In this document: positions 1-33,811 of the stretch, piece after piece | Position numbering within the stretch: position 1 is the first letter of the stretch | Layout of the letters: the number at the start of each line of letters is the position of its first letter | Virus record (IMG/VR): IMGVR_UViG_3300042914_003288 | Span: 1 to 33,811 of that record | Length of the DNA: 33,811 nt | Direction: 5' to 3' (one strand) | Origin: a virus | Notes under the pieces: generated by a model | Seen by the model: the letters and a program-made list of their open reading frames with translations, nothing else | Told to the model about the DNA's origin: nothing | Databases searched by the model: none | Position numbers and translations under genes: made by a program

Positions 1-240
1 TGAACCGTTTACACCAGAACTGCCTGAACTTCCTGAACTACCAGTTGAACCAGAAGATCCTGTGCTACCAGAACTACCAGCAGATCCACTGCTTCCTGAA
101 GATCCATTAATTCCTGAACTGCCCGAATAACCGTTTTGACCCGATGATCCAGATGAACCGTTTACACCAGAACTGCCTGAACTTCCTGAACTACCAGTTG
201 AACCAGAAGATCCAGTACTACCAGAACTTCCAGATGATCC
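1..240. repeat. Long direct repeat in the collagen-like gene, period 153 bp
   Basis: The first 60 bases of the window recur without mismatch from position 154, and the similarity continues beyond. The period is a multiple of nine, so it keeps both the reading frame and the Gly-X-Y triplet phase. Confidence 0.8.
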
Positions 241-513
241 TGATGAACCTGATGAACCGCTAGATCCAGAACTTCCAGACGAACCTGAAGAACCAGAACT
301 TCCAGATGAACCACTTGATCCAGATGTGCCGCTACTACCCGAAGATCCAGCTGGTCCTATTTCTTTGCCTGTAACAGATATTGCCGGATTAGGAATTAAA
401 TTTATATCAATTTCATTTTCGCAAGTATTAACGTCGCTTTGTAATGAAGAATTAACTACGCTTACATCAATTGTATTTTTGCTGTTTGTGACATTTACAT
501 CAATACTTGCCAT
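1..513 (-). CDS. Collagen-like (Gly-Ser-Ser repeat) fibre protein, N-terminal part, runs off window
   Basis: The minus-strand frame opens at an ATG at 513 and stays open to base 1, so 171 codons are visible and the C-terminus is missing. About 55 residues of ordinary sequence are followed by roughly 110 residues of Gly-X-Y triplets, mostly GSS with GTS, GST, GVN, GQN, GYS, GIN and GSA variants. Such repeats form trimeric collagen-like stalks in phage tail fibres and other virion appendages. At DNA level the start of the window repeats with a 153-bp (51-codon) period. The gene lies downstream of the capsid genes and of a fibre-associated protein, which fits an appendage role. There is no Shine-Dalgarno; the leader is A/T-rich. 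The structural class is clear, but the attachment point and receptor are unknown. Confidence 0.75.
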   Translation of the reverse strand, partial: MASIDVNVTNSKNTIDVSVVNSSLQSDVNTCENEIDINLIPNPAISVTGKEIGPAGSSGSSGTSGSSGSSGSSGSSGSSGSSGSSGSSGSSGSSGSSGSTGSSGSTGSSGSSGSSGVNGSSGSSGQNGYSGSSGINGSSGSSGSAGSSGSTGSSGSTGSSGSSGSSGVNGS

Positions 514-516
514 ATT

Positions 517-846
517 TTATAGATGTGTCACATCTGGTAACACGTTTAATCGAAATTCAAATAATGTTTGATCTTTTATTCCGGTTGAATAAAAATGAAC
601 ATCACCATATAAATTAATAGGCGGAAATCCTTTTGTTACACTCGCTGGTATATCAAAATATACTGAACCGCTTTGATATGCTGCATACGCAACAGTTGGA
701 ATAAATTGATATAATAAATTTCCATCTGGATGTGCGCGAATTTGACCGGTACAACTCAAATTACTAAAATCATCAGTTGCAGACGAAAGATTGACTGTTT
801 GTGTGCAAAGATAATCACCTCTAATAACTGATAGTTGAGTAGCCAT
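517..846 (-). CDS. Putative fibre/appendage-associated virion protein (109 aa)
   Basis: This 109-aa protein sits directly upstream of the collagen-like fibre with only 3 bp between them. Its layout (RGDYLCTQTVNL near the N-terminus, a central QIRAHPDG segment, then IPASVT, and a final VLPDVTH) resembles a common family of small phage beta-sandwich proteins. These begin with an RGDTF-type strand, carry an ARAQIR-type strand and end in a V-P-DVT strand, and they often sit beside tail or fibre genes. The resemblance is from pattern memory, not a search. No signal peptide or membrane segment is visible. The start at 846 has an A/T-rich leader and no Shine-Dalgarno. Confidence 0.5.
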   Translation of the reverse strand: MATQLSVIRGDYLCTQTVNLSSATDDFSNLSCTGQIRAHPDGNLLYQFIPTVAYAAYQSGSVYFDIPASVTKGFPPINLYGDVHFYSTGIKDQTLFEFRLNVLPDVTHL

Positions 847-881
847 TTTTAATATTTTACACTTGATTTAAAAAAAGAGAC

Positions 882-910
882 AAAAAAACCCCCATCTTGC
901 GATGGAGGTT
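882..910 (-). terminator. Rho-independent terminator after the SAP-like gene
   Basis: The stem CCCCCATC/GATGGAGG has a TTGC loop. Read on the minus strand it is followed by seven U residues. It lies just past the stop codon at 928 and before the gene starting at 846. Confidence 0.8.
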
Positions 911-927
911 TAAGAAAAAATATAATA

Positions 928-1362
928 TTAAATTTCCTTTAATATTCGAATTGTTTTTGCGTGTTCGGGATTATTTGGATCTAAATTAAAAGCTGGATTT
1001 TGTGTTGTCATTGAAATCGTACCGCGAGAATGCTGTTTAAATTGACGCAGTAATTTTTCTTTTAATTCCATTCTTGATCCACTACCAAATATGCCTAACT
1101 TCTCACACATATTTTGTAAATCTAGCATTGTCATTTCTGCTAGTTTCTCCTTGAATACTTCTAAATTAGAAGTGCCAAAGGGATTCATCTTTTTGATGCC
1201 TAAAATTTCTTCAAGCTCTTTTACCTTTTGAATATCAGGATCATCGTTCTTCTTGCCGTCTGCTAAAATTAAATTATCTAGCTGTGATTTATTTTCAGTA
1301 GCTTTAATTTCTGTTGTTGACTCAACCTTCTTTGTTGTATTTTTCTTGGTCTTTTTAGCCAT
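928..1362 (-). CDS. SAP-like domain protein (144 aa)
   Basis: The open frame reaches 1410, but the extra N-terminal codons fall in the terminator after the capsid gene. The ATG at 1362 gives a sensible basic start, MAKKTKKNTTKK. Residues 1-45 are lysine-rich and probably disordered. Around residues 85-120, a segment reading MTMLDLQNMCEKLGIFGSGSRMELKEKLLRQF fits the helix-extended loop-helix pattern of SAP domains, which bind DNA or mediate protein contacts. That segment is quoted only by type here: TMLDLQNMCEKLG, then SRMELKEKLL. It lies between the capsid and fibre genes, with terminators on both sides. A head-tail or DNA-associated role is possible but not shown. The domain call is moderate. 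Confidence 0.55.
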   Translation of the reverse strand: MAKKTKKNTTKKVESTTEIKATENKSQLDNLILADGKKNDDPDIQKVKELEEILGIKKMNPFGTSNLEVFKEKLAEMTMLDLQNMCEKLGIFGSGSRMELKEKLLRQFKQHSRGTISMTTQNPAFNLDPNNPEHAKTIRILKEI

Positions 1363-1394
1363 ATAAGATAATAGTAAAATAATGATATATTTAA

Positions 1395-1428
1395 ATAAAA
1401 AAAGAGCCACCCTTTCGGATGGCTCTTT
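1395..1428 (-). terminator. Rho-independent terminator after the major capsid gene
   Basis: The stem AAAGAGCCA/TGGCTCTTT has extra paired bases and a short loop. On the minus strand it is followed by a run of seven U residues. It sits 18 bp past the capsid stop codon at 1446, where strong termination is common in phages. Confidence 0.85.
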
Positions 1429-1445
1429 GATTTTTTCTCTTGAAC

Positions 1446-2636
1446 TTATACAAGGAGACCCACAAGTGCCCTGTTGTCGAGAACCATACGACCCTCTTCC
1501 AATGCGCCATAGTAACCAATCTTGCCTTGACGCAATGTATATTGGTCATCAGCGATAAGATTGAATTCTGAACCAGTGTCAGAATCAACAGCGACAGCAC
1601 GAACGAGAGAATCGCGTGATCTATCGAGACCAACGATAACTTGTTCGGTTGTTTGAATAGCTCTAGCAGTACCGCCATTAGCAGGTAAAGCGTAGTTGTC
1701 AGCATAGCTTACGCCAGAAGAAACTGTGCTGAAGATTGTGTTAAACTTCTTACCAACGCCGAATTCGAGAATTTCCATGATGGAAACACCGAAGAATTCA
1801 GGAATACCAGCTTGATTGAACATTTGATCACGAATAGCATCAGTAGCAGCGATACCATTATTACCGCCAGTTTGATTAGCAGCATAGCCAGCGGCTGTGC
1901 CACCTTTAGCTAATGAACCTTGTGTGTTAATGGGGTTATAAGCCATACCACGAATTTCTTCGATGATTTCGGGTGAAACGATAAGATCTGTTAAACCACG
2001 ACGAGCACCTGAAGGAGTACCACCAACGAATGAAGCGTTGATTCTCTTGATCTTTGTGAATAACTTGTTTAAGTCATTCAAAACAAATCTTCCAGGAGCA
2101 GCAGAGCGGAAAACATGATAGTTATCAGCAGCTGTAGCAGAATTACCAGTGGAAGCATTAGCGAGAGCAGTCATTAGAAGATTAGCAGAAGTTCTTTCTT
2201 GCTTGAGCATAACTTCTTGAGCTACGCGAGTGAAAGACTTGCTAACTACATCTAAACGGCTCTTAGCAGCATACTTCTTATCGAAAGCGACAGAGCTATC
2301 CAAGCGATAAGTAGCGATCTTAAGTTCAGAAGCCAAAGGTTGAACGATATTTTGAGGAAGACCACCAGCTACAGATTGGCTGTAAACTTTGATGTAATCT
2401 TCATCGAAGATATCATAATATAGATCCAAAGGAATGGAAGGATTATCTTCGGCGTTGAATTGAAGACTTGTAAACAAGTTAGAAACAGTAGGAGCATTAT
2501 TGATAACTTCAGCCAAAACAGGACCAATGAATTCAGCCAAAGCTACTTGAGCTTCATAGGCTACTTCACGATTCTTGGAAGCTAATGCTTTGATTAGTTC
2601 GACTTGTTCGTCTGTTCTCTTTAAAACGATTTTCAT
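1446..2636 (-). CDS. Major capsid protein (probable HK97 fold)
   Basis: This 396-aa protein is the last gene before a strong terminator and follows portal, protease/scaffold and a decoration-like protein. That is the standard place for a major capsid protein. It has an N-terminal helical stretch (residues 1-60). A segment with a run of Ser/Val/Asp strands (ELKIATYRLDSSVAFDKKYA) and two long helices around residues 130-160 are consistent with an HK97-like spine and E-loop. Its codon use is more GC-rich and regular than that of its neighbours, as expected for a very highly expressed gene. No cleavage site can be proved. The start at 2636 is preceded by an A/T leader without Shine-Dalgarno. Identification rests mainly on context and length. 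Confidence 0.75.
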   Translation of the reverse strand: MKIVLKRTDEQVELIKALASKNREVAYEAQVALAEFIGPVLAEVINNAPTVSNLFTSLQFNAEDNPSIPLDLYYDIFDEDYIKVYSQSVAGGLPQNIVQPLASELKIATYRLDSSVAFDKKYAAKSRLDVVSKSFTRVAQEVMLKQERTSANLLMTALANASTGNSATAADNYHVFRSAAPGRFVLNDLNKLFTKIKRINASFVGGTPSGARRGLTDLIVSPEIIEEIRGMAYNPINTQGSLAKGGTAAGYAANQTGGNNGIAATDAIRDQMFNQAGIPEFFGVSIMEILEFGVGKKFNTIFSTVSSGVSYADNYALPANGGTARAIQTTEQVIVGLDRSRDSLVRAVAVDSDTGSEFNLIADDQYTLRQGKIGYYGALEEGRMVLDNRALVGLLV

Positions 2637-2654
2637 ATTATGTTAAGTTGGATA

Positions 2655-3326
2655 TTAGACAACGTAAGATGTAACGCAGTCGATTTGAACGAGAGCATAT
2701 TTTCCTGTTGTGGCACCAGCGAAATAATCGCTCTTACCATTTTGGGAAACACGTTGACCAGTAGCTAGAATTCTACCGACGATGCTTGTAGTACCGGTGA
2801 GTGGTGATACTGCGGAAGAAGCGAGACCGGAAACCTTACCAGCGTTTGCGGAAATGATAAGGTGATTATTAACAGTCATGTTAGCATCGACCCAATCGAT
2901 AGCAGTATCAGCTAGTGTGAAAATACCGCGAGTAGCGACAGGAACAGCTTGACCAGATAGAACAGATTGAAGTTCAGCTCTCTTAACAGGATTATAGAGA
3001 AGCTTTTCACCGTTCTCATCGGTTAGAAGTGTTTGATTGAGCGTAATACCAAGAACTGGAACACCAGCGGTAGCCGCAGTAAATGTGAGAGGTACAGAAG
3101 GATATTGAGCAGCACCCAAGAAAGGATAGTCTGTCTTACCTAGTACTGTATCGTTAGTAGCATAAGTAATTGGATCTAGATCCAAGTTACCAGCTGATAC
3201 CTTGACGAATACACCAGCAGAGCCATTACCATTTGTTGATGGTGTGGAATCTACTGTGTCGCTTGCGAACAAGTTAATAACATCATGTTCGCTATATTGT
3301 CTAAATGGATATAATCTTAGTGACAT
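2655..3326 (-). CDS. Capsid decoration/head-stabilising-like protein (223 aa)
   Basis: This Ala/Thr/Gly/Val-rich 223-aa protein has many short beta-strand stretches and no membrane segment. It lies 18 bp upstream of the capsid gene and 6 bp downstream of the protease/scaffold gene. In other phages this position usually holds the head decoration or stabilisation protein. The middle part (residues 60-150) has phrases such as VPVLGITLNQT and VPVATRGIF that recall DUF2190-type head proteins. Like the capsid gene, it uses GC-rich, highly biased codons, suggesting strong expression. Function is inferred from location; a minor tail protein is the main alternative. Confidence 0.5.
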   Translation of the reverse strand: MSLRLYPFRQYSEHDVINLFASDTVDSTPSTNGNGSAGVFVKVSAGNLDLDPITYATNDTVLGKTDYPFLGAAQYPSVPLTFTAATAGVPVLGITLNQTLLTDENGEKLLYNPVKRAELQSVLSGQAVPVATRGIFTLADTAIDWVDANMTVNNHLIISANAGKVSGLASSAVSPLTGTTSIVGRILATGQRVSQNGKSDYFAGATTGKYALVQIDCVTSYVV

Positions 3327-3332
3327 ATAGTT

Positions 3333-4928
3333 TTAAAATTTAACTGTTATATTTTCCTTACTGAAAGCCTTGCTAAGTCTTTCTTTCCAAGAAACCTTCT
3401 CTTCAGTCGGCTCAATGCCTTGAGCGGGTATAGCAGCATCTTCAGGCTTTGCATTAGCTAAAGCGGTTTCGACTTCAACAGTTTTTTCAACTACTTCGCT
3501 TGCTACTGTTTTTACTTGTCCCATTCTCTTAGCTAGTTCGGCTTCGAGGCGGTCTTGGAAAGCTTTTTCTTGATCAGCCTTAAAAGCTTTGCTCTTGTGT
3601 CTATAAACTACTGCTAGTTTATCCTTATAAGAAGCAAAAGCCTCATCGGACTTATCTAAAGCGCTAATTTCTTTAGCGAGAAATTGACGATCTACATCAT
3701 CAAAATCATATTCAGTATCTAGAACATTCATTCTAGAATTAAAAAGTTCTTGAGCGGCTTGGGCGCTCATTGTGGTTTCGAGTTCATTCAATCTAGCTAA
3801 TGAATCAGCTAGCTTCTTGTTGTTCTCTTCAAGATCTTTCTTGAACTGTTCGGCTTGAGCGACGGCTTCGAGCTTTGCTTTTTCAGCAGAAGCGATCTCA
3901 GTTTTGATTTCGTCGTTCTTGAGTTTGATGCTTTCAGCGATCTTTGCAGAAATAGAAGCAACAGCTTCTTCACTGAATTTTTCAGATTCTTGCTTTTCAG
4001 CGAGAACTGTTTTTAGCGCGGATAATATTTGGTCTAAATCCATAACTTTATTTTTGGTAATATTTACAGTATTATTTTGATTTTGTGAAAAATTATCTAC
4101 TATTACTTTTTTAGGTGTATAGATTTGAATTGATTCTACTATCTCTAAAACTTCTGCTTCTGTATCTTCTTCGACTTCATTTTCTTCTTCATTATCGATA
4201 ATAACACCTTGAACATCAGCAGCTGGATTCGTAGTAAATCCAATGCCTAATGGATAAATTCTGCCAGTTACTAATCTGTAAACTGGAGTACCATCATTTA
4301 AAGTACCGGGACCGTCGAAACCTTTTAAGAATTTCTTAAATTCTTCTATTTGATTTTGTTTAGTAATTATTTCAGCATTTTTTAAATCCATGCTACCAAT
4401 TGCAATTGCATATTCATTAAAACCAATTTCCCAACTTGCACTAATCTTTTGGTATAATGGAGAATCAGGATTATTAGAATTAACTAATGCATCAGCAAAA
4501 TCACGGTCAACTGTTTTATAAACAACAGCAGCTAAAGCAATATTGAATGGATCTAACTTTCCTTTAACATCGTCTTCAAATAATAATTGATTATCACCAT
4601 AAGATGAAAAAGCAGAATTAACAATATGACCAACAACTCTTGTTTTCTTATGTTCGATATTTGTAGGTTTATGGATAAAATATTTCTTAAAAGCAATTGC
4701 TGTATCGGTATTAATACCATCGCCGTTTTTATTAAAACGATTTACTACAGCAGCGTTAAACGCAGCGCCAACAAGATCAATATTCTTATCTAAGTTAACA
4801 CTATTAGGAATTAAACTTCTTAAACCATCTAACGAAGCAACAGACAACAATGGATTTTGATCAAAATTCAATGAAGCTGTAACAATGTTATCAAATTTAG
4901 TTTTATAACGATAAAGATCGCTTGACAT
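3333..4928 (-). CDS. Putative prohead protease fused to coiled-coil scaffold (531 aa)
   Basis: Two parts are visible. Residues 1-235 are globular and contain a VNRFNKNGDG segment and then NIEHKKTRVVGHI, which recalls the His-containing strand of phage prohead proteases. Residues 235-270 are very acidic (EEENEVEEDTEAE). Residues 285-480 are rich in Glu, Lys, Ala and Gln and form long coiled coil, as scaffold proteins do. The position between portal and capsid genes fits a protease-scaffold fusion that shapes the procapsid and then removes itself. The codon use shifts with the domains: AT-rich in the N-terminal half and GC-richer in the coiled coil. Catalytic residues are not certain, so the N-terminal part could be a non-catalytic head core protein. 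Confidence 0.6.
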   Translation of the reverse strand: MSSDLYRYKTKFDNIVTASLNFDQNPLLSVASLDGLRSLIPNSVNLDKNIDLVGAAFNAAVVNRFNKNGDGINTDTAIAFKKYFIHKPTNIEHKKTRVVGHIVNSAFSSYGDNQLLFEDDVKGKLDPFNIALAAVVYKTVDRDFADALVNSNNPDSPLYQKISASWEIGFNEYAIAIGSMDLKNAEIITKQNQIEEFKKFLKGFDGPGTLNDGTPVYRLVTGRIYPLGIGFTTNPAADVQGVIIDNEEENEVEEDTEAEVLEIVESIQIYTPKKVIVDNFSQNQNNTVNITKNKVMDLDQILSALKTVLAEKQESEKFSEEAVASISAKIAESIKLKNDEIKTEIASAEKAKLEAVAQAEQFKKDLEENNKKLADSLARLNELETTMSAQAAQELFNSRMNVLDTEYDFDDVDRQFLAKEISALDKSDEAFASYKDKLAVVYRHKSKAFKADQEKAFQDRLEAELAKRMGQVKTVASEVVEKTVEVETALANAKPEDAAIPAQGIEPTEEKVSWKERLSKAFSKENITVKF

Positions 4929-4939
4929 ATAGTATAATA

Positions 4940-6973
4940 TTACACAGAAAACTTAGTGCTGTGATATAATAAGCTTGCTGAATATGTATCTAATTGATGC
5001 TCGGCAGCCATTTCTTGAATAGAATTTAGTATTCCTAGTTTATCTAATGCAGTAGGATCATTTAATACAGAAGATGCAGTTTTAGGCCAATCTTTGAATT
5101 CAGTTCCAGTAATAATTGCTTCGGTAATACCTGTTGCTAATTTTTTCTGTTCTGCACTTAATGATTTCTTATTATATTTCTTTTTTAGCCCCGCTTCAAT
5201 TAGACCGTTAAGTGTTTTTGATTCATCCATGACTTTTGCAATAGCATTTTTGGCAAAGACAGCAGCTTTAGCAGTACCCTTTGGACGACCGGCTGTATTG
5301 GGTGTTTGATTCTTAATTGGAGCTGGACCAGTTGACATGCCAGGAATTGGAGGTGGTATCATTGGAACGCCGCCAACAATAGGATTGTAGTAACCTTGTT
5401 CTCTTTGTTGAACAAATTTTTGTTGAGCAGCTGCTAATTCTTCAGAAGTAGGATAAATACCAGTTTCAATAACCTTAATACCTTCTTCTGGTGGCAATAT
5501 TCCTAATTCCATCATTCTTGTAACAACTCGATTAAATTGAGTTTCATCTTTAATTGAAACTTCTTCAAATCTCGCAACAGGACATTTACCTTTAAATCCT
5601 AAATTCTTAAATATAGCTTCAATTTCTGGTTGCAAAAAATCATTTATAAAAGCGTTTCTTGATTCTTTTAATCTTTCGAAAAATACTTGAGCCTTAACAG
5701 TAGTATTAGCAAACTTTTCAGAACCAATTAAAATATTTTGTAAACCTTCTTTAATATCTTCATTAACAATACGATATTTTTCATATCCTAATACTTTATT
5801 CATATCAGGAATAACAAACTCAGCTTTTGTTGTATAATCTGCAACAAGTACACGACCAACAGATTGATTATTTAATAAGCTTTGCATGGCTTTAATGTTT
5901 TTATGATTAATGCCACCCTTACTTGGTTCAGTACCTAAAGTGATTAATAGAATAACATTTTCAATCGTTCTACAAATAGCTTGATCAATTTTTTTCATTT
6001 CAAGTTTAAAGTTAATATCATCTAAAACTGGAAAACCAAATGGAATAGAAAATGGCTCGTAATCCTGCTTTTTATAAAATGAAGCAATAACATTTGTTGG
6101 ATCTAGTTGAATCTTCAAACCATCACGCGCCCATTGACCATTCTTGATTTTATCTTTTGTTTGATCGTCTAATTGATCAAAAATCATTTTATCATGATCA
6201 TTCTTTGGAGTCCTTAATCTTTCTAATTCATATTCAGACAAAATCTTTTGATATAACATCTCTTTCCATGAGCTTGTTCTATTTACAGTAACATAATATG
6301 GATTCAATAATGTATAAGAAACAGGTATTTGATTTTTTACGTCATAATTACTTGGATAAGGCAATAATGAAACATCTGTTGTATAAGATTGACCATCGTA
6401 CGTAGCATAAGATTCTAAAATCTTTTGAAAATCATTTATATCAAACTTAGCATTTATTTTATAAAAGAAAACATTACCACTTCTGTAATACTCACGAAAA
6501 AATTGATCTTTAATTCCCCAAATCTTTATATACTTCATCCATTTTGTGAAAAAGTCTCTTGCTTTTTGACTTCCGCCTTCTAGATATATTTCAGCGTTAG
6601 CAAACTCAGACATAATATCAACAGCATTTCTAAAAATAGCTACATTTGCATAAGCTTTCTGACATAATTCAATTGCATCGCGAATATTATAACCATTAAT
6701 GGAAGTCTCGAAGGGTAATAAACCTTCTCGAATATTGGCATAACGATAAATTTTTGGCCCTACATAAGCTAAGTTACGACGAATACCTGTAGGATTATCT
6801 GTATTTTGTGATCTTTCGTAAGAAGCTTTAGCATCATGATTATAAAAAGGCTCACCAACCAAAGTAGGTTCAGAATAATCTCTAATTAAATCTTCTAATG
6901 GAGCCGATTGATCTTCTGTTCCTTTAGAAAATTTGCTCCAATATTCTGACTTCTTTGTATATTTACGACTCAT
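4940..6973 (-). CDS. Portal protein
   Basis: The frame is open to 7048. The ATG at 6973 gives MSRKYTKKSEYW and a 677-aa product, and it avoids overlapping the terminase stop at 7026, so I prefer it. A large protein directly downstream of TerL and upstream of the protease/scaffold is expected to be the portal, the 12-subunit ring through which DNA enters the head. The middle part (residues 90-500) is a mix of alpha and beta segments with the expected aromatic-rich region. The C-terminal 180 residues hold a proline-rich stretch (PMIPPPIPGMS) followed by a basic Lys/Ala-rich tail. Family assignment rests on size and context. Confidence 0.75.
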   Translation of the reverse strand: MSRKYTKKSEYWSKFSKGTEDQSAPLEDLIRDYSEPTLVGEPFYNHDAKASYERSQNTDNPTGIRRNLAYVGPKIYRYANIREGLLPFETSINGYNIRDAIELCQKAYANVAIFRNAVDIMSEFANAEIYLEGGSQKARDFFTKWMKYIKIWGIKDQFFREYYRSGNVFFYKINAKFDINDFQKILESYATYDGQSYTTDVSLLPYPSNYDVKNQIPVSYTLLNPYYVTVNRTSSWKEMLYQKILSEYELERLRTPKNDHDKMIFDQLDDQTKDKIKNGQWARDGLKIQLDPTNVIASFYKKQDYEPFSIPFGFPVLDDINFKLEMKKIDQAICRTIENVILLITLGTEPSKGGINHKNIKAMQSLLNNQSVGRVLVADYTTKAEFVIPDMNKVLGYEKYRIVNEDIKEGLQNILIGSEKFANTTVKAQVFFERLKESRNAFINDFLQPEIEAIFKNLGFKGKCPVARFEEVSIKDETQFNRVVTRMMELGILPPEEGIKVIETGIYPTSEELAAAQQKFVQQREQGYYNPIVGGVPMIPPPIPGMSTGPAPIKNQTPNTAGRPKGTAKAAVFAKNAIAKVMDESKTLNGLIEAGLKKKYNKKSLSAEQKKLATGITEAIITGTEFKDWPKTASSVLNDPTALDKLGILNSIQEMAAEHQLDTYSASLLYHSTKFSV

Positions 6974-7025
6974 GGTATAAATAGTTACACATTGTAACTT
7001 TAAAAGTGACTTTTTAACATTAATT

Positions 7026-8891
7026 TTATCCAATAAATATCGGTTCAAAAGTTTCCATTACATTATCGACTTGAGTGTTTTCCATATCGAAATAAATTTT
7101 TGCTAACCAATTACCTAATACTAAAGCTGAATAACTATCTTTTCTAGGTTTATCTGGACCTGTTTTACGTTTTAAGTTTGCTGGTAAATCAAAATTCTGT
7201 AAACCTTGAGCAGAAGTAGTAATTTGTATTAGTGCGCATTCTGTTTTAGTTAACAAAATCATATCAGTTAAATGCTCAACAAAATCGATCATTTTAGCTT
7301 CTTCATTTTCTTTTTCTGAATCTAATGAATTTGAAAACTTCAAATTAGTAATACCAATTCTTCTTTTAGTTTGCGCTCTAAAATTGTCATCAATAGCTCT
7401 GCTACCGAAGAAAATACGACGATGATCAAAATTAGCTTGCAACATCTCATTTGCTAAACGTATCCAAGAAGAAGTCGGCTTTCTTAAAAATACATACTTA
7501 TATTCTGATTTGTTATACTCCATTTTAGCAGAGAATAAATTTTGCGCATATTCTTCGGGGCGCTCGAATTCTGTTGTTATTGGCTTTAAATTAATTTTAG
7601 CATCTTTAAAAAGCTCGCTTTCATTACAGGAATTCATAAACTGAACGCCACCGTTGTAGTCCATGCATATTGCAACAACGTTAAAGTTTTGAAGTATATA
7701 TAAAAAGTATTTGATATGGTCTTTTAATGATGAACCAGATAAAGCATAAGAGTGGACAAGAGTTGATATTTGTTTTTCTCTATTTATCTTCAATACTTGA
7801 ATGGCGAAATCGTCAGAAGATTCAGTTTCTGACCAAGAAGGGTCAACAGAAACTATATATTCATCTTCTGCATGACCCGCTACTTCAATTGACGGCTGTT
7901 CACCATCAGGTATAGTACAAAGAGCCATTTTAGAAATTTTAAAATAACCAGAACTATCATCTGTAAATTGTGCTCCAAATTCTCTTAAAAATTGAGATTC
8001 ACTCATCGTTGCTTTTGCTTGATTGATCAAATTTTGATCATATAATTGTGTCGGCGCACAATCATAAGAAAACTGCATTACACAACGCTTAGTAGTGTCT
8101 TTCGTTTTAGGATTAAAAATTAAATTTTCATATTGCTCATACAACTTATATAAATATTCAAATTTAAAAGACGCAGAAGATAATGCAATTAATTTATTAT
8201 TAGGCCATTGATATCGATCTTCTTCTTTCATCTCGCCTTTTTCAATCAATTGTGTTTCAAGATTATAAAGCTCTTCTCTTTGTGTTGGGTTTTGCACAAC
8301 AGACAAGAATGGTACAATAACTTCATTATAAATACGTTCAGGCATCAATAAAAACTCGTCAATAATAATACGATGAAAACGAAAACCACGAAGCTTTTCA
8401 CCATCGCCTAATGGCAATGCTCTTATTCTGCTTTTACCGATTTCCATCACCCATTCATCGTTACTTTTAGATACATGAGTAATACATTGTTTTAACAAAT
8501 AAGCTTCTGGTTTTGCGGCAATATCTTCAATCTTTTTAAATATCATTTTAGACTGACGAAATGATCTAGACAAAATGCCAGTTTCAATACCTTGATTTAA
8601 AATAGCATCTAATACAGCATAAATACCAGTAGTATAAGACTTGCTCATACCACGGCTCCAAACTCCCAAAAAATAATCGCTTTCCAACATTCCTTTAATA
8701 GCCATATGTTGAAAAGGAAACAATTTAACCCCAGTAATTAAATCAGTTGAGAATGTAATATTATTTCTTAAGAACTGATAAAATAATAATTTAGCTTCTC
8801 TTTCTTCTATGTAACCGTCTTTTTGTAAAAGCTCTTCATTTGTAATCAAGTAATTCTTTTTTTGTTTCTGGATCCCGGTTTCCCAGCTCAT
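7026..8891 (-). CDS. terL: Terminase large subunit
   Basis: This 621-aa packaging motor has two domains. The N-terminal ATPase has a degenerate Walker A, WSRGMSKS, at about residues 78-85 and a Walker B, RIIIDE, at about 174-179. The C-terminal RNase H-like nuclease begins with VSVDPSWSE, whose Asp at about 350 would bind metal. It continues with VAICMDYNGG and ends with an acidic helix containing MIDFVEHLTD. Length and motif order are normal for TerL. The start overlaps the end of the ERCC4 nuclease gene by 56 bp, which suggests translational coupling. It provides the best single anchor that this window is a tailed phage. Confidence 0.93.
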   Translation of the reverse strand: MSWETGIQKQKKNYLITNEELLQKDGYIEEREAKLLFYQFLRNNITFSTDLITGVKLFPFQHMAIKGMLESDYFLGVWSRGMSKSYTTGIYAVLDAILNQGIETGILSRSFRQSKMIFKKIEDIAAKPEAYLLKQCITHVSKSNDEWVMEIGKSRIRALPLGDGEKLRGFRFHRIIIDEFLLMPERIYNEVIVPFLSVVQNPTQREELYNLETQLIEKGEMKEEDRYQWPNNKLIALSSASFKFEYLYKLYEQYENLIFNPKTKDTTKRCVMQFSYDCAPTQLYDQNLINQAKATMSESQFLREFGAQFTDDSSGYFKISKMALCTIPDGEQPSIEVAGHAEDEYIVSVDPSWSETESSDDFAIQVLKINREKQISTLVHSYALSGSSLKDHIKYFLYILQNFNVVAICMDYNGGVQFMNSCNESELFKDAKINLKPITTEFERPEEYAQNLFSAKMEYNKSEYKYVFLRKPTSSWIRLANEMLQANFDHRRIFFGSRAIDDNFRAQTKRRIGITNLKFSNSLDSEKENEEAKMIDFVEHLTDMILLTKTECALIQITTSAQGLQNFDLPANLKRKTGPDKPRKDSYSALVLGNWLAKIYFDMENTQVDNVMETFEPIFIG

Positions 8892-9792
8892 AATCTAAAA
8901 AATATTGTATGTCTACTTGCCATAACTTATTACCATGATATAAAAGTTTCGGTATAATATCTAAAGATTTTTCGCGATTGCCTGTAAATATGAATTGAAT
9001 ATGTCTCGCATATTTATGAGTTAAATAACGCATATTATGAAAAACATATTCTAAACTGGTTCTGCGATTATATTTTTTATGATTGTATTTAATATCATTT
9101 ATAGTAGATTCGATAACTACAAATAAATAACTATTTAATCCAACTGCTTTTTCTATCTCTCTTTCAAATCTACTTAGTCCAGAAGCCATTGTACCTAGAA
9201 AATCAGATTCACTTTTTCTATCGACAAAAGTATAACTGTATGTATTATTTTCTAATAAATAATCGCCAACATATAATTTTTCAATACGCGAATTAGCAAA
9301 CTCTAATGGCATTTGTTCTCTAGTATCTATTAATATGGTGGCGTTCTGCAAATCAACATTATTAAAATCTGATATTATATTTTTATTAAATACTGGTTCT
9401 TTATTCAATTCTTTGCAAAATGTATTATATGAACCAAAATGTTTTTTAATGATATTTATCGGCGGCAAAGCTAATGTTTTAATTTCATTATGGAACGGCG
9501 CATATGTATAATTCTTTTCTTTAATACGTTCAGAAATTATTTCCAGACATTTAGATTTAATAACTTCTTGGGGTTGAGATTTTTCCCATTGCAAAAATTC
9601 ATTTAAATCGATAAATTCTGTTTTGAAATAATCTTTTTTATTTAAATAAGGTATTTGTCTTTTATAAAATAAAGAATATCTTGGATAATGAGTACAATAA
9701 TATTCTGCTTGATATATATTATGTTTTTTTAAATGTGCGTGAAATGATTTATCATTATCAAACTTTTCATTACATATTTTACATTCTGTCAT
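8836..9792 (-). CDS. C2H2 zinc-finger plus ERCC4/XPF-type nuclease (318 aa)
   Basis: Residues 4-24 form a classical zinc finger (CKIC, 12 residues, then H-A-H-L-K-K-H). Residues 100-140 recall a short DNA-binding helical repeat. Residues 153-260 match the ERCC4 nuclease core: IDTREQ at 155-160, GDYLL at 176-180 and VDRKS at 190-194. The order GD-X-hydrophobic then (V/E)-(E/D)-RK-S holds the metal-binding acidic residues in XPF/Mus81-type structure-specific nucleases. It overlaps terL by 56 bp and is overlapped by the upstream gene by 4 bp. A role in resolving branched DNA before packaging, or in host DNA attack, is inferred. The ERK motif reads DRK, a conservative change. Confidence 0.8.
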   Translation of the reverse strand: MTECKICNEKFDNDKSFHAHLKKHNIYQAEYYCTHYPRYSLFYKRQIPYLNKKDYFKTEFIDLNEFLQWEKSQPQEVIKSKCLEIISERIKEKNYTYAPFHNEIKTLALPPINIIKKHFGSYNTFCKELNKEPVFNKNIISDFNNVDLQNATILIDTREQMPLEFANSRIEKLYVGDYLLENNTYSYTFVDRKSESDFLGTMASGLSRFEREIEKAVGLNSYLFVVIESTINDIKYNHKKYNRRTSLEYVFHNMRYLTHKYARHIQFIFTGNREKSLDIIPKLLYHGNKLWQVDIQYFLDYELGNRDPETKKELLDYK

Positions 9793-10859
9793 ATAGCATC
9801 TTCTTTAGAAATGCCTAAAATTCTAGCTTTCCAAGAAGACATATTTTCAAGTTTATTAGCTTCTTCTTTAATAACTTGTTTTTGCATTTCAGCTATTTTA
9901 ATCATCATTTTTCTCTCATTTTCATCTTGAAATAATTCTACAAGATTAATGATAGAAGCATTTTTTTGTTGATGTTGTTCAACTCTTCTTGAACGTTCGC
10001 CGTTAAGCTTTTGAATAGATTTATCAATACGCTGTGCGCATTGATTATATTCTTCGCTAATGGTCTTCAGAATTTCAGTTAAACGTATAGTAAGATCTTT
10101 TTGATCTTGAGTATCGTTAAACATTTCATTAACTTTATTTTTCTTAATATCTATTTGCCGCAAATTAATATAATCCATACAAACATTAATATATAAATTA
10201 ATTTCATCAATTGTTAGATCAGGCTTATCCCATACCGACCTTACAAATTCTGCCTCAAACAATTCTTTATCTGTGGAACTAGTATAAGAATCATAATTAC
10301 CAACAAAACGCGGACTAGCTAAATAAGTTAATAACTTATCCATATATTTTCTGTGCTGCAAAGAAAGTTTCTCTTCACTCAACTCTTGACCGCACCATCT
10401 ATTTACTTTATTTATAACTGTTTTGATGGAACGGGGTACAGAATAACGTTCATTAACGCCAGATTCGTTATCCACTAAAAACTCAGGATATTTTTCTTTT
10501 ACATATTTATGAACAGCGCGATATTCTGGAGTAATAAATATATTTAAATTTTGAACTCCTTGAAACTTTTCATTAAATAAAAGTTCTGTAATTTGTTTTG
10601 GAGTTATTCCTGTTTTTATATTCTGGTCAATAAACTCATATTGAGTAGAACTAAGGATATCAGTTGTTACTGCTTTAGGTTTATCTTTTTTACCTGCAAG
10701 AAATCCACTGTTTACTAGATAATCTCTCACTTCTTTTGCTTCTTTAGATCGACCAGTTAAATCTTGTCGATTATGAAGCATGTTTGCTATTAAAACATAA
10801 TCATTATATCCTTGTTCAATTTTTTGTGCGATAAATTTAGTTTGTTCTTCGTTTAACAT
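9789..10859 (-). CDS. Unknown protein (356 aa), possible small terminase or packaging-associated
   Basis: I do not recognise this protein with confidence. Residues 1-130 contain two similar helical stretches (FIAQKIEQGYNDYVLIANML and FIDQNIKTGITPKQITELL), which look like repeated helix-turn-helix units. The C-terminal 130 residues are highly charged coiled coil (DKSIQKLNGERSRRVEQHQQ). DNA-binding HTH plus an oligomerising coiled coil, placed two genes upstream of terL, fits a small terminase subunit, but this is inference. It overlaps the ERCC4 gene by 4 bp and starts 1 bp after the sigma-like gene ends, so it is surely in the same transcript. Confidence 0.45.
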   Translation of the reverse strand: MLNEEQTKFIAQKIEQGYNDYVLIANMLHNRQDLTGRSKEAKEVRDYLVNSGFLAGKKDKPKAVTTDILSSTQYEFIDQNIKTGITPKQITELLFNEKFQGVQNLNIFITPEYRAVHKYVKEKYPEFLVDNESGVNERYSVPRSIKTVINKVNRWCGQELSEEKLSLQHRKYMDKLLTYLASPRFVGNYDSYTSSTDKELFEAEFVRSVWDKPDLTIDEINLYINVCMDYINLRQIDIKKNKVNEMFNDTQDQKDLTIRLTEILKTISEEYNQCAQRIDKSIQKLNGERSRRVEQHQQKNASIINLVELFQDENERKMMIKIAEMQKQVIKEEANKLENMSSWKARILGISKEDAI

Positions 10860-10860
10860 A

Positions 10861-11577
10861 TTATTCGTTAAATATATCGTTTTCCCCTAAAAGAAATTGG
10901 GCTTTTAAAAACAACATTTTTTTTAAATTTTTTATTTGCTTATAACCCGCTTTTCTTCCTTTTTCTGAAGTCTTAAATCTAAGTATTTTAGCGACTTGAT
11001 CGTCAGTTAAATTATCAATAAAAAACATTTTATAAATAAAAAAATGTTTATCACTAAGATGAGTTTTCATTAGATCATGCAATTTAAATTCAGCATCTAA
11101 ATAATCATGATCTCTTGTTGATTCAAAAGCAAAATGATAATTTTTATGATTTTCCAAACTGACTGTCATTTTTACATCATATGCGCTTTTCTTAACTTTT
11201 TCCCATTTAGCATATAATGGACATTCATCACATTGCTTTCTGCTTTTTGTAAAACCGCAGGAAAATTCATCGCCTGATTCGCCACCAATATTCTGATTAA
11301 ATGGACAACACAAACATGGACGAGCAAAAGATGTATAATTATTACGTATTATATTTTTGATTTGATTAGTAACTATACGATTAATCCAAGGTTCAATAGG
11401 TCTAGATTGATCCCATAAATGCCATTTTCTATATATATGCAATTTAATAATTTGCTCAATATCTTCAAAGTCAAACCAAGTGATTGCTTTTAGCTTCCAT
11501 TTGTTTCGGCGTTTCTTGATGACTTTATCAATTGTTTCATACATTTCCTCAAATTTTTTTTTATTGCTGCGTTTCAT
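10861..11577 (-). CDS. Phage-encoded RNA polymerase sigma-factor-like protein with cysteine insertion
   Basis: This 238-aa protein has the arrangement of a short sigma-70-family factor. Residues 34-80 (FDFEDIEQIIKLHIYRKW, then PWINRIVTNQIKN) match region 2, which binds core polymerase and the -10 element. Residues 165-235 contain LTDDQVAKILRFKT in a helix-turn-helix like region 4. Between them is a cysteine cluster (C88, C90, C91, C107, C116, C119) that should bind zinc and is not part of normal sigma factors. Large phages often use such factors for late transcription. It overlaps the zinc-ribbon gene by 17 bp. It may direct host polymerase to the phage's own promoters, but which ones is not known. 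Confidence 0.7.
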   Translation of the reverse strand: MKRSNKKKFEEMYETIDKVIKKRRNKWKLKAITWFDFEDIEQIIKLHIYRKWHLWDQSRPIEPWINRIVTNQIKNIIRNNYTSFARPCLCCPFNQNIGGESGDEFSCGFTKSRKQCDECPLYAKWEKVKKSAYDVKMTVSLENHKNYHFAFESTRDHDYLDAEFKLHDLMKTHLSDKHFFIYKMFFIDNLTDDQVAKILRFKTSEKGRKAGYKQIKNLKKMLFLKAQFLLGENDIFNE

Positions 11578-11947
11578 CTATGTCTTTGGGATTTCTAGAA
11601 GGCCGACATTCAGATAATGACTGTTTAAGATATTCTTCCCTAGAAGGTATTTTAAAATCACTATTAAGATTATAATTTATGCGTTCCGAGGAAGGTGGAA
11701 CGCTTATGATTTCTGAAACAGAATATTTACTTTTTGATTTTTCTATTTCGTAACTTAATCTATTTGGTTTGACAAATGTAGTTGGCAAACCATCTTCATC
11801 GTATTCAGGTGAACGAACTGAAGATTTCTTGATTTGCTGTTGATTACTATGCAAAGCAGAAGCGCCAATTTGATTACCACAATTGAAACAAAACTTAGCG
11901 CCCAAGTTATTTTTAGTACCACAACTGGTACAATAAATATTTCCCAT
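11561..11947 (-). CDS. Zinc-ribbon protein with disordered tail (128 aa)
   Basis: Residues 6-25 form a compact zinc ribbon, CTSCGTKN followed by CFNCGNQIG. The remaining 100 residues are Ser/Pro/Glu-rich and probably disordered. The gene sits between PhoH and the sigma-like gene, overlapping the latter by 17 bp. A role as a small nucleic-acid or polymerase adaptor is possible; the sequence does not show a partner. An imperfect inverted repeat (CACCTAT/ATAGGTG) lies just upstream and overlaps the phoH stop codon. Confidence 0.6.
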   Translation of the reverse strand: MGNIYCTSCGTKNNLGAKFCFNCGNQIGASALHSNQQQIKKSSVRSPEYDEDGLPTTFVKPNRLSYEIEKSKSKYSVSEIISVPPSSERINYNLNSDFKIPSREEYLKQSLSECRPSRNPKDIDETQQ

Positions 11948-11949
11948 AC

Positions 11950-11974
11950 ACCTATTATATTAGTGTATAGGTGG
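11950..11974. promoter_or_regulatory. Short inverted repeat between phoH and the zinc-ribbon gene
   Basis: CACCTAT and ATAGGTG face each other around an 11-bp centre. This spans the phoH stop codon and the leader of the next gene. No U-run follows, so an operator or RNA-processing site is as likely as a terminator. Confidence 0.35.
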
Positions 11975-12706
11975 TTTATCTAATTTCTTTAATGTATGTA
12001 TAATATATTTCAATATTTCACTTCGCAAAATATCTTCTTCATTAAATTCAAAACAAAAAATACCTTTATCACGACTTTCATCATTATTAAAGATATCATA
12101 TATTTTCATGAAACCTGATTTATTTCCAACATCAGATTGCATAGAATCGCCGCAAATAAACATTTTCGTATTTTCACCAATACGTGTTATAGCTGTTATT
12201 AATTCTTTAGTTGAAAAGTTTTGACATTCATCAATTAAAACAATCATATCTTTCCAAGTTGCACCTCTAAGAAAATTAACAGGTAAAGCTTCAATTAGTT
12301 TTTGCTGCTCAAGATATTTTGTTTGATTTAAAGGAATTAATTCATCCAATTTATCATATAAAGGTATCATAAATGGATTAAACTTTTCATCAACAGTTCC
12401 AGGTAAAGCTCCTAATGCTCTTTCTCCAGATTCAGCTATTGTACGAATATATTTAATTTCAGAATGTGCTCCAGTATTAAATAAGTGAAGAGCACAATAA
12501 ACACTAATGAAACTTTTAGCCGATCCTGCGGGTCCATTTATAAATATAATTTTTGTATTTTTATCGAATGCCTTTGTTACGATGTTTTTTTGTTTTTCTG
12601 TTAACTTGAAATCTTTGATGTTCAATTTTATATGCTTGAAGAAATTATCTTCTACGCTTTCATCGATTTCGTGTTTGATGTGTTTTTTCTTTTTTTTACT
12701 AGACAT
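11960..12706 (-). CDS. phoH: PhoH-like ATPase
   Basis: This 248-aa P-loop protein has Walker A GPAGSAKS at about residues 58-65, Walker B VLIDECQN near residue 160 and a GDSMQSD sensor segment. The RTIAESGERALGALPG stretch after the Walker A is also typical of PhoH. The family is widespread in large phages, and its helicase/RNA-related ATPase role there is not settled. A Lys-rich N-terminus (residues 3-12) precedes the domain. The start at 12706 lies 24 bp from the divergent glycosyltransferase start, so the two promoters must share or overlap this short gap. Confidence 0.9.
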   Translation of the reverse strand: MSSKKKKKHIKHEIDESVEDNFFKHIKLNIKDFKLTEKQKNIVTKAFDKNTKIIFINGPAGSAKSFISVYCALHLFNTGAHSEIKYIRTIAESGERALGALPGTVDEKFNPFMIPLYDKLDELIPLNQTKYLEQQKLIEALPVNFLRGATWKDMIVLIDECQNFSTKELITAITRIGENTKMFICGDSMQSDVGNKSGFMKIYDIFNNDESRDKGIFCFEFNEEDILRSEILKYIIHTLKKLDKPPIH

Positions 12707-12732
12707 ACTTCAGTAATGTTTACACTATAAAT

Positions 12733-13776
12733 GTGATATTTCACTGCTTAAGTATACCTTATTCACCAACTTGTAAAGAATATTCATTATGCGCATTTGT
12801 TCAAAAAGTTTATAAATTTTGCGATGAAATGACAAAGCGTGGTCATACTGTATATCATTATGGTCATAAAGATTCTAAAGTCAATTGCACTGAACATATA
12901 ACTGTTACAGATAATGAAATTTTAAAAAATACATATGGCGATCTCAACGCTTGGAAAACAAAAGGTTATGATCAACATGTTAACAATAAAGCTTTTGATA
13001 TTTTTAATGATAATTGCGTACAAGAAATAAATAAAAGATTAAAATCTAAGAATGAATTTATTTTAGCATGGTTTGGTTTTGGTCATGAAAAATGTGCTAA
13101 AAATTTTTATGATAAAGCCATAGTAGTTGAACCTAGTATTGGTTATGATAGCATGTTTGCACCGGTTAAAATTTTTGAAACAAAAAGCCAATTACATAAA
13201 CTCCACGGAAATCAAAACATATTAGTAAATTTCGGAAAAGAATTTGTTGTATATCCTGGTTTTGATAAAAATGATTTTGAATATAAAGCACAAAAATCTA
13301 ATACCGCGCTATTTCTTGGAAGAATAATAAAAGAAAAGGGCGCACGTTTAGTTTATGATATTTATAATCATATTAAGCAAGATATTATTTTTGCAGGTCC
13401 TAATATATTAAATTTAAAAGATACAAAATATTGTAAATTTGTTGGTTTCGTTGAACCAGAACAAAGAAAAAAATTATTGAGTGATGCAAAATGCTTAATC
13501 GCTCCTAGTTTATTTATAGAACCATGTAACTGGACTGTAATCGAAGCGCAGTTTTCTGGGACACCAACAGTAACAACAGATTTCGGCGGTTTCACAGAAA
13601 CTGTTGTACAAAATAAAACAGGCTATAGATGTTTTAGTCCTAAAAATTTAGTTGACGCAATTTTAAACATACAAAATATTTCACCAAATGATTGTTATCT
13701 TAATGCAATAAATAAATACACAATTGAAAAACAATGCAATGATTATGAAATAGTTTTTAAAAATTTAATTCACTAA
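12733..13776 (+). CDS. GT4-family glycosyltransferase
   Basis: This 347-aa protein begins with GTG (an ATG two bases upstream is out of frame and stops at once). The N-terminal half is a poorly conserved Rossmann-like domain. The C-terminal half has LFLGRIIKEKGARLVYDI and a clear EX7E signature, EPCNWTVIEAQFSGTPTVTTDF (Glu about 258 and 266, described by its first twenty residues only as EPCNWTVIEA then QFSGTPTV), which binds the nucleotide-sugar donor in GT4 enzymes. It is the only plus-strand gene in the left 20 kb. It is divergent from phoH and its 3' end overlaps the convergent 1213-aa gene by 12 bp. It probably modifies virion proteins or host glycans; substrate unknown. Confidence 0.85.
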   Translation: MIFHCLSIPYSPTCKEYSLCAFVQKVYKFCDEMTKRGHTVYHYGHKDSKVNCTEHITVTDNEILKNTYGDLNAWKTKGYDQHVNNKAFDIFNDNCVQEINKRLKSKNEFILAWFGFGHEKCAKNFYDKAIVVEPSIGYDSMFAPVKIFETKSQLHKLHGNQNILVNFGKEFVVYPGFDKNDFEYKAQKSNTALFLGRIIKEKGARLVYDIYNHIKQDIIFAGPNILNLKDTKYCKFVGFVEPEQRKKLLSDAKCLIAPSLFIEPCNWTVIEAQFSGTPTVTTDFGGFTETVVQNKTGYRCFSPKNLVDAILNIQNISPNDCYLNAINKYTIEKQCNDYEIVFKNLIH

Positions 13777-16700
13777 GCCATTAATTATTATTTCATTGTA
13801 ATAATCTTTTATATCCCAAAATCTTTCTGTTATATCTACTCCATCTAATGAAAAAAGTTTAAACGTGATATCTTTATCATTTTTCATTCTTTCTAAAGTT
13901 TTATAAACTTCATGCCTTGGAAAATAATCGCCAAGGAAATGAATTTCTCCTGAAAATTTTCTGACGGATTTCTTGAATAAATTATAATTATCATTCAAAA
14001 TTAATCTTTCATAAGCTTCAATATCAAATTTTAGAAAATCAATTTTTTTATTAATTAACGAGATCAAATTTTCAAATGTTATAGATGACACCTTTTGAAC
14101 AGCGTTTTCATGAAAAATAGATTTAAAATTTTGCACGTCTAACTTATCAGACAAAAAAGCATTCATTATTATAGGATTATTATCATTTGATAAATTAGAA
14201 ACAAAATCATTAATGCAATCAACACTCGCATCAATGCCTAGATAAGTTATATTCTTATTTTTATTTTTAAGATATAAATAACCTTTAGAACATCCTAAAT
14301 CAACTACAAAATCATTTTCTTCAATTTTTTGATACAGTTCATATTGGTTATGCAAAAATATTTCATTGAACACAAAAGAATCAAGATTTTTATAATTCGC
14401 TACATCAGCACCATCGTAAATTATACTATCAATTTGTTTTTTAACATCAGCAAAATATATATTTTTTGAACATTCAAATTGACGATCTGTATTTTGATGT
14501 CTTGGGCACCAATTCCAAACCCCTTTGTTAAACTGGTAATTAGTATCATTCCAGCAACCATTACATACATTTAAATTAGTAACTCTATACGGAGTATTAA
14601 ATTCAGTAAAAGCTTTACTGAAACCATTAATCATAATTACTTTTTTACCCAAAGCCCAAGCTAACCAACTGATACCAGATCCTAGACCAATATAAAAATC
14701 ACAATAATTTAAATAATCTAAACAATCATTTAATGTATTTGTTTTTGGATGTATTACATTATTTAATCCTTTCAAATCCATATAATTCAACGGTTCTTTT
14801 TGAATTACAACAACTTGATATCCTTTTTGATTTAAATAGTCTACAGTTTGCTGCCAACCCTCAGAATTTTGCCAATGCTTAAGAGCAGCAGTTGAAGCTG
14901 TTGTTATGCAAACATATTTGCCATCAATTTTTCGAGTAACTTTAGATATGTCGATTTTAGGCTTTATTTCTTTATATTCTAAACCTAATATTTCTGCTGC
15001 CACCTGCTGTAGATTTTGAGTCCTATTATCTTTTGGTGTAGAATTTAAATCATTTGAATTAAAATAACCTAATTGATAAGTGGCATAGTAAGATGTATTT
15101 ATAACTCCGTAATTTTTGAAATTAATTAAAGGATATTCATTTGCAAATAATTCTTTATTAGGCGTATAAAAATCAAGAAAACAATCATGCTTTTTTCTAA
15201 ACTCTTCAACATAAGGCATCCAAGCTATCAAATCACCCAAAGATGGCGACTCATTAATAATACAAACTCTTTTATATTTTAAATTTATACTATTTTCGTA
15301 AACCAATTTTGAATCGCTATTAACCTGAATATACCAATTGATATAATATTTAATATTTGGCATGGTCCACATATTATTTGTAATATTAGACTCATAAAGC
15401 AATTGATTATTAGTTTGATTAAAAAATTTAACATTATAATTTACATTTTCGTTTCCTGATATTTCTAATTTGCAACCATTATTATAATCAAGTTTGAATA
15501 TGTTACTATGAATTTTATAGTCTATATGCTTAACGTCAGTGGTTTTATAAATATCAATTAATTGATCTTTCATTTTATTTTCGTTATTATAATAAGATAA
15601 TAATTGTAAAATTATGTTAGTCCATGATTTTTTATCGATATTTTCTTTTATTTTTTCTCGATAAAAATCATAATTAGTAATAACCTCACAAATTGCAGAA
15701 ACAATATTATCAACATTTCTTTCAATTCTATTTAAACCTATTAATTCATTATTTTTTTCAAAAGTAGAAAGAACAGGTAATCCACAAGATAACGCTTCTA
15801 ACAATGTTAAATTAGGATGACCAGCTTCTAAAATAGATGGACTTAAAAATACTGTATGAGATTGGTATAGTTTAATTAAATCATTTTCATTCAAATCATA
15901 AATTATATTTAATTTATCATAATTACAATTATAGCGTTCAAAGAATTTTTTATTATTAGATGGACCAGCTACTGTTATTGGTAAATTCAATATTTGCGCC
16001 GCTTCTATAGCATAACTAAAACCCTTTCTGTCTTCAGATGCATCATGAATAAATCCATTATTTGCGACACATAATAATTTATGATCCTTGAATTTATTAT
16101 CTACATTTTTAAAAACCTCAGTGTTTACACCATGACTTAAATAATTTAAATTTGGTAAATCAAAATATTCCACCAAATATTTTGCCGGAACAAATGATTT
16201 AACTGAATATTTTATCGCTTCATAGTTTTCTTTGAAACAAAAAGAATCTTTTCCATATAAATATGCATGATGATCATGACAAGTAAAATAATATGGTATG
16301 TTTCTGCTTTTGGCAAGTAATGCTAAATTAGCCATATGAATATGTACAATATCGCCTTCTTTATAAACTAAATCATCTAAATAAACGATTTGCGAATCAA
16401 AACCTAATTTTAATAATGATTGATGATATTCCCAAATTATTTTCTCTGTAGCGCCCCAACCATTAGGTGGTATAGGTAACATACCAGTATGGATATTTGA
16501 AATTTTTATCGCGTCAATTTCTTGATTTTTTAAATAAATAATGCATTTATTTATTTCAGTAACAGATTTACAACCGTGAAAAAATTTAACATCATTTTTA
16601 TCGCTTGGAATAACATGCCACGGACAATTTTTTACAAAATGAGGTTTATTTTCAGCCTTATAAAAATCATCTATATCAATAATCGATCCAACATTATAAT

Positions 16701-17406
16701 AACTTAGCGGCAATTGTTTCTTAGCGTTGATCTGCCATAATTTTAAATTTAATATTGTTTCATCATGATATGGAGCATATAAAACATGATTTTCAATTAT
16801 TCTTTTATCAGCAGCCAATATTTGACAATCCATGAAAAAATCTTTACAAGATGTATTGAATAAAAAATAACCACTTTGCACATAATGCATAGATCTATTT
16901 TTTATATTCAACATATCCATTGATTCTCTCTCTAAAACATCAGCGATAAATGGATCTCCTTTTCCATTCCACATCATATATTCAAAAACCCCTTTAGTTA
17001 CTAAAGGATAATTTTCTATTTCATTCAAATAAGAAAAAACTTCATCAACATTTTTTCTTACAATTGAATCACAATCAATAAAAAATCCCTCCGCTAAACC
17101 ATTTGATAAAGCATCTAAAACAATGTCAAATTTTTTTACTAATGCGTGATAAGTATTGACATCTTCGCGATTTACTATTCCTATGTTATTTTTATCTTTG
17201 TAATATTTAATAAAATTAGGATTTTCAATGTCGATATTCATTTTAACAGCAATAATGTTTGATAGATTTGTGTTTAAATTAAAATTATAAGTATAAACTA
17301 TTAACTTATAATCAGAAAATAAACCTAATGTTTCAGCTAGTTTTATAACTAAATCAGCATAGATTTCATTAGCAAAAGTAATATAAGCTCTTTTAGGTAA
17401 TTTCAT
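13765..17406 (-). CDS. Four-domain glycosylation protein: GT, GT4, O-heptosyltransferase-like, FkbM methyltransferase
   Basis: The 1213-aa protein reads as four fused enzymes. Residues 1-290 resemble a nucleotide-diphospho-sugar transferase with a DCD metal motif at about 111-113. Residues 300-600 are a GT4-like pair of domains, with GMLPIPPNGWGATEK near the start and SPSILEAGHPNLTLLEALSC later. Residues 730-1020 match the autotransporter O-heptosyltransferase type, with IGLGSGISWLAWALGKKV and a conserved Cys/Trp region (CNGCWN, WNWCP). Residues 1045-1213 are an FkbM-type methyltransferase, with DFVVDLGCSKGYLYLKN and FLKFDIEAYER. It overlaps the next gene by an ATGA. The fusion suggests stepwise building and capping of one glycan. 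Confidence 0.8.
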   Translation of the reverse strand: MKLPKRAYITFANEIYADLVIKLAETLGLFSDYKLIVYTYNFNLNTNLSNIIAVKMNIDIENPNFIKYYKDKNNIGIVNREDVNTYHALVKKFDIVLDALSNGLAEGFFIDCDSIVRKNVDEVFSYLNEIENYPLVTKGVFEYMMWNGKGDPFIADVLERESMDMLNIKNRSMHYVQSGYFLFNTSCKDFFMDCQILAADKRIIENHVLYAPYHDETILNLKLWQINAKKQLPLSYYNVGSIIDIDDFYKAENKPHFVKNCPWHVIPSDKNDVKFFHGCKSVTEINKCIIYLKNQEIDAIKISNIHTGMLPIPPNGWGATEKIIWEYHQSLLKLGFDSQIVYLDDLVYKEGDIVHIHMANLALLAKSRNIPYYFTCHDHHAYLYGKDSFCFKENYEAIKYSVKSFVPAKYLVEYFDLPNLNYLSHGVNTEVFKNVDNKFKDHKLLCVANNGFIHDASEDRKGFSYAIEAAQILNLPITVAGPSNNKKFFERYNCNYDKLNIIYDLNENDLIKLYQSHTVFLSPSILEAGHPNLTLLEALSCGLPVLSTFEKNNELIGLNRIERNVDNIVSAICEVITNYDFYREKIKENIDKKSWTNIILQLLSYYNNENKMKDQLIDIYKTTDVKHIDYKIHSNIFKLDYNNGCKLEISGNENVNYNVKFFNQTNNQLLYESNITNNMWTMPNIKYYINWYIQVNSDSKLVYENSINLKYKRVCIINESPSLGDLIAWMPYVEEFRKKHDCFLDFYTPNKELFANEYPLINFKNYGVINTSYYATYQLGYFNSNDLNSTPKDNRTQNLQQVAAEILGLEYKEIKPKIDISKVTRKIDGKYVCITTASTAALKHWQNSEGWQQTVDYLNQKGYQVVVIQKEPLNYMDLKGLNNVIHPKTNTLNDCLDYLNYCDFYIGLGSGISWLAWALGKKVIMINGFSKAFTEFNTPYRVTNLNVCNGCWNDTNYQFNKGVWNWCPRHQNTDRQFECSKNIYFADVKKQIDSIIYDGADVANYKNLDSFVFNEIFLHNQYELYQKIEENDFVVDLGCSKGYLYLKNKNKNITYLGIDASVDCINDFVSNLSNDNNPIIMNAFLSDKLDVQNFKSIFHENAVQKVSSITFENLISLINKKIDFLKFDIEAYERLILNDNYNLFKKSVRKFSGEIHFLGDYFPRHEVYKTLERMKNDKDITFKLFSLDGVDITERFWDIKDYYNEIIINGLVN

Positions 17407-19322
17407 TGAGATTTAAAAGCGTAAAAGAATCCTGTATCAGATTTAAAAAAAGGATCATCTTTGTTTATAATAACATATTTTAAATTTTTAAATCTATCAA
17501 CAATCTTTGAAATATTTTTTGTTAGCGCCCAATGATATTCAATAATATATTTTTTGCATTTTAATATATTATCATCACTCATATCGTCAATCACATCATA
17601 TTCAACTCCTTCAATATCCATTTTTATCAAATCAATATTATCTACGTTTAAATTTTTAATAAAATCAGACATTTTAACAACATCTACTTCTTCTTCATTC
17701 ATATTATGATGAGTGTATGGATGAACTTCAGAAATAAAACCGCTTATTGTAGAATTATCTTGAACAGATTTAATTTTTGATTTGCCGTTAAAATTGTGAA
17801 TGGCGATTTTATGAAGTTCAACATTCTTTTTATCTTTGAAAACGCTATTTAACTGATCAAAAGCTTTTTTAGTAGGCTCAACACAAATAACATTTTTACA
17901 ATTTTTTTGTAGCATATATAATGAAAATAATCCAACGTTTGCTCCTATATCAATGACTGTATTTAAATTATTTAAATCACAAAAAGAATAAATATCGTCA
18001 TAGAACATCTGTTTATAATTTATGTATAAACAATCAAATGGACTAAACTTTGCATTTAAAACAACTGGCATATAGTTCAAGTCTTTGACTTTAATTTTCT
18101 TTTTACCTACATAGTTTTTATTTAAATCGTAAAATTCAATCAAAAAAGTGCTGAAAAAACTTTCGGATGTGAAGTCTCTATCGCCATTTGGAACAATAAA
18201 CCATGATTTAGTTCCAGTAAAATCAACTTCACAATGATACATTGGTATATTTGTAAAATAATCTTTAACAGAAACTAAATATTTAACATTAGGTCCATGA
18301 TTAGTTAGTTCTAATCTATTTGGAGCATTAAAAACTATATCAATCGGCAATTCTTTTGTATAAAAACCTTTTATCATTGATAAATTGTGGTCAAAATTAT
18401 CAGATAAATATGTTATATTTTTATATTCATCATACATTCCACAATATACCGGCAAATTATACATCAAAATAGGCATTCTCCAACCAATCGCTTCTCTTAA
18501 TACTAAAGGATTTGTTTCTTTATCATGAGCTGTGCCTTTTGATGTGAAGAGGAATATATCCATAGCATTATAAAATGTGTCAACATCTTTTCTTTCTCCC
18601 CACCATTTGCAGTTTGATGGAAAGTCTTTCATCAATGGTTCCCAATATTCTCTAAAATTATCAGCTTGATTACCGACAAAATGAAACTGCACCGGTTCGT
18701 TCAATAGTTCTTTTGCGTACTGAATGATTTCTTTTTGATTTTTGCGTGAAGTAAATAAACCAACGTTTAAGAAATGTACTTTATTAACATCTAAGCCTAA
18801 ATTTTTTAAAGCTTCCGTGCGATCTGTTTTTATCTTATATTCTATAGGATACAAAACAACATCTGATGGTATATTTAATGGCGCAAACATTTGTTTTTGA
18901 TATTCGCTTACAAATACAAAACGATCTGGGTAAAAACATTTATTTTGTATTTCAAAACTACTATCATGAGATGTTTCAATAATCTTATATCGGCGGTTCT
19001 TATTGTATATGTTTTTTGCTATATCATGATTACAAAAGTACTCTGGCATTTCTTCGAAATGTACAATATCAGGATTGATAGAATTAATATGATTAATCAA
19101 TTCTGCTTTATTTTCACCAAGTGTTATTAGTTTATTACCTAATATTTCTTTAATTTGATTTCGTTGTACTACGAGAACACCCCCTGTTATATCAGAATAT
19201 TCAATACAATATATATCACAATCATTTTTTAGTTCTTGTATTTTTTTGAGTAAATATTGTGGACCGCCACCGGTTGACAAGTGCGGAGTAATAAATAATA
19301 CTTTGAATTGATTATTTGACAT
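17403..19322 (-). CDS. Two-domain GT4 glycosyltransferase plus FkbM methyltransferase
   Basis: This 639-aa protein has an N-terminal GT4 domain (residues 7-330) starting VLFITPHLSTGGGPQYLL, whose glycine-rich loop is typical of nucleotide-sugar enzymes, and ending near NPLVLREAIGWRMPIL. A linker is followed by an FkbM-type SAM-dependent methyltransferase (about residues 450-625), with TVIDIGANVGLFSLYML as SAM-binding motif and DLIKMDIEGVEYDVI downstream. It overlaps the 1213-aa gene by 4 bp (ATGA), so the two are co-translated. Both proteins end in the same type of methyltransferase, which suggests that methyl capping ends each chain. Expected in the cytoplasm; no signal peptide. Confidence 0.85.
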   Translation of the reverse strand: MSNNQFKVLFITPHLSTGGGPQYLLKKIQELKNDCDIYCIEYSDITGGVLVVQRNQIKEILGNKLITLGENKAELINHINSINPDIVHFEEMPEYFCNHDIAKNIYNKNRRYKIIETSHDSSFEIQNKCFYPDRFVFVSEYQKQMFAPLNIPSDVVLYPIEYKIKTDRTEALKNLGLDVNKVHFLNVGLFTSRKNQKEIIQYAKELLNEPVQFHFVGNQADNFREYWEPLMKDFPSNCKWWGERKDVDTFYNAMDIFLFTSKGTAHDKETNPLVLREAIGWRMPILMYNLPVYCGMYDEYKNITYLSDNFDHNLSMIKGFYTKELPIDIVFNAPNRLELTNHGPNVKYLVSVKDYFTNIPMYHCEVDFTGTKSWFIVPNGDRDFTSESFFSTFLIEFYDLNKNYVGKKKIKVKDLNYMPVVLNAKFSPFDCLYINYKQMFYDDIYSFCDLNNLNTVIDIGANVGLFSLYMLQKNCKNVICVEPTKKAFDQLNSVFKDKKNVELHKIAIHNFNGKSKIKSVQDNSTISGFISEVHPYTHHNMNEEEVDVVKMSDFIKNLNVDNIDLIKMDIEGVEYDVIDDMSDDNILKCKKYIIEYHWALTKNISKIVDRFKNLKYVIINKDDPFFKSDTGFFYAFKSQ

Positions 19323-19642
19323 TATAGATTAGCTTCCTTTTTGATAAATTGTTTAATCATTGTAGTGAAAAACTTCTCAAATCCTAGTTTTTTTATGCAT
19401 TCGCTTATTTTTTTTGATGCAACCATTTTACCCACGATCTCGCCTTCTATATACTCATATTCTTCTTCACCGCAATCACAGAAAATCTCTGGATTTTCTA
19501 CTTCCATAACAAGAACTTCGATGCTTGTTATATCTTCTTTAAAATCTGAGAAGTTGATTTTTGTTTTATAAACGCCTTCTTCGTCTGGTATTGCCGCCAT
19601 TTTAGTACCGCGACCGTCTTTATATATCAATATATAGTTCAT
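19322..19642 (-). CDS. Unknown acidic protein (106 aa)
   Basis: I do not recognise it. The first 75 residues are beta-rich and acidic and carry a CDCGEEEYEYIEGE stretch. The C-terminal 30 residues are a basic helix (CIKKLGFEKFFTTMIKQFIKK). The stop codon touches the start of the glycosylation operon at 19322, so it is the first gene of that transcript. The leader contains TATAAT-like A/T runs but no Shine-Dalgarno. Confidence 0.6.
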   Translation of the reverse strand: MNYILIYKDGRGTKMAAIPDEEGVYKTKINFSDFKEDITSIEVLVMEVENPEIFCDCGEEEYEYIEGEIVGKMVASKKISECIKKLGFEKFFTTMIKQFIKKEANL

Positions 19643-19684
19643 TTAATATATACTATTATATGATATACAAATATACTTAACAAC

Positions 19685-20101
19685 TTAATCTTTATGTAAT
19701 TTTATATATTGTATAGCGTTATCTAGTATAAATAAATCATCTTTAAAACAACCTAACCCACGATTACAAGTATGACATATATAACCTCTAAATTTACCTG
19801 TTTTACTATCGTGATCTAATACCCACGGACCATTATTTTTATTGCCTTCTGAAGCGCATTCTTCAGCATCTCGATGGCATATGAGACATTTATAATTGGG
19901 ATCAACAGGTGCGGGGTTCTGTGATTTCAACTCTTTTCTTATTTTGACTTGTGCTTTTTCACATGTTCTACATTTAGATCTTTTATAATTGCCGCCCGAT
20001 GCATACGAGAACTCGCACAGGTGCAAAGCACGGTGGCATGAAGTACACACTTTTAATTCAATAAACGCTTTTACATATATATCTAAAAAATTAAAATTCA
20101 C
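19685..20101 (-). CDS. Recombination endonuclease VII-like nuclease
   Basis: This 138-aa protein has two N-terminal CxxC pairs (19/22 and 44/47). The endonuclease VII core follows: CLIC (72/75), LDHDS (95-99), GKFRGYICHTCN (Cys 109/112) and RGLGCFKDD, ending in an LDNAIQYIKLH helix. The family cuts Holliday junctions and branched DNA, clearing it for packaging, or nicks DNA. The usual LDHDH reads LDHDS, so the second His is replaced by Ser. The start is GTG at 20101 because no internal Met exists before the metal-binding part. A promoter (20117-20144) lies 15 bp upstream. Confidence 0.85.
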   Translation of the reverse strand: MNFNFLDIYVKAFIELKVCTSCHRALHLCEFSYASGGNYKRSKCRTCEKAQVKIRKELKSQNPAPVDPNYKCLICHRDAEECASEGNKNNGPWVLDHDSKTGKFRGYICHTCNRGLGCFKDDLFILDNAIQYIKLHKD

Positions 20102-20116
20102 TGTAAGTCGGCGGCT

Positions 20117-20144
20117 ATTATATTATTCTACTTTCTTTTTGCAA
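20117..20144 (-). promoter_or_regulatory. Sigma-70-like promoter of the endonuclease VII gene
   Basis: On the minus strand a -35 TTGCAA and a -10 TATAAT are separated by 16 bp, and the -10 lies 15 bp before the GTG start. Confidence 0.6.
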
Positions 20145-20474
20145 GATAAAAAAGCAGGGTTGGAACAAATTGTGTCGTATTTTTTTTGACTTTAACAAAG
20201 GAGATAATAGAAAATGTAGATATATATTTTTAAAAAAGGGGGGAGGGGTATTATATGTATATTTTTATATATATGTTTATATATCATGGGACATATAAAT
20301 AGAGGAATATAATGAAATGGGACAAAATGGATTAGAGATTGAGGAAAACCTCCCCCCACCGCAACGCGAAACAAGCAAGTCAAAAAATTTTTGAAAATTG
20401 GGGGGGTTGGCACGATACTTGCTCTCGACAGTGTGAACGCTGTCCAGGTCTGAAAAAAATCTGTGCAGAAGTTG
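20145..20474. other. Non-coding junction between the minus-strand block and the cassette array
   Basis: I see no convincing gene here. The stretch holds a G-run near 20237-20246, an AT-rich segment with TATATA runs, and a C-run (20352-20357) facing a G-run (20400-20406) that could pair over about 45 bp. A lone sigma-54-like box (20407-20423) and a small stem GACAG/CTGTC (20427-20444) follow before the first cassette promoter. Confidence 0.5.
20407..20423 (+). promoter_or_regulatory. Lone sigma-54-like box
   Basis: TTGGCACG, four free bases, TTGCT: an exact match to the sigma-54 -24/-12 consensus, with GG and GC separated by 10 bases. It points towards the first cassette gene and lacks the paired minus-strand box seen elsewhere. 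Confidence 0.5.
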
Positions 20475-20503
20475 TTGACGGATCGGCGTCCGTCCTGTAG
20501 GCT
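20475..20503 (+). promoter_or_regulatory. Cassette promoter P1 (leaderless type)
   Basis: TTGACG, 17-bp spacer, TAGGCT, then 9 bp to the ATG at 20513. Transcription should start 2-3 bases before the ATG. Confidence 0.65.
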
Positions 20504-20512
20504 ATAGCCACA

Positions 20513-20638
20513 ATGAATCACGACAAGAGCCTCCTCGAAAAAGTCAACGACACCATCGTTATCTTCACCGTGACGGTCTTCTACTGCATCCCTTTCTTCG
20601 GCATGGGCTACGGTATCGGTACCGGAATCTTCGGCTGA
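20513..20638 (+). CDS. Small membrane peptide, copy 1 of 3 (41 aa)
   Basis: The 41-aa product starts MNHDKSLLEKVNDTIVIFTV. A charged N-terminal 12 residues are followed by one hydrophobic segment (about residues 13-41) that ends in a Gly-rich stretch (GMGYGIGTGIFG). It has no basic C-terminal tail. The same gene, with its promoter, appears at 21222 and 22003. This copy has Asn at residue 12 where the others have Ser. Three near-identical copies with intact frames and conserved promoters argue that it is a real gene. A holin-like, superinfection-immunity or toxin-like membrane role is possible; none is shown. Confidence 0.7.
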   Translation: MNHDKSLLEKVNDTIVIFTVTVFYCIPFFGMGYGIGTGIFG

Positions 20639-20656
20639 AACTCTGCACAGAAGTTG

Positions 20657-20685
20657 TTGACACCCTGAACTCCAACCTGTAAGCT
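20657..20685 (+). promoter_or_regulatory. Cassette promoter P2 (leaderless type)
   Basis: TTGACA, 17-bp spacer, TAAGCT, 9 bp to the ATG at 20695. It is a second subtype (CTGTAAGCTGTAAGCACA) that recurs at 21366. Confidence 0.65.
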
Positions 20686-20694
20686 GTAAGCACA

Positions 20695-20913
20695 ATGAAA
20701 CACGAAATGACAGTGACTCTGAACAACATCCGCGTTGGCGACATTATTCCTGCCGGTTCCTTTGGTATGGGATTCGATGACGTGACGGTTACCGAGATCG
20801 GTCCTGACGAGGACTATGGAAACACGATGCGGATCGTGGTTGTCGGCCCGAAGGGTCGGAGCATCTACTGCCGATCCTTCGGCGGTCGAGACATCACCGT
20901 GATCCGCAACTGA
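20695..20913 (+). CDS. Unknown small beta-rich protein (72 aa)
   Basis: Not recognised. It begins MKHEMTVTLNNIRVGDIIPA and continues as alternating beta strands and turns (FDDVTVTEIGP, TMRIVVVGPKGRSIYC). VGDIIPAG followed by V-T-V-T-E-I resembles small SH3-like or Hint-like barrel folds. Codons are GC-rich compared with the structural genes. The first five codons (MKHEM) and the upstream promoter are shared with the unrelated gene at 23361. Confidence 0.7.
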   Translation: MKHEMTVTLNNIRVGDIIPAGSFGMGFDDVTVTEIGPDEDYGNTMRIVVVGPKGRSIYCRSFGGRDITVIRN

Positions 20914-20922
20914 AAAGACCGG

Positions 20923-20950
20923 TTGACAAGGGTCAAATACCTGATACCTT
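20923..20950 (+). promoter_or_regulatory. Cassette promoter P3 (leaderless, TACCTT type)
   Basis: TTGACA, 16-bp spacer, TACCTT, then 7 bp to the ATG at 20958, so the predicted start of transcription is the A of the ATG. The same subtype recurs at 23953. Confidence 0.65.
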
Positions 20951-20957
20951 TTGACGC

Positions 20958-21116
20958 ATGAACAACGAATTGCTCGATCCTCAGTCTGAAGTCCAATCGC
21001 TCGCCGTTGTCTCAACGGAAGAGCTTCCCGGCTACGCGGAGTGGCTTGCCGAGTGTGAGGCTCAACTGGATCCCGATTGGATCTCAAGCTGGGCCAAACA
21101 CTTGGGCGAATACTGA
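20958..21116 (+). CDS. Unknown acidic small protein, paralogue 1 (52 aa)
   Basis: The 52-aa acidic product begins MNNELLDPQSEVQSLAVVST. The first 22 residues are identical to those of the gene at 21629. After that the two share only a scattered pattern (WLAECEAQ against WFAECDAE) and diverge. It is Trp- and Glu/Asp-rich with no membrane segment. Small acidic phage proteins often inhibit host enzymes or mimic DNA, but nothing here proves that. The stop lies just before an inverted box pair at 21118. Confidence 0.65.
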   Translation: MNNELLDPQSEVQSLAVVSTEELPGYAEWLAECEAQLDPDWISSWAKHLGEY

Positions 21117-21117
21117 A

Positions 21118-21158
21118 AACAATCTTCGTGCCAAGTGAAGCTTGGCATGAAACTTGTT
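21118..21158. repeat. Inverted box pair without hairpin (degenerate)
   Basis: A minus-strand box (21118-21134) and plus-strand box (21142-21158) face away from each other across a 7-bp spacer. The -24-like halves are intact, but both -12-like halves read TTGTT instead of TTGCT. No GGGGCCCC hairpin follows; the cassette promoter P4 does. Confidence 0.65.
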
Positions 21159-21183
21159 TCCTGAAAAATCTGCACAGAAGTTG

Positions 21184-21212
21184 TTGACGGATCGGCGTCC
21201 GTCCTGTAGGCT
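21184..21212 (+). promoter_or_regulatory. Cassette promoter P4 (leaderless type)
   Basis: TTGACG, 17-bp spacer, TAGGCT, 9 bp to the ATG at 21222. It is identical to P1 over the whole element. Confidence 0.65.
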
Positions 21213-21221
21213 ATAGCCACA

Positions 21222-21347
21222 ATGAATCACGACAAGAGCCTCCTCGAAAAAGTCAGCGACACCATCGTTATCTTCACCGTGACGGTCTTCTACTGCATCC
21301 CTTTCTTCGGCATGGGCTACGGTATCGGCACCGGAATCTTCGGCTGA
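21222..21347 (+). CDS. Small membrane peptide, copy 2 of 3 (41 aa)
   Basis: This is the same 41-aa membrane peptide as at 20513, with Ser instead of Asn at residue 12. The promoter, the coding region and about 50 bp downstream, including promoter subtype CTGTAAGCTGTAAGCACA, are also shared with copy 1. The duplicated unit is therefore at least 230 bp and includes the start of the following cassette. Confidence 0.7.
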   Translation: MNHDKSLLEKVSDTIVIFTVTVFYCIPFFGMGYGIGTGIFG

Positions 21348-21365
21348 AACTCTGCACAGAAGTTG

Positions 21366-21394
21366 TTGACACCCTGAACTCCAACCTGTAAGCT
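21366..21394 (+). promoter_or_regulatory. Cassette promoter P5 (leaderless type)
   Basis: TTGACA, 17-bp spacer, TAAGCT, 9 bp to the ATG at 21404. It is identical to P2 although the downstream genes differ. Confidence 0.65.
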
Positions 21395-21403
21395 GTAAGC
21401 ACA

Positions 21404-21580
21404 ATGAATACGGAAAACGAAAACATGATCAAGGTTGACGGTGACATCGATGGTTGCGACATGATCGACATGCTCGAAGAACAAGACTATCGGAACATGA
21501 ACTCTTCTGAAGCTTCCCCTTCTTACTTGTGGTGTCACGATCAAGAGAAAGGTGAGCAGGAAGGTTTCTTCAAAAACTGA
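21404..21580 (+). CDS. Unknown acidic small protein (58 aa)
   Basis: This 58-aa acidic, Met-rich protein begins MNTENENMIKVDGDIDGCDM and ends EQEGFFKN. It has two Cys and no membrane segment. I do not recognise it. It replaces the gene at 20695 behind an identical promoter, so the cassette promoter has been joined to different coding sequences. Confidence 0.6.
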   Translation: MNTENENMIKVDGDIDGCDMIDMLEEQDYRNMNSSEASPSYLWCHDQEKGEQEGFFKN

Positions 21581-21590
21581 ACGAAACTTG

Positions 21591-21619
21591 TTGACGGATC
21601 GGCATCCCTCCTGTAAGCT
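21591..21619 (+). promoter_or_regulatory. Cassette promoter P6 (leaderless type, hybrid)
   Basis: TTGACG, 17-bp spacer, TAAGCT, 9 bp to the ATG at 21629. The -35 side resembles the P1 type and the -10 side the P2 type. Confidence 0.6.
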
Positions 21620-21628
21620 GTAGGCACA

Positions 21629-21784
21629 ATGAACAACGAACTTCTCGATCCGCAGTCTGAAGTCCAATCGCTCGCCGTTGTCTCAACGGAGGAAATTGAG
21701 AGCAACGACAAGTGGTTTGCCGAGTGTGATGCAGAACGAGACGAATGGGAGTGGGAAGATCTTCAGCAAATGGCCGAAGACTAA
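21629..21784 (+). CDS. Unknown acidic small protein, paralogue 2 (51 aa)
   Basis: This 51-aa protein shares its first 22 residues (MNNELLDPQSEVQSLAVVST, then EE) with the gene at 20958 and then diverges into a strongly acidic, Trp-rich C-terminus (AERDEWEWEDLQQMAED). The two genes have different promoter subtypes although their coding starts are the same. It ends 2 bp before the first complete composite element. Confidence 0.65.
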   Translation: MNNELLDPQSEVQSLAVVSTEEIESNDKWFAECDAERDEWEWEDLQQMAED

Positions 21785-21785
21785 G

Positions 21786-21939
21786 AGCAACTCCCGTGCC
21801 AAGTGAAGCTTGGCATGAAACTTGCTGTGGGGCCCCTCCTTCTGTAAGTCCTTGATACTGAGGGACTTACAGAAGCGGAGGTCCCCTAGCAACTATCGTG
21901 CCAACACAGATTTTCCAGGCGATTGGCATGAAACTTGTT
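21786..21939. repeat. Composite sigma-54-box/hairpin element 1
   Basis: Left pair: minus box 21786-21802, 7-bp spacer, plus box 21810-21826 (TTGGCATG, AAAC, TTGCT). Hairpin: 21829-21886, GGGGCCCC end, stem continuing through CTGTAAGTCC/GGGACTTACAG, loop TTGATACTGA. Right pair: minus box 21888-21904 and plus box 21923-21939 (TTGTT variant) separated by 18 bp. The boxes next to the hairpin both point into it. Confidence 0.75.
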
Positions 21940-21964
21940 TCCTGAAAAATCTGCACAGAAGTTG

Positions 21965-21993
21965 TTGACGGATCGGCGTCCGTCCTGTAGGCT
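21965..21993 (+). promoter_or_regulatory. Cassette promoter P7 (leaderless type)
   Basis: TTGACG, 17-bp spacer, TAGGCT, 9 bp to the ATG at 22003. It is identical to P1 and P4. Confidence 0.65.
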
Positions 21994-22002
21994 ATAGCCA
22001 CA

Positions 22003-22128
22003 ATGAATCACGACAAGAGCCTCCTCGAAAAAGTCAGCGACACCATCGTTATCTTCACCGTGACGGTCTTCTACTGCATCCCTTTCTTCGGCATGGGCTA
22101 CGGTATCGGCACCGGAATCTTCGGTTGA
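22003..22128 (+). CDS. Small membrane peptide, copy 3 of 3 (41 aa)
   Basis: This third copy of the 41-aa membrane peptide has Ser at residue 12, like copy 2. Its last Gly codon is GGT, against GGC in the others. After the stop the sequence departs from the first two copies: instead of promoter subtype P2, a fragment leading into composite element 2 follows. Confidence 0.7.
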   Translation: MNHDKSLLEKVSDTIVIFTVTVFYCIPFFGMGYGIGTGIFG

Positions 22129-22149
22129 AAATCTCCTAATAGCGGATCC

Positions 22150-22325
22150 TTGGCATGGGTCTTGCTATGGGGCCCCTCCTTGCGTAAGTCCTTGATACTG
22201 AGAGACTTACAGAAGGTGGGGCCCCGTAGCAATCTTCGTGCCAACTTGATCTTGGCATGACTTCTGCTCCCCCAGCAACCTTCGTGCCAAGAGCTATTGT
22301 CCAGGCGATTGGCATGAAACTTGTT
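22150..22325. repeat. Composite sigma-54-box/hairpin element 2
   Basis: Left plus box 22150-22166 (TTGGCATG, GGTC, TTGCT); its minus partner is lost. Hairpin 22169-22225, capped at both ends by GGGGCCCC. Then minus box 22228-22244, 7-bp spacer, plus box 22252-22268 (CTGCT variant), CCCCC, minus box 22274-22290, 18-bp spacer ending CCAGGCGA, and plus box 22309-22325 (TTGTT variant). This is the fullest right side in the window. Confidence 0.75.
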
Positions 22326-22349
22326 TCTAGAAAATCGTATACAGAAGTA

Positions 22350-22378
22350 TTGACCAGGAACGAGCCGCCCTGTAGGCT
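22350..22378 (+). promoter_or_regulatory. Cassette promoter P8 (leaderless type)
   Basis: TTGACC, 17-bp spacer, TAGGCT, 9 bp to the ATG at 22388. The spacer differs from P1 (AGGAACGAGCCGCCCTG), while both boxes and the GGCCACA before ATG are kept. Confidence 0.65.
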
Positions 22379-22387
22379 AGGGCCACA

Positions 22388-22576
22388 ATGAAAACGCAGT
22401 ACGTCACCTTCACCAACAAGTCTGGCAATCGCCTCACGATCCCCACCCGCGTGTCCTTTTCCAAGTCTGGGCAGCCGCTCTCGGCTTACCCTCAAGATTT
22501 GAAGGCCGACGATATGTGGCACTACACGATGGCAGTTCAATCTCAAATTGGATTTGTTACTGTTCGTTGGGGCTGA
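22388..22576 (+). CDS. Unknown small protein (62 aa)
   Basis: The 62-aa product begins MKTQYVTFTNKSGNRLTIPT and is beta-rich with three Trp/Tyr-containing strands near the end (DMWHYTMAVQ, GFVTVRWG). It is weakly basic and has no membrane segment. I do not recognise it. Codons are GC-rich. The following gene at 22625 is AT-rich and has a different type of leader, so two expression styles are mixed in the array. Confidence 0.65.
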   Translation: MKTQYVTFTNKSGNRLTIPTRVSFSKSGQPLSAYPQDLKADDMWHYTMAVQSQIGFVTVRWG

Positions 22577-22624
22577 TACTTAATTCTCTTTTAATAACAA
22601 CATAACATAACAATACAACACAAT

Positions 22625-22837
22625 ATGGATAACGGTGTTAAATATCTTGTAAATGCAGATGACTTTGTTTCAACTCGTATTGCTTTGCAGAATGCGAAAT
22701 TGAATATTGCAGAATTGATTGCGGTTTATCAATTAACTTCTCCAAGTTCAAATATCGATTCTCTCATTCGGCAGAAGAATGAATTGGATGCTTTGTTGAA
22801 TAAACTTGATTATCATAATCTCAACTTGTCTCGTTAA
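22625..22837 (+). CDS. Unknown helical protein (70 aa)
   Basis: The 70-aa product is mostly helical, with a heptad-like C-terminal half (SLIRQKNELDALLNKLDYHN). It resembles the end of the paralogous proteins at 25149 and 26178 (ELxxLLxxTxYxNL), suggesting distant kinship. The leader is an A-rich run of AACA units ending ACACAATATG, without Shine-Dalgarno. The leader of the 25892 gene is similar. Confidence 0.6.
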   Translation: MDNGVKYLVNADDFVSTRIALQNAKLNIAELIAVYQLTSPSSNIDSLIRQKNELDALLNKLDYHNLNLSR

Positions 22838-22844
22838 TATATAT

Positions 22845-23000
22845 ATGCATATCAATGTTAATTGCTTTGTTCGTTTTGATAATGAATGGTTTGTTGTTGA
22901 ACAGATATGTTCAGAATCAATTCGAGTAAGAAATGTGGATAATGGATGTTCAAATTGGGCATTTATATATGAAATTGATGAAGTTAAATATGTAAATTGA
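22845..23000 (+). CDS. Unknown small protein (51 aa)
   Basis: The frame opens upstream at 22806, but that start lies inside the preceding gene. The ATG at 22845, 7 bp after the 22837 stop, gives MHINVNCFVRFDNEWFVVEQ and a 51-aa beta-rich product ending EIDEVKYVN. It is AT-rich and probably translated from the same mRNA as its neighbour. The pattern FVRFDNEWFVVEQICSESIRVRN looks like a small SH3-like barrel; this is weak. Confidence 0.55.
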   Translation: MHINVNCFVRFDNEWFVVEQICSESIRVRNVDNGCSNWAFIYEIDEVKYVN

Positions 23001-23033
23001 AATAATATATATATACCAATTTGTATATATATG

Positions 23034-23150
23034 GTTCAGATTTGAATCAATATAGTTCAGATTTGAATGAATATGATTCAAATTTGAATCAATTTGATTC
23101 CAATTTGCTCAATTATCGCTCAAATTTGTAAATAAATAGTTCAATTAAAT
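23034..23150. repeat. Degenerate tandem repeat, period about 21 bp
   Basis: Six units begin at about 23034, 23055, 23075, 23096, 23118 and 23139. The theme is G(A/T)TCA(A/G)ATTTGAAT with AATAT between. The period is two helical turns. The segment is non-coding and lies between a stop codon and composite element 3. It could be an iteron-like protein-binding array. Confidence 0.6.
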
Positions 23151-23154
23151 AGAA

Positions 23155-23273
23155 AGCAAGAAACGTGCCAATCTGCACTTGGCATGACTCTTGCTATGGG
23201 GCCCCACCTTACGTAAGTCGTTGATACTGAGGGACTTACAAAAAGAGGGGCCCCCCAGCAATGTTCGTGCCAA
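23155..23273. repeat. Composite sigma-54-box/hairpin element 3
   Basis: Left pair: minus box 23155-23171, 7-bp spacer, plus box 23179-23195 (TTGGCATG, ACTC, TTGCT). Hairpin 23198-23254 with GGGGCCCC at both ends and GTAAGTC/GACTTAC inside. Right minus box 23257-23273 (AGCAA, TGTT, CGTGCCAA). The expected last plus box is lost; only CCAGGTGATTTTTT remains where CCAGGCGATTGGCATG is expected. Confidence 0.75.
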
Positions 23274-23322
23274 ACTCAAAAAACCAGGTGATTTTTTCTG
23301 ACGAAAATCTGCACAGAAGTTG

Positions 23323-23351
23323 TTGACGCATCGGCGTCCATCCTGTAGGCT
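23323..23351 (+). promoter_or_regulatory. Cassette promoter P9 (leaderless type)
   Basis: TTGACG, 17-bp spacer, TAGGCT, 9 bp to the ATG at 23361, with the usual CTGCACAGAAG segment upstream. Confidence 0.65.
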
Positions 23352-23360
23352 GTAGCCACA

Positions 23361-23537
23361 ATGAAACACGAAATGCAAATCAAGATCCTCTGGCACGTTC
23401 TCACTCTCAGCAAGCCCGGCTTCCTTTGGAAGTTCGAGTGCGAAGTCTCCGATGAGACGGAGGCTGAAGAAATCGCCCAGTACATCCGCGACACCACCAC
23501 GAACGCCGGAGTGAAGGTTGTCGAAGTTTGGGTGTAA
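23361..23537 (+). CDS. Unknown small protein (58 aa)
   Basis: The 58-aa product begins MKHEMQIKILWHVLTLSKPG and ends with an alpha-beta pattern (EAEEIAQYIRDTTTNAGVKV VEVWV), a typical ferredoxin-like half. The first five codons match those of the 20695 gene exactly, while the rest is unrelated. That is consistent with recombination breakpoints just inside the coding start. Confidence 0.65.
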   Translation: MKHEMQIKILWHVLTLSKPGFLWKFECEVSDETEAEEIAQYIRDTTTNAGVKVVEVWV

Positions 23538-23544
23538 ATACTAG

Positions 23545-23572
23545 TTGACCATTGCTAATCTCTTGCTAATCT
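23545..23572 (+). promoter_or_regulatory. Cassette promoter P10 (leaderless, TAATCT type)
   Basis: TTGACC, 16-bp spacer, TAATCT, then 6 bp to the ATG at 23579, so the transcript should begin at or next to the ATG. Confidence 0.65.
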
Positions 23573-23578
23573 AATCCT

Positions 23579-23956
23579 ATGCGAAAATTACTTGCTATCC
23601 TGCTCGTCTCGTTCTCTGTCTCTGCTGCCGATCTCAACGCCTTTCTCGATGCTGTCGCGAAGGTCGAGAGCAGCAACAATCCGAAGGCCGTCAACAAGAA
23701 AGAAAGCGCTTTCGGCCTATACCAAATCCGCCCCGCGTACTTCAAAGACTCGGGCGTGAAGGCAAAGCATGGCGACGTTTTCAAGCCTGACGTAGCCAAG
23801 AAGGTGGTGCTCGCCTACTTCCAGAAATATGAGCCCACTGCATTGAAAAACCTTGACTTTGAGACTCTCGCTCGTTGTCACAATGGTGGGTGTGGTTGGC
23901 GCAGGAACAAGTCAGCTACCAATGGCTACTGGCAGAAAGTGAAAAAGAATCTTTGA
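23579..23956 (+). CDS. Exported lysozyme/transglycosylase-like protein (125 aa)
   Basis: Residues 1-16 form a signal peptide (MRKLLAILLVSFSVSA) with cleavage likely after SVSA. The mature part has the lytic-transglycosylase-like order: AKVESSNNPKAVN with a candidate catalytic Glu30 in an E-S pair, FGLYQIRP (46-52), and ARCHNGGCGW with the N-G-G turn at 102-104. It is shorter than most soluble lytic transglycosylases (about 105 mature residues). It probably cuts peptidoglycan in the periplasm. Lysis genes usually pair with a holin; the nearby 41-aa membrane peptides are candidates only by proximity. It is GC-rich compared with the structural genes. Confidence 0.8.
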   Translation: MRKLLAILLVSFSVSAADLNAFLDAVAKVESSNNPKAVNKKESAFGLYQIRPAYFKDSGVKAKHGDVFKPDVAKKVVLAYFQKYEPTALKNLDFETLARCHNGGCGWRRNKSATNGYWQKVKKNL

Positions 23957-23980
23957 CACCCACAAAAAATCTGATACCTT
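23953..23980 (+). promoter_or_regulatory. Cassette promoter P11 (leaderless, TACCTT type)
   Basis: TTGACA, 16-bp spacer, TACCTT, 6 bp to the ATG at 23987. The -35 box overlaps the stop codon of the lysozyme-like gene. Confidence 0.65.
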
Positions 23981-23986
23981 TTTCTT

Positions 23987-24196
23987 ATGTCAGACTTAAA
24001 ATTGATTGCAAATCTATTGAATAAATATGGGCGCAATTTCTTTGCTAAGTGTCCCAGATATAAAACGGCAAAATATAAAAATGAATATGTGAGTCTAATC
24101 AGTTTCGATACTAATGATTTGTATTTTTATATAGAGAAGATTGATAAAAGCAGAGATTGTGTGAAAGTTACTGAATTAAATGATTTTGGATTGTAA
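23987..24196 (+). CDS. Unknown small protein (69 aa)
   Basis: The 69-aa product begins MSDLKLIANLLNKYGRNFFA and is basic in its first half (KCPRYKTAKYKNEY) and mixed beta afterwards. I do not recognise it. It has AT-rich codons even though its promoter is of the cassette type. The next gene begins 2 bp after its stop, so the two are probably co-transcribed. Confidence 0.6.
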   Translation: MSDLKLIANLLNKYGRNFFAKCPRYKTAKYKNEYVSLISFDTNDLYFYIEKIDKSRDCVKVTELNDFGL

Positions 24197-24198
24197 AT

Positions 24199-24465
24199 AT
24201 GATTGCAACAATTAAACAAAACAAAATAGGCCATTTGCACGTTTGGTTTGGCGATGTAAATATCATCGAAGTCAGTAAATACAATTATCTTTCTAATGGT
24301 AAAGAAAGTGATTTATATATACAAAACAAAAAAGATATTGAATGTTTTTTAGATGATATAAATAGTGATGACGCCAAAATGATTTGTGATGGTTATACTG
24401 TAAAGACAGAAGTGTTTGATGAATACGCTGAAATGATAAATAAAGCAATTTTCGTGCCAACCTAG
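24199..24465 (+). CDS. Unknown small protein whose C-terminus is encoded by a repeat (88 aa)
   Basis: The 88-aa product begins MIATIKQNKIGHLHVWFGDV. It has a beta-rich N-terminal half and a helical acidic second half. The last seven residues, KAIFVPT, are encoded by the left box pair of composite element 4 (AGCAA, TTTT, CGTGCCAA). The stop codon therefore lies inside the repeat. The element may have landed in the 3' end of a longer gene and supplied a new terminus, or the gene may have always run this far. Confidence 0.6.
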   Translation: MIATIKQNKIGHLHVWFGDVNIIEVSKYNYLSNGKESDLYIQNKKDIECFLDDINSDDAKMICDGYTVKTEVFDEYAEMINKAIFVPT

Positions 24466-24639
24466 ACTTGGCATGGGACTTGCTTGGGGCCCCTCCTTGC
24501 GTAAGTCGTTGATACTGAGGGACTTACAGAAGGTGGGGCCCCGTAGCAACTATAGTGCCAACATGATCTTGGCATGATTTTTGCCCCAGCAATCTTCGTG
24601 CCAACAGTGATTTTCCAGGCGATTGGCATGAAACTTGTT
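24444..24639. repeat. Composite sigma-54-box/hairpin element 4
   Basis: Left pair: minus box 24444-24460, 7-bp spacer, plus box 24468-24484 (TTGGCATG, GGAC, TTGCT). Hairpin 24486-24542, capped by GGGGCCCC at both ends. Right: minus box 24545-24561, 7-bp spacer, plus box 24569-24585 (TTGCC variant), CC, minus box 24588-24604, 18-bp spacer ending CCAGGCGA, plus box 24623-24639 (TTGTT). This is a full-length unit of about 196 bp. Confidence 0.75.
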
Positions 24640-24663
24640 TCTGAAAATATCTGTGCAGAAGTA

Positions 24664-24692
24664 TTGACCAGGAACCAGCCTTCCGATAGGCT
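24664..24692 (+). promoter_or_regulatory. Cassette promoter P12 (leaderless type)
   Basis: TTGACC, 17-bp spacer, TAGGCT, 9 bp to the ATG at 24702. The GGCCACAATGAA end is duplicated 12 bp further on, placing a second in-frame ATG at 24714. Confidence 0.65.
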
Positions 24693-24701
24693 ATAGCCAC
24701 A

Positions 24702-24923
24702 ATGAAGGCCACAATGAATACAAACAACTATCCGTCAGTTACGATCACTTTCTGCGAAACCCAAATCGAAGTTTGGTATCGCGTTTCTCTTTCTAACAAT
24801 GTTTTCATCATGGAGATGAAACCAGTTGATAATGTTTCAATAGAAGATTGGGATTGGATTTGTTCTCGGGCAAAGCATTATGAACAAATCGAAGAGTTGA
24901 TTGCATTTGAAATTAACAATTAA
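24702..24923 (+). CDS. Unknown small protein, paralogue A1 (73 aa)
   Basis: The start at 24702 fits the leaderless spacing. The second ATG at 24714 (MNTNNYPSVTITFCETQIEV) lines up with the start of its paralogue at 25892. The product has four beta strands and then a helix (EDWDWICSRAKHYEQIEELI), and Trp, Tyr and Cys positions are shared between the two copies. Function unknown. It heads an AT-rich trio (24702, 24938, 25149) whose first and last members are duplicated at 25892-26399. Confidence 0.65.
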   Translation: MKATMNTNNYPSVTITFCETQIEVWYRVSLSNNVFIMEMKPVDNVSIEDWDWICSRAKHYEQIEELIAFEINN

Positions 24924-24937
24924 TAATAATAACACAT

Positions 24938-25090
24938 ATGGACAACAATATTGAAATTGGATTGGCGCAGATTGAAGTTGAGGAAGTGATTACTGAAGAT
25001 TCAAATCCGACTTGGCCTGATGACAGCAACAACAACATGGATCAATATCTAAGTTTGGAAGCGGCAACTGAAATCATGTTTCCTTTCTAA
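24938..25090 (+). CDS. Unknown acidic small protein (50 aa)
   Basis: This ORF has the same A-rich leader (AATAACACATATG) as its neighbours. The 50-aa product begins MDNNIEIGLAQIEVEEVITE and is strongly acidic, ending MFPF. There is no counterpart in the second copy of the block. The stop codon overlaps the start codon of a hydrophobic micropeptide ORF (TAATG). Confidence 0.55.
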   Translation: MDNNIEIGLAQIEVEEVITEDSNPTWPDDSNNNMDQYLSLEAATEIMFPF

Positions 25091-25152
25091 TGTACATTTT
25101 ACTAATCATCTGCATTGTCATTGTACTAATAAATAAAACAAACAACATATGA
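25090..25152 (+). CDS. Hydrophobic micropeptide 1 (20 aa)
   Basis: The ORF reads MYILLIICIVIVLINKTNNI. Its start overlaps the previous stop (TAATG) and its stop overlaps the next start (ATGA). The peptide is a single hydrophobic segment of about 14 residues followed by a polar/basic tail. It lies at the same place as the ORF at 26117 in the duplicated block. It belongs to a set of similar ORFs at 27480, 29373, 29448 and 32503. Confidence 0.5.
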   Translation: MYILLIICIVIVLINKTNNI

Positions 25153-25373
25153 GTGAACATAAATACGCTTTTAACTATGTAATCGATCCGCGCAAATTGA
25201 TTAGTTTGCACGTTGCGGTTGAACTTCTAATTGTCAGGCTGGAAGAGCAGATTAAGAAAGAAGAATTGAGTAATGAGTCTTACTTTTCTAAATATAAACA
25301 AGAATTGGAGCAATTACTAATTGATACTGACTATTCCAATTTGAAATATGCTAATACGACAAATGTAAACTAA
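25149..25373 (+). CDS. Unknown helical protein, paralogue B1 (74 aa)
   Basis: The 74-aa product begins MSEHKYAFNYVIDPRKLISL. It has a first short beta part and then a long charged helical hairpin (VRLEEQIKKEELSN, KYKQELEQLLIDTDYSNL). It is about half identical to the protein at 26178. Leader AACAAACAACATATG, without Shine-Dalgarno. It ends 8 bp before composite element 5. Confidence 0.65.
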   Translation: MSEHKYAFNYVIDPRKLISLHVAVELLIVRLEEQIKKEELSNESYFSKYKQELEQLLIDTDYSNLKYANTTNVN

Positions 25374-25380
25374 TAACCTG

Positions 25381-25594
25381 AGCAGGAACCGTGCCAACTG
25401 AGGGTTGGCATGGAACTTGCTGTGGGGCCCCACCTTGCGTAAGTCCTTGATACTGAGGGACTTACAGAAGCGGGGGTCCCCAAAAAAATCAAGAGGTTTT
25501 TTTCGGTATTTTCCAGGTACTTGGCATGACTTCTGCTCCCCCAGCAATCTTCGTGCCAACAGCGATTGTCCAGGCGATTGGCATGAAACTTGTT
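25381..25594. repeat. Composite sigma-54-box/hairpin element 5
   Basis: Left pair: minus box 25381-25397 (AGCAG variant), 7-bp spacer, plus box 25405-25421 (TTGGCATG, GAAC, TTGCT). Hairpin 25424-25481, ending GGGGTCCCC. An A7/T7 segment 25482-25503 follows. Then plus box 25521-25537 (CTGCT), CCCCC, minus box 25543-25559, an 18-bp spacer and plus box 25578-25594 (TTGTT). The pair that normally flanks the hairpin on the right has lost its minus box here. Confidence 0.75.
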
Positions 25595-25619
25595 TCCTGA
25601 AAAATCTGTCTGGAAGATG

Positions 25620-25648
25620 TTGACGGATCGGCGTCCATCATGTAGGCT
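25620..25648 (+). promoter_or_regulatory. Cassette promoter P13 (leaderless type)
   Basis: TTGACG, 17-bp spacer, TAGGCT, 9 bp to the ATG at 25658. Confidence 0.65.
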
Positions 25649-25657
25649 ATAGCCACA

Positions 25658-25867
25658 ATGAAGGACGACATGAGTACAGAACACATCAGAGTTACAGACT
25701 ACGAAATCGACGACGACGGCGCACTATACGTCACCGAGGCGTTCGACAGCAACGCCAACCGTCTTCTGAACTGGAACGAGATTCGTGATCTCAATGCCAA
25801 TGTTGAGTTTATGGAAAACTTCAGCGAACAGCGCGTCGCATTTTACGACGAAGAATACAACGCCTAA
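25658..25867 (+). CDS. Unknown acidic small protein (69 aa)
   Basis: The 69-aa product begins MKDDMSTEHIRVTDYEIDDD and is strongly acidic throughout, with an Asn/Glu-rich second half and a DEEYNA end. GC-rich codons. An alternative start at the second Met (STEHIRV) is possible, but the promoter spacing supports the first. I do not recognise it. The A-rich leader of the next gene starts right after its stop. Confidence 0.65.
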   Translation: MKDDMSTEHIRVTDYEIDDDGALYVTEAFDSNANRLLNWNEIRDLNANVEFMENFSEQRVAFYDEEYNA

Positions 25868-25891
25868 CAATTAACAATAACAACACACACA

Positions 25892-26110
25892 ATGAATAGA
25901 AATAACTATCCTTCAGTAATAATAACTTTCTGCGAAACTGAGCTTCAAGTTTGGTATCGCGTTTCTCTCTCCAAGGGCATTTGCATCATGGATATGGAAG
26001 CTCTTGACAAGAACATCTCCAAAGAAGATTGGAATTGGATTTGTTCTGAAATCAAACATCATGAACAGATCGAACAAATAGTGGCTGATATTGTTAATAA
26101 CGAATACTAA
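25892..26110 (+). CDS. Unknown small protein, paralogue A2 (72 aa)
   Basis: This paralogue of the 24702 gene begins MNRNNYPSVIITFCETELQV and shares about 60 percent of residues by eye, including VWYRVSLS, EDWxWIC and HEQIEQ. It has a 24-bp A/C-rich leader (AACAATAACAACACACACA) and no cassette promoter directly upstream, so it is likely read from P13 with the 25658 gene. Confidence 0.65.
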   Translation: MNRNNYPSVIITFCETELQVWYRVSLSKGICIMDMEALDKNISKEDWNWICSEIKHHEQIEQIVADIVNNEY

Positions 26111-26116
26111 TACAAT

Positions 26117-26170
26117 ATAAAATTTTTAATTATCCTTTTGCTTCTTGCTTTTTTAATTCATACTAAATAA
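26117..26170 (+). pseudogene. Hydrophobic micropeptide 2, ATA in place of a start codon (17 codons)
   Basis: At the position corresponding to micropeptide 1, between paralogues A2 and B2, an open frame reads (I)KFLIILLLLAFLIHTK. The leader ACAAT is followed by ATA where ATG is expected. Either it is a recently dead copy, or ATA is used as a rare start. Confidence 0.35.
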
Positions 26171-26177
26171 ACAACAT

Positions 26178-26399
26178 ATGAGCGAACATAAACATTACTA
26201 TAAATATATAATCAATCCTCCCGAGTTGGTTGCTTTGCACGTTGCGGCTGAAATGTTAATTTCTAAACTTGATCAGCAAATAAAAGATCAAGAATTGGAT
26301 AATAATTCTTTTGCTTCTAAATATAAATCAGAATTGCAACAATTGCTAAACAAGACTCACTATTGCAATTTGGAACGCATCAATGCAAATGTAGATTAA
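26178..26399 (+). CDS. Unknown helical protein, paralogue B2 (73 aa)
   Basis: This paralogue of the 25149 gene begins MSEHKHYYKYIINPPELVAL, with the same beta start and charged helical hairpin (KLDQQIKDQELDNNSFASKY). Leader AAATAAACAACATATG. It ends 7 bp before composite element 6, as B1 ends 7 bp before element 5, so the gene and the element were duplicated together. Confidence 0.65.
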   Translation: MSEHKHYYKYIINPPELVALHVAAEMLISKLDQQIKDQELDNNSFASKYKSELQQLLNKTHYCNLERINANVD

Positions 26400-26406
26400 T
26401 AAACTG

Positions 26407-26583
26407 AGCAAGACCCGTGCCAACCTGGACTTGGCACGAAACTTGCTGTGGGGCCCCTCCTTGTGTAAGTCGTTGATAATCAAGGACTTACAAAAAGGGG
26501 GGCCCCAAAAAAATCAAGAAATTTTTTTCGGTATTTTCCAGGCGCTTGGCACGGCTTCTGCTCCCCAGCAAGAGTCATGCCAA
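26407..26583. repeat. Composite sigma-54-box/hairpin element 6
   Basis: Left pair: minus box 26407-26423 (AGCAA, GACC, CGTGCCAA), 7-bp spacer, plus box 26431-26447 (TTGGCACG, AAAC, TTGCT), both exact sigma-54 consensus. Hairpin 26450-26506, GGGGCCCC at both ends, inner stem GTAAGTC/GACTTAC. A7/T7 segment 26507-26528. Then plus box 26546-26562 (CTGCT), CCCC and minus box 26567-26583. Confidence 0.8.
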
Positions 26584-26613
26584 CATCACAAAAAAGAAAA
26601 ATGCAAAAAAAGC

Positions 26614-26641
26614 TTGTTGCCTCCCTTGTCAAGCCTAAGAT
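26614..26641 (+). promoter_or_regulatory. Cassette promoter P14 (leaderless, TAAGAT type)
   Basis: TTGTTG, 16-bp spacer, TAAGAT, 6 bp to the ATG at 26648. Confidence 0.5.
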
Positions 26642-26647
26642 ACTCGC

Positions 26648-26833
26648 ATGATTCATAACTGGATTCCCCGCAGCCTTCGATGGTCTGCTGACGAACGAAA
26701 ACAGAAAGAAACGCAAGCTCGAAACGCTCGCGAAAACGCAAGGAAAATCTGGCTGGAAAAGGAAAAAACCAGGCAGCAAATTGAGCGCGAAATCTTGCAA
26801 AAAGTCCTTGCACGTCGGGCGCTCCTCGACTAG
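26648..26833 (+). CDS. Basic helical protein (61 aa)
   Basis: The 61-aa product begins MIHNWIPRSLRWSADERKQK and is then one long charged helix rich in Arg, Lys, Glu and Ala (ARNARENARKIWLEKEKTRQ, QIEREILQKVLARRALLD). It has no Cys. It looks like a coiled-coil or nucleic-acid-associated peptide, but a fold cannot be assigned. The leaderless promoter supports the start. The next gene begins 12 bp later. Confidence 0.55.
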   Translation: MIHNWIPRSLRWSADERKQKETQARNARENARKIWLEKEKTRQQIEREILQKVLARRALLD

Positions 26834-26845
26834 TCTCTTCTCAAC

Positions 26846-27475
26846 ATGAAACTTGCACAAGCGATTGAATACGTGGGCGGATTTTCCGCTCCCTCAAAAA
26901 TGCCCTGTCATGGGTTCAGCATCCCGGCGCGGTATTGCAAAACGGGGCAGAAGCTCCGTGAAGTTGCTGGTAGCATCTGCTCTAAGTGCTACGCTCTGAA
27001 GGGACGATACGGTTTCCCGAACGTGCAGAACGCGCTCGAAAGGCGCTTCGCCAACCTGAAAAACGATCTGTGGGTTCAGGCCATGACGATTGCGATCCGG
27101 GGAACCGAGTCAAGCGGTTTCTTCAGGTGGCATGATTCCGGCGACATCCAAGATGTCGCGCATCTTGACAAAATCGTGCAGGTTGCTCGCAACCTGCCGG
27201 AAATCAAGTTCTGGCTGCCGACTCGGGAGTACGGTGTCGTTTCGGAATGGGTCAAGGCAAATGGTGCGTTGCCTGAAAATCTGACGATCAGGCTTTCGGC
27301 TCTGATGTTGGAAGGTCAACCTCCGGTTGGAATCGCCAACCGATTGGGTTTGACAACCTCGGGAGTTTCAAAGACGGGTTTCACTTGTCCGTCTTCGGCT
27401 CAGGGGAACAAGTGCCTGACTTGTCGGGCCTGTTGGGACAAGTCCGTCCAAAACGTCAACTACAAAACTCACTGA
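26846..27475 (+). CDS. GP88-like phage protein with cysteine clusters (209 aa)
   Basis: The 209-aa product resembles the mycobacteriophage Gp88-type family found in many phages. It has an N-terminal KMPCHGFSIPARYC, then SICSKCYALKGRYGFPNVQ, the signature FFRWHDSGDIQDVAHL near residue 92, and FWLPTREYGVV. A C-terminal Cys cluster reads CPSSAQGNKCLTCRACWDK. The eight or so Cys residues could bind a metal or an iron-sulfur cluster. Family function is unknown. GC-rich codons, unlike the structural genes. Micropeptide 3 starts 4 bp after its stop. Confidence 0.75.
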   Translation: MKLAQAIEYVGGFSAPSKMPCHGFSIPARYCKTGQKLREVAGSICSKCYALKGRYGFPNVQNALERRFANLKNDLWVQAMTIAIRGTESSGFFRWHDSGDIQDVAHLDKIVQVARNLPEIKFWLPTREYGVVSEWVKANGALPENLTIRLSALMLEGQPPVGIANRLGLTTSGVSKTGFTCPSSAQGNKCLTCRACWDKSVQNVNYKTH

Positions 27476-27479
27476 AAAA

Positions 27480-27539
27480 ATGTTGTTTCTGGTCTTGACG
27501 GTGGCGTTGCTTCTGGTAATCTGTTCTCAACAAAAATGA
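27480..27539 (+). CDS. Hydrophobic micropeptide 3 (19 aa)
   Basis: The ORF reads MLFLVLTVALLLVICSQQK. It starts 4 bp after the GP88-like stop and its TGA overlaps the next ATG (ATGA). It is a 15-residue hydrophobic run with a polar end. Its DNA also contains promoter P15, so peptide and promoter share the same bases. The ALLLVIC stretch closely resembles ALLLIIC in the micropeptide at 32503. Confidence 0.5.
   Translation: MLFLVLTVALLLVICSQQK
27495..27522 (+). promoter_or_regulatory. Promoter P15 (short leader)
   Basis: TTGACG, 16-bp spacer, TAATCT, 13 bp to the ATG at 27536. It lies wholly inside micropeptide 3. Confidence 0.55.
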
Positions 27540-27721
27540 AATACGAATTGATTGTTGAAACCGAAGCCTGCACGTCTTTCTTTACTTTCCCGCACAATCG
27601 CGAAGGTTCAACGGCAGCTTTTGAAAAACTTGGATCCTTCATCACAAAGGATGAGTTTAGATCCGCAAAAATCGTGAGCAATCGCGACAATGTGATTTTC
27701 GAGTTTCCTTCTAAAAACTAA
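27536..27721 (+). CDS. Unknown small protein (61 aa)
   Basis: The 61-aa product begins MKYELIVETEACTSFFTFPH and ends with beta strands (SAKIVSNRDNVIFEFPSKN). The alternating strand-helix-strand pattern could be a small alpha/beta domain. It shares an ATGA overlap with micropeptide 3 upstream. I do not recognise it. Confidence 0.65.
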   Translation: MKYELIVETEACTSFFTFPHNREGSTAAFEKLGSFITKDEFRSAKIVSNRDNVIFEFPSKN

Positions 27722-27735
27722 ACAAACAACATATC

Positions 27736-27981
27736 ATGCACACAATTAAAAAGTACATTGCACCGTTTGAAGTTATCAATTATACTCGCGAAGACGGCAA
27801 TCAAGCTGTATATAAAGTTTTCCGTCTTTCAAAGCATCTTTTTCGTAATAAAAAGAAAGACGAAAATAGAATTGTCGGTTTCAAAGCCTGGAAATTGGCA
27901 AATACCGGCGCAAATCAAAAAGCAGGTTGGCGCAGTTTTCGATTTGATCGAATTAATGAAATTGAGCTTGCTTTCTTTTAA
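27736..27981 (+). CDS. Unknown basic protein (81 aa)
   Basis: The 81-aa product begins MHTIKKYIAPFEVINYTRED and is basic and beta-rich, with a LAN-containing GFKAWKLANTGANQK stretch. Leader AACAAACAACATATC before the ATG is of the A-rich type. A second ATG-initiated frame overlaps it at 27758, but this frame has the usual leader and better residue composition. A structured RNA candidate follows. Confidence 0.6.
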   Translation: MHTIKKYIAPFEVINYTREDGNQAVYKVFRLSKHLFRNKKKDENRIVGFKAWKLANTGANQKAGWRSFRFDRINEIELAFF

Positions 27982-28007
27982 TATAATTTTGTTGGAAAAA
28001 AGACGAT

Positions 28008-28083
28008 AAAGCAATGGCATGGTGTGCAAGGAGATCTTGCAACGGGATTGTGTTATGGCCTATTGAAACACCATTGCTTTTTT
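28008..28083 (+). ncRNA. Structured RNA candidate ending in a terminator
   Basis: A stem AAAGCAATGG (28008-28017) pairs with CCATTGCTTT (28071-28080) and is followed by U residues, so the RNA ends like a rho-independent terminator. An inner hairpin TGCAAG/CTTGCA (28025-28040) has a GAGAT loop and displays AAGGAG. A TATAAT at 27982-27987 could start it. The same bases also encode a 23-codon ORF from 28014 (MAWCARRSCNG). RNA and peptide are alternatives. Confidence 0.45.
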
Positions 28084-28126
28084 AATTAAAAAAAATTAAA
28101 ATAAATTAATAAATAAAAATAGCGCG

Positions 28127-28257
28127 AGCAATTTTCATGCCAACCGGCACTTGGCACGGCAATTGCTGTGGGGCCCCACCTTTTGTAAGTCGTTGATATT
28201 CAAGGACTTACGCAAGGAGGGGCCCCATGCGTAAACCCTTGATAATCAAGGGGTTAC
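28127..28257. repeat. Composite sigma-54-box/hairpin element 7
   Basis: Left pair: minus box 28127-28143 (AGCAA, TTTT, CATGCCAA), 7-bp spacer, plus box 28151-28167 (TTGGCACG, GCAA, TTGCT, exact consensus). Hairpin 28170-28226, capped by GGGGCCCC at both ends. A second hairpin (28231-28257) GTAAACCC...GGGTTAC follows instead of the right box pairs. Confidence 0.75.
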
Positions 28258-28370
28258 AAAAGCTAAAACTCCAGGTTAACGGTAACTATCGAACTATTTA
28301 TCTATTTATATATCACTATTTAGCTATTTGTATTTAACTATTTAGCGATCACTATTTAAGTATTTAAATA
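28258..28370. repeat. AT-rich gap with CTATTTA repeats
   Basis: No gene is seen. From about 28287 the motif CTATTTA(G/T) recurs at least six times at 8-14-bp spacing, including TCACTATTTAG and CGATCACTATTTAAG. A related copy (CGCTCACTATTTAG) lies near 32777. Confidence 0.5.
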
Positions 28371-28398
28371 AAAAACCCTCAATTTTTTAGATTGAGGG
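28370..28398 (-). terminator. Rho-independent terminator of the small minus-strand operon
   Basis: The stem CCCTCAAT/ATTGAGGG has a 7-bp loop. On the minus strand it is followed by a U run. It lies 11 bp past the stop at 28410. Confidence 0.85.
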
Positions 28399-28409
28399 CG
28401 ATTGTTTAT

Positions 28410-28607
28410 TTATTTAACTGGATTTTTTGTATAACTTACATCAATTACTTCTTCAATTATAGTAAAGCTATCTTTTTCAGCATCAAAATCATCATTATGA
28501 ACTAACCAATTATGAATATCAATAGGATCTAATTTAACATCAGATTTGAAATGATACCCAATAGTTGGGCCGTTGCGATATTCAACAATAGCAATTTGTT
28601 TGTTCAT
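28410..28607 (-). CDS. Unknown small protein (65 aa)
   Basis: A longer frame extends to 28673 but overlaps the upstream gene by 65 bp. The ATG at 28607 gives MNKQIAIVEYRNGPTIGYHF and is preceded by CTAATATG, close to the common leader type. The product is acidic, with DPIDIHNWLVHNDDFD in the middle. It ends just before a strong terminator. I do not recognise it. Confidence 0.6.
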   Translation of the reverse strand: MNKQIAIVEYRNGPTIGYHFKSDVKLDPIDIHNWLVHNDDFDAEKDSFTIIEEVIDVSYTKNPVK

Positions 28608-28608
28608 A

Positions 28609-28863
28609 TTAGTAGAAGAAGATGCGCGACTCGTCAGGAAAGGTAACAGGAAGAGTGTCGCGGTCAACACCAAATGTGGTTCCAGGCGTCACATCAGACT
28701 TGGACAAATATCCAAATCCTTTGTAATTACCCGTCTGCATGAGAAGATCTCCCACGAAATACTGTAGAGCTATTCGCTGATCCGCAAAGTCATTCTTGCT
28801 GTTCTGGAAGAATCGGTTTGCTTGTTCTCTGATGTTCTCAACTGGAATGGTTTTTCGTTTCAT
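28609..28863 (-). CDS. Unknown small protein (84 aa)
   Basis: The 84-aa product begins MKRKTIPVENIREQANRFFQ, has an N-terminal basic helical part (FADQRIALQYFVGDLLMQ) and a C-terminal beta part ending RIFFY. GC content is higher than in its neighbours. Its start overlaps the stop of the upstream gene by 4 bp, so it is probably co-translated. Not recognised. Confidence 0.6.
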   Translation of the reverse strand: MKRKTIPVENIREQANRFFQNSKNDFADQRIALQYFVGDLLMQTGNYKGFGYLSKSDVTPGTTFGVDRDTLPVTFPDESRIFFY

Positions 28864-29138
28864 ACAAATAATTTTTTACCTTGTACCGTCAACGCTGAGA
28901 CTGAATCTACTGGAACACCGCGCCTTGTAAAGGATTTTTTATTGGAATCGTACTCTAAAACGCCCCCATAAAATCCTACAGGAGACTTGACAGTCCAACC
29001 GACAACGTATCCGTTGTTCAGCGTGACTTGCGTGAGGTGGAGCGAACCAACTTTTTTGTCTTTTTTCCACTTGCCACCTTCTTCAACTTCGACTTGGTGG
29101 TTGTCTTCTTCTTGGTAGCGGAAACGGATTTTTTGCAT
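28860..29138 (-). CDS. Unknown protein (92 aa), overprinted by the upstream gene
   Basis: The frame is open to 29261, but the ATG at 29138 gives MQKIRFRYQEEDNHQVEVEE, a sensible acidic/basic mix, and a beta-rich product (GSLHLTQVTLNNGYVVGWTV) ending VQGKKLFV. The gene at 29018-29380 overlaps its first 121 bases in another frame. Both frames remain open and have plausible composition, so a long out-of-frame overlap is likely real. Confidence 0.6.
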   Translation of the reverse strand: MQKIRFRYQEEDNHQVEVEEGGKWKKDKKVGSLHLTQVTLNNGYVVGWTVKSPVGFYGGVLEYDSNKKSFTRRGVPVDSVSALTVQGKKLFV

Positions 29139-29380
29139 AGATTTTTTGTTTGATTTTCTTCTTGCTTTTTCTTTTTGGCAAACTCGCCGTAGTGATATGC
29201 TCGACCGCGAAGTCCTAGCTTTTGCTGATCTTCTGTGATGAAGCCACGACGAATCTCCCACTTTTTAAAAGCGTCGTCAATCATTTTATATGTGCCATCT
29301 GGAAGGTCTAAAGAATAGATGCCATCCATGCTGACATCATATCTGTTTGTAATACGCGATTTAAATTGACTATCACTCAT
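29018..29380 (-). CDS. Protein with Lys-rich tail, overlapping the next gene (120 aa)
   Basis: The ATG at 29380 gives MSDSQFKSRITNRYDVSMDG. The first 70 residues are globular (ending GLRGRAYHYGEF). The last 40 are almost entirely Lys, Thr and Ser (KKKTTTKSKLKKVASGKKTK). The tail is encoded where the downstream gene overlaps in another frame. The longer start at 29416 would add residues encoded inside the micropeptide ORF. The tail may bind nucleic acid or may reflect overprinting. Confidence 0.6.
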   Translation of the reverse strand: MSDSQFKSRITNRYDVSMDGIYSLDLPDGTYKMIDDAFKKWEIRRGFITEDQQKLGLRGRAYHYGEFAKKKKQEENQTKNLCKKSVSATKKKTTTKSKLKKVASGKKTKKLVRSTSRKSR

Positions 29381-29444
29381 TGTATGTAAATCCCTTGTAG
29401 AAAAAATAAATACCAATACAAATTAATAAACAAAGCAAAAACAT
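29373..29444 (-). CDS. Hydrophobic micropeptide 4 (23 aa)
   Basis: The ORF begins MFLLCLLICIGIYFFYKGFT and ends YNE. It follows micropeptide 5 by 3 bp, and its stop overlaps the start region of the 29380 gene. One transmembrane-length segment is followed by a polar tail. Confidence 0.5.
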   Translation of the reverse strand: MFLLCLLICIGIYFFYKGFTYNE

Positions 29445-29447
29445 TAT

Positions 29448-29513
29448 CTACTTATTCTTTTGTTGATAGATTGTGATTAATAATGCGCAAACAATAATAA
29501 ACAATAAATACAT
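29448..29513 (-). CDS. Hydrophobic micropeptide 5 (21 aa)
   Basis: The ORF begins MYLLFIIVCALLITIYQQKN and ends K. A 16-residue hydrophobic run is followed by a basic tail. It lies 3 bp before the start of the 29707 gene's downstream stop (29516) and is followed by micropeptide 4, so two such ORFs stand in tandem. Confidence 0.5.
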   Translation of the reverse strand: MYLLFIIVCALLITIYQQKNK

Positions 29514-29515
29514 AA

Positions 29516-29707
29516 TTAAACAGGAGGAAGAACTTGCTCAAACTCTATTGCGCGTCCACTCAGATCACGAATGAGTTCACGGGACACAGTATCAAGAGTC
29601 TTGCGCCCAGTCAACTGAATAAATATGGCTTCCTGCGCTTTGTCGATGAACTTCTCGCGGGGAACACCATAGATGTGCTGAACATAGTACTTAATTTTAG
29701 TCTGCAT
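29516..29707 (-). CDS. Unknown small protein (63 aa)
   Basis: The 63-aa product begins MQTKIKYYVQHIYGVPREKF and is mostly helical (AQEAIFIQLTGRKTLDTVSR). An AAGGA lies 8 bp before the ATG, one of few Shine-Dalgarno-like sites here. Its start overlaps the end of a 38-aa basic ORF. Not recognised. Confidence 0.6.
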   Translation of the reverse strand: MQTKIKYYVQHIYGVPREKFIDKAQEAIFIQLTGRKTLDTVSRELIRDLSGRAIEFEQVLPPV

Positions 29708-29813
29708 TTTTATTCCTTTTGTATTGTTTTTTACTTGGTATTGTTTTTGTTGGAGGCGGAAGAGGCTTTCTAATTTTCTTAAATATCTCAGATTGTGATG
29801 GCAACTTTTTCAT
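29697..29813 (-). CDS. Possible small basic peptide (38 aa)
   Basis: A short ORF from 29813 reads MKKLPSQSEIFKKIRKPLPP and continues PTKTIPSKKQYKRNKNAD. It overlaps the end of the SprT-like gene by 26 bp and the start of the 29707 gene by 11 bp, in the pattern of coupled phage genes. It is highly basic with a Pro-rich centre. Support is positional only. Confidence 0.4.
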   Translation of the reverse strand: MKKLPSQSEIFKKIRKPLPPPTKTIPSKKQYKRNKNAD

Positions 29814-30294
29814 TTAATTTATCCCAAATAATGTATTGCTTACAATACTTGCAATAGTAATTTCTTTTACCAGATTGAATTGCGTTATGCTTGTATGTAG
29901 TTAGATAAATCTTTTTATCGCACTTGCAAGAATAAACATGATCTGTTTTTACTTCAAAGTCGTGGCAACGAGTTGCCGATTGGCCGATAACTTGCATAAC
30001 TTTCTTCCATTCGGCACCATGTGAAGAAATGAACATACCATAAACTTGTCGCGAAATTAAATGTGCAGCTTCGTGACCCGGAGTATCATCAATAAATGCT
30101 TGTCCATTCTGAATTAAAAGAACATTGTTCAATCGAATTAGATTATGATGGTAATAAGCAACACCAGCACGGCGACCGCCCAAATTAAACTCAACAGTAG
30201 GAAATGGAAACTTTGCATTATAAACTGATTCGCAAATTGAATATACGTTTTGTATTCTAACTAAGCAAGCGTTTTGTAATTCAGTTACATTCAT
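29788..30294 (-). CDS. SprT-like zinc metallopeptidase (168 aa)
   Basis: A longer frame reaches 30393, but the ATG at 30294 lies exactly 7 bp downstream of a TACTTT -10 box, so the leaderless start is chosen. The product has a beta-rich N-terminal half (FNLGGRRAGVAYYHHNLIRL), the zinc-binding HEAAH at 74-78 and SSHGAEWKKVM with a third His at 92. It ends in a zinc ribbon (CKC at 123-125, CKYC at 148-151). SprT/Spartan-type enzymes cut DNA-bound proteins. This is a plausible phage role in removing host proteins from DNA, but inferred. Confidence 0.85.
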   Translation of the reverse strand: MNVTELQNACLVRIQNVYSICESVYNAKFPFPTVEFNLGGRRAGVAYYHHNLIRLNNVLLIQNGQAFIDDTPGHEAAHLISRQVYGMFISSHGAEWKKVMQVIGQSATRCHDFEVKTDHVYSCKCDKKIYLTTYKHNAIQSGKRNYYCKYCKQYIIWDKLNEKVAITI

Positions 30295-30301
30295 CGCAAT
30301 C

Positions 30302-30330
30302 AAAGTATCACCTTGTACTGCAAGGCACAA
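30302..30330 (-). promoter_or_regulatory. Leaderless-type promoter P16 of the SprT-like gene
   Basis: On the minus strand TTGTGC, 17-bp spacer, TACTTT, then 7 bp to the ATG at 30294. It is the same geometry as the plus-strand cassette promoters. Confidence 0.5.
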
Positions 30331-30368
30331 GGGATTTTTGTCGCCTGAACAACTTTTTTTTGAGGCAC

Positions 30369-30608
30369 TTGGCACGAAACTTGTTGTTGACAACCTGGAG
30401 TTTCTTCAGAGAGAAACCAACGTAAGTCGTTGTCTTTCAACGACTTGCGTTGGGGCCCCTCTTTGCGTAAGTCGTTGATATTCAAGGACTTACAAAAGGT
30501 GGGGCCCCAAAAAAATCAAGAGATTTTTTTTGGTATTCTCCAGGTAGTTGGCACGGTTTATGCTCCCAGCAATGGGAATGCCAAATCATAGTTGGCATGA
30601 AAATTGAT
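30369..30608. repeat. Composite sigma-54-box/hairpin element 8
   Basis: Left plus box 30369-30385 (TTGTT). An extra hairpin CCAACGTAAGTCGTTG/CAACGACTTGCGTTGG (30417-30453) is joined to the standard hairpin (30452-30508, GGGGCCCC at both ends). A7/T7 segment 30509-30530. Then plus box 30548-30564 (ATGCT), minus box 30568-30584 and a degenerate plus box from 30592 with a 1-bp spacing change. Confidence 0.65.
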
Positions 30609-30732
30609 TTCTTGACCAGGATTTTTTTTGGTGAAGCAAAAATATCTGAGAAAAGTTGTTGTAGCCGCATAGGAAATCGTACACACTGTACCCGCAGTTC
30701 GATTCAACAACTAACCAAAAGGAAAACACAGT

Positions 30733-31764
30733 ATGCCAGCAAACATTGAAAATCGTGACGTTCAGGCCGGACTTGAGATGGCTTGGCACGGTATGACCAA
30801 GATCGTTCCCGTCATCAACTTCGCTGACGCCTTTCCATTTGAAATTGAAAAGCGTCAACTGGTTGACAGCGAGGACGGCACCCCAATCGAAGGAGAGTAT
30901 TACTTTCGCAGCACTGACGACAAGAAGAAGATCGGCAAGACCCTTCCTGATTCTTATGTCGCAATCTCAAACGCTCGTTTTTGGGAAATCGTGCAGAACG
31001 CGGTTGGTGGCACTGGCGCCGTCATCGAATCCGCTGGAACGGTTTTCGACCGTTGCCGCCGATTCGTGACTGTCAAACTCCAGACCGATCTTGATACGTT
31101 CAAGGTGGGTGATCGTGAGTTCAAGAATCGATTCTCCCTGCTGGACAGCATCGACCAGAGCACGAATCTGTACGGCGTGAACAGCAGCACCTGCGTCGTC
31201 TGCTCGAATACCTTCGCGATGGCGATGGGCGACAGGTCCGGCGAGTTCCGTTTCAAGCTGCGGCACTCGAAGAATCTTGTGCCCAAGATCGAGAACATGG
31301 AGAAGGCCATCGATCAGTTCATCGGTGTCACCGCCCAGTTCCAGCAGGCGATGAAGATCGCGAATGAGATCCCGGTCAAGCTGGATCAGGCTCGTCCGCT
31401 CTTTGCTGGTTGGATCGCTGAAGAGACCAATGGGCTATCCACTCGTTCATTCAACACTGTCGGGCGTTTGACCGAGTTGTTCACTCGGGGTGCTGGAAAT
31501 CGCGGCGAGACCCTGCTCGACGCTTTCAGCGCGGTGACTGACTTCTATTCGCACGAATCGAGCGGCGGTCAGGATCAACCGGGGTTCCGAATGAAGCAGA
31601 CCATCTCCAGCGACTTTGGCGCAGCGTCCAAGCGAAAGCAGGACTTCTTCGGCCAGATCTTCGACGTGGATAAGGAAGTGACGTTCAATCGGGATCGGTT
31701 CACCAATCTGGTCAGCAACGGTCGCAACCTCATCAGCGCGATGGAAGCGGTTACCGCGAACTGA
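30733..31764 (+). CDS. DUF932 family phage/plasmid-like protein (343 aa)
   Basis: The 343-aa product begins MPANIENRDVQAGLEMAWHG, whose AWHG..K.V segment is the hallmark N-terminus of DUF932 proteins. Later features include YVAISNARFWEIVQNA, STNLYGVNSSTCVVCSNTF and FRLRHSKN-like FRFKLRHSKN. DUF932 proteins are common in phages, plasmids and large accessory regions. Their role is unknown; links with DNA-binding or recombination have been suggested. This is the only plus gene with a clear AAGGA 10 bp before the ATG and has high GC content. A strong terminator follows. Confidence 0.85.
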   Translation: MPANIENRDVQAGLEMAWHGMTKIVPVINFADAFPFEIEKRQLVDSEDGTPIEGEYYFRSTDDKKKIGKTLPDSYVAISNARFWEIVQNAVGGTGAVIESAGTVFDRCRRFVTVKLQTDLDTFKVGDREFKNRFSLLDSIDQSTNLYGVNSSTCVVCSNTFAMAMGDRSGEFRFKLRHSKNLVPKIENMEKAIDQFIGVTAQFQQAMKIANEIPVKLDQARPLFAGWIAEETNGLSTRSFNTVGRLTELFTRGAGNRGETLLDAFSAVTDFYSHESSGGQDQPGFRMKQTISSDFGAASKRKQDFFGQIFDVDKEVTFNRDRFTNLVSNGRNLISAMEAVTAN

Positions 31765-31778
31765 ACCAGTCAAGCAAG

Positions 31779-31807
31779 AATCCTCCCGCAAGGGAGGATT
31801 TTTTTTT
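31779..31807 (+). terminator. Rho-independent terminator of the DUF932 gene
   Basis: The stem AATCCTCCC/GGGAGGATT has a GCAA tetraloop and nine T residues, beginning 15 bp after the stop codon. Confidence 0.9.
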
Positions 31808-31811
31808 GCGG

Positions 31812-31981
31812 TTGGCACGTCTTTTACGCTTGACAACCTGGAGATGCTCCTGGGAAAACCCAACGTAAGTCGTTGTCTTCCAACGAGTTACGTTGGGGCC
31901 CCTCCTTACGTAAGTCGTTGATATTCAAGGACTTACAAAAGGTGGGGCCCCATCGTAAGTCCTTGATAATCAAGGGTTTAC
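31812..31981. repeat. Composite hairpin element 9 (boxes degenerate)
   Basis: A TTGGCACG half-box (31812-31819) has no correctly spaced TTGCT. Three hairpins follow in tandem: CCCAACGTAAGTCGTTG/CAACGAGTTACGTTGGG (31859-31897), the standard GGGGCCCC hairpin (31895-31951) and GTAAGTCCTTGA/TCAAGGGTTTAC (31955-31981). There is no right box pair. Confidence 0.65.
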
Positions 31982-32192
31982 AAAAGCACTTTTTCAATTT
32001 TATCGATAAAGTGACATTATAAGTCAAACTACTTTTTAATATATATATAGTTTATATTTATACTTATTTAATACTTATTTGTTTATTTATTACTAGCTTA
32101 TATAGTTATATTTGTATATATGTTATTTGACTATGTATTATTTGCCTATATATAGATCAGTTATTTGGAAAAAAATCATTCAGCTATAAAAG
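31982..32192. other. AT-rich gap
   Basis: I see no gene. The segment is rich in TATTTA, TTATTTG and TATATA words with irregular spacing (for example TTATTTGACTATG and TATTTGCCTATAT). It separates the end of the hairpin block from the convergent minus-strand terminator. Confidence 0.5.
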
Positions 32193-32225
32193 AAAAAACC
32201 TACCAGGTTTTACCCTGATAGGTTT
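32193..32225 (-). terminator. Rho-independent terminator after the 32250 gene
   Basis: The stem AACCTAcCAGG/CCTGaTAGGTT has one mismatch. On the minus strand a U run follows. It lies 25 bp past the stop at 32250. Confidence 0.75.
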
Positions 32226-32249
32226 CACACACGGTTTTTAGTTGATTAT

Positions 32250-32471
32250 TTATCGACGAGGCTTACGATATTCAATACGTCCAGAACGAGCGAATACAAT
32301 ATTATCTGTATTTACAGTTCTATTTGCCTCGGCATTAACATCATAAAAGCGAACACTCTTATTTGTTGCATTCATGATTCGCGCACAATATGTGCTATTT
32401 GTCTTGCCCTTGTTCACCACTAGCGTTGTAAAACGGCCAGCTGTCCTATTTAGTGTTTCAGATAGTGTCAT
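32250..32471 (-). CDS. Unknown basic small protein (73 aa)
   Basis: A longer frame reaches 32525, but the promoter TTGACA/TATAGT lies inside it, so the ATG at 32471 (MTLSETLNRTAGRFTTLVVN) is the likely start. The product is basic, with RTAGRF and a C-terminal RSGRIEYRKPRR. Two beta hairpins are suggested. Not recognised. It is followed by a terminator, so it is a one-gene transcript. Confidence 0.65.
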   Translation of the reverse strand: MTLSETLNRTAGRFTTLVVNKGKTNSTYCARIMNATNKSVRFYDVNAEANRTVNTDNIVFARSGRIEYRKPRR

Positions 32472-32484
32472 ATTTGACGCGCTT

Positions 32485-32513
32485 ACTATATAGGATATTT
32501 GACTATTTGTCAA
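32485..32513 (-). promoter_or_regulatory. Strong consensus promoter P17
   Basis: On the minus strand TTGACA, 17-bp spacer, TATAGT, then 13 bp to the ATG at 32471. Confidence 0.7.
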
Positions 32514-32571
32514 CATGTTTTTCACATATTATCAACAATAGCGCAATAATCATTATCAATATTATATACAT
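32503..32571 (-). CDS. Hydrophobic micropeptide 6 (22 aa)
   Basis: The ORF begins MYIILIMIIALLLIICEKHV and ends DK. A 16-residue hydrophobic run is followed by a charged tail. Its last codons contain the TTGACA of promoter P17 and overlap the promoter of the next gene, as micropeptide 3 does with P15. Confidence 0.5.
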   Translation of the reverse strand: MYIILIMIIALLLIICEKHVDK

Positions 32572-32783
32572 GTATTATATATAGTGTTTATTCTATTTAT
32601 TCCGCATATGCTAACACCATTCAGCCATCATGTCAAGCGCCCGACCTGGCGGCTGTATTATTTTCTATTCTGTTTTTATTTATATTAAATACAAAAAATA
32701 CCAATATATATGTTTTATATTATATATATGGTATACTATATTCTAGCTATTATATATACTCTTATTTGTTATTTAATCGCTCA
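32572..32783. other. AT-rich gap with short GC-richer centre
   Basis: No gene is recognised. The centre (32600-32655) is richer in GC (AGCCATCATGTCAAGCGC, then ACCTGGCGG) inside AT-rich flanks with TATATA runs. Confidence 0.4.
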
Positions 32784-32918
32784 CTATTTAGTATTTGTAG
32801 CAGTAAATAGATAATAAAAAGCATATCCAATAATAAATAAACCAATTCCAACTGGCGCGAGCATTAAACCAATTAATAAAATAAAAGTAAAAATGCCCAT
32901 ATGATATATTGATTCCAT
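32784..32918 (-). CDS. Small two-segment membrane protein (44 aa)
   Basis: The ORF from 32918 reads MESIYHMGIFTFILLIGLML then APVGIGLFIIGYAFYYLF and a short polar tail. Two hydrophobic segments are joined by a Pro-Val-Gly turn, giving a hairpin membrane protein. An inner start at 32900 is possible. It resembles the micropeptides in composition but is twice as long. No promoter was picked out. Confidence 0.5.
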   Translation of the reverse strand: MESIYHMGIFTFILLIGLMLAPVGIGLFIIGYAFYYLFTATNTK

Positions 32919-32942
32919 ATATATTTGTATATTTAAAAGTAG

Positions 32943-33266
32943 TTATTTAGCCTTTTTTCGTTCAGCTTTGTCTTTATTTGCGGCGGCCTCATTTATCATT
33001 CTATCTAATCTTTTATATGCATCTTGTTTAGTTAGACAAGTGTAACCGTGCAGCCCCCAACTATTATTAGATGGATAAAATTCACTCGGCGCTATTTTAT
33101 TACCAGCTATTATTATTCCATTATGAGATTGTATTCTAATAGCCTCATAATGTTTCTTATTTATATTATTACTATAACATCTTTCATATATAGCATACAT
33201 ATCTTCTCTATGTATTTGCTTATATTTGAACCCGGCGCTTTCAAATTCTTTATCTAGTTTTTTCAT
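32943..33266 (-). CDS. Unknown protein (107 aa)
   Basis: The 107-aa product begins MKKLDKEFESAGFKYKQIHR. It has a mixed alpha/beta body (EAIRIQSHNGIIIAGNKIAP) and a highly charged C-terminal helix (NEAAANKDKAERKKAK). It contains a WGLHGYTCLTKQDAYKRL segment, the kind of small domain seen in phage hypothetical proteins, but I cannot name a family. A promoter is placed 29 bp upstream. Confidence 0.65.
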   Translation of the reverse strand: MKKLDKEFESAGFKYKQIHREDMYAIYERCYSNNINKKHYEAIRIQSHNGIIIAGNKIAPSEFYPSNNSWGLHGYTCLTKQDAYKRLDRMINEAAANKDKAERKKAK

Positions 33267-33368
33267 ATATATATCTTATATATAGTATATATATACAATA
33301 ATACAAAATACCCCTAATGTCAACAAAACAAACCAAAAACAATTAAAACCAAACAAAAACAAACAAAA
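33267..33368. promoter_or_regulatory. Leader with promoter P18 and an A/C-rich tract
   Basis: On the minus strand TTGACA (33318-33323), 17-bp spacer, TATTGT (33295-33300) lies upstream of the gene at 33266. The remaining bases form AACAAA-type repeats. Confidence 0.45.
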
Positions 33369-33638
33369 TCAATTGTTTCGATTTATATCATTCATATCTT
33401 CTTTTTCTAGCTGCATTTCGGCAGTAGCAAGCAAAGTTTGCTTGATACCAAGCGCCACACCATTCACATAATTAAAATAAGAAATCAATACCAAATTTAT
33501 TAAAAAAGCCCAATAAATAAAGGTATTTGGATGTATATGAGCACTATACAATATATACAAACATACAAAGAAATGAAACAATACACCATATTTATGTATA
33601 TAGTAATTAAAATTATTATTTAGTTTATTATTTAACAT
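33369..33638 (-). CDS. Small membrane protein (89 aa)
   Basis: The 89-aa product begins MLNNKLNNNFNYYIHKYGVL. Two hydrophobic segments are visible, FHFFVCLYILYSAHI and YWAFLINLVLISYF, joined by a short polar loop (HPNTFI). The C-terminal third is hydrophilic (TLLATAEMQLEKEDMNDI). That suggests a two-pass inner-membrane protein with its tail in the cytoplasm. Not recognised. AT-rich leader without Shine-Dalgarno. Confidence 0.6.
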   Translation of the reverse strand: MLNNKLNNNFNYYIHKYGVLFHFFVCLYILYSAHIHPNTFIYWAFLINLVLISYFNYVNGVALGIKQTLLATAEMQLEKEDMNDINRNN

Positions 33639-33811
33639 ATTATTTATAAAGCAGAAGCTCGCAGATACGTTTTTATCTGTATACCTATATTTCCTATCTT
33701 ATTATCTATATATTCTATATTATTATACTATATATATTTAACCTATAATAAGGAAGAATAAAGACATATTTGGAAAAATGTACAAAAACATACAAAAACA
33801 AGGGGTTTTTG
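33639..33811. other. AT-rich end of window
   Basis: No convincing gene. A 17-codon hydrophobic frame on the minus strand (33738-33791, MFLYIFPNMSLFFLIIG) lacks the basic tail of the micropeptide set and is not called. TATATA and CTATA words dominate. Confidence 0.4.

Follow-up and report, generated by a model that had tools for sequence, protein, structure and literature searches.

Box clusters, hairpins and promoters in the window

The window, i.e., the whole 33,811-nt stretch of viral DNA that was analyzed (record IMGVR_UViG_3300042914_003288, positions 1 to 33,811), includes a region full of duplicated cassettes and genes, in which about 36 near-perfect copies of a sigma-54-type box crowd the gaps between small genes, next to stable hairpins. 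The pattern TTGGCAYG-N4-TTGCT, with at most two mismatches, has 37 matches in the window compared with 1.6 expected; 20 are exact, and the reversed pattern gives 0. With a scoring matrix trained on 50 ChIP-mapped E. coli sigma-54 sites, 35 sites reach at least the median E. coli strength, all at 20.3–32 kb, with 0 for the reversed matrix. An earlier note on this DNA had reported the boxes and their arrangement in back-to-back inverted pairs, and ten such pairs are recovered with the seed GCCAA..TTGGC alone; their −12 half lies at the correct distance, although it was absent from the search pattern.

The boxes begin upstream of the interval 21786–31981 previously given for them. A single exact box is found on the plus strand at 20407–20423 (pattern and E. 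coli matrix), and a back-to-back pair (<21118 and >21142, arrowheads giving the direction of each box) occupies both strands at 21118–21158 (pattern and pair search). The note also proposed some nine units of one architecture, with the innermost boxes pointing into a hairpin. Nine 57-bp hairpins of the form GGGGCCCC...GTAAGTC..GACTTAC...GGGGYCCC are indeed present, however, the full box–hairpin–box arrangement, with inward boxes on both sides, is confined to units 1–4, which were assigned with the matrix and, except for unit 3, the predicted fold. Unit 1 (21786–21939; boxes <21786, >21810, <21888, >21923) contains the hairpin 21829–21885, unit 2 (22150–22325; boxes >22150, <22228, >22252, <22274, >22309) the hairpin 22169–22225, unit 3 (23155–23273; boxes <23155, >23179, <23257) the hairpin 23198–23254, and unit 4 (24444–24639; boxes <24444, >24468, <24545, >24569, <24588, >24623) the hairpin 24486–24542. 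In units 5–7 an inward box is present on the left side alone: unit 5 (25381–25594; boxes <25381, >25405, >25521, <25543, >25578; hairpin 25424–25480), unit 6 (26407–26583; boxes <26407, >26431, >26546, <26567; hairpin 26450–26506; matrix and fold), and unit 7 (28127–28261; boxes <28127, >28151), where the hairpin 28170–28226 is followed by a second hairpin, GTAAACC..GGTTAC. In unit 8 (30369–30608; boxes >30369, >30548, <30568, >30592; hairpin 30452–30508) the boxes lie farther off, and in unit 9 (31812–31951; hairpin 31895–31951) a degenerate box (>31812, two mismatches) stands alone. Unit 8 is located upstream of a DUF932 gene, and a small GTAAGTC hairpin precedes its main hairpin.

A sigma-70-like promoter, TTGAC-N18-TAGGCT, lies on the plus strand at 20475–20515, with an ATG 9 nt after the −10 element (leaderless type), and more copies start at 20657, 21184, 21366, 21591, 21965, 22350, 23323, 24664 and 25620. 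The window is best explained by intergenic cassettes, each uniting box clusters with a stable hairpin and a sigma-70-like promoter of the leaderless type, that have been multiplied together with small genes. Repeated intergenic cassettes of a stem-loop and an early-type promoter among small shuffled genes have been described in T4-type phages as PeSLs, which are promoter-terminator cassettes (Arbiol 2010 and Comeau 2014, via PMC4503421), and the stem-loops, sigma-70-like promoters and duplications of the window resemble them. It differs in that no T-tract terminator directly follows the nine main hairpins, and in that PeSLs, as described in PMC4503421, lack sigma-54 box clusters; in addition, many viruses have box arrays but no stem-loop.

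The GGGGCCCC hairpin is a module separate from the boxes. The core recurs as a dispersed hairpin of phages, where it often lacks boxes, and it is sometimes followed by a T-tract and a TTGACA promoter. Because hairpin and boxes each occur apart in other viruses, they do not form the single fixed composite element that had been envisaged. A mobile or REP-like element finds no support either: an Rfam search of the window gave nothing above the gathering threshold, the surroundings of the boxes differ among about 55 unrelated contig groups, and no shared protein family was seen to accompany them. A tRNA scan of the window gave nothing.

Constraint on the box letters

The boxes conform to YTGGCAYR-N4-TTGCW, in which GG and GC are invariant and lie 10 bp apart, and fit the published sigma-54 consensus mrNrYTGGCACG-N4-TTGCWNNw (PMC2725144), degenerate positions included. 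Of the 247 array boxes with one mismatch, none is changed at the −24 GG or at the TG of TTGC, and two are changed at the −12 C; the tolerated changes are C>T (134), the first base (44), the last T>A (30) and G>A (16). In comparison with a relative that is about 91% identical (G002), changes affect 7 of 427 box core letters (1.6%), but 12 of 132 inner N4 letters (9.1%) and 48 of 507 flanking letters (9.5%; Fisher p = 2e-4 and 2e-7 for these rates). The −24/−12 pattern itself is therefore under selection, in agreement with the note's statement that both half-boxes are kept while the inner four bases vary, and the comparison shows purifying selection confined to the letters that sigma-54 is predicted to contact. 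Letters, N4 spacer and tolerated substitutions match those of sigma-54 (RpoN) promoters (PMC2725144; E. coli sites, PMC4591121), and the E. coli-trained matrix recognizes the boxes. Sequence, spacing, tolerated substitutions and selection thus agree in supporting their assignment as putative sigma-54 −24/−12 elements, as the note had suggested.

The stability of the units (fold z about −6 to −10) might instead point to a structure-driven element, i.e., a hairpin or cruciform that acts as a terminator, as a recombination hot spot or in RNA processing, as in the PeSL cassettes, and of which the boxes are mere arms. The wide distribution of the hairpin core, at times with a T-tract and promoter, and the richness of the region in duplications fit this explanation. 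However, the N4 letters of facing boxes match in 26% of cases, which is chance level (p = 0.6) and rules out that pairing within a hairpin conserves the boxes. Viral contigs commonly carry tandem arrays that lack any dyad, the N4 spacer recurs in 18 stretches compared with 0 for an N5 control, and no compensatory changes were seen in the 57-bp hairpin. The structure-driven reading is thereby weakened for the boxes, and we regard it as very improbable.

Arrays in other viruses and their relation to genes

Conservation extends beyond the window genome: dense box arrays are present in about 55 groups of viral contigs without nucleotide similarity to one another, and tandem box pairs occur in 97 stretches (0 for the reversed-motif control). 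Most phages have 2–14 boxes in one cluster, with a box-to-box spacing of 20–28 bp in all orientations, and convergent pairs with a gap of 1–6 bp also occur. A bacterial origin of the arrays was rejected on a scan for back-to-back pairs, of which 257 Gb of bacterial genomes yielded one, in an ordinary divergent promoter region; 250 genomes of the phylum holding that pair contained no tandem box pairs. A search of named phages gave no DNA similar to the window, and searches with three other array loci gave no relatives that bear arrays. Terminase relatives whose hosts are known (Caulobacter phage RW, ctpbd312) lack box arrays and thus point to no cultured host. No described element of this structure emerged from the searches made, as the note had anticipated, and searches of the open-access literature for phage sigma-54 arrays or decoys gave nothing relevant.

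In all 17 contig groups with terL in the locus the array lies upstream of terL, often by 0.9–2.6 kb, where pac/cos sites are usually located. Together with the regular spacing, which suggests a multimeric complex, and the single cluster in most genomes, this would fit another DNA-binding protein, for example one involved in packaging (pac/cos), partition or replication, that shares the sigma-54 pattern by chance. That explanation is improbable: it would need unrelated small terminases in about 55 groups to share one specificity of 12 letters along with the degeneracy of sigma-54, and in the window the boxes extend across 10 kb, at a distance of 12 kb from terL. Nor was a candidate for a phage-encoded common binding protein found, as no protein family except the terminase is common to the array groups, which makes a host factor the simplest binder. 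A role as late terminase promoter is likewise unsupported, the box nearest terL facing away from it in 13 of the 17 groups.

The main rival explanation is that the boxes are working sigma-54 promoters, at which host enhancer-binding proteins (e.g., of nitrogen or envelope stress) would activate phage genes or short structured RNAs, and phage expression would follow host physiology. It draws on the perfect promoter consensus and the selection, and on features of the lineage to which the window belongs: the frequent presence of a sense box just 5′ of a sigma-70-like promoter, inward boxes aimed into the hairpin with a predicted start at its base, and the GTAAGTC palindrome at an enhancer-like distance from the outward boxes. 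Box orientation, however, is independent of the flanking genes. Group-weighted counts with a simple ORF caller give 16.2 outermost boxes toward and 20.0 away from gene starts, and 9.1 to 9.7 at gene ends, compared with 42 sense to 8 antisense for intergenic sigma-54 sites in E. coli; by this caller, arrays as a class do not point toward a served gene, whereas some single boxes do. Neither PF04552 (phage rpoN) nor PF00158 (enhancer-binding protein) was found in 50 virus records, any of which may be a fragment, although the activator could be supplied by the host. Relative to the usual footprint, boxes 20–28 bp apart are too close for independent promoters, and convergent pairs with gaps of 1–6 bp indicate that not all boxes are separate promoters, which also weakens the note's proposal of short RNAs from convergent promoters. 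Mixed orientation, tight packing, the missing link to gene direction and the lack of a phage rpoN or activator in these records argue against plain gene promoters, and we consider this alternative possible but doubtful.

Proposed capture of host sigma-54 polymerase

We favor, at a probability of roughly 45%, the reading that the box clusters are sites that capture the sigma-54 polymerase of the host and keep it in closed complexes that are inactive. The boxes are predicted binding sites for host sigma-54 (RpoN) RNA polymerase, arranged in dense clusters of mixed orientation that selection would maintain between phage genes. Sigma-54 polymerase would form stable but inactive complexes there, initiation requiring an enhancer-binding ATPase, and the lack of such an ATPase or of a sigma-54 in the examined phages suggests that the main effect of the clusters would be to capture the polymerase and park it. 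Multiplying phage DNA could then draw the polymerase off the host sigma-54 regulon (titration), and, in addition or instead, parked polymerase could keep adjoining sigma-70-like phage promoters covered (occlusion). Binding of sigma-54 to the boxes is well supported as a prediction from their letters; that the clusters serve titration or local silencing is what we infer.

Sigma-54 is known to be inactive when it binds, and promoters that overlap its sites can be repressed by it (PMC4591121). With regard to the two-way insulator proposed in the note, which may or may not apply here, a roadblock effect was looked for at intragenic E. coli sites and not seen (PMC4591121). The promoter islands of E. 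coli (PMC3661553, PMC7054387) likewise consist of crowded, overlapping promoter-like sites at which polymerase could be held and silencing could result, but those are sigma-70-like, AT-rich and bacterial, whereas the phage arrays are viral, of sigma-54 type, close to the consensus and under selection. Compared with sigma-54 promoter systems, the boxes form packed two-strand arrays. The stoperators of mycobacteriophage L5 are asymmetric sites scattered over short gaps between genes; they point one way and are bound by the phage's own repressor; the window boxes are similarly dispersed, asymmetric and placed in short intergenic phage gaps, but no phage protein is implied for them.

Some observations count against capture. 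At 20–28 bp adjacent sites compete for holoenzyme, which argues against a pure sponge, as this would space its sites for full occupancy, and so sharply defined a spacing hints at an ordered complex of some kind. The consistent placement upstream of terL is not needed by a simple sponge, and the restriction of most phages to one small cluster weighs in the same direction.

More tentatively, capture may act as a trap in many unrelated phages, in which replicating DNA would soak up sigma-54 polymerase in dead-end closed complexes and shut the sigma-54 regulon without a phage protein. If so, the genes shut off would be those of stress, nitrogen and possibly defence. Known phage takeover of transcription employs proteins such as anti-sigma factors and new sigmas or polymerases. 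With selected arrays of host sigma-54 sites, a host regulator would be captured or steered without a protein, and the arrays could hint at the use of sigma-54 in the uncultured hosts of such phages.

Boxes and hairpins among the small genes

The window is a 33.8-kb virus fragment from IMG/VR. Its minus strand encodes a T4-type terminase, an ERCC4-type nuclease, a PhoH protein, a protein weakly matching sigma-70 region 2, a collagen-like Gly-Ser-Ser repeat protein (1-513, extending past the window end) and a 1213-aa protein (13765-17406) that, judged by its sequence, looks like a glycosyltransferase and methyltransferase fusion. From 20 kb onward the plus strand carries a series of small genes with a lytic transglycosylase, a GP88 protein and a DUF932 protein. 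It is in the small-gene region that the boxes lie: the window has 37 matches to TTGGCAYG-N4-TTGCT when as many as two mismatches are allowed, where 1.6 would be expected, and 20 exact boxes; the reversed pattern has no exact match.

Interspersed with the boxes are nine strongly folding 57-bp hairpins of the form GGGGCCCC..CCTT..GTAAGTC-loop-GACTTAC..AAGG..GGGGCCCC. The left-side box is directed into the hairpin in seven of the nine, 1-2 bases ahead of GGGGCCCC, and four (units 1-4) have an inward box on the right side as well. In most back-to-back pairs (21118-28167) CACG stands in the left box and CATG in the right, so that the pair gives G-U in plus-strand RNA; the order is opposite at 28127/28151. 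Ten sigma-70-like promoters, TTGAC-N18-TARGCT, lie on the plus strand between 20475 and 25660, most directly downstream of a cassette, and the ATG follows 9 bases past the -10, a distance that suggests leaderless mRNAs. Small genes of the NNYPSV..FCETE and MSEHK families are duplicated together with their cassettes (24702-26110 and 25149-26399), as if the array had grown by segment duplication.

Sigma-54 character of the boxes

At the sequence level, the boxes of the window and the arrays are sigma-54 sites by four tests. A score matrix built, with phage sequence excluded, from 50 intergenic E. coli ChIP-seq sites (PMC4591121) scores 35 sites of the window at the E. coli median or higher, every one of them within 20.3-32 kb; its reversed counterpart detects no site in the window. 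Among 496 array boxes from many viruses, picked by the consensus pattern with a mismatch permitted at every position, mismatches fall at sigma-54's degenerate letters and avoid its critical ones, which agrees with the consensus mrNrYTGGCACG-N4-TTGCWNNw published earlier (PMC2725144). Between the window and its relative G002, 7 of 427 box letters have changed, compared with 12 of 132 N4 positions (p = 2e-4) and 48 of 507 flanking positions (p = 2e-7). Finally, convergent pairs with the N4 spacer occur in 18 stretches of the viral collection, and those with an N5 spacer in none.

Spread of the two modules

The composite of boxes and hairpin also occurs in viral contigs G001, G002 and G004, with diverged versions in four further stretches (L011, L017, L239, L241). 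Box clusters are far more widespread: back-to-back and convergent pairs recur in viral contigs, and tandem pairs in 97 viral stretches (reversed tandem pattern, 0), the contigs forming about 55 groups without nucleotide similarity. Arrays hold up to 14 boxes per 500 bp, typically as a single cluster per contig. Both ends of contig G014 (L025/L034) lie within the same box array and overlap; assemblies thus break at the array, and array counts may be too low. The back-to-back form occurs once in 257 Gb of bacterial genomes, as a raw count not normalised for the sizes of the viral and bacterial collections; this lone pair is a normal promoter pair, flanked by two divergently oriented genes that have ribosome sites. 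As judged from these comparisons of DNA, the virus boxes are shown to be sigma-54-type sites that are under selection, clustered and recurrent across viruses.

The hairpin is a second module, distinct from the boxes and combined with them in the window lineage. At least 119 viral stretches (L134-L249 and the window) contain its core, AAGTC-N-TTGA-NNN-TCAAG-N-ACTT, which is dispersed, with as many as seven copies or more on one contig, and frequently doubled around a GC-rich palindromic centre. Of 154 distinct copies, 122 lack a box within 150 bp. Lone box-like sites directed into the hairpin are also found in L140, L189, L136 and L170. Some copies (L163, L172, L179) have a T-tract and a downstream TTGACA-like promoter, as terminator/promoter cassettes would.

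Searches of open-access papers turned up no description of phage arrays of sigma-54 sites. The PeSL promoter-terminator cassettes of T4-type phages, as described in PMC4503421, and bacterial promoter islands (PMC7054387) are among the closest kinds, but neither covers selected, near-consensus viral sigma-54 arrays.

Array order and proposed polymerase holding

Neighbouring array boxes mostly start 20-28 bp apart, with sharply distributed gaps (tandem, 9-11; convergent, 1-6 with a mode of 5; divergent, 5-8, plus a further peak at 18). Strand pairing does not account for the arrays, because N4 agreement in convergent pairs is at the chance level of 25%. The strongest point against reading the boxes as plain promoters is their indifference to gene direction: the outermost box points toward the neighbouring gene start about as often as away (unweighted Fisher p 0.9), in a test made approximate by gene calls that are simple long ORFs, whereas the E. 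coli intergenic sites (PMC4591121) comprise 42 sense and 8 antisense. An array lies upstream of the large-terminase gene, terL, in all 17 groups with terL in the locus (L022-L125), mostly at 0.9-6 kb, and the box nearest terL is directed away from it in 13 of the 17. No protein family but terminase is common to many array groups. A packaging-type site bound by a different protein is possible; however, it requires that unrelated proteins share sigma-54's exact code. The 50 virus records searched, many of them fragments, yielded no sigma-54 DNA-binding domain and no activator of sigma-54.

Sigma-54 polymerase forms stable closed complexes that require an ATPase to start, is largely inactive on its own sites and represses overlapping promoters (PMC2725144, PMC4591121). 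We infer that the arrays would keep the host's sigma-54 polymerase in such inactive complexes. A plain sponge for this polymerase is most strongly opposed by the close spacing of the boxes and their fixed position upstream of terL, both suggestive of an ordered complex. Holding of the polymerase by the arrays may serve to deplete the host of sigma-54 polymerase or to silence locally.

Follow-up and report, generated by a model that had tools for sequence, protein, structure and literature searches.

Candidate single-pass membrane micropeptide genes in a phage genome and their linkage to the GP88 gene family

Results

Four short ORFs in the window, a 33.8-kb virus record, are probably genuine genes for single-pass membrane micropeptides, and one of them, at 27480, falls into a group of such peptides encoded directly behind GP88-family genes of many environmental phages. 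This reading includes a model in which the peptides would act as partners of the upstream gene product, and it was drawn from comparisons of sequence.

Layout of the window and the six ORFs

Long ORFs of the head-gene type occupied the left part of the window, and one of them matched phage terminases in tblastn. From about 20 kb onward, small ORFs were found with repeated intergenic cassettes between them. An earlier note had described six hydrophobic micropeptide ORFs in this part of the window, and all six frames were present in the translated sequence. These ORFs and the GP88 gene are as follows.

25090-25152, plus strand: predicted micropeptide gene MYILLIICIVIVLINKTNNI; its start overlaps the stop before it (TAATG) and its stop overlaps the next start (ATGA)
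26117-26170, plus strand: ORF IKFLIILLLLAFLIHTK with an ATA start, paralogue of 25090 in a duplicated module; relic or user of a rare start
26846-27475, plus strand: GP88-family gene (PF17338; Pfam E 6.6e-30), linked to the 27480 micropeptide
27480-27539, plus strand: predicted micropeptide gene MLFLVLTVALLLVICSQQK, 4 nt after the GP88 stop; its stop overlaps the next start (ATGA)
29448-29513, minus strand: predicted micropeptide gene MYLLFIIVCALLITIYQQKNK, 2 nt after the stop of ORF 29516-29707
29373-29444, minus strand: predicted micropeptide gene MFLLCLLICIGIYFFYKGFTYNE, 3 nt after 29448; it overlaps the next start (ATGAGTGA)
32503-32571, minus strand: putative ORF MYIILIMIIALLLIICEKHVDK; its frame is open in the relative L003 and its end overlaps a promoter-like site

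The 14-residue mean hydropathy of the window peptides was 2.9-3.8, and the hydrophobic stretch is long enough for one predicted membrane-spanning helix. The ORFs had been placed directly upstream of other genes; for five of the six, a position directly behind a gene or another micropeptide is the better description, with starts at -1 to +6 from its stop. Unlike these five, 32503 had no gene directly before it. The idea of one scattered family did not hold, as 25090 and 26117 are paralogues from a module duplication, 27480 belongs to the GP88-linked group, and similarity between groups was at the level of composition. A kinship of 27480 and 32503 through the shared word ALLLVIC/ALLLIIC was dropped because the word is not kept in the L003 counterpart of 32503, which reads AFLLVIH.

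Comparison with shuffled sequences

AT-rich intergenic DNA favours hydrophobic ORFs (PMC11188072), and composition-keeping shuffles were therefore used. ORFs that begin with ATG, encode 15-26 aa and exceed a mean hydropathy of 2.5 over 14 residues were counted in the region 24500-33811 and compared with 100 dinucleotide shuffles made in local 300-nt blocks. Seven such ORFs were found, against a shuffled mean of 0.57. The suspicion that there were more of them than chance would give was borne out, with shuffled DNA never yielding more than two. Two of the seven (30138 and 27711) lay out of frame within longer ORFs and are probably by-products of these. In a separate count directly after gene stops, 26 hydrophobic micro-ORFs were present against 0.58 in shuffled sequence, whereas micro-ORFs of all kinds were at chance level (67 against 70), so that only the hydrophobic ones were enriched.

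Relatives and selection on the reading frames

Two relatives were compared with the window. L003 (IMGVR_UViG_3300035670_000322, 49 kb) is syntenic, with about 91% DNA identity over most of 22.4-33.8 kb. L004 (IMGVR_UViG_3300021962_000411, 31 kb) has genes with 62-73% protein identity to those of the window and little DNA similarity. Frame-breaking indels in relatives had been named as evidence against the ORFs; in L003 the five frames of 25090, 27480, 29448, 29373 and 32503 were open, while amino-acid selection on 32503 was unclear.

Against L003, ORF 25090 showed two silent changes and one V to L change with its frame intact. It lies in a duplicated module, in which an ORF of the 24702/25892 pair is followed by the peptide ORF (25090/26117) and then by an ORF of the 25149/26178 pair. 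ORF 26117 lacks an ATG, and its frame is that of the stop codon ending the preceding ORF (TAA TAC AAT ATA); hence it would be either a relic or the user of a rare start. No orthologous copy of 26117 was found in L003, and in the viral contig collection (viral_contigs) the neighbour genes of 25090 and of 32503 had no relatives besides L003. ORF 25149 was considered as an orphan methyltransferase, and this was not accepted, as the sole PADLOC match was weak and partial (E 0.0066).

ORF 27480 differed from L003 by one silent change, with the frame kept, and ORF 29373 by one change. ORF 29448 differed by four silent and five non-silent changes, mostly I/V, T/A and in the tail; its frame was intact, its helix was still hydrophobic, and its pN/pS taken alone was 0.30. 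In L004, 60 bases lie between the homologue of 29516-29707 and the ORF that occupies the place of 29018-29383. These bases are taken up by MSLLFLCVVFVLFIILFTNQNE; it begins on the first gene's TAATG and has the same ATGAGTGA end overlap as 29373. Also in L004, MLFYITIALLVLFIVIFSVKEE lies behind the GP88 homologue as the counterpart of 27480. Judged by these counterparts, the positions of 29373 and 27480 are preserved in a phage that has diverged strongly. The 29448 peptide matched the first 21 positions of DUF5993 (PF19455, about 50 aa; E 0.0026) and so resembles that family in aligning to its start, but at 18.3 bits it stays below the cut-off of 27 and is far shorter, the rest of the family length being absent, and the assignment was rejected.

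Few substitutions were available per peptide, with one orthologous comparison each for 25090 and 29448, and the coding test was strong only when pooled. For 25090, 27480, 29448, 29373 and four GP88-linked pairs together, 20 silent and 10 non-silent substitutions were counted where 23% silent were expected (binomial P 5.6e-7), and they were distributed over the three codon positions as 8/1/21. Selection at the amino-acid level was thus seen for these four ORFs pooled with their GP88-linked relatives and was not seen for 32503. We consider it highly likely from these comparisons that 25090, 27480, 29448 and 29373 are coding. The proposal that the ORFs encode membrane peptides and are not chance products was supported for these four by the silent excess, synteny and shuffles; this support does not extend to 26117 and 32503.

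ORF 32503 showed three silent and nine non-silent changes (pN/pS 0.69) with the frame open. Its last codons overlap TTGACA-17-TATAGT at 32513-32485, which scored highest among the promoter-like sites of the region (11 of 12 matches); another such site precedes the ORF. With near-neutral substitutions and an overlap with a strong promoter-like site, 32503 is left as a putative ORF only.

Linkage of micropeptides to GP88

ORF 26846-27475 was identified as GP88 (PF17338), with 105.1 bits against a curated cut-off of 24.4. Three GP88 sequences used as queries returned 80 viral loci, and one further GP88 contig, binned as a Bacteroidales MAG, came from a genome collection. A micro-ORF was taken as linked if it was hydrophobic, began with ATG, encoded 15-36 aa and lay no more than 48 nt from the GP88 stop; the count covered loci less than 90% identical. 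Linked micro-ORFs were found in 14 of 54 non-redundant loci (200 shuffles: mean 0.055, maximum 1), and the other 40 lacked a micro-ORF that fits this definition. When the remaining genes of these contigs served as reference, such an ORF followed GP88 in 14/59 cases and the other genes in 10/1323 (Fisher 1.9e-14); these rows were de-duplicated by identical C-termini only, so that relatedness inflates the contrast somewhat, and the count of 14/54 is the stricter one.

The pattern is an 18-25-aa single-helix peptide that starts at the GP88 stop codon or a few bases past it. Examples are MLILLLVVLLLTIIIEGNKSDTR (L018), MIIAILVIVLVIGIITENNKRK (L021), MEILIVFLIAILATLVRSR (L050), MLIVIFAILVILALTTQKKSL (L026) and MILFITVLIVLFGVAKEVKKNI (L101). 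Close pairs differed mostly at third positions, with silent/non-silent counts of 5/0 for L050/L051, 5/1 for L019/L020 and 3/1 for L018/L025. Tails carried a net charge of +1 to +3 in 14 of 20 peptides, and N-terminal flanks were nearly uncharged. In a neighbouring GP88 branch (L063, L064, L065 and L087), a 49-60-residue protein with two hydrophobic stretches holds the same position behind GP88, so that a small predicted membrane protein is again encoded at this site.

The gene after MLFYITIALLVLFIVIFSVKEE in L004 is not a homologue of 27536, whose homologue lies elsewhere in L004; because the downstream gene differs, the peptide is seen to go with GP88 rather than with its downstream neighbour. 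In L004 and L016 alike, the peptide behind GP88 was kept and the downstream gene was different. A terminator-like hairpin was found directly after the peptide in L049 and L053. By eye, L050 and L051 resemble these two loci in having a terminator after the peptide. The terminator scan with its ungapped rule gave no match in L050, where inspection by eye shows a bulged stem ahead of T6, and the scan gave no match in L024. The GP88 linkage is very probably real.

On the GP88 tree, presence of the peptide requires at least four changes, and it was therefore gained or lost more than once. Between GP88 branches the peptides were almost unrelated in sequence (mean z 0.37, little above composition), and with so large a drift a single descent of all GP88-linked peptides lacks support. 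It is possible, on these sequence data, that the peptides were recruited repeatedly.

A tail of GP88 made by readthrough or frameshift was rejected, as the offsets (-1, +1, +2, +3, +5 and others) span all three frames. No GP88-peptide fusion was found among 46 GP88 proteins. Behind GP88 in the cultured phages Caulobacter Seuss, Pelagibacter HTVC033P and HTVC027P, and Acinetobacter AM24, no micropeptide was found and ordinary ORFs were present; the same was true of the uncultured Manatee Spring phage, with an ordinary ORF in that place. The Roseobacter CRP-125 record ends at the 3' side of GP88.

The GP88 protein

No membrane segment was found in 46 GP88 proteins, and seven cysteines were invariant in 45 sequences. 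The AlphaFold2 model of GP88 was confident, with a mean pLDDT of 94. Foldseek returned nothing under E 0.001 for this model, and the best VIA-align rows were radical-SAM enzymes, TYW1 (Z 6.3) and a viperin-like protein (Z 6.0), mixed with other barrel proteins and below the trusted level. One further reading is that GP88 would be an iron-sulphur, radical-SAM-like enzyme forming a two-part system with the micropeptide, which would either anchor it at the host membrane or be modified by it; we regard this as improbable. Its basis, made up of the seven cysteines, weak fold matches and the gene linkage, is thin.

Discussion

Proposed function and alternatives

The predicted peptides have 19-23 residues: the first 1-2 form the N-terminus, a single hydrophobic helix comes next, and the short tail is polar and in most cases basic. 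Their genes are packed into operons, with starts on or just past the preceding stop. In bacteria, ribosomes typically reach starts in such positions by reinitiation when no clear ribosome-binding site is present, and the peptides would for this reason be made by termination-reinitiation from the gene before, in step with that gene. Under the positive-inside rule, the basic side of a membrane peptide is cytoplasmic; since the C-terminal tails are basic and the N-termini uncharged, insertion would be N-out, C-in, with the tail in the cytoplasm. We tentatively propose that each peptide may act as a small membrane partner of the upstream gene product, and that GP88 would in this way be tethered or tuned at the membrane. 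Counted against a partner function were the 40 of 54 loci that have no peptide, the lack of a membrane segment in GP88 and the near absence of relatedness between the peptides of different branches.

Another explanation, somewhat unlikely in our judgement, is that the peptides are membrane-active and toxin- or holin-like and act alone, depolarising the host or blocking a superinfecting phage, with the GP88 link reflecting timing only. Their size and hydrophobicity match those of the E. coli type I toxins IbsC (19 aa) and ShoB (26 aa), which depolarise membranes and likewise have one hydrophobic helix (PMC8309996). The drift of sequence with hydrophobicity kept is as expected for lipid-acting peptides, and similar peptides also occur behind non-GP88 genes. 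Unlike IbsC and ShoB, however, the window peptides are encoded within phage operons behind another gene, and they match no family in Pfam, NCBIfam or PHROGs. Type I toxins need an RNA antitoxin, but none was recognised: there was no Rfam match in the window, a search in which a new antisense RNA would be missed. This explanation also leaves the strong preference for GP88 unaccounted for, and no lysis genes were recognised next to the peptides. The best match to a toxin family was that of the L021 peptide to Hol_Tox (PF16935; E 0.14); no match was above cut-off, and profiles are weak at 20 aa.

That translation of the small ORF regulates the next gene or feeds ribosomes to it, the peptide itself being irrelevant, would agree with the stop/start overlaps (ATGA at 25090 and 27480, ATGAGTGA at 29373). 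The earlier note had suggested such leader peptides, and for the 27480 group the suggestion fails, as the gene after the peptide changes (L004 and L016) or a terminator follows (L049 and L053). Selection on the amino acids also speaks against it, and coupling needs no hydrophobicity, yet only hydrophobic micro-ORFs were enriched. We therefore consider a pure leader function very unlikely; 25090 and 29373, with stops that run into the next start, may have a coupling role besides coding. That the ORFs arose by chance from AT-rich intergenic DNA, a reading that draws on the T-rich hydrophobic codons of the region, the nearly neutral substitutions of 32503 and the missing ATG of 26117, is extremely improbable, since it fits at most these two ORFs and is contradicted for 25090, 27480, 29448 and 29373 as a set by the shuffles, the excess of silent changes and the syntenic counterparts in diverged phages.

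Relation to known systems and meaning of the linkage

Bacteria are known to encode very short hydrophobic microproteins at the ends of genes; of those in the enterobacterial Entero67K set that share the direction of the upstream gene, about 13% begin no more than 10 nt from its stop (PMC11188072). For phages, small genes have been predicted in the thousands (Fremin et al. 2022, as cited in PMC11364881). The window peptides resemble the bacterial and phage sets of small microproteins, which comprise mostly hydrophobic intergenic ORFs of 15-70 codons under purifying selection (PMC11188072), but differ from Entero67K and the phage small-gene sets in that they recur behind one family, GP88, across diverged phages. 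In the membrane-partner model they would also resemble MgtR, a 30-aa regulatory membrane microprotein acting on MgtA (PMC11188072), as single-helix peptides modulating a larger protein. In contrast to MgtR, to which no sequence relation was found, the proposed partner here is GP88, a predicted soluble phage protein. Small phage membrane proteins are a known kind; no family of Pfam, NCBIfam or PHROGs covers the peptides described here, and the GP88-linked group appears to be unlabelled in these libraries.

Annotation usually applies length limits that genes of this size do not reach, and hydrophobic ORFs from AT-rich DNA are as a rule written off as noise. The position behind GP88 offers a handle that is independent of sequence similarity and gives a testable pair of GP88 and membrane peptide, and gene position may likewise be a route to further micropeptides. 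If the radical-SAM-like reading were true, GP88 and its peptide would make up a two-component phage module of a new kind. GP88 is common in environmental phages, and the pairing hints that it may act at or near the membrane.

Other micropeptide groups and two-stretch proteins in related phages

Among the viral contigs compared, a second group of hydrophobic micropeptides, of 33-35 aa, was found at the following positions:
L004 (a diverged relative), 4647-4546 (-)
L017, 5644-5736
L018, 7741-7643
L021, 5887-5789
L025, 9834-9736

In this group, the motif F-D-[KR]-[LI]-[FI]-N precedes the helix, and the genes were placed directly after gene stops in most of the phages. A third group, with the sequence YLIPA[IV]VLI[ST]LAIYLSE, was common to L025 (5497-5589) and L015 (7578-7504).

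In one branch of the PF17338-family gene GP88 (contigs L063, L064, L065 and L087), GP88 was directly followed by a 49-60-aa protein with two hydrophobic stretches, and three of the four proteins carried MNT[RQ]KHTL..IR. In L061, a 73-aa ORF was inserted, followed by the same sequence start as in proteins of this type.

Repeats, duplicated module and further small ORFs of the window

The following features were identified in the window:
20449-31996, intergenic cassettes, 7-9 copies of 60-245 nt each
23019-23144, AT-rich tandem repeat with a 21-nt unit
24702-26399, gene module in two copies (24702-25373 and 25892-26399)
26648-26833 (+), 61-aa ORF ahead of GP88
32784-32918 (-), 44-aa ORF with two hydrophobic stretches

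The cassettes carried the inverted repeats GGGGCCCC / CGTAAGTCGTTGATA..AAGGACTTAC, and eight copies contained a promoter-like element, TTGTTGACGGATCGGCGTCC..TGTAGGCTATAGCCACAATGAA. Comparison of the window with its syntenic relative L003 showed that the cassettes were common to both. L003 had a single clear orthologous copy of the duplicated module, and at the position of the second copy (25892-26399) it had other small genes. An 84-nt stretch (15758-15841) showed 83% identity to LR756501/LR756503, 735-kb records from uncultured phage.

The 61-aa ORF had counterparts in L015, L016 and L017 that were 49-93% conserved. The frame of the 44-aa ORF was kept in L003, with a pN/pS of 0.11 over the first 38 codons; this ORF is probably another gene for a small membrane protein.
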